Shown in pieces: positions 1-64,000 of a stretch of 64,000 bases of DNA. The DNA is from Hyphomonadaceae bacterium (GTDB taxonomy: Bacteria > Pseudomonadota > Alphaproteobacteria > Caulobacterales > Aquidulcibacteraceae). Under the pieces are notes generated by a model. It did no database searches and was not told the DNA's origin. It saw only the letters and a list, made by a program, of their open reading frames with translations. Made by a program: the position numbers and the translations under genes. Location: NCBI GenBank assembly GCA_019753105.1, contig JAIELJ010000011.1, forward strand, positions 124,001-188,000, given 5' to 3'. The first letter of the stretch is position 1. Each line of letters opens with the position of its first letter.

Positions 1-716
1 CCCGGATTGTTGTCATAGTTTCGCTCATCGACCGTGGCCGTAGCGAACAGCCCAACACGCGGCGTGATTTCGTAGTTCAAGCGACCGCGCAGGCCCGACT
101 GGTCAGAGTCACGGACCGAGGCTGCGCCGTCATACTCGCGCTCGCTCGTGTATGCGTCGAGGCGCACGCCCAAACGCGCGAACCGGTGCGACACGCCGAT
201 GGAAGCCTCCGTACGATCAAACTCCACCGGCGCAGCGATGAGCAGAATGTCGGAATCGGTGCGAGCGATGTATTCGTGCGAAACGCCTGCCGAGCCATGA
301 AGCGCGGTATCGGCGCTCACGTCCCAACGGCCACCGAGGCGCGCATAGTGCGTGTCCACATCTTCGCTTGAGAAGTCTTCGTGGCTGCGGAGAGCGGCAC
401 CGCCTTCGAGCGTCAGCTCATTGCGCGACCAATTGGACGAGAGCCGTGCACGGGGGGCGAGCGTGGTGACAATGTCGTCGTTCTCGAAGCCTGACGGCGC
501 AGCGAACAAATTGTCCGTGCTCGTCACGTCGAGATCGACATTGGCGTTGAGCGTAAAGCCGCCGAGGCGCACGCCGAGCGGATCGGTTTCAGGACGCGGA
601 CGCTCGCGCACTGAGACAACGTCCTGACGTCCTTCGACTTCCTGCGCCAGCGCATGCACCGGGAGCATCGTGATCAAGGTCGCTGCGAACAGCGAAGCAA
701 ATGGATTGAGCCGCAC
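1..716 (-). CDS. Outer-membrane beta-barrel protein, 3' part missing
   Basis: Reading leftwards from a GTG at 716, the frame stays open to the window edge, so about 238 N-terminal residues are visible and the C-terminus is cut off. Residues 1-25 are a Sec signal peptide ending in ALA-QE. After it come alternating amphipathic stretches such as LNANVDLDVTSTDNLF, SSNWSRNELTLEG and GVRLDAYTSEREYDG, the look of barrel strands. The pattern resembles the BBP2-type putative beta-barrel porins often found beside polysaccharide export genes; family membership is inferred. It is the most downstream visible gene of the minus-strand sugar cluster and may be the outer-membrane part of export. The frame is also open upstream of the GTG, but the signal peptide supports this start. 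Confidence 0.7.
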   Translation of the reverse strand, partial: MRLNPFASLFAATLITMLPVHALAQEVEGRQDVVSVRERPRPETDPLGVRLGGFTLNANVDLDVTSTDNLFAAPSGFENDDIVTTLAPRARLSSNWSRNELTLEGGAALRSHEDFSSEDVDTHYARLGGRWDVSADTALHGSAGVSHEYIARTDSDILLIAAPVEFDRTEASIGVSHRFARLGVRLDAYTSEREYDGAASVRDSDQSGLRGRLNYEITPRVGLFATATVDERNYDNNP

Positions 717-731
717 TTCTGTGTCCCCGCC

Positions 732-756
732 AAAAGGCCCCCCTTCTGGGGGCGCC
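732..756 (-). terminator. GC hairpin with U-run before the beta-barrel gene
   Basis: On the minus strand a stem of five C:G pairs, extended by an outer GG/CC pair, closes an AGAA loop and is followed by CCTTTT. It lies only 16 bases upstream of the GTG start of the beta-barrel gene, so it could be a terminator of upstream transcription or an attenuator in the leader. Confidence 0.4.
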
Positions 757-901
757 TGGGTGTCTAGCAGCAAAATCCCGCGTTCGTGGTCTGAAATGCA
801 ACGGATTGCGCGTCCTGCGAGAATGTCGCGGGTGGTATTTCTGTCTGCGCGCGGTGAAGTAACCATGCCCGTCGGCTCCCAAGCGATTTCAGCGTTTGGC
901 G

Positions 902-922
902 AACCATGCGGCGAACATGGTT
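902..922. promoter_or_regulatory. Inverted repeat AACCATG-N7-CATGGTT
   Basis: Perfect 7-bp arms separated by 7 bp lie in the 350-bp gap upstream of the beta-barrel gene. The size and position suit a dimeric repressor site, but no regulator is linked to it. The rest of the gap 717-1068 holds the hairpin at 732-756 and the repeat at 982-1069; I see no gene in it. Confidence 0.3.
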
Positions 923-981
923 AACGGGTTTGAAACCTCGCCGTGTGGCCGCGATTTCGTGAGTTTTTCGAACTTGTCTCA

Positions 982-1069
982 AGTCATTTCAGACGGCCGA
1001 AGGCCGATCTGGACTCCAGGGCAACAAGCTGTGCGGTAGCCCTGGAGTCCAGATCACGCTGGAATGACT
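982..1069. repeat. REP-like nested palindrome
   Basis: A perfect 16-bp inverted repeat (1006-1021 and 1040-1055, starting GATCTGGACT) encloses an 18-base loop. An outer pair, AGTCATTTCAG at 982-992 and CTGGAATGACT at 1059-1069, matches at 10 of 11 positions. The nested design is that of dispersed extragenic palindromes. The right edge touches the stop codon of the aminotransferase at 1069-1071, so it could also act as its transcription-end structure. Confidence 0.6.
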
Positions 1070-2394
1070 CAAGGTTTGTTGTACGTCCGATAGACGGGCT
1101 CTGACGGACGGCCCACGAGGAAGCGGTCAGTGCTGCCCGCGTCGAGCGCTTGTTTATACACAGCCATCGCGCCGCTGATCGCTTCGACGGTTTGGTCGAT
1201 GTCGGCGTCCGAGTGCGAATAGCAAACGACGAGCGACGGCATGATCAGGCCCCGCTTGATCGTTTCCTGCAGGAAGAGCGTACGGAAGGCCTGGCTCGGT
1301 TTTCCGTCATTGTCAGTTGTGCCGTAGAGCAGATTGCACGAGCGGCCCATGATCGTGATGTGATCCTGTACGCCGTTCGCGGCGGCTGCTTCCGCGAAGC
1401 CTTTGCGCAGGCGATCGCCCGCGGCGTGAAGCCGCTCGATCACCGGTTCGCTTTGATAAACTTTTATCGTCGCGATCGCAGCAGCAAGGCCGTGGGTTTC
1501 GCCGCCGTGCGTTGTCGACATCAGGAAGACGCGCTTGTGATCGATTTGCGTGAGATCGCCGAGGCGCATAAACTCGCGCTTGCCGGCAAGCGCGGAGACG
1601 GAAAAACCGTTGCCGAGGCCTTTGCCCCAGGTCGAGAGATCGGGATCGACGCCGTAGACGTGCTGAGCGCCCTTCTCGTGCCAGCGGAAGCCGGTGATCA
1701 TTTCATCGAGGATGAAAAGCGCGCCATCGGCGCGGGCGAGACGCTGCAATTCGTGCAGAAAGTTGTTGGCCGGCGGATCGATGCGCTCGGCTTCAAGGAT
1801 GAAACCGGCGATGCGGCCGGGATACTGCGCCAACAGCGCTTTGACGCTTTCGATATCGTTGTAGCGAAATTTCACCGTGAGCTCGCGCACGGCGTCCGGG
1901 ATGCCGCCATACATGGCGGTTGAGCCGATGAACCAATCATCGACCGAAAAGAAAGGATGATCGCCGCAGATCGCGATGAGATCGCGGCCGGTGTAAGCGC
2001 GCGCGAGTTTCACGGCGCCTGAAGTGGCGTCGGAGCCATCCTTGGAGAACTTCACCATCTCGGCATTGTCGACGATGGAGAGGAATTGCTCGGCCGCTTC
2101 GACTTCGATCGCCGCGGGCCGCGTGTAGCTCACGCCTTTATCGAGCTCGCGCTTGGCGGCTTCGACGACAGCGGGAAACGCGTGGCCCAACGTGACCGCG
2201 CGGTTGCCGTTGCCGTACTCGATGTATTCGTTGCCATCGGCATCCCACACGCGACAGCCCTGACCGCGCACGACGTGGCTGAGCGAGAGGATCGGATATT
2301 GATCGTCACCCTTGGCGTAGGTGTGGCTGCCGCCAGGGATCAGCGCATGCGCTTTCTTGCGAAGGCGCTCGGATTCATCGAACTTGTCGATCAT
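1069..2394 (-). CDS. Class III aminotransferase (glutamate-1-semialdehyde aminomutase-like)
   Basis: A 441-residue PLP-dependent fold-type I enzyme. It opens MIDKFDESERLRKKAHALIP, typical of the glutamate-1-semialdehyde aminomutase family, with the active-site lysine in WGKGLGNG and the cofactor aspartate in FILDEMITGFR. The ATG at 2394 overlaps the TGA of the PIG-L gene as ATGA, implying translational coupling; an upstream in-frame start would run 17 residues into that gene and is less likely. Because it sits last in a coupled sugar-nucleotide operon rather than near heme genes, I infer transfer of an amino group to a sugar or side-chain intermediate instead of aminolevulinate synthesis. The substrate is unknown. 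Confidence 0.88.
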   Translation of the reverse strand: MIDKFDESERLRKKAHALIPGGSHTYAKGDDQYPILSLSHVVRGQGCRVWDADGNEYIEYGNGNRAVTLGHAFPAVVEAAKRELDKGVSYTRPAAIEVEAAEQFLSIVDNAEMVKFSKDGSDATSGAVKLARAYTGRDLIAICGDHPFFSVDDWFIGSTAMYGGIPDAVRELTVKFRYNDIESVKALLAQYPGRIAGFILEAERIDPPANNFLHELQRLARADGALFILDEMITGFRWHEKGAQHVYGVDPDLSTWGKGLGNGFSVSALAGKREFMRLGDLTQIDHKRVFLMSTTHGGETHGLAAAIATIKVYQSEPVIERLHAAGDRLRKGFAEAAAANGVQDHITIMGRSCNLLYGTTDNDGKPSQAFRTLFLQETIKRGLIMPSLVVCYSHSDADIDQTVEAISGAMAVYKQALDAGSTDRFLVGRPSEPVYRTYNKP

Positions 2395-3035
2395 TTCAGC
2401 AGCACCTTGCGCGCATAAAACGCCTCGGCGTAGCGCGCGCGGCATTCGACGCCGCGCAAACGCGCAAGGCCGCGGAAGGTCTCATCATCGAACCAGGCTT
2501 TCGAGCGCTGGGTGCCGAAGTGCTTCATGAGAAGCTCGATTTTGCGCGCCAGCGCCTGCTCGCTGATTTCGACGTAGGTGTTCGGCTGGCCAAGATCGCC
2601 ATCCCATTTGGGAATCTCGTACTCGAGAACGAGATGATCGCGGAATGTATTCCAGGTTAGCTCATTGATGAGCCGGTGATCCTGGTGCGCGTCGTTGCGC
2701 TGGTGCGTGAGGATGACGTCGGGCTTCAGGCTCTTCAGGCTTTCGACCCAGTCCTTCACCGCACTCCGCTCCGCCGGCATGTAGCCGTCACGGAAGTCAG
2801 CGAGATGCATGTTCACACGCGCCGCGCCATTTAGAAAATCGCCCGCACTCGCCCGCGCTTCATCGGCGCGCTCACCCGGCGCGCTTGCAACACACCAATC
2901 AATCTCGACCTTCGCGCCGGAAGCAATCCACGTGAGGATCGTTCCGCCCGCACCGATTTCGATGTCGTCGGAGTGAGCGCCGATGGCGAGGACTGAAAGC
3001 GTCTTGCCCGGCTGCGCAAGAGCGAGCGGAAACAT
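2391..3035 (-). CDS. PIG-L family deacetylase
   Basis: 214 residues with the LmbE/PIG-L zinc-site motifs: AHSDDIEIGAGG near residues 20-31 (family consensus AHPDDE, here with serine in place of proline) and HQRNDAHQDH around residue 115. Family members remove N-acetyl groups from amino-sugar conjugates. The start overlaps the TAA of the cytidylyltransferase by one base (TAATG) and its own TGA overlaps the next start, so it is the middle of a coupled group. Together with the neighbouring aminotransferase it suggests an amino or N-acyl sugar intermediate. There is no signal peptide, so it should act in the cytoplasm. Confidence 0.88.
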   Translation of the reverse strand: MFPLALAQPGKTLSVLAIGAHSDDIEIGAGGTILTWIASGAKVEIDWCVASAPGERADEARASAGDFLNGAARVNMHLADFRDGYMPAERSAVKDWVESLKSLKPDVILTHQRNDAHQDHRLINELTWNTFRDHLVLEYEIPKWDGDLGQPNTYVEISEQALARKIELLMKHFGTQRSKAWFDDETFRGLARLRGVECRARYAEAFYARKVLLK

Positions 3036-3823
3036 TAGCCCGGCTTCTTAAGGTGATTGCCGTTGCGCCGCCAGGGCATGTCGCCCTTCTCGATCATGTC
3101 CTCGAGCACTTGGCGATCGCGTAGCGTATCCATCGAACGCCAGAAGCCTTCGTGCTTATAGGCCATGAGCTTGTTCTCGGCGATGAGACGCGCGAACGGC
3201 GCTTCGACGAGTTCTTCGCCGTCGCTCATATAATCGAAGATCGCCGGCTTCAGCAGGAAGAAGCCGCCATTGATCCAGATGGTCGAATTGTCCGACGTCA
3301 GGAACGCCTGCACATTGCCGTCATCGGCGATATTGGCGATGTGATAAGTCACCGGCGGGTGCACGGCGAGAAAGCACGCGACCGCGTTGCTGGCTTTGAA
3401 CTTCGCGATCATATCGTCGAGGTTCACGTTCGAGAGACCGTCGCTGTAATTCGCGAGGAACATCTCTTCGTTCTGCACATGCTCGCGCACGCACCAGAGG
3501 CGGCTGCCGATATTACGCCAGACACCCGTATCGATCATCGCCACGCGCCAATCTTCCTCGCGCGCGCCGAGCATCTCGACCTTCGAGCCTTCAACAATCA
3601 CGTCAGCGTAGGATTGCTGTTTGTTGTTGAGGAAGAAGTCTTTGACCGTGTTGGCCTTGTAGCCGAGGCAGAGCACGAAATCCTTGTGCCCGTACTCGCT
3701 ATAATAGTTCATCACGTGCCACAGGATCGGCTGGTGGCCGATCGGGATCATCGGCTTCGGCACCGCTTCGGAATACTCGCGAATGCGCGTGCCCATGCCG
3801 CCGCAGAACAGAACAACTTTCAT
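3035..3823 (-). CDS. rfbF: Glucose-1-phosphate cytidylyltransferase
   Basis: 262 residues that make CDP-glucose from glucose 1-phosphate and CTP. The nucleotidyltransferase signature GGMGTRIREYSEAVPKPM begins at residue 8, followed by IGHQPILWHVMNYY and CLGYKANTVKDFF, all close to the RfbF pattern. The ATG at 3823 overlaps the TGA of the methyltransferase as ATGA. CDP-glucose normally feeds CDP-glucose 4,6-dehydratase (RfbG), but no RfbG-like gene is in this window. That step must lie outside or be replaced by the epimerase/dehydratase at 9555-10598. Confidence 0.93.
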   Translation of the reverse strand: MKVVLFCGGMGTRIREYSEAVPKPMIPIGHQPILWHVMNYYSEYGHKDFVLCLGYKANTVKDFFLNNKQQSYADVIVEGSKVEMLGAREEDWRVAMIDTGVWRNIGSRLWCVREHVQNEEMFLANYSDGLSNVNLDDMIAKFKASNAVACFLAVHPPVTYHIANIADDGNVQAFLTSDNSTIWINGGFFLLKPAIFDYMSDGEELVEAPFARLIAENKLMAYKHEGFWRSMDTLRDRQVLEDMIEKGDMPWRRNGNHLKKPG

Positions 3824-5109
3824 TGCGCGCTCTCCGGATCGAAGATTGTCGCTTCCGGGATCGGCACGACGAATTTGCCGCCCCACTGGCCGATGTGGCT
3901 CATCTGTGCCGCGATCTCCTTGCGCAGATTCCACGGCAGGATGAGCACATAGTCCGGACGCGCCGCATCGAGCGCCTCGACCGGCAGCACCGGAATATGC
4001 GTGCCCGGCGTAAAGCGGCCGTGCTTGTGCGGGTTGCGATCGACGGTGAAGTCGATGAAGTCCGTGCCGATGCCGCAATAGTTCAAGAGCGTATTGCCCT
4101 TGCCCGGCGCGCCATAACCCACGACGTGTTTGCCGGCGTTTTTGGCTTCGATGAGGAACGCCAAGAGCTTGCGCTTGGTGGCTTTCACTTGCTCTTCGTA
4201 AGCGGCGTAGAGTTCGAGCGATTTGTAACCCAGCCGCTCTTCGCGCGCGATCAGATCGCGGACAGCTTGGCTGATTTGCTCATCACCTTCGTGCGCGAGA
4301 TAGACGCGCAGTGAGCCGCCATGCGTCGGGATTTCTTCGACATCGAAGAACACGAGGCCGTGCTTCTTGGCGATGGCTTCGATGGCGATGGCCGAGAAGT
4401 AGCAGAAGTGCTCGTGATAGATGGTGTCGAACTGGTTCTGTTCGATCAGGTTCTGCAGGTGCGGGAATTCGAAAGTTATGACCCCGCCCTGCTTCAGCAG
4501 CGCCTTGGCGCCGCCGACGAAATCGTTGAGGTCCGGCACGTGCGCGAGCACGTTGTTGCCGAGGATGAGATCGGCCTTGCCGTGCGCGGCTTCGAGTTTC
4601 TTGGCGAGCGATACGCCAAAGAAATCGACCGTGACCGGGATGCCTTTGCTCTTGGCGACTTCCGCCGTGTTGGCCGTCGGCTCGACGCCCATAATGTTGA
4701 TGACGCCCAGCGGCGCGAAGTGCTGGAGCAGATAGCCGTCATTGCACGCAATCTCGACCACGAAGCTCTTGTCGTTAAGCCCACGGCGCTTGGTGATCAT
4801 CTCGCAATAGCGGCGCGCGTGCTCGACCCATGAGGTCGAGTAGGACGAGAAATACGGATAGTGCTCGGTGAAGATGCCGTCAGCGGCGACGTATTCTTTC
4901 AGCTGCACCAGCCAGCACGCATCGCAGACCAAAACATGGAGCGGAAAGAACGGCTCCATCATGTCGATTTGTGCCGCGTCGAGGAACGTCTCGCACAGTG
5001 GCGACTTGCCGAGATCGACCAAGCTGTGCTTCAGCCCTGCCCCGCACAAGCGGCACGAGCCCGACGCCTTATGCGCGGCGCTGAATTCGGTGGCGGATTG
5101 GGCAGTCAT
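3820..5109 (-). CDS. SAM-dependent sugar C-methyltransferase
   Basis: 429 residues with the three-part layout of NDP-hexose C-methyltransferases (TylCIII/TcaB9 type). An N-terminal zinc-binding part has CRLCG at about 19 and CDAC at about 62. A class I SAM domain has VEIACNDGYLL and GNNVLAHVPDLNDF. A C-terminal domain carries GYGAPGKGNTLLNYC. YHEHFCYFS matches the family's catalytic stretch. Enzymes of this type add a methyl group to a ring carbon of a keto-deoxy-sugar nucleotide. It is coupled to rfbF, so the product is probably a branched-chain deoxy sugar. The start is 56 bp after the oxygenase-like gene. Confidence 0.9.
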   Translation of the reverse strand: MTAQSATEFSAAHKASGSCRLCGAGLKHSLVDLGKSPLCETFLDAAQIDMMEPFFPLHVLVCDACWLVQLKEYVAADGIFTEHYPYFSSYSTSWVEHARRYCEMITKRRGLNDKSFVVEIACNDGYLLQHFAPLGVINIMGVEPTANTAEVAKSKGIPVTVDFFGVSLAKKLEAAHGKADLILGNNVLAHVPDLNDFVGGAKALLKQGGVITFEFPHLQNLIEQNQFDTIYHEHFCYFSAIAIEAIAKKHGLVFFDVEEIPTHGGSLRVYLAHEGDEQISQAVRDLIAREERLGYKSLELYAAYEEQVKATKRKLLAFLIEAKNAGKHVVGYGAPGKGNTLLNYCGIGTDFIDFTVDRNPHKHGRFTPGTHIPVLPVEALDAARPDYVLILPWNLRKEIAAQMSHIGQWGGKFVVPIPEATIFDPESAQ

Positions 5110-5165
5110 TCTCGGTGGCGCCTTTCGGAGCGATCTTAAGCAAGGTTCAAGCCGGGCGGAGCTGG

Positions 5166-6095
5166 TTAATCGGCCTTCGCCAAGCGGTCACCAAAGTATA
5201 GGACTTTGTCGCCCTCGGCGCTCCCGTCATCGTAAAGGGCGATCAGCTCCTCGGGGAGTTTGGCGAGATCGGTAGCGCGCAGATAATCGCGCATGGTCGT
5301 GCCGGTTGATTTGCTATCGATGTTCGGCGCGCCGATTTTGCCGGCGACGTCATCGAGATGCACGGTGCGGAAATCGATGGAGTAGCGCGCGAGATCGGTC
5401 GTGTTGGCGACCGTTTCGTGGAGTTGCGCGCCGGAGAAGAGGATGATGCCGCCAGGCGGCGGAACGTAGCGCAGATTAACGCCATCGACCGGCTCTTGCG
5501 GCTTCGGCTGTTCGCGCGTGTCGCTCTTCACATGCTGCGCGGCGCTGGCGCGGTTCTTCGTATTCCACTCGTAGTAATTATAGATCTCGGAATTGTTGGC
5601 GACCGGATCGGTGAAGTTGCGCGGGTAAAAGCCCATGCCGTTATTGGGATCGACCGGATAGATCGGCAGCCACCAATTCAGCTGGCACATCGGCGCCGAA
5701 TACCAGGTGTCGCGGTGCGGGTGGAACGCATAGGCGATGCCCGAGGAGAGAAAGTGCGACGGGTACGCGGAGCGCATGCGCGGCACGTCGAAATAAAGCT
5801 TCTCCAAATCGATGCCGCGCTCAGCCATGATTTGCGGCAGCAAGCGTTTGCACTCGGGATGGTGAATGAAGGCGGGCTTCAGCACCGAAAGAATGGCGGC
5901 GACCTCTTCGGCCGTCTTGTGATGGTGAATGGTACGCGGATCGAGCGGTGCGAACGCCTCTTCCAGCATCGTGCGGCCGAGGGCGACCAGTTCGCGCGTC
6001 GTATCTGTCGGCGTGAACAGGAAGATGTCGCCGGCATAAAGCCGCGCGCGGCGCTCGGCGTCGGACATGTCGGAATCGATGAATACGTTGGTCAT
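5166..6095 (-). CDS. Putative Fe(II)/2-oxoglutarate dioxygenase-like protein
   Basis: 309 residues from the ATG at 6095 (an ATG 30 bases upstream is possible). HPHRDTWY near residue 125 and GAQLHETV near 225, followed by ARYSIDFR, look like the HxD...H iron site and the 2-oxoglutarate-binding arginine of the phytanoyl-CoA dioxygenase superfamily. The sequence is otherwise not one I recognise closely, and many sugar-cluster members are uncharacterised. It heads the group methyltransferase-rfbF-PIG-L-aminotransferase on the minus strand, so hydroxylation or oxidation of a sugar or its substituent is a reasonable guess. Confidence 0.65.
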   Translation of the reverse strand: MTNVFIDSDMSDAERRARLYAGDIFLFTPTDTTRELVALGRTMLEEAFAPLDPRTIHHHKTAEEVAAILSVLKPAFIHHPECKRLLPQIMAERGIDLEKLYFDVPRMRSAYPSHFLSSGIAYAFHPHRDTWYSAPMCQLNWWLPIYPVDPNNGMGFYPRNFTDPVANNSEIYNYYEWNTKNRASAAQHVKSDTREQPKPQEPVDGVNLRYVPPPGGIILFSGAQLHETVANTTDLARYSIDFRTVHLDDVAGKIGAPNIDSKSTGTTMRDYLRATDLAKLPEELIALYDDGSAEGDKVLYFGDRLAKAD

Positions 6096-6211
6096 TGGGG
6101 AGCGGCCCGCCTCACCTTCCAGCACCGGCGTTTTAATGCGAGAAGTCGGCTCCTACAAAGCAAATCCCGCGCTACGGGCGTGAGGCTTGCAGTGCTTCGC
6201 CAGGCTTACCC

Positions 6212-6742
6212 ATGCTGTTTACCAAGACCGATCTGAACGGCGCCTGGCTCGTCGAGCCCGAGCCAAACCGCGACAGCCGCGGCTGGTTTGCGCGGACGTT
6301 CTGCGAACGTGAGTTCGGCGCGCAAGGGTTAGAGACGCGCTTCCCGCAGCACTCCACTTCACAAAACGTCGAGCGCGGCACGCTGCGCGGCATGCACTAC
6401 CAGCGCGCGCCGCACGGCGAGGTGAAGCTGGTGCGCTGCCTCAAAGGCGCGATCTGGGACGTGATCATCGATCTCAACCCGGACTCGCCGACGTTTAAGC
6501 GCTGGCAGGGCTTCGAGCTCTCGGCCGAAAACATGCGCCAGCTCTACATCCCGAAGGGCTTCGCGCATGGCTTCCAGACGCTGAGCGACGATTGCCAGAT
6601 CGGCTACCTGATCTCGGAATTCTACGCCCCGGACGCGGCGACCGGCGTGCGCTGGGACGATCCAGCGTTCGGGATTGACTGGCCGCTGCCGATTACGGTG
6701 ATGAGCGACAAGGATCGCGGTTGGGCGGATTTTGTGGGCTAA
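6212..6742 (+). CDS. rfbC: dTDP-4-dehydrorhamnose 3,5-epimerase family protein
   Basis: 176 residues of cupin-fold RmlC type. Seen are PEPNRDSRGWFARTF near the N-terminus, the catalytic-histidine motif RGMHYQ at about 59-64, the segment VKLVRCLKGAIWDVIIDLNPDS split across the core, and IPKGFAHGFQTLSD with the conserved aspartate/tyrosine region after it. It epimerises C3 and/or C5 of a 4-keto-6-deoxy sugar nucleotide. It is transcribed away from the minus-strand operon, with 116 bp between the two starts that can hold divergent promoters. No rmlA, rmlB or rmlD is in the window, so it may act on the sugar nucleotide of the local cluster rather than on a full rhamnose pathway. Confidence 0.88.
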   Translation: MLFTKTDLNGAWLVEPEPNRDSRGWFARTFCEREFGAQGLETRFPQHSTSQNVERGTLRGMHYQRAPHGEVKLVRCLKGAIWDVIIDLNPDSPTFKRWQGFELSAENMRQLYIPKGFAHGFQTLSDDCQIGYLISEFYAPDAATGVRWDDPAFGIDWPLPITVMSDKDRGWADFVG

Positions 6743-6785
6743 ACGCCGCACGATTCCGGCGCGCCATCCTTGTACTGCGGCGTTT
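6741..6785 (+). terminator. Hairpin after the RmlC-type gene
   Basis: Perfect 10-bp arms AAACGCCGCA (6741-6750) and TGCGGCGTTT (6776-6785) with a 25-base loop begin inside the stop codon. They are followed by GTGTGTTTC. A plausible transcription end, though the loop is long. Confidence 0.4.
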
Positions 6786-6867
6786 GTGTGTTTCACTTGA
6801 CGACTTACGTCACCGGACGCGGGCGTACCGATTTGCTCCCGTAGGTGCGCCGGATAGGTTGTGGCAT

Positions 6868-7695
6868 ATGAACCGTTCGCGACGCAGGTTTCTGAGGGTT
6901 ACTAATGGCATTGCGCTTGGGATATTGTTCGCGGCGCAAGAAACTGCGCGCGCCATGACTAGCGCGCCGCCGATCGGCGAGAGCTTTGCTCGCATTCTCC
7001 GTTGGGCGGATTTCAACCTGCCCCTGCTCCGAGCTTCGCTACGCCCGCCAGCCAGCGAAAGCGAGATTGACGCGTTTGAAGCGCTGATCGGCCGGACGTT
7101 ACCGGAGGATGTCCGCGACCTCTATCGCCTCGCCGACGGACAGATCCCATTCCAATTTGGTCGAACGCCCCTTTATCCTGGCATCTTCCTCAGCTTGCCA
7201 TTCAACCCGCTTGGGGTGGTCACGAGAGATTGGCGCTTTGCCGTTGATGCAATCCAACACACCGAATCGATCACAGATGAATTCCTTTCTTCGTTTCCAC
7301 CCGGTGCGGTGAGAGCGCTTCACTATAACACAGCTTGGGTTCCAATCTCCGACGACGCTGGCGGTAATCATCTCGCCATTGATCTTGATCCCGGTCCCGC
7401 AGGAAACGTTGGCCAACTCATCATCACGGGTACGGACGAGGAAGAGCGCGTTCGTGTCGCCCCGTCTCTTAGCGTCTTCCTTCATTGGGCCGCTGGTGAG
7501 ATGGAGGCGGGAAACTTCGCGCCCGCAAGAAGTGAAGAACGACCCATGAGCGACGCCGACAGGGAACGGTTTAGTGCAGGACTCCCTGTCGTGGTTGCGG
7601 ACGATCCTTCGGAGGACGATTGGCGCTGGCGCAATGAGGGGCACCTCCACGACGGCCTGCGCAATTACCTCAAATCAGGCGGTCAGATCGGTTAG
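6868..7695 (+). CDS. SMI1/KNR4 family protein with twin-arginine leader
   Basis: 275 residues from the ATG at 6868. The N-terminus MNRSRRRFLRV followed by a short hydrophobic run and ARA reads like a Tat signal peptide. A second ATG at 6955 would give a cytoplasmic form. Residues about 55-95 (RPPASESEIDAFEALIG, LPEDVRDLYRLADGQ) match the start of the SMI1/KNR4 fold, and FNPLGVV plus WVPISDDAGGNHLAIDLDP match its later conserved parts. Members of this superfamily often serve as immunity proteins to secreted toxins, but no toxin gene is adjacent. It interrupts the sugar-gene cluster and is followed by 540 bp of noncoding repeats, which suggests an insertion. Confidence 0.75.
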   Translation: MNRSRRRFLRVTNGIALGILFAAQETARAMTSAPPIGESFARILRWADFNLPLLRASLRPPASESEIDAFEALIGRTLPEDVRDLYRLADGQIPFQFGRTPLYPGIFLSLPFNPLGVVTRDWRFAVDAIQHTESITDEFLSSFPPGAVRALHYNTAWVPISDDAGGNHLAIDLDPGPAGNVGQLIITGTDEEERVRVAPSLSVFLHWAAGEMEAGNFAPARSEERPMSDADRERFSAGLPVVVADDPSEDDWRWRNEGHLHDGLRNYLKSGGQIG

Positions 7696-7968
7696 TTGGC
7701 TCAGGGTGACTTACTTGCGCTTGATTTCAACGCTTCGCACAAAATCTATCCGACACCCCTGCGAGCAGCCGTATGATCACGCCGTCCGCATCATCGAAGG
7801 GGCTTTGGATCCAACCTGAAGCGAAGCGGATCGTGATGAGTGAGGTTAGGCGGCGGGGATTGAAACCGTCGCGGTCCGGGGATCAGCGTTGGTCTGACCC
7901 GCTCACCGTTGGCGCACAGGGCCCGGGGTGAATAGCCCCTCATCTCCTGCGCGCGCGTCAGCATCGCG

Positions 7969-8037
7969 GGGACGCTGAGCGAAACGCGCAGTTCCTACTC
8001 TATCTCTCGGCGCCTTAGCGCGTCAGCTCAGCGTCCC
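7969..8037. repeat. 12-bp inverted repeat GGGACGCTGAGC
   Basis: Perfect arms at 7969-7980 and 8026-8037 are separated by 45 bases. Both lie between convergent genes, so the fold may stop transcription from either side or belong to a structured RNA. Confidence 0.45.
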
Positions 8038-8100
8038 GCCCTTCGGCTCTCATGGAGCGCGGGGATGCAGACCTGTGCGCAGTGAGCAACGTCGGCTCGC

Positions 8101-8227
8101 ACGCTTCCCGGACAAGGCGCGCATAGCGCGCCGCCGATCCGGGACCCATGGTCGCGTAAGACCGGAGCGAACGCATTGGCCGCTACGATGGGTCCCGGCT
8201 CTTCGCTTCGCTACGGCCGGGAAGCGT
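8101..8227. repeat. REP-like nested inverted repeats
   Basis: Outer arms ACGCTTCCCGG (8101-8111) and CCGGGAAGCGT (8217-8227) and inner arms CCGGGACCCAT (8139-8149) and ATGGGTCCCGG (8188-8198) are each perfect over 11 bp. This nested form is typical of dispersed extragenic repeats in alphaproteobacteria and differs from the repeat at 982-1069. Confidence 0.6.
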
Positions 8228-8232
8228 CAACA

Positions 8233-9558
8233 CTAGAGCAGCCTCAGCAATCCAGCGTCTTCTAACAACACCGCCGTCGCCTCAATCACGCTCAGCTCCG
8301 CCCCCGCCCGCTCCGCAATATCTTCGAGCGAGTGATCGCCGTCGGAGAGGTTCAAAACCCAGAGCATCGCCATGCTTTTCGCGTAGCTATCCTTGTCGCC
8401 GCCGATCGCAGCATAGAGCCCGCGGCGGCCGAGTTGCGGCTCGCCGTGGGGGACGGTGTTGAGATAGCGGCGTTCGTTTTCGAGTGCGTCGATGGCGCTG
8501 ATCACGGCGCGGTAGCTGCCGGCGAGCGCATCGGGGGTGATGAAATCGAGGTTGTCGCCGCTCGTGTGATATTCGGGGAAGGTCGCGAACTGCGTGCGCT
8601 GGAAAAGGCCGACGTCGAGATCGAAGCCGGGTGAGGCGTATTGGCGCTCGTCATAGCCATACGGGAAAAAGTCGATGATTTTGGCGTCGTTCAGAACGCG
8701 CGTCATGACCCGATCGATGCGGGCGTTGCCGCGGCGGGTGCGCTTGTAGGTGAAACCGCCGCGATCGCCGACGCAGGACATGACCAAGCCATGCTTGATG
8801 CGCTTTGCCGCCTCGCCATTGCGCGCAAGCCACGTGATCGCGCCGATCGTGCCGGGCGCAAAGAGAAAGCGATAGGTGTAGCGCGTTTTCACCTTCGCCA
8901 TCGCGCCCGCAAGCAGCGCGAGCAACGCCATGCCGGAGCAATTATCGTTGGCGAGCGAGGGATGGCAGGTATGGACGGAGAAGAGCACTTCCTCATCGCT
9001 CGCGCCGCGATGAACGATTTCACCGTAGGTGAGCGAGCCATCCTTCAGTTCGGAATCGACGCACACTTCGTAATCGCCATCCGGCAACGCATCGAGCGCG
9101 TTCTGACTCATGCAGAAGCCCCAGCGCTCGTTGTAATACGACGTGCGGTACGGGATGAGATCGGGCTGCTCTGGCAGCGTGAAGATGTTCTTCTTCAGCT
9201 CCGCAAGCGGCAGCGTCGCGCGGATCGGCGTCGAATAATTGAGCACATGGAGATTGTGCTTTTGGAAATCGACGATGCGCGCGCCGGTGGCTTTCTTGAT
9301 CCACGCATCGCGGATCACCCATTCCTTGGGCACGGTCCAATCGAGCACCGGCGTGCCGGTGGCGACTTCGTGCTGAACGATGGGCGCGTGTTTCGACAAC
9401 GCCCGCAGCGTTTCGCGCACGCCCTCGCCCGTGATCGAACGGCAGATGGGATAGATTTCCGTCGCCAGCCTATAGATCGCGTCGCCGATGCCGGGGCTAT
9501 CGAGCGCGGCTTTGAGGCTGGCGCCCGTTACGGATTGCGCCGCGCTATCGGCGCTCAC
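8233..9558 (-). CDS. DUF4910 aminopeptidase-fold protein of polysaccharide clusters
   Basis: 441 residues starting at a GTG that overlaps the upstream TGA (GTGA). The sequence follows the DUF4910/COG4310 pattern: [16 protein letters not shown] near residue 35, [28 protein letters not shown], and the M28-like metal-site segment [20 protein letters not shown] around 193-212. A winged-helix-like C-terminal region follows ([15 protein letters not shown]). Such proteins are commonly encoded among O-antigen and capsule genes next to epimerases, yet their reaction is not established as far as I know. The kept His/Asp/Asn cluster suggests a metal hydrolase acting on an amide, perhaps an N-acyl sugar, which would fit the PIG-L and aminotransferase partners. 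Confidence 0.85.
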
Positions 9559-10598
9559 GCAGTCTCCATCGAGCGCACGCGCAGATCACCATCGAGCGCT
9601 TGGTCAGCCAGGAGCTTACGAATATGAGCGATGCGATTGTAGCGGACGCCCTCGAACTCCTCGAGCGTGATGCCCGACTTCTTGTACGCGGCGTAGAGTT
9701 GCTCGGCGCCCTTGCGCGCGTCCCATTGCGGCTTGAACGCCGGCAGCGCCTTGGCGATCTTCTCGAAGCTCACCTTGTACGAACGCGTATCCGGGCCGGC
9801 GTCGGACGCCAGCTCGATCTTCGTGTTCGGCACCACTTCGCCAACGATCTCGGCGATGTCGCGGATGCGATAATTGTGCGCGGTTTGGCCGACATTGAAC
9901 GCTTCGTTGTGAATGACGTCGCGTGGCGCTTCCATCGCGGCGATGAAGGCGCGCGAAATGTCTTCGATGTGAACGATCGGACGCAGCGGCGTGCCATCGG
10001 ACTTCAAGAGAATGACGCCCTTAGTCATGCCCCAAGCGACCAAATTGTTGAGCACGATATCGAAGCGCAGACGCGGGCTTACGCCGTAAGCCGTGGCGGG
10101 GCGCAGGAAGGTTGGCGAGAAGCTATCGTCGGCGAGCTTCGCAACATCGCGCTCGACCCAGACTTTCGATTGGCCATAGGCGGTGACGGGGTTCAGTTCG
10201 CCCGTCTCGTCGATCATGTTGTCGCCGGACTTGCCGTAGTTCGAGCACGACGAGGCAAAGAGGAAACGCTCAACGCCCGCCTGCTTGGCGAGTTCGGCCA
10301 GCTTCACGCTGGCGCGGTGGTTGATAGCGTAGGTCAGATCCGGATTGAGATCGCTCAGCGGATCGTTCGAGAGCGCGGCCAAGTGGATGACGGCGTCGAA
10401 GCCCTCAAGGTCGCTGGGTTCGAGATCGCGGAGGTCCTTGATGATGGACGGGATTTCGATGATCTCGCCGCCCTCGGCGAAGGTGCAGCGGCGATAGAGG
10501 TTAGCGTCGATGCCGGTAACGTCATGGCCGGCCGCGCGCAGCATCGGCACCATCACCGTGCCGATATAGCCCAAATGACCGCTCAGCAGGACCTTCAT
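9555..10598 (-). CDS. NAD-dependent sugar epimerase/dehydratase (extended SDR)
   Basis: 347 residues. The nucleotide-binding motif GHLGYIG starts at residue 7, D33 in the GIDANLY segment should choose NAD, and the active site shows [10 protein letters not shown] plus YGQSK (Y-x3-K). A downstream HIEDISRAF segment matches the sugar-nucleotide epimerase family. I chose the ATG at 10598 because GAGG sits about 10 bases before it; the ATG at 10610 is the alternative. It lies between the priming transferase and the DUF4910 gene in one direction of transcription. It may supply the dehydratase, epimerase or ketoreductase step that the rfbF pathway needs. Confidence 0.88.
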
Positions 10599-10688
10599 CG
10601 CTCGCCTCATTGTTCCGCGCTGAACCGCTGGTCCAGCACGCCCTTGTACACCGGGTTAGTCTTGCAAGAAACGCCGCTGGCGCGCGCT

Positions 10689-11459
10689 TTAGAGCGCGTC
10701 GGCCTTGAACAACACCTTGATGGTGCGCAGGAAGATTTCGATGTCGCGCCGCCAGGACCACGCCTGGACGTATTCGATGTCGAAGCCGGTGCGGGTCTGG
10801 ATTTTCTCTTCGGTCTCGGTCGGCCCACGGCTGCCGTTGACCTGGGCCAGGCCGGTCACGCCCGGACGGGCGTTGAAGCGGATCGGGTAGCGGCCATCAA
10901 CTTTCTCGAACAGCACGTCGTGCTCAAGCGCGTGCGGGCGCGGGCCGATGATCGACATGTCGCCGAGCAACACGTTCACGAGCTGGGGCAACTCATCGAT
11001 GCTGGAGCGGCGCAAGAAACCGCCGAGGCGGGTAAAGCGCACGTCGCCGGAGCGCGCCTGCAGGACGCCGCGGTTTTCCATCACCGTCATGGTGCGAAAC
11101 TTCCAGATCCGGAACGTCTTGCCGCGATAGCCGCCACGCTCTTGCTTGAAGATCGCAGGACCATTGCTTTCCAGCTTTACGATCAAAGCGATAAGCAGAA
11201 GAAACGGCAGGAAAACCAGCAGCGCCGAGGCCGAAACGACCACGTCAAAGACGCGCTTAGAGAGCCCGCCAACGGGCTGCTCGTCGCCAGGGCGCACGTG
11301 CGCCCAGAAATGGATGATTTCGACCCGGCCGTTCATATCGTTCGCTGCTGCGGCACGGGTCGCAAAACGGGCGCCAGAGCCTGCGCGCTGCGGCGCTGCG
11401 TGCACGCGCGGGGTCGCGCTGCGTGGGCGCGCGCCGTCCGGCTTTGCATGGTCTCTCAT
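10689..11459 (-). CDS. Polyprenyl-phosphate sugar-1-phosphate transferase (priming enzyme)
   Basis: 256 residues from the ATG at 11459. It has only the catalytic half of the WbaP family. One hydrophobic helix follows SKRVFDVVVS, then come KLESNGPAIFKQER, the FRIWKFRTM signature, RLGGFLRRSSIDELPQLVNVLLGDMS (in parts) and IGPRP. It should move a sugar 1-phosphate onto undecaprenyl phosphate at the inner membrane and so start the repeat unit. The first 40 residues are polar and low-complexity, and a shorter start at 11339 is possible. It lies 226 bp after the autokinase gene. Confidence 0.9.
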   Translation of the reverse strand: MRDHAKPDGARPRSATPRVHAAPQRAGSGARFATRAAAANDMNGRVEIIHFWAHVRPGDEQPVGGLSKRVFDVVVSASALLVFLPFLLLIALIVKLESNGPAIFKQERGGYRGKTFRIWKFRTMTVMENRGVLQARSGDVRFTRLGGFLRRSSIDELPQLVNVLLGDMSIIGPRPHALEHDVLFEKVDGRYPIRFNARPGVTGLAQVNGSRGPTETEEKIQTRTGFDIEYVQAWSWRRDIEIFLRTIKVLFKADAL

Positions 11460-11685
11460 GGCTATCCCCACCGCGCGCGACGGCCCCTTCTGAGCCTCGC
11501 AAGCGATGGCGCTCTTAAAGCGTGCGATGCAACATGATGCAAGCAAACACTGGGGTCGCAGATTGCGATTCGTGTGAGGTTCGCGCGTCTGGCGAAGCGG
11601 TGTCCGCCAAGCCACACCGCTTCACGCCGTTCATCTTAAGCTCAGAATGAAACCGCTATTTCACGCGGTTTTTGTACGCGCCGTG

Positions 11686-13872
11686 TCAGGTCTCGCGGAA
11701 CTCGTACATCGGATACGAGTAGTAGCCTGGCATGCGGCGGTCGACGCTGTTGAGTGCGATACCGCGCACAGTCGCACCCGAAATATTCAGTTGCTGCAGC
11801 GCCGCACGAACAGCGCGGATCGGCGTCTTCTGCCAACGCGTGACCATCACCGCACAATCGGCCTTCGAGACAACGACGCGCGTGTCAGCGACTGCGAGCA
11901 CAGGCGCGCAATCAAGGATGACGAGATCGAAAGCGCCGCGCAGTTCAGTCAGCAAGCGATCCATGTCTTCGCCGCCGAACACGTCCTTCGGCGTGAAGCC
12001 CGAGTCGCTGACCGGCAGCACATGCATGCCGCTCGCGTCATCGAGATAGGTCGCCTGGCGCCAGTTCACTTCGCCGGCCAGTACTTGGAGCAGGCCTGTC
12101 GGCGGTTCGAAGTCGAGCACGTCCTTCACCGAACGGCGGCGGAGGTCGCAATCGACCAGCAGCACACGTTGGCCCGACAGCGCCGCGACGCGCGCGAGAC
12201 AGAGCGACATTGTCGTCTTGCCCTCGTTCGGCAGCGCCGAGGTGATGGCGACGACTTGCGTCTTCGGCTGACCAGCCGCGAACAGGATCGCTGTGCGGAG
12301 CACGCGGCAGGCTTCGGTGAACGCCGAGACCTGCCGTTCGAGCAGGTAGGCCGCCGGATGCTGTGACGCGACCGGTAGTTGTCGCAACTCGCCGCGGCGC
12401 AATTGCGGGACCATCGCAAGCGCCGGCAGGCCGATTTTGCGCTCTACCGTGTCGCTATCGTTGAAACCTTCATCGAGCGCTTCCGCAAGGAAGCCAGCGG
12501 CGAGGCCAAGGCCTAAGCCGAACGCCATGGCCAGCACGAAAGCCACCGAAAGACGCGGCGAAGATCGAACTTGCGGCGGGACCGCCGCGGAGATCAATTC
12601 CGCCGGCGCTGCGCGCATCGTGCCCTGATCGGCGATTTCGTGGAAGCGCTGAAGGAACGCTTCATAGACCGCGCGGGCAGCAGCGGCCTCGCGCTCGTAT
12701 TCACGCAGCCTCACCAGCTGTTCGTTGTTGCCGGTGAGTTCGCCACGCATGGCGGTCATGTTGCCTTCGAGCGTACGCAGCCGCGCACGCGCCACTTCAA
12801 CTTCGCTGCCGAGGCCGGAAATGCCGCGGCGAATTTCGGCGTTGATCTGCTGACGATTGTCAGCGCGCTCGGCGCGGACGTTGATCACCGTGGGATGCGA
12901 ATCCGAATAGCGGCTTTCCGCATCGGCCAAGCGGCGGGCGATTTCGGATTCTTGCGCGCGTAAGGCGTCGAGGACGCCGGAGCGCAGCACGGCGGCGATT
13001 GCGTCCGTCGATTGCCCGCTCTGGACCATCGACTGCACTTGCATGTGGCGCGCTTCCCGTTCTGCGAGATCGGCGCGCGCGGTCAGCACTTGTGTCTGCA
13101 CATCGGTCGTTTGGCGCTCGGTGAGCAACGAACCTTGTGTCGAGATAAGGCCTGTCTGCGCGCGATAACGCTCAGCGATGGCTTCTTTCTCCTGCACGTC
13201 GCCACGCAATTCTTCGACGCGCTGTGCGAGCCAGTCGTTGGCGCGCTCGGCCGTGCGCAGTCGCGCTTCCATCTGATAGACTTGGAAGAGCTCAACCAGG
13301 CGGTTGGCCATCTGCGCCGCGCGATCGGCGCTCGCCGCGGTGACGGAAACTTCCGCCGCGTAGGTAAGGCCACGACGGCGCACATCGATCGAGCCGACGA
13401 CACCGTCGATGATCCCCTGGCGTACGAGGGCGCGCTCTTCAGCGGTGAGTGCGACCGGCGGCTGGCCGGTTTCCTGCGCTTCGCGCAGCACGCCGTTCCA
13501 CTCGGGGTCATCGATGAGACGCAGATCGTCGGCGAGACGGCCTGCGAGCATGCTGGAGCGCAGCACTTCGAGTTGGCTATCGATCACTTGCGGGCTCGCG
13601 CCCGGATCGCCGCTGACCATCTGTTCGGGCGCAAGCACCCGTTCCTGGCCCCCCTGCAACATAATCAGTGCGGTGGCCGTGTAACGCGAAGGTTGCAGCG
13701 CGAAATAAGCAAAGGTTGCAATCGCGACCACGGCGCCGATCGCCCCGATCAGCATCCAGCGCCGCATCAGGAACGCGAAGATCCATTTCAGGCTGATGAG
13801 ACCCAGTTCGCCATCGTCCTCTGGCGGCCGGTAGACCTCTTCTGTCCGCTGGCGAATGGCGATGACGTTCAT
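11686..13872 (-). CDS. Polysaccharide chain-length protein / tyrosine autokinase (Wzc type)
   Basis: 728 residues with an N-terminal Wzz-type periplasmic domain between membrane helices at about 40-60 and 441-464. A long coiled-coil-like region occupies 205-420, and a cytoplasmic BY-kinase domain starts at about 520. Walker A is ALPNEGKTT (546-554), Walker A' is LLVDCD (571-576) and Walker B is VILDCAP (651-657). The tyrosine tail is short, with Y717, Y718, Y720 and Y723. It controls chain length and export of the polymer made by this locus. The start has AGGA 6-9 bases upstream. It heads the minus-strand run, with a 396-bp gap upstream that should carry its promoter. Confidence 0.93.
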   Translation of the reverse strand: MNVIAIRQRTEEVYRPPEDDGELGLISLKWIFAFLMRRWMLIGAIGAVVAIATFAYFALQPSRYTATALIMLQGGQERVLAPEQMVSGDPGASPQVIDSQLEVLRSSMLAGRLADDLRLIDDPEWNGVLREAQETGQPPVALTAEERALVRQGIIDGVVGSIDVRRRGLTYAAEVSVTAASADRAAQMANRLVELFQVYQMEARLRTAERANDWLAQRVEELRGDVQEKEAIAERYRAQTGLISTQGSLLTERQTTDVQTQVLTARADLAEREARHMQVQSMVQSGQSTDAIAAVLRSGVLDALRAQESEIARRLADAESRYSDSHPTVINVRAERADNRQQINAEIRRGISGLGSEVEVARARLRTLEGNMTAMRGELTGNNEQLVRLREYEREAAAARAVYEAFLQRFHEIADQGTMRAAPAELISAAVPPQVRSSPRLSVAFVLAMAFGLGLGLAAGFLAEALDEGFNDSDTVERKIGLPALAMVPQLRRGELRQLPVASQHPAAYLLERQVSAFTEACRVLRTAILFAAGQPKTQVVAITSALPNEGKTTMSLCLARVAALSGQRVLLVDCDLRRRSVKDVLDFEPPTGLLQVLAGEVNWRQATYLDDASGMHVLPVSDSGFTPKDVFGGEDMDRLLTELRGAFDLVILDCAPVLAVADTRVVVSKADCAVMVTRWQKTPIRAVRAALQQLNISGATVRGIALNSVDRRMPGYYSYPMYEFRET

Positions 13873-14268
13873 TTCTTTATCCTAAACCGCGCGCTATTCG
13901 GGCGCGCAGTGACCGTTTTTCCTAGCAAAAGCACGGCCAAGCGCGCTTCCCTTAGCATGTCTCCTTTCGGCGCACAGGCGCTGTTTGATGCTTAATCGCA
14001 ACAATCTCAGTGAATTCGCGCCGGAGAGCGCTGAGCGGGGCGCCGTGCGTAAACAGCCAGCAACCGATGATACCTGGGGATAAATCGGCGTTTCCGGTGG
14101 AGGAACCGGGACCTCGAGAGGGCGTTACCACAATGCACGTTGACCAAAATTAACTAGTCTGTGGCGATTATGTTGGCCGATCAAAGCCTTAGCGTTTGAG
14201 TCACAGAACACAGTCACAACTGTGCACAGGGATTAAAGAGGAAGCGTCTGGGCGCTATCGTACACTCC
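13873..14268. other. Divergent intergenic region upstream of the autokinase gene
   Basis: No gene is visible. The region has a small GCGCGC-TATTCGG-GCGCGC hairpin just before the autokinase start, a weak CCGGT/ACCGG repeat near 14095, an AT-richer patch around 14140-14175, and the inverted repeat at 14209-14224. It must hold the promoter of the autokinase operon; I cannot assign -35/-10 elements with confidence. Confidence 0.5.
14209..14224. promoter_or_regulatory. Inverted repeat CACAGT-CACA-ACTGTG
   Basis: Perfect 6-bp arms with a 4-bp spacer lie 45 bases upstream of the small membrane-protein gene and within the divergent promoter region of the autokinase operon. An extra GTCACA copy stands just to the left. 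It looks like a repressor or activator site, but the binding protein is unknown. Confidence 0.3.
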
Positions 14269-14463
14269 ATGAGCCCCAAGCCGAGGGTCGTTAAGCCGGA
14301 GACAGACGTTGTCCGGCCCATCACTGCGGCGCCTCGACGGCGCAAGCGGCGGACACGCCGCTGGCCTTTGATATGGACGCTCGCTTTCGCGCTCGGCGCC
14401 AGCCTCGCTTTGTGGTGGGCGATCTTCAAACTCGGCGGCGCGGCGCTTTCGCTGTTCAGCTGA
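14269..14463 (+). CDS. Small single-helix membrane protein, hypothetical
   Basis: 64 residues: a basic, proline-rich N-terminal part (PRRRKRRTRRW) and one hydrophobic helix at about 33-55, ending in LSLFS. The shape predicts a short protein anchored with its charged side in the cytoplasm. It is divergent from the autokinase and converges with the glycosyltransferase at 14504. The nearest good ribosome site is 27 bases upstream, too far for this ATG, so translation is uncertain. Confidence 0.45.
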   Translation: MSPKPRVVKPETDVVRPITAAPRRRKRRTRRWPLIWTLAFALGASLALWWAIFKLGGAALSLFS

Positions 14464-14503
14464 TCCACAAGCGATGTCGACAATTCGCCCTTCAGGCGAA
14501 AAT

Positions 14504-16009
14504 CTACTGTGCCGCATTGGGACGCCAAACCGTTAGCCGCATGCGGCCAGTTTCATCGCCCAGACGTTCCTCGCCCTCGCGGCTCGCAAGGGGTTCGACG
14601 ATGGGCGTTGCATCATCCACGGTCCGCGCGATGACCCAGACCCGTTCATAGCGCCCGACAATCGCGGCGGCGTTCTGCGCAGTGAGTTCCGGGCCTTCAT
14701 AGAACTGCCCGATCCCGCGCCTGCCGCGTTCCGAAGCCTGAGCCAGAATCTCAACGCCGCCGCACCCGTCCTCGCGGCAGTAATAGTCGAAATTGACTGC
14801 GCTGATTGCACTTGAGGTCAGCACCATGTCGCGCGGGCCGGCTTGCTCGCGCAGGATCTCGGCCACTTCGCGCCAAGGCTCGCGATAGGTGATCCGCAGC
14901 CAGTTGAATGAATCCGCCACCAGCACCAGCGCAATCGCGGCGGCAACCGCGACGCGCCAACGCGACCAGGGTAGCGTCGCCACGCCAACTGCAAGCATCG
15001 CCAGATAGATGAACTGCACCCAAAATAGCGTGCGCTCGAGGAAGATCGGCCGCACCAGGCTGATACCCAGCAACACCAGCGGAACACCTGCCCCGAAGAC
15101 CAGAGCGAACACGCGCCGCTCAAGCGGCAGTTTCCACCAGCCCCACGCCATCACCGCGCCAAAGGCGCCAGCGATCAGCACATTGGCGATCTCGAAACTG
15201 CGCGTGGCGACGATGTGCGAAATAATGGCGACGGCGTCGACAATCGAAGGCTTCGGAATCCAAGAGACTGTTTCAGCGCCCGTCTGAATTTGCAGCACCG
15301 TGATCCAGGCCCACCATGCCCAGAGCGCGAGCACGACGAGATTGGCGCCAATCCAGCCGAGCGCATCGCTGAAACGGCGCGGCGTTGCGAACAACCAAAG
15401 CCAAACGATGAAGATGTTGGCGAGCAGAGGCAGGATGAAGAACGTCGTGTGGGTGTAGAGCGCGATCGTGGTGCTCGCCGCATAGATCGCGTAGGGTTGC
15501 CAGAGTTCTCGTACGCGATGCGCGCGCGCGCCCCATGCATCGGCAATGCGAATGAGCGCGTAGCCGGCGAGTGTCGCCGCGAGAAAACCAAGAATATATC
15601 CTCGCGCTTCCTGGCTTTGGCCAAGCTGCGCCGCAGACAGCGCGCAGAATATCGCGGCGCATAGGCCAGCGAGCGTGGAATGCAGTGCGCGCGTCAACAC
15701 GAAGACAGCAGCGATCGCGGCAAGTCCAAACACAACAGACATGGCGCGGACGGCGAACTCGCCTTCACCGAAGACGTCCATCCAGCCGTTCAAAAGCGCG
15801 TAATAGAGCGGTGGGTTGGTCTCGTAGACCATCCAATCACTCCACAAGAGATCAGCAGGCACGCGGCCAAACGAGACCGACGCTATCTCATCAGCCCAGA
15901 GCGACGGCTCGCCCAAATTCCAGAAACGCAAAAGCGCGCCCAGTGCGATGATGGCTGCGAGCGAAAACCAGGGCCGCTGCTTGATAAAGGCGGAGGCGCG
16001 GGCCAGCAT
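14504..16009 (-). CDS. Glycosyltransferase family 39-like membrane protein
   Basis: 501 residues with roughly eleven hydrophobic helices. The first loop carries ALLRFWNLGEPSLWADE, where the DE pair matches the catalytic acidic motif of ArnT/PMT-type GT-C enzymes, followed by ETNPPLYYALL. A C-terminal soluble segment follows at about 395-501. Such enzymes move a sugar from a polyprenyl-phosphate donor to an acceptor in the periplasm. The gene is 8 bp downstream of the GT2-GtrA fusion, which could make that lipid-linked sugar donor, so they probably work as a pair. Confidence 0.85.
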   Translation of the reverse strand: MLARASAFIKQRPWFSLAAIIALGALLRFWNLGEPSLWADEIASVSFGRVPADLLWSDWMVYETNPPLYYALLNGWMDVFGEGEFAVRAMSVVFGLAAIAAVFVLTRALHSTLAGLCAAIFCALSAAQLGQSQEARGYILGFLAATLAGYALIRIADAWGARAHRVRELWQPYAIYAASTTIALYTHTTFFILPLLANIFIVWLWLFATPRRFSDALGWIGANLVVLALWAWWAWITVLQIQTGAETVSWIPKPSIVDAVAIISHIVATRSFEIANVLIAGAFGAVMAWGWWKLPLERRVFALVFGAGVPLVLLGISLVRPIFLERTLFWVQFIYLAMLAVGVATLPWSRWRVAVAAAIALVLVADSFNWLRITYREPWREVAEILREQAGPRDMVLTSSAISAVNFDYYCREDGCGGVEILAQASERGRRGIGQFYEGPELTAQNAAAIVGRYERVWVIARTVDDATPIVEPLASREGEERLGDETGRMRLTVWRPNAAQ

Positions 16010-16017
16010 AGCCTGCT

Positions 16018-17145
16018 CTATTTACGCCACGTGTAGACAGCGCTGACGGCGTAGTTCCACACCGCGCCAAGCAGGATGCCGGCGAGCGCCGAGAACACCC
16101 AGAACGTCTGCTGCACGAAAAGATAGTTCGCGACACCCACATTGGCGGCCATGCCGACTGCGCAGATGGCGGCGAACGAGATCAGCCCTGTGATCCAGCG
16201 GAAGCCTTTGCGGCGGCGATCGCGGTAGGTCAGCATGTTGTTGAGCGTATAGTTGAAGACCATCGCGACCGACGCCGCGATCGCTTGGCTCCACGCGAAA
16301 TTCTGCCCCATCACTTGGAACAGCATGGTCAACACCATGAAGTGAATGACGACGCCAAAGCCGCCAATGAGGCCGAACGACACGAACCGCGCCGGCACCA
16401 GCTTGCCGATGCGTTTGTCGATCAAGAGCAGAAAGAAATCCCACAGCGCTTGCGTATCGAGCTTGCTCTCACCGGCGACGCGGTTGCGGAATTGATAGGG
16501 CTGCTCATGAACGCGCAGCTTGCCTTTTCCGCTTGCCAGAATGTCGAGCAGGATCTTGAAGCCCAGGCCCGAGAGATCGCGGACGACGCCGTTGAAGGCT
16601 TCGCGGCGGAGCAGGAAGAAGCCGCTCATCGGGTCGGAAAGATTTACGCCGGTGACCTTGTGCGAAAGCCAGGTGGCGAGCGCGCTCATTTGGGCGCGCG
16701 ACTGGTTCCACTCGCCGATCGAGCCGCCCTTGGCGTAGCGTGTGCCGACGGCGATGTCGGCGCTGCCGGAGCGCACGGCGGCCAGCATCTGCGGCAGCGC
16801 GGTTTCGTCATGCTGGAGGTCGGCGTCCATGACGGCGACGAACTCTGACGATGACGCAAGCGCGCCTTCGATGCAGGCAGTCGAAAGGCCGCGGCGGCCG
16901 ATGCGGTGAAGCACACGCACACGCGGATCGGTCTGCGAAATGCCGCGCACGACATTGGCGGTGCCGTCCGGGCTATCATCGTCAACGAAGATGACTTCCC
17001 AGCGTATGCCCTGGAGCGCTGCGTCCAGCACTTCGACCATGCGCGGGACGTTAAGAGACTCGTTAAACGTCGGGATGACGAGCGTGAGCTCATAGCCGTC
17101 GACCGCCGGTGTGGCGGCCGGCGCAAGGCTCGGCGCTTCGCTCAT
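16018..17145 (-). CDS. GT2 polyprenyl-phosphate glycosyltransferase fused to GtrA domain
   Basis: 375 residues from the ATG at 17145, which has GGAGA 7 bases upstream. Residues 20-245 are a DPM1-like GT2 domain with TLVIPTFNES, VDDDSPDGT, MDADLQHD and LSDPMSGFF. Residues about 255-375 are a four-helix GtrA domain starting RFVSFGLIGGFGVVIHF. GT2 makes polyprenyl-phosphate sugar, and GtrA-type domains are thought to help flip it across the inner membrane. The fusion plus the adjacent GT39 gene forms a compact supply-and-transfer pair for periplasmic glycosylation. Confidence 0.9.
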   Translation of the reverse strand: MSEAPSLAPAATPAVDGYELTLVIPTFNESLNVPRMVEVLDAALQGIRWEVIFVDDDSPDGTANVVRGISQTDPRVRVLHRIGRRGLSTACIEGALASSSEFVAVMDADLQHDETALPQMLAAVRSGSADIAVGTRYAKGGSIGEWNQSRAQMSALATWLSHKVTGVNLSDPMSGFFLLRREAFNGVVRDLSGLGFKILLDILASGKGKLRVHEQPYQFRNRVAGESKLDTQALWDFFLLLIDKRIGKLVPARFVSFGLIGGFGVVIHFMVLTMLFQVMGQNFAWSQAIAASVAMVFNYTLNNMLTYRDRRRKGFRWITGLISFAAICAVGMAANVGVANYLFVQQTFWVFSALAGILLGAVWNYAVSAVYTWRK

Positions 17146-17181
17146 GCTGACGTCTCCCAAAACGGGCCCTCTCCTGCTCGA

Positions 17182-17207
17182 AAAGCCGACATATGTCACG
17201 CGGCTTT
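17182..17207 (-). terminator. Hairpin with T4 tail between manC-type and GT2-GtrA genes
   Basis: On the minus strand, AAAGCCG (17207-17201) pairs with CGGCTTT (17188-17182) across a 12-base loop, and the stem runs into TTTT. It lies 37 bases before the GT2-GtrA start, so it can act as the end of the upstream operon or as an attenuator. Confidence 0.45.
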
Positions 17208-17248
17208 GCCGGGAGGCAGCAGTTACGCGCGCGCGGTGAGGTTAAACG

Positions 17249-17271
17249 GCGCCGCATGCTTGGGGCGGCGC
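17249..17271 (-). terminator. GC hairpin after the manC-type gene
   Basis: Arms GCGCCGC and GCGGCGC (7 bp, 9-base loop) begin 10 bases past the stop codon at 17281 and are followed on the minus strand by CGTTTAACC. A weak intrinsic terminator, in series with the one at 17182-17207. Confidence 0.4.
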
Positions 17272-17280
17272 GAATTAACG

Positions 17281-19419
17281 CTATGCGCCTTCAAGAACCC
17301 GGATCGCGGTGATGATGTGATAAAAGGAACTGCCCGTGACCGGCTCGGCGACGAAGCTGTTGTCGGCGCGGAGCTGGTCGTACCAGAGGCCGGGTGCTGG
17401 GCCACTCAGATAGCGGGCGAGGATCCTGGCGGCGGCGAGTGCGTGATCTTCCTCGCCGAGGATAAGTGCTGCTTTCAGATATTCGGTCTGCGCCCAAAGG
17501 CGCGCGTTGTGTGAGATTGGCTGAAACGCTTCATCGACCGCTTCGATGGCTGCGCCGCGGCGCGGATCGAGGCCGCGGACGCCTGAGGCGAAGAGTTGTC
17601 GCGCGATCGCGGTTTCGCCGGCCCGCGCAAGCAGCCACGCCCACTCGAACTGATGCCCCGGTTCAAGGCGGCGTCCGTCTTCTCCGGGCGCGGGCGACCA
17701 ATCGGCGGCGTAAAACTCGCGGATGAAACCGCCATCGCGATCGTAGAAACGCGTGCGCGCGAGTTCGAGCAATTCAGCGGCGAGCTTTTCCCACACCTCC
17801 CCGCCGCCCGCTTCGCGCCAGGCGAGTGCTGCTTCGAAGAGGTGCATGTGCGCATTGGCTTGGAACGGGTGCGCCGAAACTTCGCGGAAACCGGCGGCAG
17901 CGTGACGATAGGATTGCAGCGCCGCGATGATCGCTTCCGCCTTGCTGCGGTAGGCTTCGTTGCGAACATGCTCAAAGAGCGATGCGAACGCGAGCAAAGC
18001 GAAGGCTTGATCGTAAATCAGTGCGTCGTCTTTGAGGGCGTCGCCGTCCGGCGCGACGAGCGTGCGGTAGAGGCCGTCTGAGCGTAGATAGGCGGCATCG
18101 AGATAATCGAGCGCACGCTGCGCCGCTTGCTGCCACGGCCCCGGCCAACCCATCAAACCGGCTTGCGCGTACGTATAAGCCTGGCGCGCTTGCACGCGCA
18201 TGCGGCGCGGAAGATCGACACCGGCGCCATCGGCGGAGAGCGCTTCGTGATAGCCGCCGCGCGCGTGATCGGCGCCGAGGCTCGCCCAAAGCGGCAACGC
18301 GCTCATGCGCAGCCAGCGGCCGAACCAGGCCTTCGCGCCGGCGATATCGTTGAACGGCGCGACTTCTGCTTCGGCGCCTTTTGCTTTCAAGCCATCGACC
18401 AGCGTCTTCACGCTTTGGCTCTGCGCCAGATCGGCGACCAGCACATGACCGCCATCCGCGACGATCGCGAGATTGCGCACGCCGACCGTCGCGACGTGCA
18501 TGCCGGGCGCAGCATGGATAAGAGTGTTGTGGCTCCCCTGATGAGTGACAGCGCCATTGGCGGCGTTGCCGTCACCGTCCTTCGCGCTGGCGCTCCACAC
18601 AGCATCCCAGGCGCCGAGATCGGACCACGCGAAGCTCAACGGGATGACGGCGGCGCGGTCGGTCTTTTCCATGACGGCGTAGTCGATCGAGATTTTCGGC
18701 GCCGCGCGGAAGCCGTCGCCAAGCGTTTGCACGCCTTCGCTCTCCGTGGCCTCCGCCACGCCCGCGCGCGCCGCGGCGGCGACGTCAGGCGCATAGCGCT
18801 CAAGTTCGCCGAGCATCACCGAAGCGCGGGCGACGAAATTGCCGCTGTTCCAGAGGTAGCCCTTTGCGATGTAGCTCTGCGCCGTATCGGCCTTGGGCTT
18901 TTCGACAAAAGCGTTGACCTTGCGCACTTCGCCTTGCGCTGCGCCAGGATCGACATAGCCGTAAGCCGTGTTCGGGCCCGTGGGCGTCACACCCATCGTG
19001 ACGATAAAGCCCTCTTCCGCCGCTTGCGCCGCAGCAGCGGCGGCGGAGCGGAAGGCGCCGGCGTCCGGGACGTGATGATCGGAAGCAACGACGATGGCGA
19101 CGCCGTCCTTGTCATGCGCTTCGATCCAGGCGCAGGCGGCTGCGATGGCGGCGGCGCTGTCGCGCGGTTCGGGTTCGAGAAGGATCTTGGCGCTGAGATT
19201 GATCGCAGCCAGTTGCTCTTTGAGCGCAGCAGCATGCGCAACGCCAGCGACGACGACCAATTCTGCGGCGCCTTCGATGCTGACGACACGCAGCGCGGTT
19301 TCCTGAAACAGTGAGCGCTCACCAATCAGCGGAATGAATTGCTTCGGACGCGCTGCGCGTGAGGCCGGCCACAACCGCACCCCCGCTCCACCGCACATAA
19401 TGACAGGATAACGCGCCAT
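17281..19419 (-). CDS. Mannose-1-phosphate guanylyltransferase fused to AGE-family isomerase
   Basis: 712 residues. Residues 1-345 are a ManC-type nucleotidyltransferase: CGGAGVRLWPASRAARPKQF near the N-terminus, LLEPEPRDSAAAIA, ASDHHVPD, AFVEKPKAD and NSGNFVARASVML. Residues about 365-712 are an (alpha/alpha)6-barrel of the N-acylglucosamine 2-epimerase (AGE) family, with DQAFALLAFAS, HMHLFEAALAWRE and EPGHQFEWAWLL. The expected activities are mannose 6-phosphate/fructose 6-phosphate isomerisation and GDP-mannose synthesis in one chain. Ordinary bifunctional ManC enzymes carry a cupin isomerase domain instead. The gene starts 21 bp after the membrane protein gene 19441-20970. Confidence 0.9.
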   Translation of the reverse strand: MARYPVIMCGGAGVRLWPASRAARPKQFIPLIGERSLFQETALRVVSIEGAAELVVVAGVAHAAALKEQLAAINLSAKILLEPEPRDSAAAIAAACAWIEAHDKDGVAIVVASDHHVPDAGAFRSAAAAAAQAAEEGFIVTMGVTPTGPNTAYGYVDPGAAQGEVRKVNAFVEKPKADTAQSYIAKGYLWNSGNFVARASVMLGELERYAPDVAAAARAGVAEATESEGVQTLGDGFRAAPKISIDYAVMEKTDRAAVIPLSFAWSDLGAWDAVWSASAKDGDGNAANGAVTHQGSHNTLIHAAPGMHVATVGVRNLAIVADGGHVLVADLAQSQSVKTLVDGLKAKGAEAEVAPFNDIAGAKAWFGRWLRMSALPLWASLGADHARGGYHEALSADGAGVDLPRRMRVQARQAYTYAQAGLMGWPGPWQQAAQRALDYLDAAYLRSDGLYRTLVAPDGDALKDDALIYDQAFALLAFASLFEHVRNEAYRSKAEAIIAALQSYRHAAAGFREVSAHPFQANAHMHLFEAALAWREAGGGEVWEKLAAELLELARTRFYDRDGGFIREFYAADWSPAPGEDGRRLEPGHQFEWAWLLARAGETAIARQLFASGVRGLDPRRGAAIEAVDEAFQPISHNARLWAQTEYLKAALILGEEDHALAAARILARYLSGPAPGLWYDQLRADNSFVAEPVTGSSFYHIITAIRVLEGA

Positions 19420-19440
19420 GATCCGATTAAGCCCAGTTCG

Positions 19441-20970
19441 TCATGGCCGCTTCTGCGGCGTGGCTTCCGCCTTACGCGCTTCGCGCAAGATGAGCCAGCC
19501 GAGGCCGGCCCAGATCAGCAGCAAAGGGAGAAGCGTCACCAGGCCATCGAGCTTCAAGGCCTTGTAGATCATGGTCTGGTGCAGGACGCCCTGGAAGAAG
19601 AGCGGGAACACGCGATCGGTCAGCGGGCTCGCGAACTCTTCGGTCACCGTCATATCCACAGCGACGGACGCGAGATTGATGAAAACACCGACCGCGACGA
19701 CGGCCAGGATCACGCGTCGCGCCAGCGGGCCAAGCGCCGGCCAGCTCATGCCGAGCGCGAGGCCGATGAATGCCAGCGCGGGCGTCAGATAGCGCGGGCC
19801 AGTCGAGCTGCCGCCGAGCCAGTAGGCGAAGCCGCCATTGATAAAGAGGAAGGCTGCGAGGATGAGGCCTGAGACGATCAGCGCCGGACGTGTCTCGGCT
19901 CGCCGCCACGCGATCACGCCGGCGACAATCGCGGCGACGGCGGCAGGCGCGTACCAGATGAGACCGCGCCGGGCGCCGGCGATGAGTTCGCCGATGATGG
20001 CGGCATCCGGCCAGGTCACGCCGAAGAGACCGGAGCGCGTCTCTTCATAGACGGCGGCAAAGCCGTAGCCTGTTGTGAACGGCGAGCCGAAGGCGGCGTT
20101 ATGATAGATGAGTGTCGGGATAATCGCGACGACGGCGGCGCCTACGGCGATCAAAAACATCCGCACCAGGGGCACGAACGTCTCGCGCTTCAGATGGCTG
20201 AGCCCGATGACGGCGCCGATGATCAGTGCGGCAATCGCCGAGGTGTATTCCACCGAGACGGACGTCCCCAACGCCAGGCCGCCAGCAGCGGCCGGCCAGG
20301 CTACGCGTTTACCGGTCCCGATCCGGCGCGCGGCGGTATCGAGAGCGACAAAAGCCATGATCAAAAACGCCGCCGCGGCCGCATGACTGAAAAATGACGT
20401 GGCCCAGCCGAACACCGGGGTCGCCAAGCCATAGGCGAGCGCGCCAACGAGTGCTGCGCCGACATTTCCAGTACGGGCGTGAAGGTACGAGAAGAGCACG
20501 ACGCCAGCAAAGGCCGACCAGAACACGGACGTCGTTAGAGTGAGCAGATCAAGGAAGAGCGGCCAGCGGCCGCCCTCTTCCGCCGTCGCGCCCTCAATCG
20601 GCAGCACGGCTGTAAACAAGAAGGCCGTCGGCGCGCCAAGGAAGCTCATGCCCGGCGCCTTATCGCAATAATAGACGCCGTCGCGGATCGAGAGATCCTG
20701 GGTCAAGTGGGCGTAGTCGTCGATATCCACACGCCCGTGCTGGACCATGTTGGCGCTTAAGCCAGCGCGGCAGACGACGTTGTAGCTGTACTCGTTCTGC
20801 AGGAAGTAACCATAAGAGGCGCCGAGCAGCGCAAAGACGAGCAACATCAGCGCCGCCAAAGGCGCAGGCGCGCCGATGCGCGCGAAGCCGCTCCGCCAAC
20901 CGCTGTTCACTTTGTCCCGAGCCTCTCTACCGCGCAATTTATACAAGTTGTGGGCCGCCAACCAGCACAC
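19441..20970 (-). CDS. Polytopic membrane protein, probable GT-C type glycosyltransferase
   Basis: 509 residues from a GTG at 20970; a second GTG at 20910 is preceded by AGAGG and may be the true start. About eleven hydrophobic helices are seen. The first periplasmic loop contains NEYSYNVVCRAGLSANMV, DIDDYAHLTQDLSIRDG and YCDKAPGMSFLGAP, an acidic, donor-loop-like segment as in GT-C enzymes. A later loop has GGSSTGPRYLTPALAF. I do not recognise a named family. It precedes and likely shares a transcript with the ManC-AGE gene. Confidence 0.7.
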   Translation of the reverse strand: MCWLAAHNLYKLRGREARDKVNSGWRSGFARIGAPAPLAALMLLVFALLGASYGYFLQNEYSYNVVCRAGLSANMVQHGRVDIDDYAHLTQDLSIRDGVYYCDKAPGMSFLGAPTAFLFTAVLPIEGATAEEGGRWPLFLDLLTLTTSVFWSAFAGVVLFSYLHARTGNVGAALVGALAYGLATPVFGWATSFFSHAAAAAFLIMAFVALDTAARRIGTGKRVAWPAAAGGLALGTSVSVEYTSAIAALIIGAVIGLSHLKRETFVPLVRMFLIAVGAAVVAIIPTLIYHNAAFGSPFTTGYGFAAVYEETRSGLFGVTWPDAAIIGELIAGARRGLIWYAPAAVAAIVAGVIAWRRAETRPALIVSGLILAAFLFINGGFAYWLGGSSTGPRYLTPALAFIGLALGMSWPALGPLARRVILAVVAVGVFINLASVAVDMTVTEEFASPLTDRVFPLFFQGVLHQTMIYKALKLDGLVTLLPLLLIWAGLGWLILREARKAEATPQKRP

Positions 20971-21048
20971 GCTCGTGTGACGATCAATCCATTGCGTGCG
21001 CGGGAAAGAGCGGGCAAGGCGTGCGGATTGCAGCGTGCTGACGGATGT

Positions 21049-21068
21049 GCCGGGCGAGATCGCCCGGC
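21049..21068 (+). other. Strong leader hairpin upstream of the MBOAT gene
   Basis: Perfect 9-bp arms GCCGGGCGA and TCGCCCGGC are separated by GA. The hairpin lies 60 bases before the MBOAT start in the 157-bp divergent gap and is followed by GCTTGAATT. It may be an RNA leader element; a T-run is absent. Confidence 0.4.
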
Positions 21069-21127
21069 GCTTGAATTATGCGCGCAGCGCGCGTGGACTT
21101 GGGCAAGCGAAGGAGCGGGGGCCGTTA

Positions 21128-22594
21128 ATGCCGTTCATTTCGACGCACTTTGCCTTGTTCTTCGCGATCGTAGCTGTGGTGAACTTTCTCATCCCGGTAC
21201 GCTGGCGCTTGCATTGGCTCACGCTCGCCAGCCTCTACTTCGTCGCTGTCGGCGGCGTGGTTTACCTTGTTCAGGTGCTGCTTGCGGCGGCGCTCGCCTA
21301 TTTCGTCGCACTCCGCATCGATCTGGCGGCGGATAAGCCGAAGAAACAACGCTGGTTGGCGCTGGGCGTTATTGCGCTGATCGCGAACCTCTTCTGGTTC
21401 AAATACGCCTCATTCTTCAACGAGAGCTTCCGCGCCGTCGCTGAGGCGCTGGGCTTTAGCTACACGGTCCCGGAACTGAACCTCATCCTGCCTCTCGGCA
21501 TCTCGTTCTATACGTTCCTGCTGATCGGTTATCTGATCGACGTCCTGCGCGGTACGAAAGCCGAGCGCGACATCGGCGCGTTCACGATGTTCGTGACGTT
21601 CTTCCCGAAATTCGTCTCCGGCCCGATCGAGCGCAGCAAAAACCTGCTGCCGCAGCTGCACGTCGATCACGCCTTCGACGCCGCACGCATCGCGGCTGGC
21701 GCGCACCTCGCTCTGTGGGGCGTGTTCAAGAAGGTTGTCGTCGCTGACCGGATCGCGCCGTTCGTCAACGAAGTCTACGCCAACCCGCAAGCCTATGACG
21801 GCCCCACTTTGGCAATCACGACGTTTCTGTACGCGTTCCAAATCTATTGCGACTTCTCGGGTTACACGGACATCGCGCTCGGCTGCGCGCTCATCCTCGG
21901 CTACAAACTCGTGCCGAACTTCAATCGGCCCTACTTCGCCACCTCGATCCAGGATTTCTGGCGCCGCTGGCACATGTCACTGACGACGTGGCTGACCGAT
22001 TACGTCTACACGCCGCTGACGCGTCAGAAATGGCTCAAGGTGAAGTTCTTCACCATGACGCTGATCGGGCTCTTCATCACCTTCCTGGTAAGCGGGCTTT
22101 GGCACGGCGCGGCGTGGACCTATGTCGCCTGGGGCGCGCTGCATGGCGCGTACATCGTTGTGTCGCTAATGCTGCAGAAGCCTTGGAACCAGTTCGCGCG
22201 CCAGATCAAACTCGATAAAGCGCCGAATCTCTATCGCGGCTTGAAGATCGGCGTGACGTTCCTGCTCGTCTGTATCGCCTACGTGCTCTTCCGCGCGGAG
22301 AGCATGAATGATGCGATGTACATTTACGCGAACGTGCTCTCAGGCTGGGGTGGTCTGGTCGAGGCGTTGCGGGAAATGTTTGCGCGCGGCGCCGATGAAC
22401 TGACATTGGCGATCGCCGGCATCATCGTGATTTTCTTGGCCGATCTGCTGCAAGGGCGCGCAGCAAGCGCCAAGCGTCCGCACGTATTGCAGGCTGCGCC
22501 AGCGCGCTGGGCGCTCGTCAACGCCTGCGCGCTTTCAATCGTCCTCGTCGGCGCCTTCTACGGCGCGCAACAATTCATCTACTTCCGGTTCTGA
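21128..22594 (+). CDS. MBOAT family O-acyltransferase (AlgI/DltB-like)
   Basis: 488 residues, about eleven membrane helices, beginning MPFISTHFALFFAIVAVVNF; AAGGAG lies 13 bases upstream. The MBOAT hallmarks are the LPLGISFYTFLLIGYLID segment, the RPYFATSIQDFWRRWHMSL segment, and WHGAAWTYVAWGALHGAY near residue 330, whose histidine is the catalytic residue of the family. It passes an acyl group across the inner membrane to a periplasmic acceptor. It opens an operon with an SGNH-like protein, a carrier protein, an AMP-forming ligase and a reductase, which together look like a complete acyl supply and transfer line. Confidence 0.92.
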   Translation: MPFISTHFALFFAIVAVVNFLIPVRWRLHWLTLASLYFVAVGGVVYLVQVLLAAALAYFVALRIDLAADKPKKQRWLALGVIALIANLFWFKYASFFNESFRAVAEALGFSYTVPELNLILPLGISFYTFLLIGYLIDVLRGTKAERDIGAFTMFVTFFPKFVSGPIERSKNLLPQLHVDHAFDAARIAAGAHLALWGVFKKVVVADRIAPFVNEVYANPQAYDGPTLAITTFLYAFQIYCDFSGYTDIALGCALILGYKLVPNFNRPYFATSIQDFWRRWHMSLTTWLTDYVYTPLTRQKWLKVKFFTMTLIGLFITFLVSGLWHGAAWTYVAWGALHGAYIVVSLMLQKPWNQFARQIKLDKAPNLYRGLKIGVTFLLVCIAYVLFRAESMNDAMYIYANVLSGWGGLVEALREMFARGADELTLAIAGIIVIFLADLLQGRAASAKRPHVLQAAPARWALVNACALSIVLVGAFYGAQQFIYFRF

Positions 22595-22596
22595 CG

Positions 22597-23652
22597 ATGG
22601 CCGCCGACTCCTCCCCCGTCAAAACACACCCGGCGCGCGACGCGCTGCGCTTGGGCATCAAGGCGCTTTCGGTCGTGCTCGTGTGCGCGGCGGCAACATT
22701 CGCTGTCTTCTGGTTTGTACCCGAGGGCGGCACCTACGCGCGCGCGACCGTGATCAAGCATGAGCGCCTTGCTTCGATTGAAGGACCGAAAATCGTTCTC
22801 GTCGGCGGCTCCAACCTAGCCTTCGGCATCGACACGCGCTTGATCGAAAGCGCAACCCAATGCCCGGTCGTAAACATGGGCATGAACGGCTTTTTCGGTG
22901 TGCGCTTCATGCTGGAGGAAGTCCGCCCCGAACTCACCGCCGGCGATACGGTTGTGATCGCGCTTGAGTACGACAGCTTCTTCAAGTCCGTCGACGGCAC
23001 GGCATCCAACCTTCTGCTTGTGGTCAAGGAACGCCCCGAAGCGTTCGACGCGCTGACATGGCGCCAACGCCTCGAACTCGCCGGCGCGATGCCTTATGTC
23101 GCGCAGCAGAAAATCCTCCGCCTCCTACGCGCCGCCGCATACGGCCTGCGCGATGCGGTGCTCGGCCCAGACGATGATGACAGCGCTCCGGTAGAATCCG
23201 ATCTCACAAGCGAGGTCGAGACCGCAGAAGGCTTCAACGCCGAAGGCGATCTCGTTAGCCACCTCGGCATGGATTGGCCCCTGGAGATCAGCCAGGGCAC
23301 CCCGGCAGATTCACCTGTAGACCCGGGGGTCATTCCGCTCCTGCGCCAGTTCCAAGATGACATGGCCGCCCGCGGTGTGCGGGTCATGGTTTCTTACACG
23401 CCGCTGGAAGCATATTTCTACGCGCGCTACCAGAGCGGTATTGATGGCATCGAACGGCGTATGCGCGAGGCGGGCTTGAACGTCATCTCCCCAGCGCGTG
23501 ACTACGTTTACGACGAATCCTTTTTCTTCGACACCGTCTTTCACGTAAACGCTGACGGACGCGCGATGCGCTCTGAACGCCTCGCGCAAGACATTAACCA
23601 ATTCATCGGCGCGGACGCGGGTTGCGCAGGCGCCTCTGGAGCAGAGCAATGA
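22597..23652 (+). CDS. Membrane-anchored SGNH-like acyltransferase partner (DltD/AlgJ-like role)
   Basis: 351 residues. A single N-terminal membrane helix at about 20-42 places the rest in the periplasm. LVGGSNLAFGID near residue 68 is the block with the SGNH nucleophile serine. FDTVFHVNADGRAMRS near residue 313 supplies a D-x3-H pair. An acidic insert lies around 190-215 (GPDDDDSAP). It starts 3 bp after the MBOAT stop and its TGA overlaps the carrier-protein ATG. In Dlt and alginate systems an SGNH-fold partner completes acyl transfer after the MBOAT step; I infer the same role here. Confidence 0.75.
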   Translation: MAADSSPVKTHPARDALRLGIKALSVVLVCAAATFAVFWFVPEGGTYARATVIKHERLASIEGPKIVLVGGSNLAFGIDTRLIESATQCPVVNMGMNGFFGVRFMLEEVRPELTAGDTVVIALEYDSFFKSVDGTASNLLLVVKERPEAFDALTWRQRLELAGAMPYVAQQKILRLLRAAAYGLRDAVLGPDDDDSAPVESDLTSEVETAEGFNAEGDLVSHLGMDWPLEISQGTPADSPVDPGVIPLLRQFQDDMAARGVRVMVSYTPLEAYFYARYQSGIDGIERRMREAGLNVISPARDYVYDESFFFDTVFHVNADGRAMRSERLAQDINQFIGADAGCAGASGAEQ

Positions 23653-23894
23653 CGGAAGAGCAAGTTCTCGGCGAGATCAGCAAAGCGGTCGCGCAGATCC
23701 TGAGCGACAAGGGCCTGCCCGCGCCGGCGCTGACGGCCGACACCGAATTGCTCGGCGGCGATCTGCAGATCGACTCGCTCGATCTCGCCATGCTGGTGCG
23801 CGAGATGGAAGAACGCATCGGCTTCGATCCGTTCCAGGACGGCTTCATCGATTTCCGCACCGCGGGCGAATTAGCGAAGCTCTACGTCAAATGA
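23649..23894 (+). CDS. Acyl carrier protein
   Basis: 81 residues from the ATG of an ATGA overlap. The predicted four-helix carrier has the phosphopantetheine site LQIDSLDLAMLV with serine 43. It is acidic, as carrier proteins are (EMEERIGFDPFQDGFIDF). Its place between an MBOAT/SGNH pair and an AMP-forming ligase points to a dedicated carrier that receives an activated acid and hands it to the MBOAT enzyme, as DltC does for D-alanine. A phosphopantetheinyl transferase is not in the window, so the housekeeping one must load it. Confidence 0.93.
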   Translation: MTEEQVLGEISKAVAQILSDKGLPAPALTADTELLGGDLQIDSLDLAMLVREMEERIGFDPFQDGFIDFRTAGELAKLYVK

Positions 23895-25192
23895 ACGAAC
23901 GCGGTCTGGCCCTCCATGTGAACGCCGACGCCGCTCTGGTGGCGCGCGGGGCTGACCGTTTCACGCGCGGCGCGGTGCACGCGCGCATCAACGAACTCGC
24001 CGCTGCGTTCAACGCACGCGGCGTACGGCGCGCTTTGGTTTGGAGCGACGATCCCGTTGATCTGCTGCGGGCAATCGGCGCGGCTGATGTCGCCGGCGCG
24101 GACCTCTTCATCGCTCACACGAATCTCCCGGCAGCGATCGTCGATGAGATTGCGGCCCAGCATGGCGTACAGGCGCGGATCGGCGAAACCGATACCTTCG
24201 TGAACGCGGAAGCGCCCCCGGCCTCGGGCCGCATCTACATGATGACGTCCGGCACCACTGGCAAACCGAAGATCGCCGCGCACACGCTCGACGCTTTGAT
24301 GAGCCGCGCGCGCGCTGGTGCGAAATCGGCGCAAGCAGCGGACAGCAAGTGGCTACTCACTTATCAGCCGACGGGCTTTGCCGGCATCCAAGTCTTGCTG
24401 ACCGCCGTCGCCACGCACGGCCTCATCGTAGCACCCGAACAACGCACGCCGGGCGGCTTTGCGGCGGCGGCGCGCGATCATGGCGTCACCCAAATCAGCG
24501 GCACGCCGACATTCTGGCGCGCCTTCATGATGGTCGCGCGCCCGAGTGAGCTGGCGCTGAAGCAAATCACGCTTGGCGGCGAAGCGGCGGATCAGGCGAC
24601 GCTTGATCGTTTGAAAGCAGCGTTCCCGAACACGCGTGTCACACACATCTACGCTTCAACAGAAGCCGGCGTTGTGTTCGCCGTGCATGACGGCCGCGAG
24701 GGCTTTCCGAAAGCGTGGCTCGATGAGCCACCCACCGGCGTGGCGCTGCGCATCGTTGACGGCCTGCTGCAGATCAAGTCGGCAAACCTGATGGGCGGCT
24801 ATCTCGGCCACGATGCTCAGCCCCTTCTTGATGACGGTTGGCTCTCAACGGCGGATCGCTGCGAGATTGCGGGCGATCGTGTGCGCATCCTCGGCCGCGA
24901 CGATAGCACCATCAATGTCGGCGGCTCGAAAGTGTACCCGCTGATGGTCGAGCAATTTCTGTTGCAGCAAACGGGCGTGGTTGAAGCGCGGGTGTTTGCA
25001 GTGCCGAACCCGGTAAGCGGTTCGCTCGTCGGCGCCGAGATCGTGTTCGCCGAAGATCAGGACCATGCCGAAGCGCGCGCGCGTGTGCTGGCGGCGTGCC
25101 GTGAGAATCTTGCATCATATCAAGTGCCGCGCGTGGTGAAGATCGTGGATCAGATCAACGTGCGCGAGTCGGGCAAAAAGGGCGCGACATGA
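23891..25192 (+). CDS. AMP-forming acid:carrier-protein ligase
   Basis: 433 residues, shorter than most family members (about 500 or more) because the N-terminal part is reduced. Core motifs are present: MTSGTTGKPKIA (A3, 118-129), YASTEAG (A5), DDGWLSTADR (A7), GRDDSTINVGGSKVYP (A8), and a C-terminal ESGKKG lysine (A10, 429/430). It should form an acyl-adenylate and load it on the neighbouring carrier protein. The A4 region reads YQPTGFAGIQ and lacks the FD pattern with the aspartate that holds the amino group in amino-acid ligases such as DltA. The substrate is therefore probably a simple or hydroxy acid. ATGA overlaps occur at both ends. Confidence 0.88.
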   Translation: MNERGLALHVNADAALVARGADRFTRGAVHARINELAAAFNARGVRRALVWSDDPVDLLRAIGAADVAGADLFIAHTNLPAAIVDEIAAQHGVQARIGETDTFVNAEAPPASGRIYMMTSGTTGKPKIAAHTLDALMSRARAGAKSAQAADSKWLLTYQPTGFAGIQVLLTAVATHGLIVAPEQRTPGGFAAAARDHGVTQISGTPTFWRAFMMVARPSELALKQITLGGEAADQATLDRLKAAFPNTRVTHIYASTEAGVVFAVHDGREGFPKAWLDEPPTGVALRIVDGLLQIKSANLMGGYLGHDAQPLLDDGWLSTADRCEIAGDRVRILGRDDSTINVGGSKVYPLMVEQFLLQQTGVVEARVFAVPNPVSGSLVGAEIVFAEDQDHAEARARVLAACRENLASYQVPRVVKIVDQINVRESGKKGAT

Positions 25193-25926
25193 GCGAGCGT
25201 AAGCATATCATTGTAACCGGCGGCAGTCGCGGCCTTGGCGCCGCGATGATCGCAGGCTTGCTCGCCGATGGCCATCGCGTCTCGACATGCAGCCGCAAGA
25301 AATCCGCTGCGATCGAAAGCTTGCTTGCGAGCCACGCTGACAGTTTCTTCTGGCAAGAAGCGCAAGTCGGCGAAGGCGAGCAAGTCGATGCGTTCGTCAA
25401 AGCCGCCGGCGAATGGGCCGGTGATGATGGGATTTACGGCCTCGTCAACAATGCCGGCGTCGCTCAAACCGGCATTCTCGCGTCGTTCCCGAACGTCGAG
25501 AGCGAGCGCATGATCCAAATCAACCTGATTGGCGCGATCCAGATGGCGCGGGCTGTGTCGCCGTTTCTGATGAAGCGCGGCGAAGGCCGGATCATCAATA
25601 TCAGTTCGATCATCGGCCAGCGCGGCTATAACGGCATGTCCGCCTACTCAGCGTCGAAAGCCGGCATGGATGGCCTGACGCGCGCGCTCGCACGCGAACT
25701 CGGGCCCCGTCAGATCACAGTGAACAGCGTCGCGCCCGGCTATGTCGCGACAGAGATGTCCTCCACGCTCACGCCGCCGCAGATGAAACAGATCGTCAAC
25801 CGCACGCCGCTCGGCCGCTTGGCCAGCGAGCAAGACGTGTTCGAACTCGTGCGCTTTCTTTTGAGCGACAAAGCCTCATGCATCACCGGCCAAGTGATCC
25901 TGGTCGATGGCGGCATTTCCTGCTGA
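25189..25926 (+). CDS. SDR family reductase (3-oxoacyl-ACP reductase-like)
   Basis: 245 residues of classical SDR. The TGGSRGLG cofactor motif is at 10-17, NNAG at 87-90, and the catalytic residues are S140, Y153 and K157 in YSASKAG. The sequence ends with ITGQVILVDGG, usual for FabG-like enzymes. Its ATG overlaps the ligase TGA. Placement at the end of an acyl-carrier operon suggests it reduces a 3-oxoacyl group on the carrier protein or finishes the acyl substituent, giving a hydroxyacyl decoration. The cofactor (NADPH or NADH) cannot be read safely. Confidence 0.88.
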   Translation: MSERKHIIVTGGSRGLGAAMIAGLLADGHRVSTCSRKKSAAIESLLASHADSFFWQEAQVGEGEQVDAFVKAAGEWAGDDGIYGLVNNAGVAQTGILASFPNVESERMIQINLIGAIQMARAVSPFLMKRGEGRIINISSIIGQRGYNGMSAYSASKAGMDGLTRALARELGPRQITVNSVAPGYVATEMSSTLTPPQMKQIVNRTPLGRLASEQDVFELVRFLLSDKASCITGQVILVDGGISC

Positions 25927-25930
25927 CGCC

Positions 25931-27220
25931 ATGGAGCTGCTTCAAACCCTTCGCGGCAGCGGCCTTCTGGCGAACCCGGTTTATTACGCCGCGCTTGTCT
26001 GCGGGCTGTTTGCGCTTTGGTTCTTATTCAAGCGCGGCGTAAGCGAGCGCGCGATCTGGACGGCGGCGATCGGGTTATCCGTGCTGATCGCCATTTTCGT
26101 GTTCATGTTCAGCGTGCCGCCGTCGCCGTTTCAGGATTTCACGCGCGCGTACTGGGGCGCGGGGCGCGGCGTACATTCGGGCTGGGAGGGTCTTTCCCAG
26201 CATTACGGGCGCGAAGTGTTCGGCTTCGTCAATCTGCCGATCCTGGCTTACCTCTTCGCACCATTCGCGCTGCTCGAGCCGCAACCGGCTGCTTACATTT
26301 TTACTGCGCTTGGCTTCGGCGCCGTCATCTTCGCGTGGTGGAAGATCTGCGCGCTTTACAATTTCGACCTGCGCACGCGCGTGTTCAGCCTCTTCCTGAT
26401 CGCCGCGTTCGGGCCTCTAGTCTATTCGTTCCGTGAAGCGAACACGACCCATATCCTGCTCCTGCCACTCGTTCTCGCGGTTTCGGCCATGCGCAACAAG
26501 CAAGACCTGCGCGCGGGCGCTCTGATCGCGACCGCGGCGCTGATCAAGCCGTTCTTGCTGCTGATCGGCGTTGTTGCCTTTCTGCGCGGGCGGTTTCGTA
26601 TCGCGATCGGCGGCGGCATCGTTGTCATCGCCACAACGTTGCTCTCGCTCGCCGTCTTCGGCTGGGACGCGCACGTGCATTGGTACGAAACCGCGATCGC
26701 GCCCTATTCCGGCGCACCGCTGCCGGCGTTCAACTCGCAGTCGATCGCCTCGATGCTCTCGCGCATGGAGCGTGGCCCTGGCGCGTACTGGAGCTTCGAT
26801 GTCGCCCCTTTGGCTGATGTGTTCCGCATCGTGCTCTATGCCATCTACGCATTGTTGCTTGCCGCCTTCGTGTGGGCGGTGAAGCCGTGGCGCTCGCCGC
26901 GCGCCGATGATCGCGCATTCGAAGGCGAGATGATGATCGCGCTCACACTCTCGCTGATCGTCTCCACTCTGGCCTGGACGCACTATTTCGCGCTGACGCT
27001 GCTGCCTGTGGCGTGGCTCTGGACGCAGCTCACCTCACAGCGCGAGCGCTGGGCGTTGGCGGCAGCTTATGTGCTCGCCGCCCCGATTGTGTTCTACGGC
27101 GTGCGCATGGGCGAAGGCGATTTCGGCCCGGCCTTCTATGTACTCGGCTCCCACGTCACAGTCGCTGCGCTCATCTTCTACGCCCTGCTCATCAGAGCGC
27201 GCGCGAGGTTGACGCCATGA
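25931..27220 (+). CDS. GT87-like (DUF2029) membrane glycosyltransferase
   Basis: 429 residues from the ATG at 25931, 4 bp after the reductase stop. Ten or more hydrophobic helices are visible. The first long loop holds PFQDFTRAYWGAGRGV with the aspartate expected of GT-C catalytic loops, then FGFVNLPILAYLFAPFALL. The segment LVLAVSAMRNKQDLRAG...ALIKPFLLL is characteristic of the DUF2029/GT87 family of polyprenyl-phosphate-mannose-dependent transferases. Overlap of its TGA with the next ATG places it in the same operon as the acylation genes. Confidence 0.82.
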   Translation: MELLQTLRGSGLLANPVYYAALVCGLFALWFLFKRGVSERAIWTAAIGLSVLIAIFVFMFSVPPSPFQDFTRAYWGAGRGVHSGWEGLSQHYGREVFGFVNLPILAYLFAPFALLEPQPAAYIFTALGFGAVIFAWWKICALYNFDLRTRVFSLFLIAAFGPLVYSFREANTTHILLLPLVLAVSAMRNKQDLRAGALIATAALIKPFLLLIGVVAFLRGRFRIAIGGGIVVIATTLLSLAVFGWDAHVHWYETAIAPYSGAPLPAFNSQSIASMLSRMERGPGAYWSFDVAPLADVFRIVLYAIYALLLAAFVWAVKPWRSPRADDRAFEGEMMIALTLSLIVSTLAWTHYFALTLLPVAWLWTQLTSQRERWALAAAYVLAAPIVFYGVRMGEGDFGPAFYVLGSHVTVAALIFYALLIRARARLTP

Positions 27221-28200
27221 CCAAGCCACTCGTCGCAATCTACACCCCCGTTTATAACGGGGCGAAATTCATCGAGACCGCGATCAAGACCGTGCTGGCG
27301 CAAACCTATCAGCCGATTGTCCATGTCATCGTCGATAATGCGAGCACGGACGGCACAGACGAGATCATTGCGCGCTATATCGCCCAAGGCGCTAACATCA
27401 TCGTCAAGCGCAATCCGGAAACCGTGCCGCAGGTCGACAACTTCAATCTCGCCGTCGATATGGTGCCAGCGGAAGCCAAGTACATGCGCCTGATGTGCGC
27501 GGATGACGGCATCCCGCCGATGGCGATCGAGCGCATGGTGGCAGCGGCGGAGAGCGTCGATAACGTCATCATGGTCGGCGGCGTCGAGCGCGTGAACGGC
27601 GTCGAGATCCCGCATCACTTTCCGCGCGAAAGCACGGTGTTTGAGGCGAGCAATGCGATCGCGCGCTGGTTTGCCGATTATGCTCGCATTCCCATGATGC
27701 ACATCCTGACGCGCACCGACACGCGCCGTCAGGGCGTCCCTTATTACAACACCGCGGTAAACAGCGCCGATACGGACATGATGCTCCGCGTGCTTTCTCA
27801 GGGCGGGCGCTACGTGCACCTGCACGAGCCGATCGGCGATACGACCAACCACCCAGGCACGCGCCGCGAAACGCTCGACGCGCGGATCATGACGATCATC
27901 TGGGAGCACACGTACTACGCCGAAATCTACGGCGCCGGAGCGCTTTCCAATTCAGAGCGCGAGCGCGTGCGGCGCTCACATCTGCGCGTGATGTATCGGC
28001 GCTTGTTGTTCTGGACCTTCTCGAAACCCGATCTGGCCAAGCGAGATTACGCGTTCCTGAAAGCGCGCGGCTTGCAGCCTAGCTTCGCAGACTATCTCGA
28101 CGCGCTCCTCTTCTGGCCGGAGCACGTCTACATCAAGCGCTTCAGCGGGATGCACTTGCCTAAGCCGTGGCCGGACGATGCGGTTCGGCCCGGGAGCTGA
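27217..28200 (+). CDS. Glycosyltransferase family 2
   Basis: 327 residues, GT-A fold. IYTPVYNGAKFIETAIKTVL begins near residue 8, VDNASTDGT gives the nucleotide-binding segment, and MRLMCADDGIPP provides a DD-containing metal site around 85-90. The ATG is part of an ATGA overlap with the GT87 gene. It adds one sugar to the lipid-linked repeat unit in the cytoplasm; donor and acceptor are unknown. Its last 41 bases overlap the 3' end of the opposite-strand pyruvyl transferase gene. Confidence 0.88.
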   Translation: MTKPLVAIYTPVYNGAKFIETAIKTVLAQTYQPIVHVIVDNASTDGTDEIIARYIAQGANIIVKRNPETVPQVDNFNLAVDMVPAEAKYMRLMCADDGIPPMAIERMVAAAESVDNVIMVGGVERVNGVEIPHHFPRESTVFEASNAIARWFADYARIPMMHILTRTDTRRQGVPYYNTAVNSADTDMMLRVLSQGGRYVHLHEPIGDTTNHPGTRRETLDARIMTIIWEHTYYAEIYGAGALSNSERERVRRSHLRVMYRRLLFWTFSKPDLAKRDYAFLKARGLQPSFADYLDALLFWPEHVYIKRFSGMHLPKPWPDDAVRPGS

Positions 28201-29362
28201 CGCCGGCGACTACGTCCAGCATTTGCGTCTGCACCTCAGTGACACGCGCTCTCATCGCAGAAACGCGCTGCGCGACGATGGCGCTGTAATGGGCAGGATT
28301 GGCCGCAATAATTTCGACGTGACGAGTCAGAAGGTCGAAATCGAAATAGTCTGCAGGTTGGCAGAACTCGCCAAGGCCAGCCTCGCTCATCAGCAGATCA
28401 TGCTTGGGTCCATAGCTCAACGAAACGCAAGGGCGATTGAGCTTTAGGCCAGCGACGAGCACGTGAAAGCGCGAGCCGATGACGATGTCGCACTCGCGGA
28501 TCGAGTTCATCACATCGTCCAACACCACCATATCGCCACCGCCACGATCTACATCATCGCCCAACAGCGTCTTCAACTTCGTCAGCGCCCGGGCGTCTGA
28601 CGGCTCCGCGACTAGGAATCGGATGCGGTATTCGCGCGCCTCCGCCCAGCGGACGAAGCGCGCAAGCTTTTCGCGATAGTCGTCGCCAAGCGCCTCGTCG
28701 ATGCGCCAACCACGATAGGACATAACGCCAAGGCAGATCGTAAGCGGCGGCGCGCTGCGCACGGGTGGCGGCTCATCAACCTGCTGCCCGATCACGATGT
28801 CAGGCATTACCGGGCTGCGCGTTTCGTCGACGCCAATGCTTGCCATGAACGCTTTCGAACCACTGTCGCGGTATGAGCGATGGTTCGCGCATCGGGCAGC
28901 AGTCTTGAGGAAGAAGCGGCTGAGCGGATTGACGATTGGGCCCGCCCCTACGCCATAGAAGATAAGCTTTTTGCCCATCAATCGCGCGACGACAGACCAG
29001 CGAAAGACTTGCGCCGGGAAACCCATCGGCCCCGTGCGATAATCATCAAACACACCCGTTCCGGGCCAGAGCATGACGTCAAACCGGCGTGCAATCCAAA
29101 ATGCGCGCAGCCAGTTGAAGAGGCCACTCGGGATGCGCAACAACGCTGTGTCCAGAAGCTTCAGCATGCCGCTCGGCCGGAGCGCGAGCTTCATGCTCGG
29201 CAATCCCAGACGCGCTGCGACGATCACAGGGGCATCGCAGAGGCATTCAATCGCAGCGTCCGGAAACCCCGCCTGCAGCACAATGAGCGCTGCCTGCAAC
29301 GAGGCGTCATTGCCGAAATTGCCGTTGCCGAAGCCTCCCGCGAGGGTGATGCGAAGCGTCAT
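28160..29362 (-). CDS. Polysaccharide pyruvyl transferase family protein
   Basis: 400 residues of the CsaB/WcaK type. GGFGNGNFGNDASLQAAL at the N-terminus, LWPGTGVFDDY, KKLIFYGVGAGPI, and late ECDIVIGSRFHVLVAGL followed by SLSYGPKHDLLM are family blocks. It would place a ketal-linked pyruvate from phosphoenolpyruvate on a sugar of the polymer, adding negative charge. The ATG overlaps the end of the GT4 gene (29359-29362), so the two are coupled. The 3' end converges with and overlaps the GT2 gene by 41 bp. Confidence 0.88.
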   Translation of the reverse strand: MTLRITLAGGFGNGNFGNDASLQAALIVLQAGFPDAAIECLCDAPVIVAARLGLPSMKLALRPSGMLKLLDTALLRIPSGLFNWLRAFWIARRFDVMLWPGTGVFDDYRTGPMGFPAQVFRWSVVARLMGKKLIFYGVGAGPIVNPLSRFFLKTAARCANHRSYRDSGSKAFMASIGVDETRSPVMPDIVIGQQVDEPPPVRSAPPLTICLGVMSYRGWRIDEALGDDYREKLARFVRWAEAREYRIRFLVAEPSDARALTKLKTLLGDDVDRGGGDMVVLDDVMNSIRECDIVIGSRFHVLVAGLKLNRPCVSLSYGPKHDLLMSEAGLGEFCQPADYFDFDLLTRHVEIIAANPAHYSAIVAQRVSAMRARVTEVQTQMLDVVAGVSSRAEPHRPATA

Positions 29363-30447
29363 CGGATCGCATCTTCCAATACACGCCAGTAGCGCTCAGC
29401 GGCGATTTCGGGTCCGTACGCGCGAGCCCGCGTGGCAGCGCGAGCGCCGTACTCGGCGCGGCGCGCCACAGTCATCCCGCGCAAGGCGCTGGCCATTGCC
29501 GCTACGTCGTTCGGCGGGGTGAGCACGCCGTGCTGCGCGAAGGTCACCCCGCTAATGCTTTGGCGTGACGCTTCAGCCAGAATTTCCGATGGACCAGAGG
29601 CGCAATTCGTGGCCAGCACCGGCGTTCCGAGCGCCATGGCTTCAACCAAAGCGTTGGGGAAACCTTCATCATTCGAAGAGAGCACAAATAGCTTCGCTTT
29701 CCGCATTAGCGGATACGGGTTTGCCATAAAGCCAGGCAACGCCACCCGATCGCTCACGCCGCATTCTCGCGCAACCGCTTCAAGCGCGGCGCGCTCTCCG
29801 CCTTCGCCGAGAATGACGAGCGACTCTGCAATGCCGGCTTGAGCATAAGCGCGGATGAGCAGCTCGAAATTCTTCGACCTCACCAAGCGGCCAGCCGCGA
29901 GAATGTAGTCGCCAGCGGGTCGATAAGCCGCTTCGCCTGCCGCCTTCGCTTCGATCGCATCGACGTCAATCGGGTTGGCGATTGAAATCAGCTTATTGCG
30001 TGGGACGGCGAAGTTCTGCGCCAGATCATCGGCCACGCCCTCCGAAACGGCGATCACCTTGTCCGCGCGCGGGTACGTCCACTTTACCAGGCTACGGGCC
30101 GGAAGGTTGCGAACCCCTGGCAGATGCGCACTGGCGTTTGATCGTTCGCTAATCACACAGGCGCCTTTCGCGGCGAGCACATTGGCCACATTGGCGCGGT
30201 TCAAAAAGCTTAGCGCCACATCCGGCCGCAGTTCGGCGTGCAGCGCCTTAACCTTCTGAACGCTTTTCAGCATTGATCCGGCACAATCCAGCTCACGCAC
30301 ATCGACCCAATCGGGGGCCGCATAGGCTGCCGGTTCTCGGTCGAGCAGAGCCAAAATGATATCATAGCGCGCGCGCATTGGCTCGGAATGGCGCAACAAC
30401 GTGCACATGACACGCTCCGCGCCTCCCCCGGCAAGCGAGTTGATCAA
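29359..30447 (-). CDS. Glycosyltransferase family 4
   Basis: At least 362 residues, GT-B fold. INSLAGGGAERVM at the N-terminus, AVSEGVADDL, IANPIDVDAIEAK, ILAAGRLVRSKNFELLI, and VLSSNDEGFPNALVEAMALGTPV (in parts) with the EGFPNALVEA nucleotide-sugar site. The start is odd. The listed TTG at 30447 lacks a ribosome site and cuts off a few expected residues (RRALFL). The open frame continues upstream to a TGA with no ATG or GTG in between. An ATT at 30471 has GGAGG at 6-base spacing and may be the real start. The gene is coupled to the pyruvyl transferase. Confidence 0.85.
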   Translation of the reverse strand: MINSLAGGGAERVMCTLLRHSEPMRARYDIILALLDREPAAYAAPDWVDVRELDCAGSMLKSVQKVKALHAELRPDVALSFLNRANVANVLAAKGACVISERSNASAHLPGVRNLPARSLVKWTYPRADKVIAVSEGVADDLAQNFAVPRNKLISIANPIDVDAIEAKAAGEAAYRPAGDYILAAGRLVRSKNFELLIRAYAQAGIAESLVILGEGGERAALEAVARECGVSDRVALPGFMANPYPLMRKAKLFVLSSNDEGFPNALVEAMALGTPVLATNCASGPSEILAEASRQSISGVTFAQHGVLTPPNDVAAMASALRGMTVARRAEYGARAATRARAYGPEIAAERYWRVLEDAIR

Positions 30448-30487
30448 AAAGAGTGCGCGCCGGCGATGAATTTTCCGCCTCCGCTTT

Positions 30488-30597
30488 CCGTTCTTTGCGC
30501 CAAACGCGCGGGCGCAAGCGCCACGCCAGCGTGCGGATCAGCCTTTACCTAGCTTATGTCCATGCATTTTGTCAGCCACGCGACGCGCAAAGAACGG
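30488..30597. promoter_or_regulatory. 13-bp inverted repeat CCGTTCTTTGCGC in divergent promoter region
   Basis: CCGTTCTTTGCGC at 30488-30500 is repeated in perfect inverse at 30585-30597, 84 bp apart, in the gap between the divergent GT4 and Wzy-like genes. One copy faces each gene. This suits paired binding sites for a regulator of both transcription units. A second, small CAGGAG/CTCCTG repeat lies at 30599-30618. Confidence 0.45.
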
Positions 30598-30713
30598 GCA
30601 GGAGATCGCATGCTCCTGTATAAGCCGTCCATGACGAGCGCTGCTCCTCGGGAAGGCCCACTGCTTGCAAGCAGAACGCAAGGCGGCGCGGCCGCGGATG
30701 CGACCGATTAACC

Positions 30714-32084
30714 ATGCCAGGCGCCTTTTACGTCCCTGCTCTTCTGCCGATGCCGATCATCGCCGTGGTGGCGCTGCTGACGGCTGTGCTGACAGTGCTG
30801 GCGATGGCGCGCGTCAAGGCACGCGGCGCGATGTACGTGATCGGCATCAGTTGGCTGCGCTACGTGATGCAGGCCTTCCACACGATCACCTACCAGCCGC
30901 TGGCGGCGGGCGTATCGATCAACGCGGTTGGCACGATCGGGTTCTTCATCGCCGGCCTCGCCATCATCAACTGGCGCAATCTCGCGCTCAAAATGATGAC
31001 GCCGTTCTACATCGTGATCGCGGTTGCCTTCATAAGCATCATGGTCAACGGCGGTGAACTTTCGACCATGATCGAGGCGCTGACGAAATACGGGTTCCTC
31101 ATCGTCGTCACGCTCGCCACCTATTCTGGACTTCGCAACACCCAGGACGGCGCATTCATGCGCCTGCTGCTTTGGGCATTCGTTCCGGTCGTATTGCTGC
31201 AGATCGCCTCGATCGGGCTCAATATCGGCAAGACGGCTGAAACGGCGCCGGGATCGACCTCCTATATCGGCGGCTACAATCACGAATCCATCTTTTCAGT
31301 GATGCTGGCGACAGGTCTCGCCGTCACCTGCTTGGCGACGAAGCTGAACCGCACTGTCCAGTTCGGCCTCATAGTCGTCTTCGTCGCCGGCATTGTCTTC
31401 GCCAACTATCGCACGACCCTCCTCGCCATCGCACCACTTCTGGCGCTGTTCTTTGGCATGTCGACGCTGCAACAATTCCCAAAGCGCGACCGGCCGTTGA
31501 TGATCTGTTTCGTGCTCGTCTTGGGCATGATGGCGCTCGGCTTTGCCAGTGTTGCGTTCACCCAGCGCTTCCAGGACTTCACCGTTCTGTTCAGCGGCGA
31601 CGTCAATCTGATCAAGCCACCGGATCAATACACGATCGAGGAAACGCGCCTCTTCTCCGGCCGCGCCAAAATCTGGAGCATGTACATATATGGATGGTCG
31701 CTGGGCTCGCCCTTCCAGCACATGATCGGCCTTGGGCCCGAAGCATGGAAAGGCGTGTTCGCGCTTTACGCCCACAACACGCTCGTGAACCAGCTTTACG
31801 AGTACGGCATTGCCGGCGTGCTTGCGCTGCTGTTTCTGTGGGGCTCGATGCTCGCCGCAGCGCTTCGCGTACGCCACCCGCAACGCGCGACGCTTGTCGG
31901 CGCGCACCTGATGTTCCTGGTGCTCAACATGGCGACGATGCCGATGTGGATGATCGAGGGCAACATCCTCTACGGCATTATCTGCGGCTACACGCTCTAT
32001 CTGCTTTCGCTCCAAGGGTCGCCGCAGCAAGCCACGCCGCACACGACAACCGCGCCGGCTCGACCGCGGCAAGGGGCGGCTTAA
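30714..32084 (+). CDS. O-antigen ligase/polymerase-like membrane protein (Wzy-like)
   Basis: 456 residues with about eleven hydrophobic helices and one large periplasmic loop at roughly 270-365. After that loop comes YAHNTLVNQLYEYGIAGVL, the Wzy/WaaL (PF04932-like) segment with the catalytic-type histidine. Another arginine block is in FANYRTTLLAIAPLL. It would join lipid-linked repeat units in the periplasm. It is immediately followed (3 bp) by the flippase gene. The C-terminal tail (QQATPHTTTAPARP) is low in complexity. Confidence 0.82.
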   Translation: MPGAFYVPALLPMPIIAVVALLTAVLTVLAMARVKARGAMYVIGISWLRYVMQAFHTITYQPLAAGVSINAVGTIGFFIAGLAIINWRNLALKMMTPFYIVIAVAFISIMVNGGELSTMIEALTKYGFLIVVTLATYSGLRNTQDGAFMRLLLWAFVPVVLLQIASIGLNIGKTAETAPGSTSYIGGYNHESIFSVMLATGLAVTCLATKLNRTVQFGLIVVFVAGIVFANYRTTLLAIAPLLALFFGMSTLQQFPKRDRPLMICFVLVLGMMALGFASVAFTQRFQDFTVLFSGDVNLIKPPDQYTIEETRLFSGRAKIWSMYIYGWSLGSPFQHMIGLGPEAWKGVFALYAHNTLVNQLYEYGIAGVLALLFLWGSMLAAALRVRHPQRATLVGAHLMFLVLNMATMPMWMIEGNILYGIICGYTLYLLSLQGSPQQATPHTTTAPARPRQGAA

Positions 32085-32087
32085 GTC

Positions 32088-33554
32088 ATGGCGCTCCGAC
32101 GCATCGCCTTCGGCGCGGCCGCGCTCTCGGCAGCGCGCGTGTTTCAACTCGGCGCGAGCTTTCTCACCGTGCCGTTCATGGCGCGCCTGCTCGAACCACA
32201 CGAATTCGGTCTCGTCGCTATCGCCATGGCGATCGTGGCGCTGACTTTGGCGGTGAGCGATGCGGGACTAAGCCGGTCGTTGATCCGCACGGACAATATT
32301 GAGAGCGACGCTTGGTCTACCGCGCACTGGCTCATTGTTGCGGCTACGGCGCTGCTCTCGCTGCTGCTGGCGCTTGGCTCATGGCCGACAGCGCTCTTCT
32401 TCGAGACACCCGCACTGCTGCCAGTGATGCTCGCGCTTTCCATCATCCCGTTGATGCAAGGCTTCTTGGAACTCCCGATTGCTGCGCTGATCAAGCGAGA
32501 GAACTTCATGCCGCTCGCGATCGCAGATTTCGCGGCAGCGCTTGGCGGCGCGGCGGCCGCGATCGGGTTCGCTTTGGCCGGCTTTGGGGCGTGGGCGCTG
32601 GTGGCCCAAAACATCGTCAACGTCGCCATCCGCGCGCCAGTGATTATATTCGCGGCGAACTACAAGCCGCGCCGAGTGTTCAATCTGGCTGCACTCGGCG
32701 AACACGTGAAATTCGCGCGCGACACGATGGGCTACGCCATCATGCAAGCGGTCAGCCGCCAGGTTGATCCGTTCGTCATCGGTAAAGCTCTCGGCACCGC
32801 GCCGCTCGGGCTGTACTCCGTGGCCTTCCGCATCATGAACCTGCCGGCTGGAATCATCGCGACGCCGGTGCAGACGGCTCTTTATCCGCGCCTCGCCTAC
32901 CTCCGTGACAAACCCGACGAGTTGCGCGCTCTGGTGCTCACAGCAACCATCGGACAAGCAGCGCTAGTTTTTCCGCCCATGGCGGCGGCGGCGGCGGCCA
33001 GCACCGCCGTGTTCGAGATCTTGCTCTCCTACCGTTGGGGAGAGGCCGGCTTCGTCTTCTCGGCGCTCGCAGTCGCCGGGATGGTGCAAGTGATCACCAA
33101 TTTCAACAGCTCGCTGCTTCAAGCCATCGGACATACCGGCACGCGCCTGCGGCTCACATTCGAGTTCACCCTGCTCTGGGCGATCGCAGCGCTTTTGAGC
33201 GCCCAGTTCGGCCTCATCGCTGTTGCCGGCATGTTCAGCGTCGTCAGCGTGCTCTACCTGCCGCGATCGCTGACGCTGCTTCTGAGGCGCCTGCAATGCT
33301 CGTTTCTCGACTATCTGAAGGCGTTGTCAGGGCCGGTCCTCGTTTCGCTGGCGGTTGTTGCCTGCCACCTGCTCGTCACGCGCTTCGCGGAACTGAATAA
33401 CTGGCAGGAAGTCGCTGTTGCAGTCGTCGAGACTCTCGCAGCTTACGCTGCGCTGCTCGTGTTCGGTCGGCGCGATATTGAGCAGCGTCTGCACCAGGTT
33501 CGTACGTTAATGGCGCAGACCAAGCCGGAAGGCGAGCCGGTATCGCCCGGTTAA
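32088..33554 (+). CDS. Oligosaccharide flippase (Wzx/PST family)
   Basis: 488 residues, about fourteen hydrophobic helices. The N-terminus ARVFQLGASFLTVPFMARLLEPHEFGLVAIA is typical of PST-family translocases (read in two parts around GAS). FARDTMGYAIMQAVSRQVDPFVIGKALG is the conserved segment before the helix pair at 230-260. It moves the undecaprenyl-linked repeat unit to the periplasmic side of the inner membrane, feeding the Wzy-like polymerase encoded just upstream. A 7-bp hairpin (33566-33586) follows the stop but has no T-run. Confidence 0.9.
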   Translation: MALRRIAFGAAALSAARVFQLGASFLTVPFMARLLEPHEFGLVAIAMAIVALTLAVSDAGLSRSLIRTDNIESDAWSTAHWLIVAATALLSLLLALGSWPTALFFETPALLPVMLALSIIPLMQGFLELPIAALIKRENFMPLAIADFAAALGGAAAAIGFALAGFGAWALVAQNIVNVAIRAPVIIFAANYKPRRVFNLAALGEHVKFARDTMGYAIMQAVSRQVDPFVIGKALGTAPLGLYSVAFRIMNLPAGIIATPVQTALYPRLAYLRDKPDELRALVLTATIGQAALVFPPMAAAAAASTAVFEILLSYRWGEAGFVFSALAVAGMVQVITNFNSSLLQAIGHTGTRLRLTFEFTLLWAIAALLSAQFGLIAVAGMFSVVSVLYLPRSLTLLLRRLQCSFLDYLKALSGPVLVSLAVVACHLLVTRFAELNNWQEVAVAVVETLAAYAALLVFGRRDIEQRLHQVRTLMAQTKPEGEPVSPG

Positions 33555-33639
33555 GTATGCTGATGGCTGGACCTCACGCGTCCAGCGCGGCAAGAAATCT
33601 GCACGCGCGAAGCAGCGCAAGTTTTAACTGGGATCCCCC

Positions 33640-34527
33640 GTGACCGCCCCTCCCAACAGACCGCATGTTTCGGCGATCATCGCTTCATACAATCGCGCAG
33701 AGTCGCTGATGGTGGCGCTGGAGAGCGTCTTTGCGCAAACGCTGGCGCCGACTGAGATTTTCGTCGTCGATGATTGCTCGCCCAAGTTCGACATCTTCGA
33801 ACTCATGCGGCCTTATGAAGGGCGCGTGCGGGTGTTGCGCAACGCGAAGAATTCAGCGGTCGGCCATTCTCGCAACCACGCCGTACGCCACGCCACCGGC
33901 GATTACGTCGCGTTCCTGGACGATGACGACACATGGAAGCCCGAGAAGCTCGAGCGCCAACTCGCGGCTATGGGCGATGCGGAAATGTCATTATGCGGCT
34001 TCGAACGTGTGCCTGACGGCACAACCAGCATTTGGCCGATCACGGAAGTCCGTCTCGACATGCTGAAACGCGGCAATCCGTTCTGCCCGCCAAGCGGCTT
34101 CGTCTGCAAGCGCTCGCTGTTCGAGAAAGAGCAGTTTGATGAGGCCCTGCGTTATGGCGAAGATTGGGATTTTCTCATCCGCGCCGCGAAATACGAACCA
34201 TTACATTATTCGCCCGAGCCGCTCTTCAACTATCAGATGCCGCAGCAAGCAGGCACATCGATGGTGAACGAGATCAAGCAGCTTGAGCCGACGAAACTAC
34301 AAGTGCGCTACGACGCTACCGACAAGCATCGCGCGTTCCTCGGTGAGTATCACTACAAGCTGCGCATCGCGACAAGCACGCTTGCGTTCATCGGTTCGCG
34401 GCAGAACCGTCTCCCGTTCATTGAACAAGCGATCCGCAAAGCCGGCTTTGTGCCGACCGCACATGCTCTGGCGAACGGCGTTGTGCGCATGGTGCGTCAG
34501 CGTTTAGGCGCCAATCCGCGAATGTAG
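33640..34527 (+). CDS. Glycosyltransferase family 2
   Basis: 295 residues starting at a GTG. HVSAIIASYNRAESLMVAL near residue 8, IFVVDDCSPKFD, RNHAVRHATGDYVAFLDDDDTW with the DDDD metal site near 91-94, and a RYGEDWDFLIRAAK acceptor segment are present, all GT-A fold. It probably adds a sugar to the repeat unit. It lies 85 bp after the flippase gene and ends exactly one base before the opposite-strand beta-helix gene ends, so the two converge without spare sequence. Confidence 0.88.
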   Translation: MTAPPNRPHVSAIIASYNRAESLMVALESVFAQTLAPTEIFVVDDCSPKFDIFELMRPYEGRVRVLRNAKNSAVGHSRNHAVRHATGDYVAFLDDDDTWKPEKLERQLAAMGDAEMSLCGFERVPDGTTSIWPITEVRLDMLKRGNPFCPPSGFVCKRSLFEKEQFDEALRYGEDWDFLIRAAKYEPLHYSPEPLFNYQMPQQAGTSMVNEIKQLEPTKLQVRYDATDKHRAFLGEYHYKLRIATSTLAFIGSRQNRLPFIEQAIRKAGFVPTAHALANGVVRMVRQRLGANPRM

Positions 34528-35736
34528 TTAGCCGGCGATACGTACGAGTTCTCGGATGCGCTCGGCCTCGTCGCCCCAGTTTTCCGATGGTGCACGCAGT
34601 GTCAGCCCGCTGAGATCGACGCGCGCGTCATCATAATCGATTTCAAAGAGCTGCGTGCCGGCATCGGCATCCTCGATGGTCAAGCGCTCGATGCGAACGC
34701 GAGCGTTCTCATCGCCAATCCAGATGTGGGCAGGTGTAGTCTCTTCTTCGTTTTCGCCACGGAAGTTCGGCTCGCGGCTGATGCAATCCTGCATCAGCGC
34801 GTTCGCGCTCCAGATGCGAAAATTGCGCTTGTTATCTTCTGCTGTGCAGCGCCGCAGCACGACATTGCGGCTTTTGCAGTCAAAGCCGCCATCTGTTGAA
34901 CCGCTCGCGATGCAATCCTCATAAACGATGCCGCGATTATCCGGCTCGCATGAAAAGCCATCGCCGTTCCAGTAGACGCCGGCGCGCAATTGCTGGAAGT
35001 TTCGCATCACGCAGCGGCGATAGGTTATGTCGCGGGCGCGATCGTCGAGCGCGCAGCCGGCGGGAAACACTTCGTCACCTTCAGCAGGAACGCCAACGGC
35101 GGAACAGTCCTCTATGACGCCGGCGCTCGAAGCATAGCGAACGCGCAGAAAGCCACGCTCGACGCCGCTTCCGCTGCAACGGCGCACGGCAAAGCCGCGA
35201 ATATCGGCGACCCGCCCGTCATCAACGGTGTTTTCCAGAAACCGGTAGATATTCTCGAAGCTGCAATCCTCGATCACGAGATCGCGCAACGTTGCGGCGG
35301 CGCGGAAGCAGCCATTGCCAATGCGCGCGAAAGCGAAATGCGAGAAATGCAGGTGATCGGCGTGACGCGCGAGACGAAACGCGTCCGTGCCCACTTCTTC
35401 CTCGGTCCGGTCGCCGACGATCTGCGCCGCCATCGGCGCCCCGGTTTCGCTGTGCACGCCGCGCACACGCACGCGCGCGCCTGAGCGCCCGCCGGCGCCA
35501 ATCCAGATCGGCTCTTCGATTGCGTAGGCGCCACGCTCGGCAGCGATGAGAATTTCGCCGCCCGCGCCCGCACGCGCGATAAGACCATCAAGGTCGCTTA
35601 TGCTGGCGGCACTGTCCCAATCCCCGCCATCGCCATCACCATCTGGCGTCACGTACAACACGCGCGCACGCGCCGCGCCGGAGCACGCAGCGGCAAGCGG
35701 CAGCGCGGCAAGCAGGGTTCGACGGTTAAGGCGCAT
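34528..35736 (-). CDS. Right-handed parallel beta-helix lipoprotein
   Basis: 402 residues from the ATG at 35736, preceded by GGAGAAGG. The leader MRLNRRTLLAALPLAAACSG has a lipobox with the lipid-accepting cysteine near residue 19. The body has repeating short strands such as LRDLVIEDCSFENIYRF, IRGFAVRRCSGSGVERG, VIEDCSAVG, ITYRRCVMRNF, IVYEDCIASGS, VVLRRCTAED, the coil pattern of pectate-lyase-like helices. Many coils carry a cysteine at the same place (the xxxCxx of each rung), giving a stacked cysteine ladder. It may bind, trim or epimerise the exported polysaccharide, but no catalytic set is recognised. Confidence 0.78.
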   Translation of the reverse strand: MRLNRRTLLAALPLAAACSGAARARVLYVTPDGDGDGGDWDSAASISDLDGLIARAGAGGEILIAAERGAYAIEEPIWIGAGGRSGARVRVRGVHSETGAPMAAQIVGDRTEEEVGTDAFRLARHADHLHFSHFAFARIGNGCFRAAATLRDLVIEDCSFENIYRFLENTVDDGRVADIRGFAVRRCSGSGVERGFLRVRYASSAGVIEDCSAVGVPAEGDEVFPAGCALDDRARDITYRRCVMRNFQQLRAGVYWNGDGFSCEPDNRGIVYEDCIASGSTDGGFDCKSRNVVLRRCTAEDNKRNFRIWSANALMQDCISREPNFRGENEEETTPAHIWIGDENARVRIERLTIEDADAGTQLFEIDYDDARVDLSGLTLRAPSENWGDEAERIRELVRIAG

Positions 35737-35789
35737 GGCGACCTTCTCCCCCGCTTTCCCGAACCCGTCCATCGCAGAACCGCGACAGG

Positions 35790-36254
35790 CTAACCCTGGA
35801 AAGCGCGCTCACCGGGGCGCGGGTCGCGCTTCTGGATGGGCTTGAAAACGCCCGAGCCGGTGATCAGCAAGCGATCACCCGTCCAAATCTTTCCGCGGAC
35901 GACATAGAGTTCATCCTCGGTCGAAAGCACTTCGCTGGAGCCTTCAACCCAGTCCCCAATCTGAGCGCTCGCGAGGAAATCCAGGGTGAGCCGCACCGTG
36001 ACCCAGTAGGACGATGTCTCGACCGAGACGACGTGTCCCCAGGCCATGTCGGCGAAGCTCATCATCATGCCGCCGTGGGCATTCTTCAGGCCGTTGGTGT
36101 GATGATCCTCGACGCGGAAGCCCATCGAGAAGTCGCCGGCGGCGCGGTATCGCCTATAGAGCGGGCCGATTTGGCGCACAAAACCGCGCCGCCAATCGAG
36201 CGCTACATAGCCATCAGGCACTTCGAATGTTGGGGCGGCGACGTCGTCTGACAT
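35790..36254 (-). CDS. PaaI-type hotdog thioesterase
   Basis: 154 residues from the ATG at 36254. The hotdog-fold signature is KNAHGGMMMSFADMAWGHVV near residues 60-79, with the HGG turn and aspartate of the PaaI/thioesterase 4HBT family. A TTG nine bases upstream is an alternative start. It hydrolyses acyl-CoA thioesters of unknown chain type. It lies between a hairpin terminator and the beta-helix gene and may share a transcript with the latter (53-bp gap). Confidence 0.85.
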   Translation of the reverse strand: MSDDVAAPTFEVPDGYVALDWRRGFVRQIGPLYRRYRAAGDFSMGFRVEDHHTNGLKNAHGGMMMSFADMAWGHVVSVETSSYWVTVRLTLDFLASAQIGDWVEGSSEVLSTEDELYVVRGKIWTGDRLLITGSGVFKPIQKRDPRPGERAFQG

Positions 36255-36280
36255 GCCGCGCAACCTAATGGGCGGCCCGG

Positions 36281-36311
36281 AAAAGCAAAGGGCGCGGCTT
36301 TCGCCGCGCCC
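36281..36311 (-). terminator. Intrinsic terminator of the 36338-36682 gene
   Basis: A perfect stem GGGCGCGGC/GCCGCGCCC (36290-36298 with 36303-36311) closes a 4-base loop. On the minus strand it is followed by TTTGCTTTT. It ends the small hypothetical gene before the thioesterase gene begins. Confidence 0.75.
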
Positions 36312-36337
36312 CCGCCCGAGCTAGAGCCCGCCCAGGC

Positions 36338-36682
36338 TCATTCAAATTCGATGTCGTCGCTTTCGACGTCGAAGTCTTCGACAAAGACTTCCTGCTGTTG
36401 CTTCGCCGCCGCCGTCCGACCCGCCCGGGGCATGCCGTTGATCAAATCGCTGCGCAGGTCAAAGCGCGCGGCGCGGATAGCTGGGTGAAAGCCGACATTG
36501 TGCAGCAGCACGGTGACGTGCTGGCCGCGCTCGGCCCAATAGGCCTCGATTTTGCGCTTTAGCTCGAGCGCGCCGTCGCGCGAGCAATAGTCGGGGCCTT
36601 CGCCACGGTCGGCGCCGAACGCTAGGCTCAAATGATCGAACCCGTTGTCAGCATTGGCCTTTTGCAAAGCAAACGGCTTCAT
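36338..36682 (-). CDS. Small acidic-tailed conserved-looking protein of unknown function
   Basis: 114 residues from the ATG at 36682, which has GAGG at 9-base spacing (an ATG at 36691 directly abuts that site). Visible blocks are NADNGFDHLSLAFGADRG, RDGALELKRKIEAYWAERG and FHPAIRAARFDLRSDLINGMP, then an acidic tail rich in D and E. There is no signal peptide or membrane helix. I do not recognise the family. It stands alone with its own terminator, divergent from a receiver-protein gene. Confidence 0.75.
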   Translation of the reverse strand: MKPFALQKANADNGFDHLSLAFGADRGEGPDYCSRDGALELKRKIEAYWAERGQHVTVLLHNVGFHPAIRAARFDLRSDLINGMPRAGRTAAAKQQQEVFVEDFDVESDDIEFE

Positions 36683-36896
36683 CTTGGTCATCCTCGCATC
36701 CGGGGTAGAAGCTCCGAGGCGCTAAAGATGACAAAAATATTTGCTCGCGAATATTGCACCTAAGTCTTGCTCGAAGACCTACGACCCCATGACACGTTTA
36801 ACGCGATTTCTGGGCTATGACTTAACTATACCCTTTGAACTATGCCTTGCATCCAACTGCCAGGCCGTCGCGCGCCGTGCTCTTATTGAGCGAGTT

Positions 36897-37265
36897 ATGT
36901 CGGTGGCACGGCCCCTCGCACTCGTCATCGAAGATGATGTCCCCTCAGGCGAAGCCCTGAGCTTCATTCTTTCCGATTGGGGCGCAGAGGTCGTGCTTGG
37001 CCACGACGGCGCGGCGGCCGAGAGCGCCATTGCGGGGCGCCTGGGCGACGTCCGCTGGATCATCACCGATTTCCATTTGGGTGACGGCCTCGACGGCGTT
37101 AGCGTTGTCCGGCGACTCAGGCGTTCTGCGCCGCAGGCGCGCGTGCTCGTGCTTTCTGGGTCGTTTCATGGCCGCGCTCACCAGGCAGCCATGGAATGGG
37201 GCTATGGCGTGATGCAGAAACCCGCGCGCGCAGCATCTATCGTTGCGTGGCTGGAGGGCGGCTGA
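36897..37265 (+). CDS. Single-domain response regulator receiver
   Basis: 122 residues from the ATG at 36897; earlier in-frame starts up to 36741 exist but add sequence without domain character. It consists of the receiver fold only: acidic pair D13/D14 in VIEDD, phosphoacceptor D58 in ITDFHLGDG, serine 88 in VLSGS and K108 in MQKP. With no output domain it should act through protein contact. It is followed after 13 bp by the hybrid kinase gene, so it is likely a phosphorelay member. Confidence 0.85.
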   Translation: MSVARPLALVIEDDVPSGEALSFILSDWGAEVVLGHDGAAAESAIAGRLGDVRWIITDFHLGDGLDGVSVVRRLRRSAPQARVLVLSGSFHGRAHQAAMEWGYGVMQKPARAASIVAWLEGG

Positions 37266-37278
37266 AGAGAGGGGCGCG

Positions 37279-39033
37279 GTGAGCGCAGACGGATATCCTG
37301 CCATGCCTCAGACCCCGCCCACCTTTTTCCGCGCCGACATCATCCTCATCGCGACCACAATATGCGTTTGCGTCTTGGTCGCGGCAGTTCTGCTCACACT
37401 CAACGCAGAAAGCGCGCTCAACCGAGAGAGCGCCCGCAACCTCGTTGAAACACGCGCAGCACGCGACGTCGCCATCACGCTGAACCACGCCGTGGAGAAC
37501 GCGTACGCGGCGCGGCGCGCCCATTTGATCACCACCGATCAGGCGGCCGCGGTGCGCTACACTGATTCAGTCGAGGAGATCCGAACACTCACTCGCACGC
37601 TTTACGACATGGCCGCTGTATCGCCCGAGACAGCACAAGCCGCGGGGCATTTGCGCGACGCGACTGAACTCTATCTGCATGAACTCAACGCCGTGACGCT
37701 TTCGCAGTTGCGCACCGCGCCGCTGGAGCCAACAGCATCGGAGCGCGACGAGGTGGGTCACGCGGTCGATCGGTTACGCGCAACTTTCGGCGCTCGCTTC
37801 GACGCCGCGAGCGAACGCGAGGCCGCTGTTCGTGCGCGGGTCGATCTGATCGGTATTGCCCTCGCGATCCTGGCCTTCGCCGCACCGGCGCTTGCCATCC
37901 TCGCCGTACAACGCGAACGGCGCTTGTGGCGCAACGCTAACGCTCTTGCTGAAGCCGCGCGCGAACAGGCGATGGAGGCAGATTTGGCAAAGTCGCGCTT
38001 CCTTGCAGTGGCGAGCCACGACATGCGCCAACCGCTACACGCCCTCTCGCTTTACATCAGCGCGCTTGAACGGCGTGTCGAGGCGCCGGAGGCGCGCGAT
38101 ATTCTCACCAAGATGGATCGCGCCACGCAATCCCTCGTCGGTATGTTCTCTAAACTGCTTGATCTGGCGCGCGTCCAGGCTGGCGCCGTGAAACTCGATA
38201 TCGCCGCGACGCCGTTGCAAGATGTCATCGACCGCGTCGCCGCCGAACATCCGGAAAGCACGGTCACGTTTGCGCCCTCCGCAGCGATCGTGAAGACGGA
38301 CGCGATCCTGTTCGAGCGACTGCTCGGCAATCTCGTCGTGAATGCGCTGAAGCACGGCGGCGGCAAAGCTCGCATCGAAGTCTCCGAGCACGCCGACACC
38401 ATCGACGTCTCCGTCGCCGACGATGGTCCTGGAATCCCGCAAGAAGACCAAGAGCGCGTCTTCGGCGAATTCGTGCGGCTGGGGCGTAAAACGGACGGGC
38501 TGGGTCTTGGTCTCTCAATTGTGCGACGTATCGCCGATCTGCTCGATTTGCCGCTCCGGCTTCAGTCGCAACCGGGGCGTGGCGCGCGCTTCACTGTTAG
38601 CCTGCCGCGTGCATTCGCCGGCGACATGAAATTGCGCGACGCCAGTGATGGGGATGCCTTGGCCGGTCGGCCTGTGTTGGTTGTCGATGACGATCAGGCA
38701 GCGCTTGATGCGATGTGCAGAGTGATGACAGACCTCGGCGCGGACGTGCGCGGCGCGGCGCGTGAGGCGGACGCGCAGACCTTCCTTGCCGCCGGCTTCG
38801 CGCCGCGGCTGATCATCATGGATCTACGTATCGATGGCGAGCTTGCCGGCGTTGAGATCGCCCGGCGGCTGCGTCAGCAATCGAGTCACGCGCCGCCCGT
38901 GATCATCGTCACGGGCGACACCGCACCGGAGACACTGGCGGTGCTGCAGCTCTCGGGCTTTGTCTGGCTCATTAAGCCCGTCAATCCGGGCGATGTTGAA
39001 GAGGCAGCGACAGCGCTGCTCAGCTCGACTTGA
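37279..39033 (+). CDS. Hybrid histidine kinase with periplasmic sensor domain
   Basis: 584 residues from a GTG at 37279 with GAGAGGGG just before it. Membrane helices at about 20-42 and 190-210 flank a mostly helical periplasmic sensor domain of about 150 residues. Then follow HisKA with H247 in SHDMRQPLHALS, N355 in the N-box, DDGPGIP (381-387), GLGLGL (407-412), and a C-terminal receiver with D515 in MDLRID and K566 in IKPVN. The DMRQP variant of the H-box is common in kinases that work with LuxR-type regulators. The convergent neighbour at 39020-39643 is exactly that. Confidence 0.92.
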   Translation: MSADGYPAMPQTPPTFFRADIILIATTICVCVLVAAVLLTLNAESALNRESARNLVETRAARDVAITLNHAVENAYAARRAHLITTDQAAAVRYTDSVEEIRTLTRTLYDMAAVSPETAQAAGHLRDATELYLHELNAVTLSQLRTAPLEPTASERDEVGHAVDRLRATFGARFDAASEREAAVRARVDLIGIALAILAFAAPALAILAVQRERRLWRNANALAEAAREQAMEADLAKSRFLAVASHDMRQPLHALSLYISALERRVEAPEARDILTKMDRATQSLVGMFSKLLDLARVQAGAVKLDIAATPLQDVIDRVAAEHPESTVTFAPSAAIVKTDAILFERLLGNLVVNALKHGGGKARIEVSEHADTIDVSVADDGPGIPQEDQERVFGEFVRLGRKTDGLGLGLSIVRRIADLLDLPLRLQSQPGRGARFTVSLPRAFAGDMKLRDASDGDALAGRPVLVVDDDQAALDAMCRVMTDLGADVRGAAREADAQTFLAAGFAPRLIIMDLRIDGELAGVEIARRLRQQSSHAPPVIIVTGDTAPETLAVLQLSGFVWLIKPVNPGDVEEAATALLSST

Positions 39034-39643
39034 GCTTGGCGATGGCTTCCGCGCGCGTGCGGACGCCGAGCGCGCGATAGATCGCTGCCAGGTGAATCTT
39101 CACCGTGCCTTCGGCGATATCAAGCGAACGCGCGATCTCTTTACTAGCCTGACCCTTCAGCAGCTCCGTCAGCACTTCGCGCTGACGCGTCGTGAGTTTG
39201 TCGCCGCCAGGCAGCGCCGGCGACGCGGGCGCCACAGCACCCGGCTCACGGCGCCCAAGGATGGCGGGCACATAGATCTGACCATCAAGCACTTGCCGGA
39301 TCGCGGCGGCGATCTCGTTTGCAGACAGCGATTTGGGGATATAGCCGTGCACGCCTACACTCAGCGCCTGGATAATCTCGCTGCGCTCCTCCCAAGCAGA
39401 GACGACGGCAACCTTGGCGTCCGGAAAGCCGTCGCGCAGCGCTGACAACGCTTCGGCGCCCGACATCCCCGGCATGCGCAGATCGACGAGCACCAAATCG
39501 CCTGCGCCCTCATTGGTCAGAATTTCGATGGCTTGATCCAGTGTCTCGGCTTCACGAACGTCGCTCGCGCCGAGCACGTCTTCGAGCAGCTGGCGCAGGC
39601 CGCTGCGGAAGAGTTCGTGATCATCAGCAATCAGTGCGCGCAT
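39020..39643 (-). CDS. LuxR/NarL-type response regulator
   Basis: 207 residues from the ATG at 39643. The receiver has ADDHELFR with the acidic pair at 7-8, D54 in LVDLRMPGMSG, and K104 in GYIPKS. The C-terminal GerE helix-turn-helix lies around 145-205: LTTRQREVLTELLKGQASKE, LDIAEGTVKIHLAAIYRALGV (in parts). Its tail overlaps the kinase gene by 14 bp on the opposite strand. It is the probable DNA-binding output of the kinase; its target genes are unknown, though the polysaccharide locus is close by. Confidence 0.92.
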   Translation of the reverse strand: MRALIADDHELFRSGLRQLLEDVLGASDVREAETLDQAIEILTNEGAGDLVLVDLRMPGMSGAEALSALRDGFPDAKVAVVSAWEERSEIIQALSVGVHGYIPKSLSANEIAAAIRQVLDGQIYVPAILGRREPGAVAPASPALPGGDKLTTRQREVLTELLKGQASKEIARSLDIAEGTVKIHLAAIYRALGVRTRAEAIAKLKSS

Positions 39644-39738
39644 CGTGTCGTTCGCCTGCCACCGCCAAGCCATCCAGGCCGTATGCGGCAACATGCGCCT
39701 GATTCAGATTGCCCTCAACCTGGAATCTAAGGTCTCGC

Positions 39739-41121
39739 CTAAGGCGAGCCGGCGGCGGCCGCGCCTTGCAGCGCGGCTTCCGTGGTCTCGCTGGCGCGAG
39801 CGCGGCGCAACGTATCGATGCGCATGCGCTCGATGTTGAAGAGTTCGAGCGCGCGGCCCTCAAGATTTCGGCCGTTGGCGACGCGCAAATTGATCGGGTT
39901 GATCTGTTGTCCGCGGCGCAACACTTCGTAGTGCAAGTGCGGCCCAGTAGAACGGCCAGTATTGCCGACATAACCAATCACCTGGCCCTGACGTACGCGT
40001 GTGCCGGAACGCATGCCACGGGCGAAACGAGACATGTGTGCGTAGGCGGTTTCGTAGCCATTAGCATGACGAATGCGGATATAGTTGCCGAATGCGCCGA
40101 ACGGCCCAGCGCGCACGACGGTTCCGTCCCCTGCAGCCAAGATCGGCGTACCGATCGGCGCGGCGAAGTCGGTGCCGCGGTGCATGCGCGAATAACCGAG
40201 GATCGGATGACGGCGCATGCCGAACCCTGACGAAAGACGGGCGCCATTGATAGGCGTTCGCATCAAGAAGCGGCGCGCGCTCTTGCCATCGGAATCGTAC
40301 CAATCGACTTGGCTATCGCCCGGCGCGAGGAACGCATAAAAATTGCGCGGGCCTTGGCGGGTTTCGAGCGAGATGAAAAGCAGATCGCCGGTGCGGACCG
40401 TGTTGCCTTCGTCGTCGTAGTAGCGCTCGAACACGAGTTCGAAACGGTCGCCGGTTTGGACATCGCGCTGAAAGTCGACGTCATACGAGAAGGCGCTCGC
40501 GAGTGCAGCAATCTCGCGATCGGTGGCGCCGAGTGACAGCGCCGTCGAATAGAGGCTGGTTTCGACCTCAGCCGAGATGTGCGCGTTCTCGAAGGTGAGC
40601 GGCATCAGCACCTCGCGCGCGGCGAAGGCGCCGGCGGTGGTGCGATTTGCGGTAACCGAAGCGCCTGGCTCTGAACGGAAGGCGACGCCCGTGAGTTGCG
40701 CGTCGGAGAAGAATAGGCTGACAGATTGGCCCGGACGAATACGGCGCGGATCATAAACGCCGTTCAGCGACGCAAGCGCAGCATTGGCTTCAGCACGCGA
40801 TGCGCCAGCCCGCGTAAGCACGCCGACCAGAGTCTCGCCATTGCCAACGCGCATCTCGCGCGCGGTGTGATCAAGGTAAGCTTCTGTAAACGCCAAATGC
40901 TCCGCGCGGCGTGCAGCTTCTTCGCGCACAGCCGCTGTCTCGGCCGCCTCCGCTGCAGAGCCGCCGCCGAAGAGTCCGGCATTCCATGCGAGCGCGAGGC
41001 CGAGCACCAGCGAGGCCGCCATGAGGCCAAACGCCGTCAAACCTTTCCGGGCTTTCATGAGCCGCTGGGTGAATTCTGCACTCAACGATGTGCTCCAACC
41101 GCTGAATTCAGCGGAAAACAT
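39739..41121 (-). CDS. M23 family metallopeptidase (MepM-like)
   Basis: Up to 460 residues. An N-terminal membrane anchor lies around 29-47, a LysM/OapA-like region follows (VGNGETLVGVLTRAGASR, IRPGQSVSLFF), and the LytM domain carries the zinc motifs HRGTDFA and HLHYEV. It should cut peptide cross-links in peptidoglycan during growth or division. The start is unsure. ATG 41121 has no ribosome site; a TTG at 41085 has GGAG at 7-base spacing; ATG 41058 gives the neat leader MKARKGLTAFG. A perfect 16-bp palindrome sits just upstream of the TTG. Confidence 0.9.
   Translation of the reverse strand: MFSAEFSGWSTSLSAEFTQRLMKARKGLTAFGLMAASLVLGLALAWNAGLFGGGSAAEAAETAAVREEAARRAEHLAFTEAYLDHTAREMRVGNGETLVGVLTRAGASRAEANAALASLNGVYDPRRIRPGQSVSLFFSDAQLTGVAFRSEPGASVTANRTTAGAFAAREVLMPLTFENAHISAEVETSLYSTALSLGATDREIAALASAFSYDVDFQRDVQTGDRFELVFERYYDDEGNTVRTGDLLFISLETRQGPRNFYAFLAPGDSQVDWYDSDGKSARRFLMRTPINGARLSSGFGMRRHPILGYSRMHRGTDFAAPIGTPILAAGDGTVVRAGPFGAFGNYIRIRHANGYETAYAHMSRFARGMRSGTRVRQGQVIGYVGNTGRSTGPHLHYEVLRRGQQINPINLRVANGRNLEGRALELFNIERMRIDTLRRARASETTEAALQGAAAAGSP
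41099..41114. promoter_or_regulatory. Perfect palindrome CCGCTGAATTCAGCGG
   Basis: A 16-bp perfect palindrome lies at the 5' end of the M23 gene. If translation begins at 41085 or 41058, it is noncoding and right before the ribosome site, suitable for an operator. If it begins at 41121, the palindrome is within codons 3-8. Confidence 0.35.
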
Positions 41122-41248
41122 ACAAAGGACAAGACCTTTCGCCCTTTGGTTATCTCACCAGAAACCGAATTTGGGGCATTCCCTAAGCTACTCAAACGCT
41201 GCGAAACACGCTTAACGACCGAGCAAGGACCGCGCCAAGCGCAGAAGT

Positions 41249-44200
41249 ATGGCACATAGGTCTAACCAGGCCGTTGCGAGTCAAGAACAAGCGGCGCCGC
41301 AGCCGCCTGATGACCCGCCGCCGGCCCGCCGAGTTCTGCTCGGCTGGACGACCGCCCTGGCGGCGCTCGGACTGAGCACGGCTGGGGTGTTCGGCGCGCT
41401 TTGGCTTTTGCGGGTGCCGATCGCGAGCTTCTTTATAGGGGCAGCGCTTGCGGATCGAGGCGCAGAAGCGGATTTCGAGATTGTTAACCTCGATCTCTCG
41501 CACCTGGTCATCGCCGACCTTCGGGTCGGCTCCGAAACATCCCCTGACGTGTCCGTCCCTAGCATTGAAGCGCGGTGGGCTTGGAATGGGCTAACGCCGC
41601 GCCTGCAGGCGTTGCTGATCACTGATCCCCGGGTGCGGTTACGCGTTGGCGAAGACGGACGCGTCAGCGCCGGTTCCCTCGATCGGCTAAGTGAAGGAAC
41701 ACCGGGGCGCAGACGCGCTTCGATCCCGGCGATCGAACTTGAGATCGTCAACGGCGTCGCGGAAATCAACGCCCCTTTTGGCGCGCTCACCGCCACCTTC
41801 AACGCCTCCGGCCGCATCGGCGAAGACTTCCAGGCCCGTGGCCGCATCGAAGAGACAAGCCAGGCAGCGGGCGAGCACGCGCTCAACGGCGGCCGCGCAG
41901 ATTTCGTCATCGCGTCGCGCGAGGGCGCGCTTGCAGCGCAGCTTAATGCCAACGCCGTCTCGCTACGCTGGGGCGATACGACATTCGAGCAAGCCTCGCT
42001 GCGCGTGAGCGCGCGTGCGCCGCTTGATCTTGCAAGCTACGAGGCGGAAGCGGCCTGGCGCATTGCATCGCTTGAGAGCCCCAATGTGTCAGCCCGCCAG
42101 CTCAGCGGCGGCGTTGGCGGCGAAGCGGTGGCAAACGAAACCAATTTGCAGCCACAGGAATGGCAAGGCCAAGCACGCGTCAACGCTGGCGAAACGGTGC
42201 TAAGCGGCAACGCCATGCGCAGCGTCCGCTTCGATGCGCGCCTGGAAGGCGACGCGTCCAATGGCGGGGCGCGCTGGAGCCTCGGCGCAGAGAACTTCGA
42301 AGGCCTCGCCATGCAAGCGCCTCGCCTCACCGCGAACGGCGATCTCACATTCGGATTGACGGGCGCGACGCGCGCGGAGGGCTCAGCGCGCGCAACCCTT
42401 TCGCAAGCGCGTCTGAATGCGGAAGCGCAAGCCACGCTTGCCGACGCGTTCCCAAACATCGCGGAAGCGCCAATCGGCCCGACATTCGCATCAGCTGAAC
42501 GCGCTCTGCTCAACGCCGCACGACGCTTTGACATCACCGCGCCACTGGCGCTCTCGATTGACAGCAGCGCAACGCGCATTCGCGTCTCAGCCCCAGTTGA
42601 AGCACGCGCCGCGAGCGGAACGGTGCTGCGGCTGGCGCCGCTGCGCGGTGATGCGCCCGCTCTGGTCATGCACTGGCCGGGCGCAGCTTTGCACGGCGCG
42701 GTCGAACTCACACTCTCCGGCGGCGGCGCGCCGCGGGCGACGTTACTGCTCGATACCGTCGATTGGTCACCCGGATCGCCGTTCGAAGCCGATGGCACGC
42801 TGACGCTCGCCGATTGGCGTGCCGAAAATGCAAGCATCGCGACGAGCGAACTCGCTGTCGGCCTCGCGATTGCGCCGGATGGATCGGGCCGTCTTGATTT
42901 ACGTGGACCCGCCACGATCACAGGCCCCGTTGGCGACGGCGAAGTGCGCGACATGGTGGCTGCGCTCGATCTCGGTGTACTCTGGTCACAGGGCTGGCGC
43001 GTCGTACCCAATGGCTGCGTGCCGATCCGCATGAGCGGCCTCGACGCGGCCGGTCTCTCCTTCAGCAACGGCGCGTTCTCGCTCTGCGCAGCTGGCGACG
43101 CCTTGATCGCAGCCGACGCAAACCGCAACCTCTCCGGCGGTTTCTCGATCCGGACGCTCGCGCTAAACGGACGCATGGCAGGGCCGGAAGCGCAGCCGGC
43201 TCAACTCGCAGCGGATGTGCTGAGCGGCCAGTTCCGCGGCGTAACCGACGACATCACGCTGGCGCTGCAGGCCGCGCGGCCACGGCTGAACATTGTCATG
43301 GGCGACGAGCGTACACTCGCGCTGGCGCTCCAGAGCGCCACGGCGAACGCGCGCATCGGCAATGGTACGTGGAGCGTTGAGGGCGCATTCGAACAAGGCA
43401 CGCTCGACGATCAATCGCTTCCAGGCATCGTCAGCACGATCGCCGGCCAATGGCGCGCAGCGCCCCGCAACGGCCAAGGGCCGGTGATTGAAGTGACATC
43501 AGGGGAAGCGTTGCTGACAGCGCATGAACCCGAGAGCGATGACGAACGCCCCCTCTTCAATCCGATGCGGCTAGTCAACGTCAATGCAGTGCTGAGCGAT
43601 GGCGAAGTCAACGCCAATGGCGCGATTGTGCTCGACGAAAGTGGCCAGCAGCTGGCTGCGTTCACCGCATTGCATGACATTGGCGACGGCGCAGGAACTA
43701 CACGCATCAGCGCGGCGTCGGTTACATTCGACGAGACGCTGCAGCCTTACAACATCACTGAGCGCGCGCGCGGCATGGTCGAAAACGTGCGAGGCTCGGC
43801 CTCGGTTGTCGCCGATGTGGCATGGTCGCGCGAGGCTACTACCGCCACCGGCACAATCAGCACAACGGGCGTCTCGTTTGCGACGGCAACGATGCCGGTC
43901 GTGCAGGATGTGCGCGGCGCCATCTATTTCGACGATCTCTTCAATCTCACCACACCGCCTGGCCAGAGCGCCACGATCGGTCTGATCAATCCCGGCCTCG
44001 CCGCACGCAACGGCCGCATACGCTTTCAGCTTTTGCCAGAGCAACGCGTCGGCATCGAGCAGGCCGAGTTCGAGTTCGCCAGCGGCGTCCTGGCGATGTC
44101 GCCAACTGTGGTGCGCCTCGGCGAAGACGAAACGCGCATCGAACTCACTTTGCGCGACGTTGATGCCGCCGATCTCATCGCCAACCTGAACGTCCCCGAC

Positions 44201-44716
44201 CTTGCCGCAACCGGCCGCGTCGAAGGCACCTTCCCGCTGCGCCTCACGCGCCAGACCGCGTTCATCGAAGGCGGCGTGCTACGCTCGCAAGGTGATGGCG
44301 GCATTCTTTCGTACACCGGCAGTGCTGGTGATAGTGTCGAGGGCTTCAGCCGCGTCGCCTTCGATGCACTGCGCCGCTTCAGCTACGATAGCCTCACGCT
44401 CACGCTGGACGGCGATCTGAACGGCGAAGTTTTGTCCTCGATCGAGTTCAGCGGCCGCAATTCCGGAGAGCCGGTAGAGCTGAGCGACATGACGGCCATC
44501 CCCGGCATCGGTAGCGTTCGCGTCCGAGGCGTGCCGTTCGATTTCAACGTCCGCATCAGCGCGCCCTTCCGCAGCCTGGCGCGCACCGCCGCCACGATCA
44601 CCGACCCAGGCTCGCTCATCGATCAAGCCCGCGGCGACGAAGGCGACACCGAGGTCGACATAGAAGCCACCCCGGCGCCGGAACCGGTTGACCCGGACGC
44701 ACCCGGGACAAGATAA
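41249..44716 (+). CDS. ydbH: YdbH-family intermembrane phospholipid transport protein
   Basis: 1155 residues, AsmA-like superfamily. A membrane anchor at about 28-55 is followed by a very long, beta-rich repeat-like body. The C-terminal block VEGTFPLRLTRQTAFIEGG, LSYTGSAGDSVEGFSRVAFDALRRFSYDSL (in parts) and LDGDLNGEVLSSIEFSGRN matches the YdbH family. Identity is strengthened by the next two genes, a YnbE-type lipoprotein and a YdbL-type protein, in the E. coli order. YdbH is thought to bridge the periplasm and carry phospholipid to the outer membrane together with YnbE. It is divergent from the M23 gene. Confidence 0.92.
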   Translation: MAHRSNQAVASQEQAAPQPPDDPPPARRVLLGWTTALAALGLSTAGVFGALWLLRVPIASFFIGAALADRGAEADFEIVNLDLSHLVIADLRVGSETSPDVSVPSIEARWAWNGLTPRLQALLITDPRVRLRVGEDGRVSAGSLDRLSEGTPGRRRASIPAIELEIVNGVAEINAPFGALTATFNASGRIGEDFQARGRIEETSQAAGEHALNGGRADFVIASREGALAAQLNANAVSLRWGDTTFEQASLRVSARAPLDLASYEAEAAWRIASLESPNVSARQLSGGVGGEAVANETNLQPQEWQGQARVNAGETVLSGNAMRSVRFDARLEGDASNGGARWSLGAENFEGLAMQAPRLTANGDLTFGLTGATRAEGSARATLSQARLNAEAQATLADAFPNIAEAPIGPTFASAERALLNAARRFDITAPLALSIDSSATRIRVSAPVEARAASGTVLRLAPLRGDAPALVMHWPGAALHGAVELTLSGGGAPRATLLLDTVDWSPGSPFEADGTLTLADWRAENASIATSELAVGLAIAPDGSGRLDLRGPATITGPVGDGEVRDMVAALDLGVLWSQGWRVVPNGCVPIRMSGLDAAGLSFSNGAFSLCAAGDALIAADANRNLSGGFSIRTLALNGRMAGPEAQPAQLAADVLSGQFRGVTDDITLALQAARPRLNIVMGDERTLALALQSATANARIGNGTWSVEGAFEQGTLDDQSLPGIVSTIAGQWRAAPRNGQGPVIEVTSGEALLTAHEPESDDERPLFNPMRLVNVNAVLSDGEVNANGAIVLDESGQQLAAFTALHDIGDGAGTTRISAASVTFDETLQPYNITERARGMVENVRGSASVVADVAWSREATTATGTISTTGVSFATATMPVVQDVRGAIYFDDLFNLTTPPGQSATIGLINPGLAARNGRIRFQLLPEQRVGIEQAEFEFASGVLAMSPTVVRLGEDETRIELTLRDVDAADLIANLNVPDLAATGRVEGTFPLRLTRQTAFIEGGVLRSQGDGGILSYTGSAGDSVEGFSRVAFDALRRFSYDSLTLTLDGDLNGEVLSSIEFSGRNSGEPVELSDMTAIPGIGSVRVRGVPFDFNVRISAPFRSLARTAATITDPGSLIDQARGDEGDTEVDIEATPAPEPVDPDAPGTR

Positions 44717-44782
44717 AGCCGTGCTTCAGGTCGCGTTCAGAGCGGCCTGGATAAAAGTTCATCCTTCGAGGAGCTCCAGACG

Positions 44783-44983
44783 ATGCGAGCACACATACTG
44801 ACCGGACTAGGTGCGGCAATCGCCGTCGCGGGCTGCATTCCGGTGCAGATCCAGGCGCCGGACGAGCCGATTGAGATCAATCTCAACGTCAACATCCGTC
44901 AGGAAGTGATCGTGCGCCTTGAGCGCGACGCTGAAGAGCTACTTGAGAACAATGAGGGGCTGTTTGGCCCCGGAGGCCGATAA
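44783..44983 (+). CDS. ynbE: YnbE-family lipoprotein
   Basis: 66 residues. The leader MRAHILTGLGAAIAVAGC ends in a lipobox with cysteine 18. The mature part IQAPDEPIEINLNVNIRQEV is the short YnbE sequence that adds beta strands to the end of YdbH in the outer-membrane-side assembly. GAGGAG lies before the ATG. It is 66 bp after ydbH and 2 bp before ydbL. Confidence 0.93.
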   Translation: MRAHILTGLGAAIAVAGCIPVQIQAPDEPIEINLNVNIRQEVIVRLERDAEELLENNEGLFGPGGR

Positions 44984-44985
44984 TC

Positions 44986-45384
44986 ATGAAACGCAACATC
45001 GCCATCGCTTCGGCGCTTGCTGCTCTGGCTGCAGCCATCGCCTTCTCCATGCCCGCCGCGGCGCAAGACGCAGCGCTTAACCAAGCCCGCAGCCAGGGCC
45101 TGATCGGCGAGCAAGCCGACGGCTATCTCGGCTTCGTGCCCGGCGCTTCGATCAACGCCGATCTGCGCGGACGCGTCGAACAAAACAACATCCAGCGCCG
45201 CGCGCTCTACACGCGCCGCGCCGCTGAACGCGGTGTTTCTGTCAATGAAATGGCCGCGGCCGTCGCCTGCCAAGTGTTCGAGCGCCCGCAAATCGCGGTG
45301 GGCGAGCGCTATCGCAACGAAGGCGGCCAATGGCGCCAGCGTACCGCATCGGCGCCAGTGGAAGTACCCAGCTTCTGCGGCTAA
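44986..45384 (+). CDS. ydbL: YdbL-family periplasmic protein (DUF1318)
   Basis: 132 residues with a Sec leader cut after PAAAQ. The mature part LNQARSQGLIGEQADGYLGF and ERGVSVNEMAAAVACQVFERP (read in parts) follows the DUF1318/YdbL pattern. YdbL is reported to modulate YdbH-YnbE assembly. GGAGG stands 9 bases before the ATG. A 9-bp hairpin at 45406-45433 follows the stop and may end the operon. Confidence 0.92.
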   Translation: MKRNIAIASALAALAAAIAFSMPAAAQDAALNQARSQGLIGEQADGYLGFVPGASINADLRGRVEQNNIQRRALYTRRAAERGVSVNEMAAAVACQVFERPQIAVGERYRNEGGQWRQRTASAPVEVPSFCG

Positions 45385-45405
45385 CCGACCATGATGTCGC
45401 GCGTC

Positions 45406-45433
45406 GCCTGCGGGGGTAGTAAAGCCCGCAGGC
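45406..45433 (+). terminator. Hairpin after ydbL
   Basis: Perfect arms GCCTGCGGG and CCCGCAGGC enclose a 10-base loop. No T-run follows, so it may be a weak or factor-dependent end. Confidence 0.4.
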
Positions 45434-45452
45434 GCATCACACTTCTCAAGGT

Positions 45453-45686
45453 ATGAAAGTCTTTCTGCTCACCATAACGCTGGGCGGCATCCTGGCGGCG
45501 GTCATGTTTGGCACGCTGACGGGCTGGGATAGCTCCGCCATGAGCATTCACGGCTGGATCGCGCTGGGCCTCGGGACTTTCTTTTCTCTGGCGGTCGGCG
45601 GCGGCCTGATGGCGCTCGTCTTCTACTCCGCCCGCAAGGGCTACGACGACCGGATCGGCGTCGACACGCCCGACCAGGACGCTTGA
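45453..45686 (+). CDS. Small two-helix membrane protein, hypothetical
   Basis: 77 residues with hydrophobic helices at about 4-24 and 32-58 and a polar, acidic tail (DDRIGVDTPDQDA). It looks like a small inner-membrane protein with both ends on the same side. Between ydbL and nadE, on the same strand as both, it is not clearly linked to either. The AAGG site is only one base from the ATG, so expression is less certain. Confidence 0.65.
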   Translation: MKVFLLTITLGGILAAVMFGTLTGWDSSAMSIHGWIALGLGTFFSLAVGGGLMALVFYSARKGYDDRIGVDTPDQDA

Positions 45687-45742
45687 GCATTTATAGTCAG
45701 ATTGAGCATTATTCTGCTAGGTGACTAGCACATTATGTGCTA
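45683..45742 (+). promoter_or_regulatory. Operator-like palindrome and direct repeats before nadE
   Basis: TAGCACATTATGTGCTA (45726-45742) is a perfect 8+1+8 palindrome ending 12 bases before the nadE ATG. Upstream, TTGAGCATT occurs twice (45683-45691 and 45702-45710). The second copy forms a partial AGCA-N6-TGCT dyad of the same half-site type. The protein made from this gene carries its own helix-turn-helix, so self-regulation through these sites is the simplest reading. Confidence 0.55.
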
Positions 45743-45754
45743 TTGACGATTGCC

Positions 45755-47974
45755 ATGAGCATTGGCCCATACATTCGATCGAGCAGGGTAAACGCCGGAC
45801 GCTCGCAGGCGTGGCTAGCCGAAGCAATCGGCGTCAAACAGAACACCATCTCAAGCTGGGAAAAGGGCCGGACAGAGCCCAGCCGCGCCGACACCCGAAA
45901 AATTGCGGCGGCTCTTTCAGTGGACATCTCCTCGCTTGAATTAGGCGCTGCCGACGCGGACCCGGGCGCCGCGCCAGGAGCAGCGCGCTTCAACACCATC
46001 TACAGCCACGGCTTCGTGCGCGTAGCTGCATGCGCTCCCGTTGTTGCGCCGGCAAACCCAGCGGAGAACGCCACGCGCATCCTGAAATTCTGGCGCGAAG
46101 CAGATGGCGAGAAAGCCGCCGTTCTGCTCACGCCCGAGCTTTCGCTCAGCGGTTACGCGATTGACGATCTCTTGTTGCAGGACGCGTTGCTCGACGGCGT
46201 CGAAGCTGCAATCGCGAAGCTCAAAATCGAGAGCGAGAAGCTATTCCCTATTCTCATCGTCGGTGCGCCAATCAGGCTCCAAGGCGCGCTCTACAATTGC
46301 GCTGTCTTGATCCATCGCGGTGAGATCGTCGGCATCGTGCCGAAGACTTATCTGCCGAACTATCGTGAGTATTACGAGAAGCGCTACTTTGGCGTCGCAT
46401 CCGAATTTCACATGCGTACGATCGCATTTTGCGGCAGCACGGTGAATTTCGGCGCGACCATGATCTTCGCGCATGCCGATAGTCCGGATTTCACGTTCCA
46501 TATCGAGATCTGCGAAGATTTCTGGGCGCCGCTGCCGCCCTCGACCAAGGGCGCGCTCGCCGGCGCGAACATCCTCTTCAATCTTTCCGCATCGAACATC
46601 CTCATCGGCAAAGCCGAGGATCGCGCGGTTCTGTGCGACAGCCAATCGCGACGCGCGATCGCAGCATACGTCTTCGCCGCCGCCGGATACGGCGAGAGCA
46701 CGACAGACCTCGCATGGGACGGCCAAGTCATAGCCTACGAAATGGGCGAGAAGATTGCCGAGGGTGAGCGCTTCACGCGAGAGCCGAAGCTCGTCACCGC
46801 CGACATCGATGTCGAGCGCATCGCTCAAGAGCGCATCCGCAACGGCACGTTTCGCGATGCCGCGGCGCGTTTCAAGGACGAATTCCCGCTCTGGTCCCGT
46901 ATTCGGTTCGATCAACCAGCGCCCGCTGGCGATGCACCGCTAAAACGCAAACTTGATCGGCTGCCCTTCGTGCCGGACGACCGTGCCCGCCGCGACCGTG
47001 ACTGCTTCGAGGCTTACAATATCCAAGTTCAAGGCTTGGCGCGGCGCATGGAGGCGACTGGCGCGCAACGCGTCGTGATTGGCGTGTCAGGCGGCCTCGA
47101 TTCCACGCACGCATTGATCGTCATCGCGCGCGCGTTCGATATGCTCGGCTTGCCGCGCAAGAACATTATCGGCGTCACCATGCCTGGATTTGCGACGAGC
47201 GAATCCACCAAGGCCAACGCCTGGGCGCTCATGAACGCGCTTGGCATTGACGGGCGCGAAGTCTCTATCGAGCCGCTGGCGCAGCGCATGCTGGAGGATC
47301 TCGATCATCCGGCTGCGCGCGGCGAACCTGTTTACGATATCGCTTACGAGAACGTGCAAGCCGGCCTGCGCACCGACTACCTCTTCCGCCTTGCAAATAA
47401 GGAAGGCGGCTTCGTCGTTGGCACAGGCGATCTCTCGGAACTTGCGCTCGGCTGGTGCACGTATGGCGTCGGCGATCATATGAGCCATTACAACGTCAAT
47501 GGCGGCGCACCGAAGACGTTGATCCAGCACCTCATCCGCTGGGTCGCGGACTCCAATCTGTTCAACGCGAATACATCAAAGACGCTGCTCAGCGTTCTTT
47601 CCACCGAGATAAGCCCTGAACTCATCCCGGGCGCCGCACCACAGAGCACGCAAGCAATCGTCGGCCCCTACGAACTGCAAGACTTCAACCTCTATTGGTT
47701 CACGCGCTACGGCCTGAAGCCGAGCAAGATTCTTTTCCTTGCTTGGAGCGCATGGCGCGAGACGTACGACTACGCGACGCTCCGTAAGTGGCTCGAGGTT
47801 TTCCTCAAGCGCTTCTTCGCCAACCAATACAAACGCTCCGCCGTGCCGAACGGTCCGAAGATCGTGTCCGGCGGCGCGCTTTCGCCACGCGGCGATTGGC
47901 GCATGCCCAGCGATGCGGCAGCGACAGCGTGGCTCGACGAATTGCACGCCAACAGCCCCGAGACGCTGGACTAG
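45755..47974 (+). CDS. nadE: Glutamine-dependent NAD+ synthetase with N-terminal XRE helix-turn-helix
   Basis: 739 residues. Residues 1-64 are an XRE/Cro domain: IGPYIRSSRVNAGRSQAWLA, then GVKQNTISSWEKGRTEPSRA. After a linker of about 15 residues comes a nitrilase-type glutaminase domain with the triad E128 (PELSLSGY), K197 (VPKTYLP) and C253 (EICEDFW). The synthetase domain follows, with the ATP pyrophosphatase loop SGGLDS at 445-450. It makes NAD from nicotinic acid adenine dinucleotide, glutamine and ATP. The enzyme part alone has the usual length of long NadE proteins, so the DNA-binding domain is an addition. The palindrome at 45726-45742 is the likely target. Confidence 0.93.
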   Translation: MSIGPYIRSSRVNAGRSQAWLAEAIGVKQNTISSWEKGRTEPSRADTRKIAAALSVDISSLELGAADADPGAAPGAARFNTIYSHGFVRVAACAPVVAPANPAENATRILKFWREADGEKAAVLLTPELSLSGYAIDDLLLQDALLDGVEAAIAKLKIESEKLFPILIVGAPIRLQGALYNCAVLIHRGEIVGIVPKTYLPNYREYYEKRYFGVASEFHMRTIAFCGSTVNFGATMIFAHADSPDFTFHIEICEDFWAPLPPSTKGALAGANILFNLSASNILIGKAEDRAVLCDSQSRRAIAAYVFAAAGYGESTTDLAWDGQVIAYEMGEKIAEGERFTREPKLVTADIDVERIAQERIRNGTFRDAAARFKDEFPLWSRIRFDQPAPAGDAPLKRKLDRLPFVPDDRARRDRDCFEAYNIQVQGLARRMEATGAQRVVIGVSGGLDSTHALIVIARAFDMLGLPRKNIIGVTMPGFATSESTKANAWALMNALGIDGREVSIEPLAQRMLEDLDHPAARGEPVYDIAYENVQAGLRTDYLFRLANKEGGFVVGTGDLSELALGWCTYGVGDHMSHYNVNGGAPKTLIQHLIRWVADSNLFNANTSKTLLSVLSTEISPELIPGAAPQSTQAIVGPYELQDFNLYWFTRYGLKPSKILFLAWSAWRETYDYATLRKWLEVFLKRFFANQYKRSAVPNGPKIVSGGALSPRGDWRMPSDAAATAWLDELHANSPETLD

Positions 47975-48003
47975 CGCTGGCGCGCGTGGTTGATCCGCGA
48001 GCA

Positions 48004-48819
48004 ATGGCTGATTTCGCACTCATTGATCTCATTGAACTCTCCCTAGCAGCGGGACGCGAGATCATGGATGTACGCGGCCGCGGCTTTGACGCGCAGCGCA
48101 AGCTCGATGGGTCCATCGTCACCATCGCTGATCAGCAAGCCGAAGCGATTATCGAGCGCGGCCTTGCAGCGCTCACGCCGGATATCCCGATGATCGGCGA
48201 AGAGGCCGTCGCCGATGGGCGCATACCGCACTGCGGCGATCGCTTCTGGCTTGTCGATCCGCTCGACGGGACGAGCGGATTCTCCAAGGGCGGCGATGAG
48301 TTTACGGTGAACATCGCGTTGATCGAACATGGCGTGCCGACCTGGGGCGTGGTTTATGCGCCGGCCACAGGCGAACTCTACGCCGCCGAACCTGGCGCAG
48401 CCTTCAGTGCGCACTGCGATGTTGCGACAGCACTGCCCCGAACGACGCCTCAGCCGATCCATACGAGCGCCGGCAAGCCCGATCGGTGGCGTATTGTGGC
48501 GTCGGCTCATTCAGGCCGTGACGCGCGCACGAGCGCGTTCGTGCAGGCGCTCAACGGCGTTGCGAAACATGCGAGTTCCTCGATCAAGTTTTGCTTGGTC
48601 GCCAGCGACGAGGCCGATCTCTACCCACGCTTCGGCGAAGTGAGCGAGTGGGACGCGGCGGCCGGGCACGCAATCTTGCGCGCGGCCGGCGGGGACATCA
48701 TGAACTTGAACGGCGAGCCGCTGCGCTACGGTGATCGCGACGGAAAATTCCTGGTCCGCGGTTTCGTTGCTTACGCTAACGACGATGCGAAAGCGGCGGC
48801 GCTAGAGGCGCTGCGCTAA
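48004..48819 (+). CDS. cysQ: 3'(2'),5'-bisphosphate nucleotidase CysQ
   Basis: 271 residues of the inositol-monophosphatase superfamily. Metal-site motifs are GEEAV near residue 65, DPLDGTSGF around 87-95, and EWDAAAGHAILRAAGG near 215. The order and FSKGGDEFTVNIALIE fit CysQ, which removes phosphate from adenosine 3',5'-bisphosphate left by sulfate assimilation. It starts 29 bp after nadE on the same strand. Its stop overlaps the opposite-strand argE stop by 4 bp. Confidence 0.9.
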   Translation: MADFALIDLIELSLAAGREIMDVRGRGFDAQRKLDGSIVTIADQQAEAIIERGLAALTPDIPMIGEEAVADGRIPHCGDRFWLVDPLDGTSGFSKGGDEFTVNIALIEHGVPTWGVVYAPATGELYAAEPGAAFSAHCDVATALPRTTPQPIHTSAGKPDRWRIVASAHSGRDARTSAFVQALNGVAKHASSSIKFCLVASDEADLYPRFGEVSEWDAAAGHAILRAAGGDIMNLNGEPLRYGDRDGKFLVRGFVAYANDDAKAAALEALR

Positions 48820-49955
48820 GCGCTCAAGCGTTGCACGAGGCGCCGCATGAATGCCGCGCCCTCTTCGATTTGGCTGCGCTCGATCCATTCATCAGGCTGA
48901 TGCGCTTGCTCAATCGAACCCGGACCGCAGATCACAGCGGGCAATCCCGCTTGCTGAAAGAGCCCCGCCTCCGCCGCATAAGACACAACGCGCGTTTCGT
49001 TGTCGCCCGTCAGCGCGCGCGCGAGCGTCTCTGCTTCACTCTCGGGCGCAATCGCCAAGCCTGGTGTCTTTGAGCGGCGCGTGACGCTTACGCCGCCCTC
49101 CGGCACACGCGCTTTAATCTCCGCGTCCAGTGCATCAGCCGCAGCGCGGAAACGCGCCTCGATGGCGTCGCCCTGCTCCATCTCGGGGCAGCGCAGGTCC
49201 CAGACGAACGAGCATTGGCGCGCAATGATGTTTGCCGCCGTGCCGCCCTCGACGCGTCCGATTGTCATGGTGGCCGGTGTGAAGTGCGCGTGGCTGACGA
49301 GCTTCGCCTCGCGCCCCAACTCGACGACGAGATTCATCAACTTCAGCGCTTCCATCACAGCGGAGACGCCCTGCTCCGGCAAAGAGGAATGCGCTTCGCG
49401 CCCCGTAACCTCGACAACAAATGAGCGCACGCTCTTGTGCGCCGATACGACCTTCATCAGCGTCGGCTCACCGACGATAACAGCGGCGGGCCTCGGCAGA
49501 TCGCGTACGATCTCCGCAATCATGGTCGGCGCGCCAAGGCAACCGACTTCCTCATCGTACGAAAACGCCAGGATCATCGGCCGCTTCAGGGGCGCGGCAA
49601 GCGCCTCGTCGACATGCGCGAGCGCCAGCGCGATGAAGCTCTTCATGTCCGCCGTGCCGCGGCCATAGAGCTTATCGCCGCGCTCACTCAAGACCCAAGG
49701 ATCGCTCGACCAAGGTTGGCCATCGACCGGCACAACGTCGGTATGGCCTGAGAGCACAACGCCACCCGGCACGGCGGGTCCGACCACCGCATAGAGATTG
49801 GCCTTCGAACCATCCGCGTTAGCAACGCGCTGTGACGCCACTCCACGCGCGCGCAGAAACTCCTCCACCCACGCGATCAGCGCGAGGTTAGAATTGCGCG
49901 ACGTCGTGTCGAACGCGATCAGGCGCGCGAGAATATCGACCGCGGAGGCGCTCAC
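48816..49955 (-). CDS. argE: Acetylornithine deacetylase
   Basis: 379 residues, M20 metallopeptidase fold. Metal and catalytic motifs are SGHTDVVPVDGQPW (69-82), YGRGTADMKSF, SYDEEVGCLGA, GEPT and a late GPGSIEQAHQPDEWIE histidine block. It removes acetate from N-acetylornithine in arginine synthesis. The start is a GTG overlapping the FKBP stop (GTGA), so it is coupled to that lipoprotein gene. Confidence 0.92.
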   Translation of the reverse strand: MSASAVDILARLIAFDTTSRNSNLALIAWVEEFLRARGVASQRVANADGSKANLYAVVGPAVPGGVVLSGHTDVVPVDGQPWSSDPWVLSERGDKLYGRGTADMKSFIALALAHVDEALAAPLKRPMILAFSYDEEVGCLGAPTMIAEIVRDLPRPAAVIVGEPTLMKVVSAHKSVRSFVVEVTGREAHSSLPEQGVSAVMEALKLMNLVVELGREAKLVSHAHFTPATMTIGRVEGGTAANIIARQCSFVWDLRCPEMEQGDAIEARFRAAADALDAEIKARVPEGGVSVTRRSKTPGLAIAPESEAETLARALTGDNETRVVSYAAEAGLFQQAGLPAVICGPGSIEQAHQPDEWIERSQIEEGAAFMRRLVQRLSA

Positions 49956-50476
49956 TCTTGCGCTTCGACAGCCTGGCCACCCGGCTCAATGTAGCCGAGC
50001 AGGACGATGCGGAAGCGCAGCGCTGCGTTCGGGGGGATCGAGCCACGCCCTTCGGGCCCGTAGCCGAGAGCGCCCGGGAACGTCGCAATCACTTCATCGC
50101 CAGGGCGCATCTGCTGGATCGCTTCGCTGAAGCCAGTGACCACGCCCTGCAGCGGAAACTCCGCTGGTTCACCGCGCGCGATCGAGGAATCGAACTCTTC
50201 CCCGCCATCAACAAATGATCCAGCGTAGTGCACCAGCACGGTGGCGGCTTGGGTCGGCTGGCCAAGAGACTGATCCTTGCCACGACGCACGAACTGCACT
50301 TCGAGACCGTTCGGGAACGTGATCGCATCTTCCGTCACCGGATTGCTGAGCGCGTTCATCTGATCTTCCAGCGACTGCTGGCGCTCGGATTCAGCATTCT
50401 GCATTTCATCCATGACGCTATTGCCGCATGCGCCCAACATGAAGAGCGCCGCTGCGGCGAGAACAAATCGTTTCAT
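49952..50476 (-). CDS. FKBP-type peptidyl-prolyl isomerase lipoprotein
   Basis: 174 residues from the ATG at 50476, GGAG upstream. The leader MKRFVLAAAALFMLGACGN has a lipobox with cysteine 17. A short coiled-coil-like segment (MDEMQNAESERQQSLEDQ) precedes the FKBP domain at about 70-165: VLVHYAGSFVDGGEEFDSS, VVTGFSEAIQQMRPGDE, GYGPEGRGSIPPNAALRFRI (parts). It should help fold proteins in the periplasm. Confidence 0.92.
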   Translation of the reverse strand: MKRFVLAAAALFMLGACGNSVMDEMQNAESERQQSLEDQMNALSNPVTEDAITFPNGLEVQFVRRGKDQSLGQPTQAATVLVHYAGSFVDGGEEFDSSIARGEPAEFPLQGVVTGFSEAIQQMRPGDEVIATFPGALGYGPEGRGSIPPNAALRFRIVLLGYIEPGGQAVEAQE

Positions 50477-50501
50477 AGTCCGGTTTCTCCGTTGAGCGCC
50501 G

Positions 50502-51167
50502 CTAGCGATAGAGCGCTTCCGATTCCTCGATAACCCAGGTTTCCGCTTCCGCAGCGCGCTCCCAATCTTGGAACGCAGCGTCAGCAAAGATGGCAGCGCA
50601 ATACGCTTGCGCGTGCTCGGGGGCGCTTACCTTGTAAGTGCGCAAGCGTGTCGCGACGGGTGCGAACATGGCGTCGGCGATCGAACGCTCGCCAAATAAG
50701 AACGGCCCGCCGAAACGCGCGCGCAGACCGCCCCACAGGGCAAACAAGCGCTCAAGATCCTGGCGCGTATCAGCGCCCCAGTGCGGCTCACGCTCCAAGC
50801 GGCGGCGCACATTCATCGACATGTCGCGCCGTACGGCTGCAAACCCTGCGTGCATTTCCGATGCGGCCGCGCGCGCTTCAGCGCGTGTCAACGCATCAGC
50901 CGGCCACAAGCCCGGCGTTTGTTCGGCGGCCCACTCACAGATCGCAAGACTCTCATAGATGACTATGTCGCCGACATGCAGCGCAGGCACGCGTCCGCTC
51001 GGCGATACTGCCCGCACTTCCTTGATCTGGGATTGCCCGTAACCCTCGCCGCCCAGCGCAATGATGTGTTCCGCGAACGGGATTCCGCCCCATTTCAGCG
51101 CCAACCATGGGCGCATCGACCAGGACGAGTAGTTCTTGTTGCCGATGTGGAGAACGGGCGCGGCCAT
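50502..51167 (-). CDS. Glutathione S-transferase family protein
   Basis: 221 residues. An N-terminal thioredoxin-like domain, LHIGNKNYSSWSMRPWLALK, has the SSWS serine region used by this GST subgroup. VSPSGRVPALHVGDIVIYESLAICEW carries the cis-proline and glutathione-binding ES. A C-terminal helical domain holds PFLFGERSIADAMFAPVA. It is cytosolic, with unknown substrate, 25 bp upstream of the FKBP gene on the same strand. Confidence 0.9.
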   Translation of the reverse strand: MAAPVLHIGNKNYSSWSMRPWLALKWGGIPFAEHIIALGGEGYGQSQIKEVRAVSPSGRVPALHVGDIVIYESLAICEWAAEQTPGLWPADALTRAEARAAASEMHAGFAAVRRDMSMNVRRRLEREPHWGADTRQDLERLFALWGGLRARFGGPFLFGERSIADAMFAPVATRLRTYKVSAPEHAQAYCAAIFADAAFQDWERAAEAETWVIEESEALYR

Positions 51168-51275
51168 GGCTCCGGCTTGTTTCAGAGGCCGCGCGCGAGA
51201 TCAAGCGGCGTCGGCCGCTTCCCCCCTTCCCCGGCGCAGGCTAGGCTCGACCGTCGAGGGTGGGAGAGGTTTCTG

Positions 51276-52556
51276 ATGCGGATTGCGGCAGTCGCGGCGA
51301 CGATCGCTGCGTGCGTTCTGGTCAGCGTGGCAGTGGGCGGCGGCGATGACGCCAGCTTCACGCGGCTCTCGGCGATCTCAGGCGCAAGCACGCCGACGCA
51401 ATTCGCCAATCTCGAAGCTGAAAAGCAAACCGGTGACGGCAAGCCCGGGGCAGGCCCCGCGCCCGCTCAGCAAGGCAATGATTCTTGCCGCTGGGCGAAC
51501 GACAACGAGTGCGACGATCCCGATATCGGGACTGGCGCGTGCCCGATGGGTACGGACGCCTCAGACTGCCGCCGCATCCGCGCCGGCATCGAAGACGATT
51601 CCTGCCGCTGGGCGCGCGATAATGAGTGCGACGAACCCGGCTTCGGCACCGGCGCATGTGTGCAAGGCACCGACCGCACCGATTGCGGCGAAATCACCTG
51701 GATGCGCAACCAGACCGATCGCTGCGCCACATCCTTCAACGGCATCTGCGAAGAATCTGCCCGCGGCGGCAGCGGTTCGTGCGCGGCGCGCACCGATCGT
51801 TCCGATTGCTTCACGCGCGATCGTCCGATGCGGATCAACGATCACTTCTTTGGCCGTGACGACCGCGTGCGCGTCAACGCACAGCAAGCGCCCTGGCGCT
51901 TTATGGGCCGCTTCACCAATGCTGAGGGCGAGGCCTGCACGGCGACGCTCATTGCGCGCGACGTGATCATCACTGCCGCGCACTGCATCCACGGCGAAAA
52001 CCGCGTAACCACCGGCGGCACATTCCGCCCGGAAGCTGGCGGGCCGGAAGCGCGTGCTGTCGCCTACCAGATCGATCGCCGCTTCAATTATCGGCTCTTC
52101 AACACCACTGATCAGATCGATGGTCTCGACTGGGCGCTCATTCGCCTGGATCAACCACTCGGCGATCGCCTGGGCTTTGCCGGCGTACGCAACATCACAG
52201 GCCAAGGCACGCGCGCAGCGGCGGGCTTCGAATTGCTGCAGGCGGGCTATTCTTGGGATACGGGCGATACGCTCTCAGCCAACATCAATTGCAACATCGT
52301 CGAGGCTTTCAGCGATGGCACATTCGCGCATGAATGCGATACGACGCGCGGCGATTCCGGCTCGGGCTTCATCGTCCGCAACGGCAATAGCTTTGACCTG
52401 ATCGGCGTCGACTCGAACTTCCGCCAAAACCCGAACGGGCCGTTCATCTACATCGCCGTCAGCGCCATGTCGTTCCAACCCTACGTCGCTGACTTCGTCG
52501 CTGGACGCAGCGGCACGCCGTTCGGGGCGCAAGCCGGCGGCCAGGGGCGCAAGTAG
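51276..52556 (+). CDS. Secreted trypsin-like serine protease with three cysteine-rich repeats
   Basis: 426 residues from the ATG at 51276 (GGGAGAGG before it). A signal peptide or membrane leader occupies 1-22. Three repeats of the form C-x7-C-x9/10-C-x8-C then follow (C71-C98, C110-C137, C150-C178), each opening with D-x-C and ending T/S-D-C. The S1 domain starts near 195 with H236 in TAAHC, D285 in GLDWALI and S361 in GDSGSG. The cysteine modules probably form disulfides and bind a ligand or calcium. The protease acts outside the cytoplasm; its target is unknown. Confidence 0.9.
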   Translation: MRIAAVAATIAACVLVSVAVGGGDDASFTRLSAISGASTPTQFANLEAEKQTGDGKPGAGPAPAQQGNDSCRWANDNECDDPDIGTGACPMGTDASDCRRIRAGIEDDSCRWARDNECDEPGFGTGACVQGTDRTDCGEITWMRNQTDRCATSFNGICEESARGGSGSCAARTDRSDCFTRDRPMRINDHFFGRDDRVRVNAQQAPWRFMGRFTNAEGEACTATLIARDVIITAAHCIHGENRVTTGGTFRPEAGGPEARAVAYQIDRRFNYRLFNTTDQIDGLDWALIRLDQPLGDRLGFAGVRNITGQGTRAAAGFELLQAGYSWDTGDTLSANINCNIVEAFSDGTFAHECDTTRGDSGSGFIVRNGNSFDLIGVDSNFRQNPNGPFIYIAVSAMSFQPYVADFVAGRSGTPFGAQAGGQGRK

Positions 52557-52604
52557 GCCCACTCCTTGCCTCGCCTGCCGCGCGAAATTGCGGGGCAGGT
52601 TAAA

Positions 52605-53663
52605 GTGCGTCTCGAAACGATACATCCCAAGGAGTTGGGAGCGGCTGAACGCGACATGTGGCGCGCGCACCAACGCGCGCGTCCCGAATTGGCGAGCCCC
52701 TACCTGACGCCGGAATGGGCGCTCCTCATTGGCGAAGCCCGCGACGACGCCCGCGTCTGCATGATTGACGGCGGCGAGGGCTTCTTCGCCGCACAAAAGC
52801 TTTCGCCGTTCACCGCCATGGGCATGGGTGCGCCGATCGCGGACTATCAAGGCATCGTCGCGAGCGAACCGCTTGACGTTAACGCCGCTGCGCTTTGCCG
52901 CTCGCTGGGCGTTGGCCGCATCGACCTCTCCCACGTTCCCGCTGGCGCAGCCCCGATCGTGGCCGCTGGCGAGGAAGGCTCTTGGATCGCCGAGACCCAT
53001 TCCTCACGCGAACTTTATGAAGCCGCGCTCAAGCAGCGCCGCGGCGAGTTCGTACGCCAAACCGATAAGAAGGCGCGCAAGCTGGCGCGCGAAAAGGGCG
53101 ACCCGGTTTACCGGGTCCATACGGCGCCGTCGGCACAGTTCGAGACCTTGCTTGCCTGGAAAAACGCTCAGCTCGATCGCAGCGGCCAGCCGCGCATCTG
53201 GAGCGCTCCGTGGGTAGCCCAGGTGCTCGAGCGCTGCGCCGAGACGCAGACGCCTGAGTTTGCCGGGCTGACCTTCACGCTTGAGATCGATGATCAACTG
53301 GTCGCCGGTGCGTTTTGCCTGAAGAGCGCGCGTGTGCTGCACTTCTGGATCGTGGCGCACGACAACGCGTTCGACACTTACTCCCCCGGGGTGCAACTGG
53401 CGCGCTGGATCATTGGCTGGGCGGGTGACCGCGGTATTGCCGAGGTCGATTTCGGTCCCGGCGACTATCAATACAAACGCCAGCTTTCGACGGCACAGCG
53501 CATGCTGGGCTACGGCGTCGTCTCCGGCGCGTCATTCTCCGGCATTATGCGTCGCAGCACTTACGCCGTACGCGCCCGTCTTGAGCGTATGCCTAACGCG
53601 CGAGTCGCCGCACTTCCCGGAAAAGCCATGCGGCGCTTGGACTTAATGCGCGCGCTGGGCTGA
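52605..53663 (+). CDS. GNAT-type acetyltransferase of the CelD/BioF2-like group
   Basis: 352 residues from a GTG at 52605 with AGG about 10 bases ahead (a TTG at 52566 is less likely). Two GNAT-like halves are seen. The second has LVAGAFCLKSARVLHFWI, YSPGVQLARWIIGWAGDRG and a late DFGPGDYQYKRQLSTAQ block, as in CelD-type proteins linked with exopolysaccharide. HfsK of the holdfast system belongs to this broad group, but I cannot claim orthology. It may acylate an amino sugar. It is followed by threonine ammonia-lyase. Confidence 0.85.
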   Translation: MRLETIHPKELGAAERDMWRAHQRARPELASPYLTPEWALLIGEARDDARVCMIDGGEGFFAAQKLSPFTAMGMGAPIADYQGIVASEPLDVNAAALCRSLGVGRIDLSHVPAGAAPIVAAGEEGSWIAETHSSRELYEAALKQRRGEFVRQTDKKARKLAREKGDPVYRVHTAPSAQFETLLAWKNAQLDRSGQPRIWSAPWVAQVLERCAETQTPEFAGLTFTLEIDDQLVAGAFCLKSARVLHFWIVAHDNAFDTYSPGVQLARWIIGWAGDRGIAEVDFGPGDYQYKRQLSTAQRMLGYGVVSGASFSGIMRRSTYAVRARLERMPNARVAALPGKAMRRLDLMRALG

Positions 53664-53706
53664 GCCTGCGATTGCCGCCTTTCGCTGCCGCGTCTATGTA
53701 GGCCGC

Positions 53707-54918
53707 ATGGCGAACGCAGCAGTCACGTACGCGGATATCCTCGAAGCGGCCAAACGCATCAGCGGCAGCATCGAACGCACGCCGACACACCATTCGCGCC
53801 CACTTTCGCGGGCGACCGGGATTGATATCTGGGTCAAGTACGAGAACCAACACGATACCGGCGCCTTCAAGGAGCGCGGCGCGCTCAATCGCGTGCTGCA
53901 GCTGAACGCTGAGGAGAAAGCCCGCGGCGTCATCGCCGCCTCGGCAGGCAATCACGCGCAAGCGTTGGCGCACCACGCGGCCACGCAAGGCGTGCCTTCT
54001 GTGATCGTGATGCCGAAGGCGACACCGAACATGAAGGTCGAGCAAACGCGCGCGCGCGGCGCTGAGATCGTGCTCGAAGGCGAAACCTTCGACGACGCTT
54101 ACACCCACGCGATGAAACTACGCGAAGAGCGCAATCTCGTCTTCGTGCACCCGTTCAACGACGCGCAGATCATCGCCGGCCAAGGCACAGCGGCGATCGA
54201 AATGCTCGAAGATGCGCCGGAACTCGACACGCTCGTCATCCCTGTGGGCGGTGGCGGCCTAATTGCCGGCATGGCGATCGCGGCCAAGGCGATAAAGCCG
54301 TCGATCCGCATCATCGGCGTCGAAGCGGAGATGTATCCGTCCTTCCACGCGCGCGGTCGCGGCGAGACCGTGACTGCGCGCGGTCAGACCATCGCCGAAG
54401 GCATCGCCGTCAAGCAGATCGGCGAACTCACCTACGCGTTAGCGCACGAACTGGTGGAGGAGATCATCCTCGTCGATGAGCAGATGATCGAGCGCGCCAT
54501 CGCGCTTTACATTGGCGCAGAAAAAACTGTCGCCGAAGGCGCCGGCGCCGCGGGCTTGGCTGCTGTTCTGGCGCAACCGGAGAAGTTCAAAGACTCGAAA
54601 GTCGGCCTCGTGCTCTCGGGCGGCAACATCGATACGCGTTTGCTTGCGTCGGTGCTTGAACGTTCGATGGTGCGCGAAGGCCGCATCGCCGTGCTGCGTT
54701 TCGTCGGCGACGATCAACCGGGCATTCTGGCGACTGTCTCGCGCATTATCGGCGATAAGGGCGGCAACATTCTTCAAGTCGCGCATCACCGCATGACGCT
54801 GCACGCACCTGTGAAAGGCGTGGAGTTCGATATCGAAATCGAAACGCGCGACTTTGCTCACACCAATGAAATCATGAGCGCCCTCCAAGACGCCGGATAC
54901 GACGCGCGCATCGTCTAA
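53707..54918 (+). CDS. ilvA: Threonine ammonia-lyase
   Basis: 403 residues, PLP fold-type II. The cofactor lysine lies in YENQHDTGAFKERGALN near residue 57. Further blocks are ASAGNHAQALAHHA, VIPVGGGGLIAGMA (phosphate loop) and GAEKTVAEGAGAAGLAA. A C-terminal ACT domain (about 330-403) starts at RIAVLRFVGDDQPGILATV and should give allosteric control. It turns threonine into 2-oxobutyrate for isoleucine synthesis or threonine breakdown. The single ACT domain and length fit the shorter IlvA/TdcB type. Confidence 0.92.
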   Translation: MANAAVTYADILEAAKRISGSIERTPTHHSRPLSRATGIDIWVKYENQHDTGAFKERGALNRVLQLNAEEKARGVIAASAGNHAQALAHHAATQGVPSVIVMPKATPNMKVEQTRARGAEIVLEGETFDDAYTHAMKLREERNLVFVHPFNDAQIIAGQGTAAIEMLEDAPELDTLVIPVGGGGLIAGMAIAAKAIKPSIRIIGVEAEMYPSFHARGRGETVTARGQTIAEGIAVKQIGELTYALAHELVEEIILVDEQMIERAIALYIGAEKTVAEGAGAAGLAAVLAQPEKFKDSKVGLVLSGGNIDTRLLASVLERSMVREGRIAVLRFVGDDQPGILATVSRIIGDKGGNILQVAHHRMTLHAPVKGVEFDIEIETRDFAHTNEIMSALQDAGYDARIV

Positions 54919-54981
54919 GCCGGTTCCGTTTTGCGTGACCTCCTCGTAACGCTGTGGTAGCAGAAGGACGAGGGATAGGTG

Positions 54982-55010
54982 GGCCGCGCGCTCCGAACTT
55001 TGGCGCGGCC
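54982..55010 (+). other. Hairpin in the leader of the CsgG-like gene
   Basis: GGCCGCGC (54982-54989) pairs with GCGCGGCC (55003-55010) over a 13-base loop, a few bases before the ribosome site GGAGGG. It may protect or control the messenger or end ilvA transcription; no T-run follows. Confidence 0.35.
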
Positions 55011-55025
55011 TGATGGAGGGTGAGA

Positions 55026-55955
55026 ATGCGTCGAGTTTTCAATGCACTGGCCGTGGCCGTTGTGGCGGCGGCAGGCTTCGCCGTCACTGACGCGAGTGCG
55101 CAGCCGCGCGCGACGGCAAGCACCACGCCGCAAGTGCCGCGCTGCACGCAAAACCTTGGCACGATCTCCATTCAGAACGGCGACACCTACCAGGGTTGGC
55201 GCCAAATGAATCTGCAACCGCCGGCGGCTTTGCTGCGTGTCGTTGTGCAACAATCGGGTTGCTTCACTGTCGTTGAACGCGGCGCCGGTCTGGATGCGGC
55301 CATGCGCGAACGCGATCTCGCTGGCGGCGGCCAATTGCAACGCGGCTCGAATGTTGGCGGCGGCCAGATCCGTGCGGCCGATTACGTCCTGCTCGCCGAC
55401 GTGGTGGCGCAGGACAACAATTCGAGCGGCGGCGGCCTCGGCGCAGCTGTCGGCGGCGTTGTCGGCGGTCGTCTCGGCGGCGTGATTGGCGGCATGGGCG
55501 TGCGTTCGCAAACCGCGCAAACGACGCTGACGCTCGCCAACGTGCGCACAACGGAATCGTTCGCGACCGAAGGCAACGCGCAGAACCGCAACTTCGCATG
55601 GGGTGGCGTCGGCTTTCTCGGCGGCGGCGGCGTTGGTCTCGGCGGCTACACGGACACGGAAATCGGCCGCGTCGTCACCGTCGCGTTCATCGACGCGTAC
55701 ACGCAATTGGTGATGCAGCTTGGCGTGCTCGACACGTCGCAATCGGCTGCTGCGGCTGCACCGCAGCGCACCTTCCGCACCACGCAAGCGACGCCCCTGC
55801 GCTCGCGCGCGGGCGGCGGCCAAACACTGCGCAACCTGCCGGCTGGCGCGACTGTCTATCCGACGGGCGAGCGCGACGGCATGTGGTGGCGCGTCGCCGA
55901 CGAGAACGACAACGAAGGCTGGGTGAACAACGACTTCCTCGCGCCGGTCGAGTAA
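55026..55955 (+). CDS. CsgG-family lipid-free outer-membrane assembly protein with C-terminal SH3-like domain
   Basis: 309 residues from the ATG at 55026 (GGAGGG, 5-base spacing). The Sec leader is cut at DASAQP. No lipobox cysteine is present, unlike classical CsgG. Residues about 60-240 have CsgG-type features: RVVVQQSGCFTVVERG, AMRERDLAGGGQLQRGSNV, ADYVLLADVVA, a glycine-rich stretch (GAAVGGVVGGRLGGVIGG), and GYTDTEIGRVVTVAFID. Residues about 250-309 resemble a bacterial SH3 module (TPLRSRAGGGQTLRNLPAG, WWRVADENDNEGWVNNDFL). The pair could tie a secretion or adhesin-anchoring pore to the cell wall. Confidence 0.78.
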   Translation: MRRVFNALAVAVVAAAGFAVTDASAQPRATASTTPQVPRCTQNLGTISIQNGDTYQGWRQMNLQPPAALLRVVVQQSGCFTVVERGAGLDAAMRERDLAGGGQLQRGSNVGGGQIRAADYVLLADVVAQDNNSSGGGLGAAVGGVVGGRLGGVIGGMGVRSQTAQTTLTLANVRTTESFATEGNAQNRNFAWGGVGFLGGGGVGLGGYTDTEIGRVVTVAFIDAYTQLVMQLGVLDTSQSAAAAAPQRTFRTTQATPLRSRAGGGQTLRNLPAGATVYPTGERDGMWWRVADENDNEGWVNNDFLAPVE

Positions 55956-55983
55956 GCCACCCCACCTCATTGTGGAAACATCG

Positions 55984-56015
55984 GGGCCGCGCACCATCAG
56001 GTGCGCGGCCCTTTT
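55984..56015 (+). terminator. Strong intrinsic terminator
   Basis: A perfect 12-bp stem GGGCCGCGCACC/GGTGCGCGGCCC closes an ATCA loop and is followed by TTTT. It ends the CsgG-like transcript 28 bases past the stop. Confidence 0.88.
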
Positions 56016-56077
56016 GATTTGCCGCAAGAGCGGAACGGGTCGTTTGCGGCAGCGTTGGAAATCAATGGAGATTTCAC

Positions 56078-56521
56078 ATGCTTCTTGACGGTTCCGCCTG
56101 GTTTCTCGTCGCCGATGGCCGCCGCGCCCGCTTGCTCGTAGAACCGCGTCGCGGCGCAGACTTGCAGCAATCTTGGACTGAAGAGATTAGCGAGGAGGAC
56201 ACATACGATCCTCAAGATCGGCCACCGCGCAGCTTCGATCGCGTAGGCGCAGGCCGTCACGCCATGGATAAGGGCCGCAGTCTCCATGAACAGGAAGAGC
56301 ACAATTTCCTGAAGCGCATCGCGAGCAAAATTACAGATGCTGAAAAGCACAATGGCTTCGAACACCTCGTGATCGCAGCACCGCCACGCGCGCTCGGCAT
56401 GTTGCGCGAACTACTGCCAGAGAACGTCCGCAACCGCATTCGCGCCGAGGCATCCAAGGATGTCGTTGGCGAAAGCACGGCGCAGCTGCGCGAACGCCTG
56501 ACCGACCTGCTCCGTAACTAA
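56078..56521 (+). CDS. Host attachment family protein
   Basis: 147 residues with the PF10116-type layout. WFLVADGRRARLLVEP lies at the N-terminus, RHAMDKGRSLHEQEEHNFLKRIA in the middle (read in parts), and FEHLVIAAPPRALGMLRELLP near residue 100. The fold resembles the eRF1/archaeal-release-factor domain group. Despite the family name, its molecular role is not settled. There is no signal peptide. GGAG stands before the ATG. It lies just after the terminator of the CsgG-like gene and converges with the ABC ATPase. Confidence 0.9.
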   Translation: MLLDGSAWFLVADGRRARLLVEPRRGADLQQSWTEEISEEDTYDPQDRPPRSFDRVGAGRHAMDKGRSLHEQEEHNFLKRIASKITDAEKHNGFEHLVIAAPPRALGMLRELLPENVRNRIRAEASKDVVGESTAQLRERLTDLLRN

Positions 56522-58342
56522 CTACTCCGCCGCCACGGCTTCCGGCGGATCGAACTCGGCAACGTAGTGGCCGGGCCCGACTTCCATCCATTGCGGCCGA
56601 TATTGGGTCGCGTCCGGATTGTCGATGATCTTGGACTTGAGGAAACGCAAGCTAGCGCGCGTATCAAGCGGGCTCGGCAAATCTCCGACGAGGCGTACGC
56701 GCGGCTTGTTACGCGCGATGTCCGGATCGGGCGTTGGCGCCGCAGCGAGCAGCGCCTTCGTATAGGGGTGGCGGGGATCGTTGAGGATCACCTCCGCCGG
56801 CCCGTATTCCACGGCGCGGCCGAGATAGAGCACCAGCACGTTGTGGCTGATCTCGCGGACGACGGCGAGGTCGTGACTGATGAAGAGCAGGCTCGTTTTG
56901 AACTCGCGCTGCAGATCCGCGAGCAATTTGAGAATCTGCGCCTGGATCGAAACGTCGAGCGCCGATACGGCCTCGTCACACACCACGAGCTTCGGCTTCA
57001 TGATCATCGAGCGCGCCACGCCGACGCGCTGGTTCTGACCGCCGGAAAGCTCATGCGGGTAGCGATTGATGAGGTCCGGATCGAGACCGACTTGCAGCAT
57101 GATCGCCTTCACACGCTCTTCGCGTTGCGCGCGGTTCAGCAGCGGCTCGAAAGCGAGCAAAGGCTCGGCAATTGATGCGCCGAGCGTCATGCGCGGATCG
57201 AGGCTGGCGAGCGGATCCTGGAAGACGATCTGTAAATCTTGGCGGGCTTTGCGGATTGCTTCCTTTTCGCTCGGGACGAGATTGCGACCCAGGAAGGTCA
57301 CGCTCCCAGCGTTACGCGGCAGCAACTGCACAACGGCGCGCGCCAGCGTGGACTTGCCGCAACCGCTTTCACCGACGATGCCCAGCGTCTCGCCTGCACG
57401 CAGCTTGAAGCTCACGCCATCAACGGCGCGCAGCGGCTTCTTCTTGCCGAAGAGCGAGCCATCTTTGATCTGCACGGGGAAAACCACACGCACGTCGTCA
57501 ACTTCGAGGATCGGCGGGCCCGCATCTGGCTGCGCAAGCGTCTGAGAGCGCTCGCCATCGATCCGCGGCACGGCTTTGAGTAGCATGCGCGTGTAATCGG
57601 CCTTGGGCGCGGAATAGATTTCATCGACCGTTCCGGTCTCAACCACCTCACCCCGACGCATCACAGCAACGCGCTGCGCCATGCGCGCGATGACGCCCAT
57701 GTCGTGCGTGATCAGCGCGACCGCCGCGTTCGTGTCCTTGCGGAGATCCTCGATCAGATCGAGCACTTGCGCTTGCACGGTTGCATCGAGCGCGGTCGTC
57801 GGCTCGTCCGCCACCAGCAGCGCGGGCTCCGACATCATCGCCATGCCGATCATGACGCGCTGGCGCATGCCGCCGGAGAGTTCATGCGGAAACTGATCGA
57901 GCCGGCGCGCCGCTTCTGGAATGCGCACGCGTTCCAGCCATTCGATAGCACGCTCACGCGCAGCAGCGCCGGTGACTTGGAAATGGTGCTCAAGCACCTC
58001 GCCCATCTGCGCGCCGACCGTCATGTGCGGGGTCAGGGCCGTCAGCGGATCTTGGAAAACGAACGCGACATGGCGACCGCGCACCTTGTTCATTTCATCG
58101 CGCTTGAGACCGAGCACCTCGCGGCCCTGGAACTTCACCGATCCGGAGACGCGGGCGTTCTGCGCGGTTAAGCCAAAGGCGGCGAGAAAAGTCTGACTTT
58201 TGCCGGAACCACTCTCGCCGACAATGCCCAGGCACTCTCCCTTTGCGATTTGGAACGAGACGCCTTTTACCGCCTCCACTTCGCCGTCCGGCGTGTCGAA
58301 GGTAACGGCAAGATTGGAGATTTCGAGAACGGTTTCAGTCAT
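56522..58342 (-). CDS. ABC transporter double ATP-binding subunit (peptide/nickel type)
   Basis: 606 residues from the ATG at 58342. There are two full ABC domains in one chain. The first has Walker A GESGSGKS, signature LSGGMRQR and Walker B LLVADEPT. The second has [16 protein letters not shown] and [12 protein letters not shown]. Each is followed by the oligopeptide C-terminal motif ([16 protein letters not shown] is seen after the second). The layout equals fused DppD-DppF or YejF. The second Walker B glutamate region reads CDEAVSALD, as usual for DppF. No permease or binding-protein gene is in the window. Confidence 0.92.
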
Positions 58343-58465
58343 GGGCGCGGAGACTACCCATGCTTCGTCCCAAGTCCACACCCGGATGCCGCAGCGGCAG
58401 CGGAACAAGCGGTTCGCATTGCCGCACCGACGCGCTATGCAAGGGCCGAACGGAGCGCGACGTAC

Positions 58466-59590
58466 ATGGCCCTGATGAATTACCTCACCCAATGCACCTT
58501 CGATCATGGCGCGTTGGAGCAGACGCCGAAAATTCTGGACCGGCTCGGCGTGAAGCGCCCGTTCGTGGTGACGGACCCAGGCCTCAAGGCGAATGGCTTG
58601 CTCGCGGCTCTGCTCGCCGCGCTGGGCAAGGAGCCGGCGGGCGTGTTCACGGATACGCCGCCGAACCCAACGGAATCAGCCTCCGAGATCGCGGCCGAGG
58701 CTTATCGCGCGGGCCAGTGTGACGGCATCGTCGCGTTCGGTGGTGGATCGTCCATGGATTTGGCCAAGGCCGTTGGCCTCATGGTCAATCACACCCGCCC
58801 ATTCGAAGAACTCGGCGGCAGCGTCAAGGGCATGAAGCACATCGGCCCAATCCCGCCGCTGGTTGCAATTCCTACAACCGCAGGCACCGGCAGCGAAGTC
58901 TCGCCAGGCGCCGTGGTCATTCTGAAGAACGGCCGCAAAGAAACGTTCGTCTCGCCGCACCTCGTTCCGAAGGCCGCCATCTGCGACCCCGATCTCACGA
59001 TCGGTCTGCCGCCCTCGCTCACCGCGGCGACCGGCATGGACGCGATGACTCACTGCATCGAAGCGGTGTTGACGCCGGTCGTACATCCGCCGGCCGAAGC
59101 GATCGGCGTCGACGGCGCGGAGCGCATCGGCATCTGGCTCGAACGCGCGGTGAAGAATGGCGAAGACAAGGACGCGCGCTGGCACATGATGATGGGCTCG
59201 TTCGAAGGCGCGCTAGCGTTTTCGAAAGGCCTCGGCGCCGTACACGGCCTCAGCCATGCGCTTGGCCGCATCGAGGCGCTGAAACTGCATCACGGCACGC
59301 TAAACGCAGTGATCCTGCCGCACTCGCTGGCCATGATCGGCAATCAGGCGGAAGCGAAGTTCGCGCGCCTGCGCCGCGCGCTGGGCCTCGGTCCCAACGG
59401 CGATCTGCCGCAATACATCGCCGATCTGAACGCCCGCATCGGCCTGCCGGCGAATCTACGCGCGATGGGCGTGAACGAAGAGCACGGCGCCGACGCCATC
59501 GACTACGCCGTGACTGACCTTGCAACCGCCAGCAACGCAATTCCGTTCGAAGCCGAGCAGTATCGCGACTTGTTCAAGCGGGCGCTCTGA
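58466..59590 (+). CDS. Iron-containing alcohol dehydrogenase
   Basis: 374 residues, group III dehydrogenase. The NAD(P) site [10 protein letters not shown] is near residue 90 and [12 protein letters not shown] near 136. Metal ligands are expected in [10 protein letters not shown] and VHGLSHALG with H-x3-H. It oxidises an alcohol or reduces an aldehyde of unknown identity. GGAG lies 12 bases before the ATG. It is divergent from the ABC gene (123 bp between starts) and its 3' end overlaps the receiver gene at 59574 by 17 bp. Confidence 0.9.
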
Positions 59591-59936
59591 GAGCGGCAAC
59601 TGATTCAAGCAGCGCGTCGTAGTCCACGGGGATTGTCACGATCCGGTCAGCCCCGAGCGCCAGTGCGCGCGGCGCGAAATCGTACGATGTGCTTGTGAAC
59701 AGGATCGTTCCAGCAAAGCCGCGATCGCGCAGCGTGCGGATGATCTCGAAGCCGGAGATATCCGGGAGGACGTCATCGACGATAATCACGTCGTAGTCGC
59801 ACGCAGCCGCGCGCTCCAACGCCTCTTCGCCAAGATCGGTGAAATCAGCCACATGCCCCGCGCGCCGCAACGCCGCCTGCGTTGCCAGGGCAATCGGATA
59901 GAAGTCTTGAATGATGAGAATTCGCCTGCCGCTCAT
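59574..59936 (-). CDS. Single-domain receiver with altered switch residues
   Basis: 120 residues. The phosphoacceptor is likely D54 in VIIVDDVLPDISG, and T81 is in LFTSTS. The first acidic pair is IIQDF (Q10, D11) instead of two acids. The otherwise nearly invariant lysine before proline is isoleucine (VTIPVD, I102). Such changes usually disturb normal phosphorylation signalling, so it may be a pseudo-receiver or bind other partners. There is no output domain and no kinase next to it. Confidence 0.85.
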   Translation of the reverse strand: MSGRRILIIQDFYPIALATQAALRRAGHVADFTDLGEEALERAAACDYDVIIVDDVLPDISGFEIIRTLRDRGFAGTILFTSTSYDFAPRALALGADRIVTIPVDYDALLESVAALRAPA

Positions 59937-59970
59937 CGCCGCAGCAAAGCAGATTCGCCGCATACGGGGG

Positions 59971-60540
59971 TTAAGCGCGGGGTTCGCCGATCTTGGTCCA
60001 CTCCATGATCCAGTCGTCGTCCCAGGTCGCGCCAGCGTCACGCGAATAGGCTTGCAGCCAGCGATGTGAAGAGTCGGTGATGCGATCCCAAAGGCCGCGG
60101 ACCAGCACGGTCGCGCCATTGTCATCGTATTCCGAAATGAAGACGCCTTCGCCGTTGACGAAGCCGCCAGTCGTGCCGGGTGCGGTCACTACGCCGCTCT
60201 TGGCGTTGACCCAGTAATCGCTCCAAATGCGGTTCTCGACATCGAGCATGCGCAATCCGAGGCCACTAAAATCGCGCGCGGGAATACGCAGTTCCTCGAC
60301 GCTGCCGATGCCGTTGAGGATCGTCCAACAGGTCGCTTCGCCCTCAAACACGTCCCAGGCGCCGTCGCGGCGCTTGCGATGATCGATGCGCCACTCGCCA
60401 TGCAGAAAGTTGAACTCGCCCGGTGAGCCGTGGGGCACGGCGCGAGGAGATGGCGCCTCTTGCGCCTTGGCCTTTGCGGCAGCGCCCGCGAGTAGAAGTG
60501 TCGTCGTAGCGCCGACGATGGTGCGTCTATCCTTGTTCAT
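59971..60540 (-). CDS. Exported DUF1579-like protein of unknown function
   Basis: 189 residues from the ATG at 60540 with AGGAG. The leader MNKDRRTIVGATTTLLLAGAAAKAKAQ is Sec- or Tat-like (DRRT). GEFNFLHGEWRIDHRKR at about 42 and later WDRITDSSHRWLQAYSRDAGATW with DDDWIMEWTKI recall the lipocalin-like DUF1579 group; the assignment is by eye. Divergent from a WYL regulator with only 75 bp between starts, so it is the probable regulated target. Confidence 0.75.
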   Translation of the reverse strand: MNKDRRTIVGATTTLLLAGAAAKAKAQEAPSPRAVPHGSPGEFNFLHGEWRIDHRKRRDGAWDVFEGEATCWTILNGIGSVEELRIPARDFSGLGLRMLDVENRIWSDYWVNAKSGVVTAPGTTGGFVNGEGVFISEYDDNGATVLVRGLWDRITDSSHRWLQAYSRDAGATWDDDWIMEWTKIGEPRA

Positions 60541-60578
60541 GGCAGCTCCTATCGCGCCCACACCTAAATGGCTAAAGC

Positions 60579-60593
60579 TGACATCGGCTGTCA
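60579..60593. promoter_or_regulatory. TGACA-N5-TGTCA dyad between divergent genes
   Basis: Perfect 5-bp arms lie in the 75-bp gap between the exported-protein gene and the WYL regulator. A -35-like CTGACA (60578-60583) overlaps the left arm. Binding here could control both genes. Confidence 0.45.
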
Positions 60594-60615
60594 TGTTTTG
60601 TGCTAGGCTGCAGAA

Positions 60616-61590
60616 ATGCGTGCGAGCCGCCTCCTCTCCATCCTCATCATGCTCCAACTCCGCGGCCGGCTCAGCGCCGTGGCATTGGCGCAGGAATTCG
60701 AAGTCTCCATCCGCACGATCTATCGTGACATCGATCAGCTGAGCGCCGCGGGGGTGCCGGTCTATGCCGAACGCGGCCGCTCGGGAGGGTTTGCGTTGCA
60801 CGACGGCTACCGCACCCGCCTCACCGGCTTCACGCCGGCCGAAGCCGAAGCGCTTTTGCTTGCAGGCGCCGGGCACGCCGCTGCCGATCTTGGAGTCGGC
60901 GCGGAAGCCGCTGCTGCACAACTGAAATTGCTGGCGAGCTTGCCACCGGATGCCGGCGCCAGTGCACAACGCATCGCCTCGCGCTTTCATCTTGATCCGG
61001 GTGATTGGTACGCGCGTGACGAGAAGCTCGACTTTCTGCCTGCTCTTGCAAACGCCGTTTGGCGTGAGCGCCGCGTGCGCATTCGTTATGAGAGCTGGAA
61101 AGAAGTCGTCACGCGCGATCTCGATCCGCTTGGCCTCGTCCTCAAAGCGGGCCGCTGGTATCTGGTCGCAGCAAGCAAAGGCAAGCCGCGCACGTATCGC
61201 GCCTCAAGCATACAATCGATCGAAACGCTGGAGGCGAAGGCCGAGCGGCCACCGCGTTTCGATCTCGCGCGCCATTGGACACAATCGGTCAAGGAGCTTG
61301 ACCAACGTCTGATGCGCACTCGAGCGGTCGTGAAGCTGTCTGTTGAAGGGCGGCGTTTGCTGCGCGAGATCAATCCGGCCGGCGCCGAAGCGGCGGAGGC
61401 GGAGAACACACCCTGCCGACCTCCGGGTTGGATCAAAGCGTCGATCCCGTTTGAAGACAGCTCACACGGTTTGCGCCAAATGCTGCGCATGGGTCCGGAG
61501 ATTGAAGTGCTCGAACCGGCGGAATTGCGCCAGAAAATGCGCTCCGAAACGCAAAGGCTCGCGGCGCTCTACACAAAACCCAAGCGTTAA
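60616..61590 (+). CDS. HTH-WYL transcriptional regulator (YafY-like)
   Basis: 324 residues. The N-terminal winged helix (RASRLLSILIMLQLRGRLSA, VSIRTIYRDIDQLSAAGVPV) is followed by a WYL domain at about 140-220 with RRVRIRYESWKEVVTRDLDPLGLVLKAGRWYLVA (in parts) and a C-terminal WCX region. WYL domains often sense small molecules or nucleic acids. The divergent target gene and the TGACA-N5-TGTCA site suggest local control. Its 3' end converges with the hydrolase gene. Confidence 0.92.
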   Translation: MRASRLLSILIMLQLRGRLSAVALAQEFEVSIRTIYRDIDQLSAAGVPVYAERGRSGGFALHDGYRTRLTGFTPAEAEALLLAGAGHAAADLGVGAEAAAAQLKLLASLPPDAGASAQRIASRFHLDPGDWYARDEKLDFLPALANAVWRERRVRIRYESWKEVVTRDLDPLGLVLKAGRWYLVAASKGKPRTYRASSIQSIETLEAKAERPPRFDLARHWTQSVKELDQRLMRTRAVVKLSVEGRRLLREINPAGAEAAEAENTPCRPPGWIKASIPFEDSSHGLRQMLRMGPEIEVLEPAELRQKMRSETQRLAALYTKPKR

Positions 61591-61594
61591 ACGC

Positions 61595-62494
61595 TCAGTC
61601 GACCTTCGCCAGAAAATCCAGCAACGCATCCCAGGCGTCGGGTTCATCGAGCGCGGGCGCGTGACCGATATTCTCGATAGCCGCGGTCTCCAGGTTCGGA
61701 TTCACGTGCTTCATATGCGCGACGCCTTCCGGCGTCAGAATATCCGATAGCCCGCCCCGGATGGAGAGCACGGGCTTTGCCGACAGCACCTGAAAGAGCG
61801 GCGTTAGATCCGGGGGCGTAGCGTCCTCGTCGAAATCGGCGAACGCGAGCGCGATGTGCGGATCGTAGTCGGTTTCCAGTTGGCCATCGTCGCGCTGACG
61901 GAACGTACGTCGGGCGAAGGCATGCCAATAGGCGTCATCGTCGGCGCGCTCCGGATAGGCAGAGCCGTTGATCGAGCGCACTGCCTCCGCGGCCTCCGCC
62001 CATGACGCGACCGGTTGCGATCGGCCAACATAGGAGGCGATCCGTCCCAGACCCGCCGTTGATAGCTTCGGCCCAACATCGTTGAGCACGGACGCCGCAA
62101 TGCGATCAGGTGCGATGGTGGCAAGCACCATCGTTATGAGGCCGCCCATGGAGGTGCCGACAAATACCGCGCGCGGAATCTCCAAGGCATCGAGCAGCTT
62201 CAGAACGTCTTGCGCGTAAACCGCCGGCACATAGTGCGCCGGGTCAGGATCATTGGCGCTCTGCCCGCGCCCGCGCATATCAGGCGCGATGACGCGACGA
62301 CCGAGTGCTGCGATGCGCGGCGCGATCACCTCGAAATCGCGAGAATTGCGGGTGAGGCCGTGCAGGCAGATCACTGGCAGGCCAGTCTCAGGCAGAAGCG
62401 GCGGATAATCGCGCGCATAAAGCGCCAAGCCATCAATGGTGGCGATGATGCGTTCTTCGAAGCCGCCAATGGCGACCGGCGCTCCGGAATCCAT
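61595..62494 (-). CDS. Alpha/beta fold hydrolase
   Basis: 299 residues from the ATG at 62494, which has AGGAG at 6-base spacing (an ATG at 62500 abuts that site). Seen are CLHGLTRNSRDF (oxyanion HG), the nucleophile elbow GTSMGG near residue 118, an aspartate after SIRGGLSDILT, and histidine in NIGHAP. It is cytosolic, with unspecified substrate; esterase or lactonase action is likely. The ribosome site overlaps the stop codon of the preceding small gene, so both are translated from one messenger. Confidence 0.9.
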   Translation of the reverse strand: MDSGAPVAIGGFEERIIATIDGLALYARDYPPLLPETGLPVICLHGLTRNSRDFEVIAPRIAALGRRVIAPDMRGRGQSANDPDPAHYVPAVYAQDVLKLLDALEIPRAVFVGTSMGGLITMVLATIAPDRIAASVLNDVGPKLSTAGLGRIASYVGRSQPVASWAEAAEAVRSINGSAYPERADDDAYWHAFARRTFRQRDDGQLETDYDPHIALAFADFDEDATPPDLTPLFQVLSAKPVLSIRGGLSDILTPEGVAHMKHVNPNLETAAIENIGHAPALDEPDAWDALLDFLAKVD

Positions 62495-62503
62495 GCTCAT
62501 CTC

Positions 62504-62959
62504 CTAGCCCGCGCGTCCTTGCGTGGCTGTCGTGTTTGCGTCGGCATAAGCGACAGCGCGCATTGCCTGCAAGCGTTGAAGCCAACGCGCCTGCACAGCA
62601 ACGCGCTCGCTCGCCGCGATGGCGTCACACGTGCGCAGGACGACTTCCGCAGCGCCCAAAGTGAAGCGATCGAAGCAGAGCCCAGCGAACGCGCTTTGGC
62701 GGCGCAATTGCACTTCGATCTCGCGCTGAGCCGCACCCGTCTGACCACGAGTCGCTTGCGCCTGCGAGCGCGCGATCGGCCCCTCTCCGCGGAAGCGGAC
62801 AAGGAACGCCACGGGCTCGGCTTGCGCCTGCGCGACTTCGAAAGCGCCTTGCGGCTGCGCTTGCGCCTCTGGCGCTTGCTCCGCGGCAAACATCAACGCC
62901 ACCGCGATCACCGCGCCGCTAACGCCAATGCCCCAGAGCCGATAGGCGTTGAAATCCAC
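62504..62959 (-). CDS. Membrane-anchored hypothetical protein next to subtilase
   Basis: 151 residues. One hydrophobic helix at about 10-26 is followed by an Ala/Gln-rich linker (APEAQAQPQGAFEVAQAQAEP) and a domain FLVRFRGEGPIARSQAQA, FAGLCFDRFTLGAAEVVL with two cysteines. It starts one base past the subtilase stop and ends just before the hydrolase. The compact arrangement suggests a partner or regulator, for example an inhibitor or propeptide-like protein, of the protease. I do not recognise the family. Confidence 0.72.
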   Translation of the reverse strand: MDFNAYRLWGIGVSGAVIAVALMFAAEQAPEAQAQPQGAFEVAQAQAEPVAFLVRFRGEGPIARSQAQATRGQTGAAQREIEVQLRRQSAFAGLCFDRFTLGAAEVVLRTCDAIAASERVAVQARWLQRLQAMRAVAYADANTTATQGRAG

Positions 62960-62960
62960 G

Positions 62961-64000
62961 CTATCCTCCTAACGCGCGCGTCAAATCGAGCGCGCCGAGG
63001 CCACTCGGCCTGCCACATGTCGCAGAGCCAGCGGAAATCGCGGTTGCGTTACGAGAGCGTGCGCATTCGATTTGGCCGAAGGCGTCGGGATGGGGCGCAA
63101 TAGCGCGCGTGACCAGCAAGTTCTCAAGCGGCCTGCCGCGCAATCCGCTCTGCGATGCGAGCAACGCCAAGGCCGCCGAAACGTGCGGTGCGGCCATCGA
63201 TGTGCCTTGCAGGAACGAGTAGTAGCAGCGCTCGGTCGAGTTCGAATTCACCGGATCGTAGCAGCCGGAGGCCGTCGTGCGCGTAGAGAGCACGCCATCA
63301 GGACGGCCATCGCCATCGCTATCGGCATAAATGTCACCGCCTGGCGCGAGCAAATCGAGTTCGGGCCCGAAGTTCGAGTAGAAGGCAAGCCCGCCGCGCG
63401 CATCCTCGGCGCCAACCACAAGCACGTTGTTGCAATTGGCCGGCGCGTAGAGCGCCGCTTGGTTCGACTTGTTGCCGGCAGCGACCACAACGACGACGTT
63501 GCGCGCCACTGCGGCGTCAATCGCCGCCTGCATCGACGCCGGGCACGGCGCTTGTAGGGAAAGGCTCATATTGATGATGTCAGCCGGGTTACGATTGACG
63601 ATCTGTTGACCCGCCGAGTTCACGGCAGGCGCGATGCCAGCGGCCCAGCGTATGCCGGAGACGATGTCAGCAAGCTCGCCGCCGCAGCGGCCAAGGACGC
63701 GCACAGGAATGACGGTGACGTCCCAAGCGCCGCCGGCTACGCCAACGCGATCGTTCGTGGCCGCCGCACCGATCGTGCCGGCGACATGCGTGCCGTGATA
63801 CGAGTGCTCTGTCGCCGCGCCACAGCGATCGCCGGCATCATTGGCGTCTGCGTCGACGCCGTCACCATCGCCGCCACGTTCGACATTGGTGATGAGATCA
63901 ATGCCGGCAGCAATGTTTGCCGAACCGCGCATATCCGGGTGTGACGTGTCGATGCCAGTATCGATTACTGCAACGCGAATGGTGCGCGAGCCCACCTGAG
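62961..64000 (-). CDS. S8 family serine peptidase (subtilase), 5' end off the window
   Basis: About 346 C-terminal residues are visible, and the frame runs through the right edge. The catalytic triad is present: D in VAVIDTGIDTSHPD, H in YHGTHVAGTIG, S in QGTSMAAPHVSAAL, plus the oxyanion asparagine in VVVAAGNKSN. Several cysteines (DRCGAA, GRCGGE, APCPAS, ANCNNV, SGCYD, ERCYYS) suggest disulfides and an extracytoplasmic location. It ends GLGALDLTRALGG without an extra anchoring domain. The small membrane protein gene follows one base later. Confidence 0.9.
   Translation of the reverse strand, partial: QVGSRTIRVAVIDTGIDTSHPDMRGSANIAAGIDLITNVERGGDGDGVDADANDAGDRCGAATEHSYHGTHVAGTIGAAATNDRVGVAGGAWDVTVIPVRVLGRCGGELADIVSGIRWAAGIAPAVNSAGQQIVNRNPADIINMSLSLQAPCPASMQAAIDAAVARNVVVVVAAGNKSNQAALYAPANCNNVLVVGAEDARGGLAFYSNFGPELDLLAPGGDIYADSDGDGRPDGVLSTRTTASGCYDPVNSNSTERCYYSFLQGTSMAAPHVSAALALLASQSGLRGRPLENLLVTRAIAPHPDAFGQIECARSRNATAISAGSATCGRPSGLGALDLTRALGG

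Follow-up and report, generated by a model that had tools for sequence, protein, structure and literature searches.

Within the window, by which we mean the whole stretch of 64,000 nucleotides that was analysed, five plus-strand genes (21128..25926) encode what we read as a carrier-fed MBOAT/SGNH operon that would place a short omega-hydroxy acid on a periplasmic glycan; to this chain as a whole we assign a probability of roughly 0.55. That the MBOAT/SGNH pair receives some acyl group from the carrier is very likely, and the group is probably an omega-hydroxyacyl.

The cassette begins with an MBOAT acyltransferase of 488 aa (21128..22594, +; Pfam MBOAT, 89.5 bits against a cut-off of 27), followed by a 351-aa SGNH-fold protein with one N-terminal membrane helix, assigned from a structure model (22597..23652, +), an 81-aa acyl carrier protein (23649..23894, +; PF00550 PP-binding, 27.4 bits, cut-off 20.8), a 433-aa AMP-forming acyl ligase (23891..25192, +; PF00501/PF13193, AMP-binding 86.3 bits, cut-off 29.9) and a 245-aa SDR reductase of the MupS/TmlS clade (25189..25926, +; adh_short_C2, 183.2 bits, cut-off 27). 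Each ORF has an ATG start and a single terminal stop. The ORFs, the Pfam matches and, for the SGNH protein, the structure model bear out an earlier sequence-only reading of this DNA, which had listed these five genes, intact, in this order. That reading had described the junctions as 3-bp gaps or ATGA overlaps; three are indeed 4-bp ATGA overlaps, but the gap between the MBOAT and SGNH genes is 2 bp (22595..22596, +). Compared with the locus of a relative (L048), the five genes show dN/dS values of 0.11-0.24; against the more distant loci L052 and L054 the values are 0.16-0.48, with dS mostly above 1.

The identical five-gene order recurs in 13 distinct genomes, from the window genus, Hyphomonas and its relatives, and Asticcacaulis, so the arrangement is not a matter of chance, and the co-occurrence in relatives expected by the earlier reading is found. 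In SGNH profile searches, which covered a sample of genomes, the arrangement was present in all 11 genomes with an SGNH match among 398 genomes of the taxonomic order. The carrier gene lies directly 3' of the SGNH gene in 13/13 genomes, with overlaps or with gaps of at most ~25 bp; in one genome (G053) the MBOAT and SGNH genes are each split in two. The count of 13 leaves out two Rhodococcus loci with unrelated ligases (L055, L056) and duplicates of loci already included (L030/L031 and L101-L104). Regions behind ligase matches were covered in 14 of 15 other genomes, G221 being left out of the counts.

Residues 115-389 of the MBOAT match the solved DltB in a profile search (E 6e-37), and H282 and H326, both invariant in the 12 rows of the MBOAT alignment, align with the histidines of the RWH and WHG motifs in DltB. 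The sole MBOAT match in NCBIfam is the DltB model TIGR04091, at 188 bits far under its cut-off of 375. The protein runs 99 residues beyond its DltB match (21 in DltB itself), through what we judge by eye to be extra TM helices, to a C-terminal FIYFRF (483-488) that is present in 13/13 distinct genomes (in G053 on the second piece). According to one paper, an FxYxxF peptide of this kind is an acyl shuttle, which non-Dlt MBOATs carry fused behind two additional TM helices that DltB lacks; the pathways of these MBOATs are described there without a carrier protein (PMC12148441). Tyr485 is presumed to be the shuttle residue. Neither this C-terminal peptide nor the linked GT87 appears in the sequence-only reading, which also did not mention that the cassette lacks a DltX gene.

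For the SGNH protein, the fold assignment is supported by a structure model of middling confidence together with a fold search. S72, N97-G98, D312 and H316 are invariant in 9 rows, and S72, D312 and H316 would form a catalytic triad. Nothing scored above cut-off in Pfam, NCBIfam or a PDB profile search (ALGX reached 13.5 of 26.5 bits), and DltD, AlgX and PatB gave no significant match in sequence. These three are also absent among the 50 fold matches listed for the model, which is no argument against them.

The carrier has an invariant DSL serine (Ser43), in an IDSLDLA motif that is invariant in 9 rows, and the ligase has the motif TSGTTGKPK at residues 119-127. A motif alignment agrees with the earlier claim that this ligase lacks the amino-group-binding aspartate pattern of DltA. 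In the DltA-like row L088, the FSFDLS motif holds the Asp that we take to bind the amino group. This Asp faces a gap in the cassette ligase, and the stretch opposite this row, TYQPTGFAGIQVLLTAV, is without Asp; L088 itself scores under the DltA cut-off. When set against 14 outgroup ligases, those of pTML1, Bradyrhizobium and Burkholderia, all recruited to the tree via their reductase, group with the cassette ligases (100/98). The cassette ligases form a deep sister group to the pTML1-type ligases, with ~30% identity to the pTML1 ligase, so that their substrate may differ from that of pTML1. Inside the group, the pTML1 ligase is placed with weak support beside L043 and L044, where the neighbouring SDR is not MupS-like; the histories of ligase and reductase are thus not identical.

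The reductase carries Y153-x3-K157 and the preceding ISS serine. It had been described as FabG-like, but it belongs with MupS/TmlS. The best PDB match is MupS (4yxf, 193.5 bits), followed by a 3-oxoacyl-ACP reductase (152.3), and the tree places it with MupS and the pTML1 reductase in a 28-row group (97/96) and in a narrower group of 20 rows, where the fork that joins the cassette to MupS (93/87) falls short of the tree program's star. An AU test rejected a clade of cassette and FabG (p-AU 0.0003), a result that speaks only against that clade, and the top NCBIfam match, TIGR01830, reaches 204.6 bits of a cut-off of 297.75. An identity as an added FabG was discarded on these grounds. Four residues, R36, G172, R205 and D240, occur in each of the 28 trio reductases and in none of 3 FabG rows, and a further seven occur in 85% or more of the trio reductases; some of these are perhaps general SDR features. 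The residues give no choice between 3HP and 4HB, and the comparison of ligases is with that of pTML1 alone. Carrier, ligase and reductase resemble the mupirocin/thiomarinol starter cassette, whose product is 3-hydroxypropionyl- or 4-hydroxybutyryl-ACP, and since the reductase falls in the MupS/TmlS clade and the trio resembles a cassette known to make starters, an omega-hydroxyacyl group is pointed to.

The glycan side of the model draws on the neighbours. The ATG of a polytopic GT87 glycosyltransferase (25931..27220, +; PF09594, 84.6 bits on the ORF 25907-27220) lies 4 bp past the reductase stop, and a GT2 gene (27217..28200, +; PF00535) overlaps GT87 by 4 bp (ATGA), so the operon likely extends through both, to 28200. 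Further genes around it encode a GT2 with a GtrA/DPMS membrane domain (16018..17199, -), a nucleotidyltransferase half with a weak ManC beta-helix match fused to a GlcNAc 2-epimerase half (17281..19419, -), a polysaccharide pyruvyl transferase (28160..29362, -), a Wzy/O-antigen-ligase-like protein (30714..32084, +; 28.7 bits, under the cut-off of 31.7) and a Wzx-type polysaccharide flippase (32088..33554, +). The claim of a polysaccharide locus thus stands as far as glycosyltransferase neighbours go, but in Asticcacaulis no polysaccharide cluster is evident among the five neighbours at L050 (GT2, epimerase, GMC oxidoreductase, autotransporter and one unnamed membrane protein). A GT87 gene is close to the cassette in 10 of the 13 genomes, the three without one being Asticcacaulis. 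Among 8 of the 13 cassette genomes, 8 of 12 GT87 genes (E<=1e-8) adjoin the cassette, and in four genomes that gene is the only GT87; same-strand, convergent and divergent arrangements all occur. In a PF09594 control, 10 of 20 cassette-free genomes have one GT87, so its presence alone is not specific.

The predicted route, from substrate through every catalytic step to acceptor, would run as follows. The ligase would act on a dicarboxylyl-CoA (malonyl-CoA or succinyl-CoA), adenylating the carboxylate that is free and loading the acyl group onto the Ser43-phosphopantetheine of the carrier. The MupS-type reductase would then turn the distal thioester into an alcohol, giving a 3-hydroxypropionyl- or 4-hydroxybutyryl-carrier. 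By analogy with what is known of Dlt and PatA, the MBOAT would accept the acyl group on the cytosolic side, where the carrier delivers it, and pass it to Tyr485 of its own FIYFRF, from which the periplasmic SGNH protein (Ser72-His316-Asp312) may receive it and esterify a glycan in which the GT87 enzyme encoded next door would also have a part. Quite improbably, the omega-hydroxyacyl could be a linker and not a cap, its free primary hydroxyl receiving a sugar from the linked GT87 in the periplasm; the product would be a polymer with sugar-ester-sugar bridges of 3-hydroxypropionate or 4-hydroxybutyrate. Such a linker would explain why the sole GT87 of four genomes adjoins the cassette, in varied orientations.

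One other reading diverges at the supply of the MBOAT by the carrier. In a control of 32 alphaproteobacterial MBOATs (32 of 33 places, G061 being left out; 18 of the 32 with 3 kb on both sides), 31 end in FxYxxF and the exception ends in unread bases. A carrier and a whole ligase were found nearby at the window only; carrier matches occurred only there and at L146 (~4 kb from the MBOAT, with no ligase), and ligase matches only there and at L140 (partial). MBOATs of the FxYxxF type are thus normally without a carrier, so this one may use acetyl-CoA, and the MBOAT/SGNH pair could be an ordinary acetyl-CoA-fed O-acetyltransferase sharing an operon with a trio that feeds some other cytoplasmic product (a lipid, a metabolite or an N-acyl sugar). 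The occurrence of trios without an MBOAT, beside hexapeptide acyltransferase, KAS III or PKS genes, fits this alternative as well. We consider it unlikely, given the fixed order with the carrier right after the SGNH gene in every cassette genome, and a cassette that fixes no alternative acceptor enzyme.

If the pair is carrier-fed, the cargo could still be a beta-hydroxyacyl, such as 3-hydroxybutyryl, that a FabG-like reductase would make from an activated beta-keto acid. The Y-x3-K residues of a FabG-like SDR and the TIGR01830 match would suit this, and glycans are known to carry 3-hydroxybutanoyl, as an amide in one O-PS (PMC8074265). It is a rather doubtful reading, as the TIGR01830 score is under cut-off, MupS outscores any FabG in the PDB, the cassette and FabG clade is rejected, and the five genes include neither a thiolase nor a ketosynthase. 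A divergent true Dlt system transferring an amino acid would have the same four functions, and DltB is the only MBOAT match in NCBIfam; but that match is far under its cut-off, the ligase has an Asp neither at the DltA position nor close to it, a search of the window's own genome at E<=1e-100 gave no TIGR01734 match, DltX is not encoded in the cassette, and it is not evident what a reductase would do in alanylation. A true Dlt operon was therefore rejected, and we regard amino acid transfer as extremely improbable.

If the omega-hydroxyacyl reading is right, one system joins two mechanisms that have been described as alternatives, the carrier protein of Dlt and the MBOAT-fused shuttle peptide of PatA/AlgI, and a mupirocin-type hydroxyacyl starter cassette has been put to new use in supplying acyl groups to surface glycans. 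For stalked and budding alphaproteobacteria it would predict envelope glycans that bear a specific, easily lost ester, and it would suggest that MBOAT/SGNH pairs can receive acyl groups beyond the common CoA esters. Word searches of the open-access literature found nothing joining MBOAT, acyl carrier protein, exopolysaccharide and SGNH, nothing joining 3-hydroxypropionyl, polysaccharide and O-antigen, and neither of the phrases "priming cassette" and "hydroxylated acyl starter".

Among known systems, the same carrier-ligase-SDR trio occurs in Azospirillum and Rhodobacterales, with 58-62% reductase identity in 12 Azospirillum plasmids among the matches listed and ~41% in Qingshengfaniella. There the trio has no MBOAT/SGNH pair and is flanked by KAS III and pseudaminic acid/flagellin genes, or by a hexapeptide acyltransferase and a glycosyltransferase. 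The mupirocin and thiomarinol clusters (MupQ-MupS-MacpD; pTML1) likewise encode an AMP-forming ligase, an SDR and a discrete ACP together. According to one paper, MupQ, MupS and MacpD make 3HP from malonyl-CoA, and thiomarinol is primed by 4HB (PMC10098928). In pTML1 the order is ligase-SDR-ACP-polyketide synthase, all adjacent, whereas the cassette has ACP-ligase-SDR, export machinery in place of any ketosynthase or PKS, and a substrate that is predicted only. With PatA/PatB and AlgI/AlgJ it shares an MBOAT ending in FxYxxF and an SGNH-fold partner with conserved Ser, His and Asp, but carrier and ligase genes are fixed alongside the cassette pair. The earlier equation of four genes with the Dlt functions holds as a Dlt-like division of labour, since ligase, carrier with a DSL serine, MBOAT with a core matching solved DltB, and SGNH protein are all there. 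It does not hold as membership in Dlt: the DltA Asp is missing, a reductase is present and the gene order is another. The shuttle peptide is fused to the MBOAT, whereas Dlt has the DltX microprotein with its FxYxxF, and within the cassette there is neither a DltX gene nor an intergenic gap large enough for one. Judged by its genes, the cassette looks able to build a small hydroxy acid on its carrier and to move it across the inner membrane onto a surface sugar chain, with parts of which some are familiar from the making of antibiotics and others from the acylation of cell walls.

Five plus-strand genes (MBOAT, SGNH protein, carrier, AMP-forming ligase and SDR reductase) were found at 21128-25926, in agreement with the sequence-only reading. 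That reading described the junctions as 3-bp gaps or ATGA overlaps; three are indeed ATGA overlaps, but the first is a 2-bp gap. The GT87 gene starts 4 bp past the end of the reductase gene and is itself overlapped by a GT2 gene, which makes 28200 the probable end of the transcription unit. Near the cassette are a GtrA/DPMS-type GT2, a minus-strand fusion of nucleotidyltransferase and N-acylglucosamine 2-epimerase halves (17281-19419), a pyruvyl transferase, GT4-like and Wzx-like proteins, a Wzz/AAA_31 protein, a Bac_transf sugar transferase and a Wzy-like protein scoring below the cut-off, from which we infer a Wzx/Wzy-type surface polysaccharide locus. This locus also holds a DUF4910/DUF2172 protein with HTH_47 (8233-9558, minus strand); in its vicinity are a C-methyltransferase (3820-5109) and, as a weak hit, a PhyH-like protein (5166-6125).

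The five-gene order recurs elsewhere. A ligase-based scan of genome contigs, which reaches close relatives only because it rests on a few peptide patterns, gave 10 loci, of which eight repeat the five-gene arrangement unchanged (three Asticcacaulis, two Hyphomonas, two MAGs from the window's own genus and the MAG HGW-Alphaproteobacteria-18). The other two, from Rhodococcus, are unrelated ligases. Searched with an SGNH-protein profile, 398 genomes of the order yielded 11 with a match, all with the five-gene order, counting G053, in whose assembly MBOAT and SGNH each lie in two frames. Going by contigs of identical length, the two sets share six genomes besides the window's, giving 13 distinct genomes with it included. 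The SGNH protein was matched in 4 of 60 genomes of the family and, in a phylum sample of 398, only in the window's own genome; the cassette is therefore rare and patchy within the searched genomes. dN/dS over the five genes was 0.11-0.24 between the window and locus L048, and 0.16-0.48 against L052 and L054. At the G053 locus (L032), carrier, ligase and reductase are whole beside the split genes, and assembly error or decay are both possible. The SGNH match of genome G774 (L096) was flagged with one internal TGA; the ORF in L105 is still 365 aa (8497-9594).

In 10 of the 13 genomes a GT87 gene lies near the cassette, variously on the same strand, convergent or divergent; for six of these neighbours, a BLAST query with the window's GT87 gave the only or the earliest hit. 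A PF09594 search of eight of the 13 found 12 GT87 genes (E<=1e-8), eight of them beside the cassette. The adjacent copy is the sole GT87 in G053, G774, G662 and G865; in Asticcacaulis endophyticus (G952) the only GT87 is located away from the cassette. Among 20 genomes without an SGNH match, 10 carry one GT87. This linkage, with the window's DPMS-like gene, suggests that the acceptor may be a periplasmic glycan dependent on polyprenyl-phosphate-sugar. Two loci have a HAD-UbiA prenyltransferase fusion close to the cassette (L032, 10392-11870; L107, 13798-15315), which we take to resemble polyprenyl-phosphate pentose synthesis.

The reductase had been called FabG-like. Its best PDB match is MupS of the mupirocin starter pathway (4yxf, 193.5 bits; runner-up a 3-oxoacyl-ACP reductase, 152.3), and a clade of cassette reductases with three FabG rows was rejected (p-AU 0.0003), although that rejection alone is no proof of MupS kinship. 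A 49-row tree places the 10 cassette rows in a 28-row group (support 97/96) with MupS, the reductases of pTML1, Bradyrhizobium and Burkholderia, and 14 others encoded next to ligases of this kind; E. coli FabG and the 10 further SDRs included from the window's genome all fall outside the group. Ten of these 14 come from loci recruited through the ligase only (L033-L042), so their placement is independent. A 20-row group of cassette, Azospirillum-type and MupS/pTML1 rows had support 93/87 and was not starred. Five further ligase-similarity loci (L043-L046, L072) carry a different SDR.

In the ligase tree (n=46), cassette, trio (carrier, ligase and reductase) and pTML1-type rows form two deep sister groups, split with support 100/98 from the 14 outgroup ligases; the ligases of pTML1, Bradyrhizobium and Burkholderia had entered it through their reductase. 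On pTML1, a plasmid of the thiomarinol producer, the gene row is ligase-SDR-ACP-polyketide synthase, and order and organism point to TmlQ, TmlS and TacpD. MupQ and TmlQ are reportedly CoA-selective, with a bis-CoA/ACP thioester as the intermediate in starter-making. Of the known systems, it is the mupirocin starter cassette that the donor half resembles most. Mupirocin-like ligase-SDR-carrier cassettes also occur on a Bradyrhizobium plasmid (L011), ahead of a type I PKS gene, and on a Burkholderia plasmid (L070), where the gene that follows is large and has an SDR-protein annotation.

The trio is also met with other partners. On Azospirillum plasmids, carrier, ligase and MupS-type reductase are followed by KAS III (~8.5-13.9 kb in L012, 10.5-16 kb in L009); the neighbouring pseudaminic acid synthase and flagellin genes make a hydroxyacyl chain on flagellin glycans possible. 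KAS III also adjoins the trio in L038 and L040. On two Rhodobacterales plasmids, the trio lies behind a hexapeptide acyltransferase with a glycosyltransferase adjoining (Qingshengfaniella, L013) or behind a gene annotated acyltransferase with a glycosyltransferase ~4 kb on (Haematobacter, L071), possibly for cytoplasmic sugar acylation. BLAST found the carrier in eight of L033-L042 (not in L036 or L042) and an MBOAT in none of these 10 fetched stretches, some of which are short. In L146, a carrier protein (9296-9499) and an unrelated MBOAT of alphaproteobacterial origin are ~4 kb apart, and no ligase accompanies them.

The identity of the acyl substrate is the weakest step of the proposed model. 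Omega-hydroxyacyl groups are reported on bacterial glycans, with 3-N-(4-hydroxybutanoyl)-3,6-dideoxyglucose named for the Idiomarina abyssalis O-antigen; that group is an amide, and an ester from MBOAT/SGNH would differ. A word search of the open-access literature found no description of Dlt-/PatA-like export combined with a mupirocin-like donor half. The Dlt comparison of the sequence-only reading holds for function, but the cassette is not itself a Dlt system; its export half works like that of PatA and AlgI, from which it differs in having a dedicated carrier.
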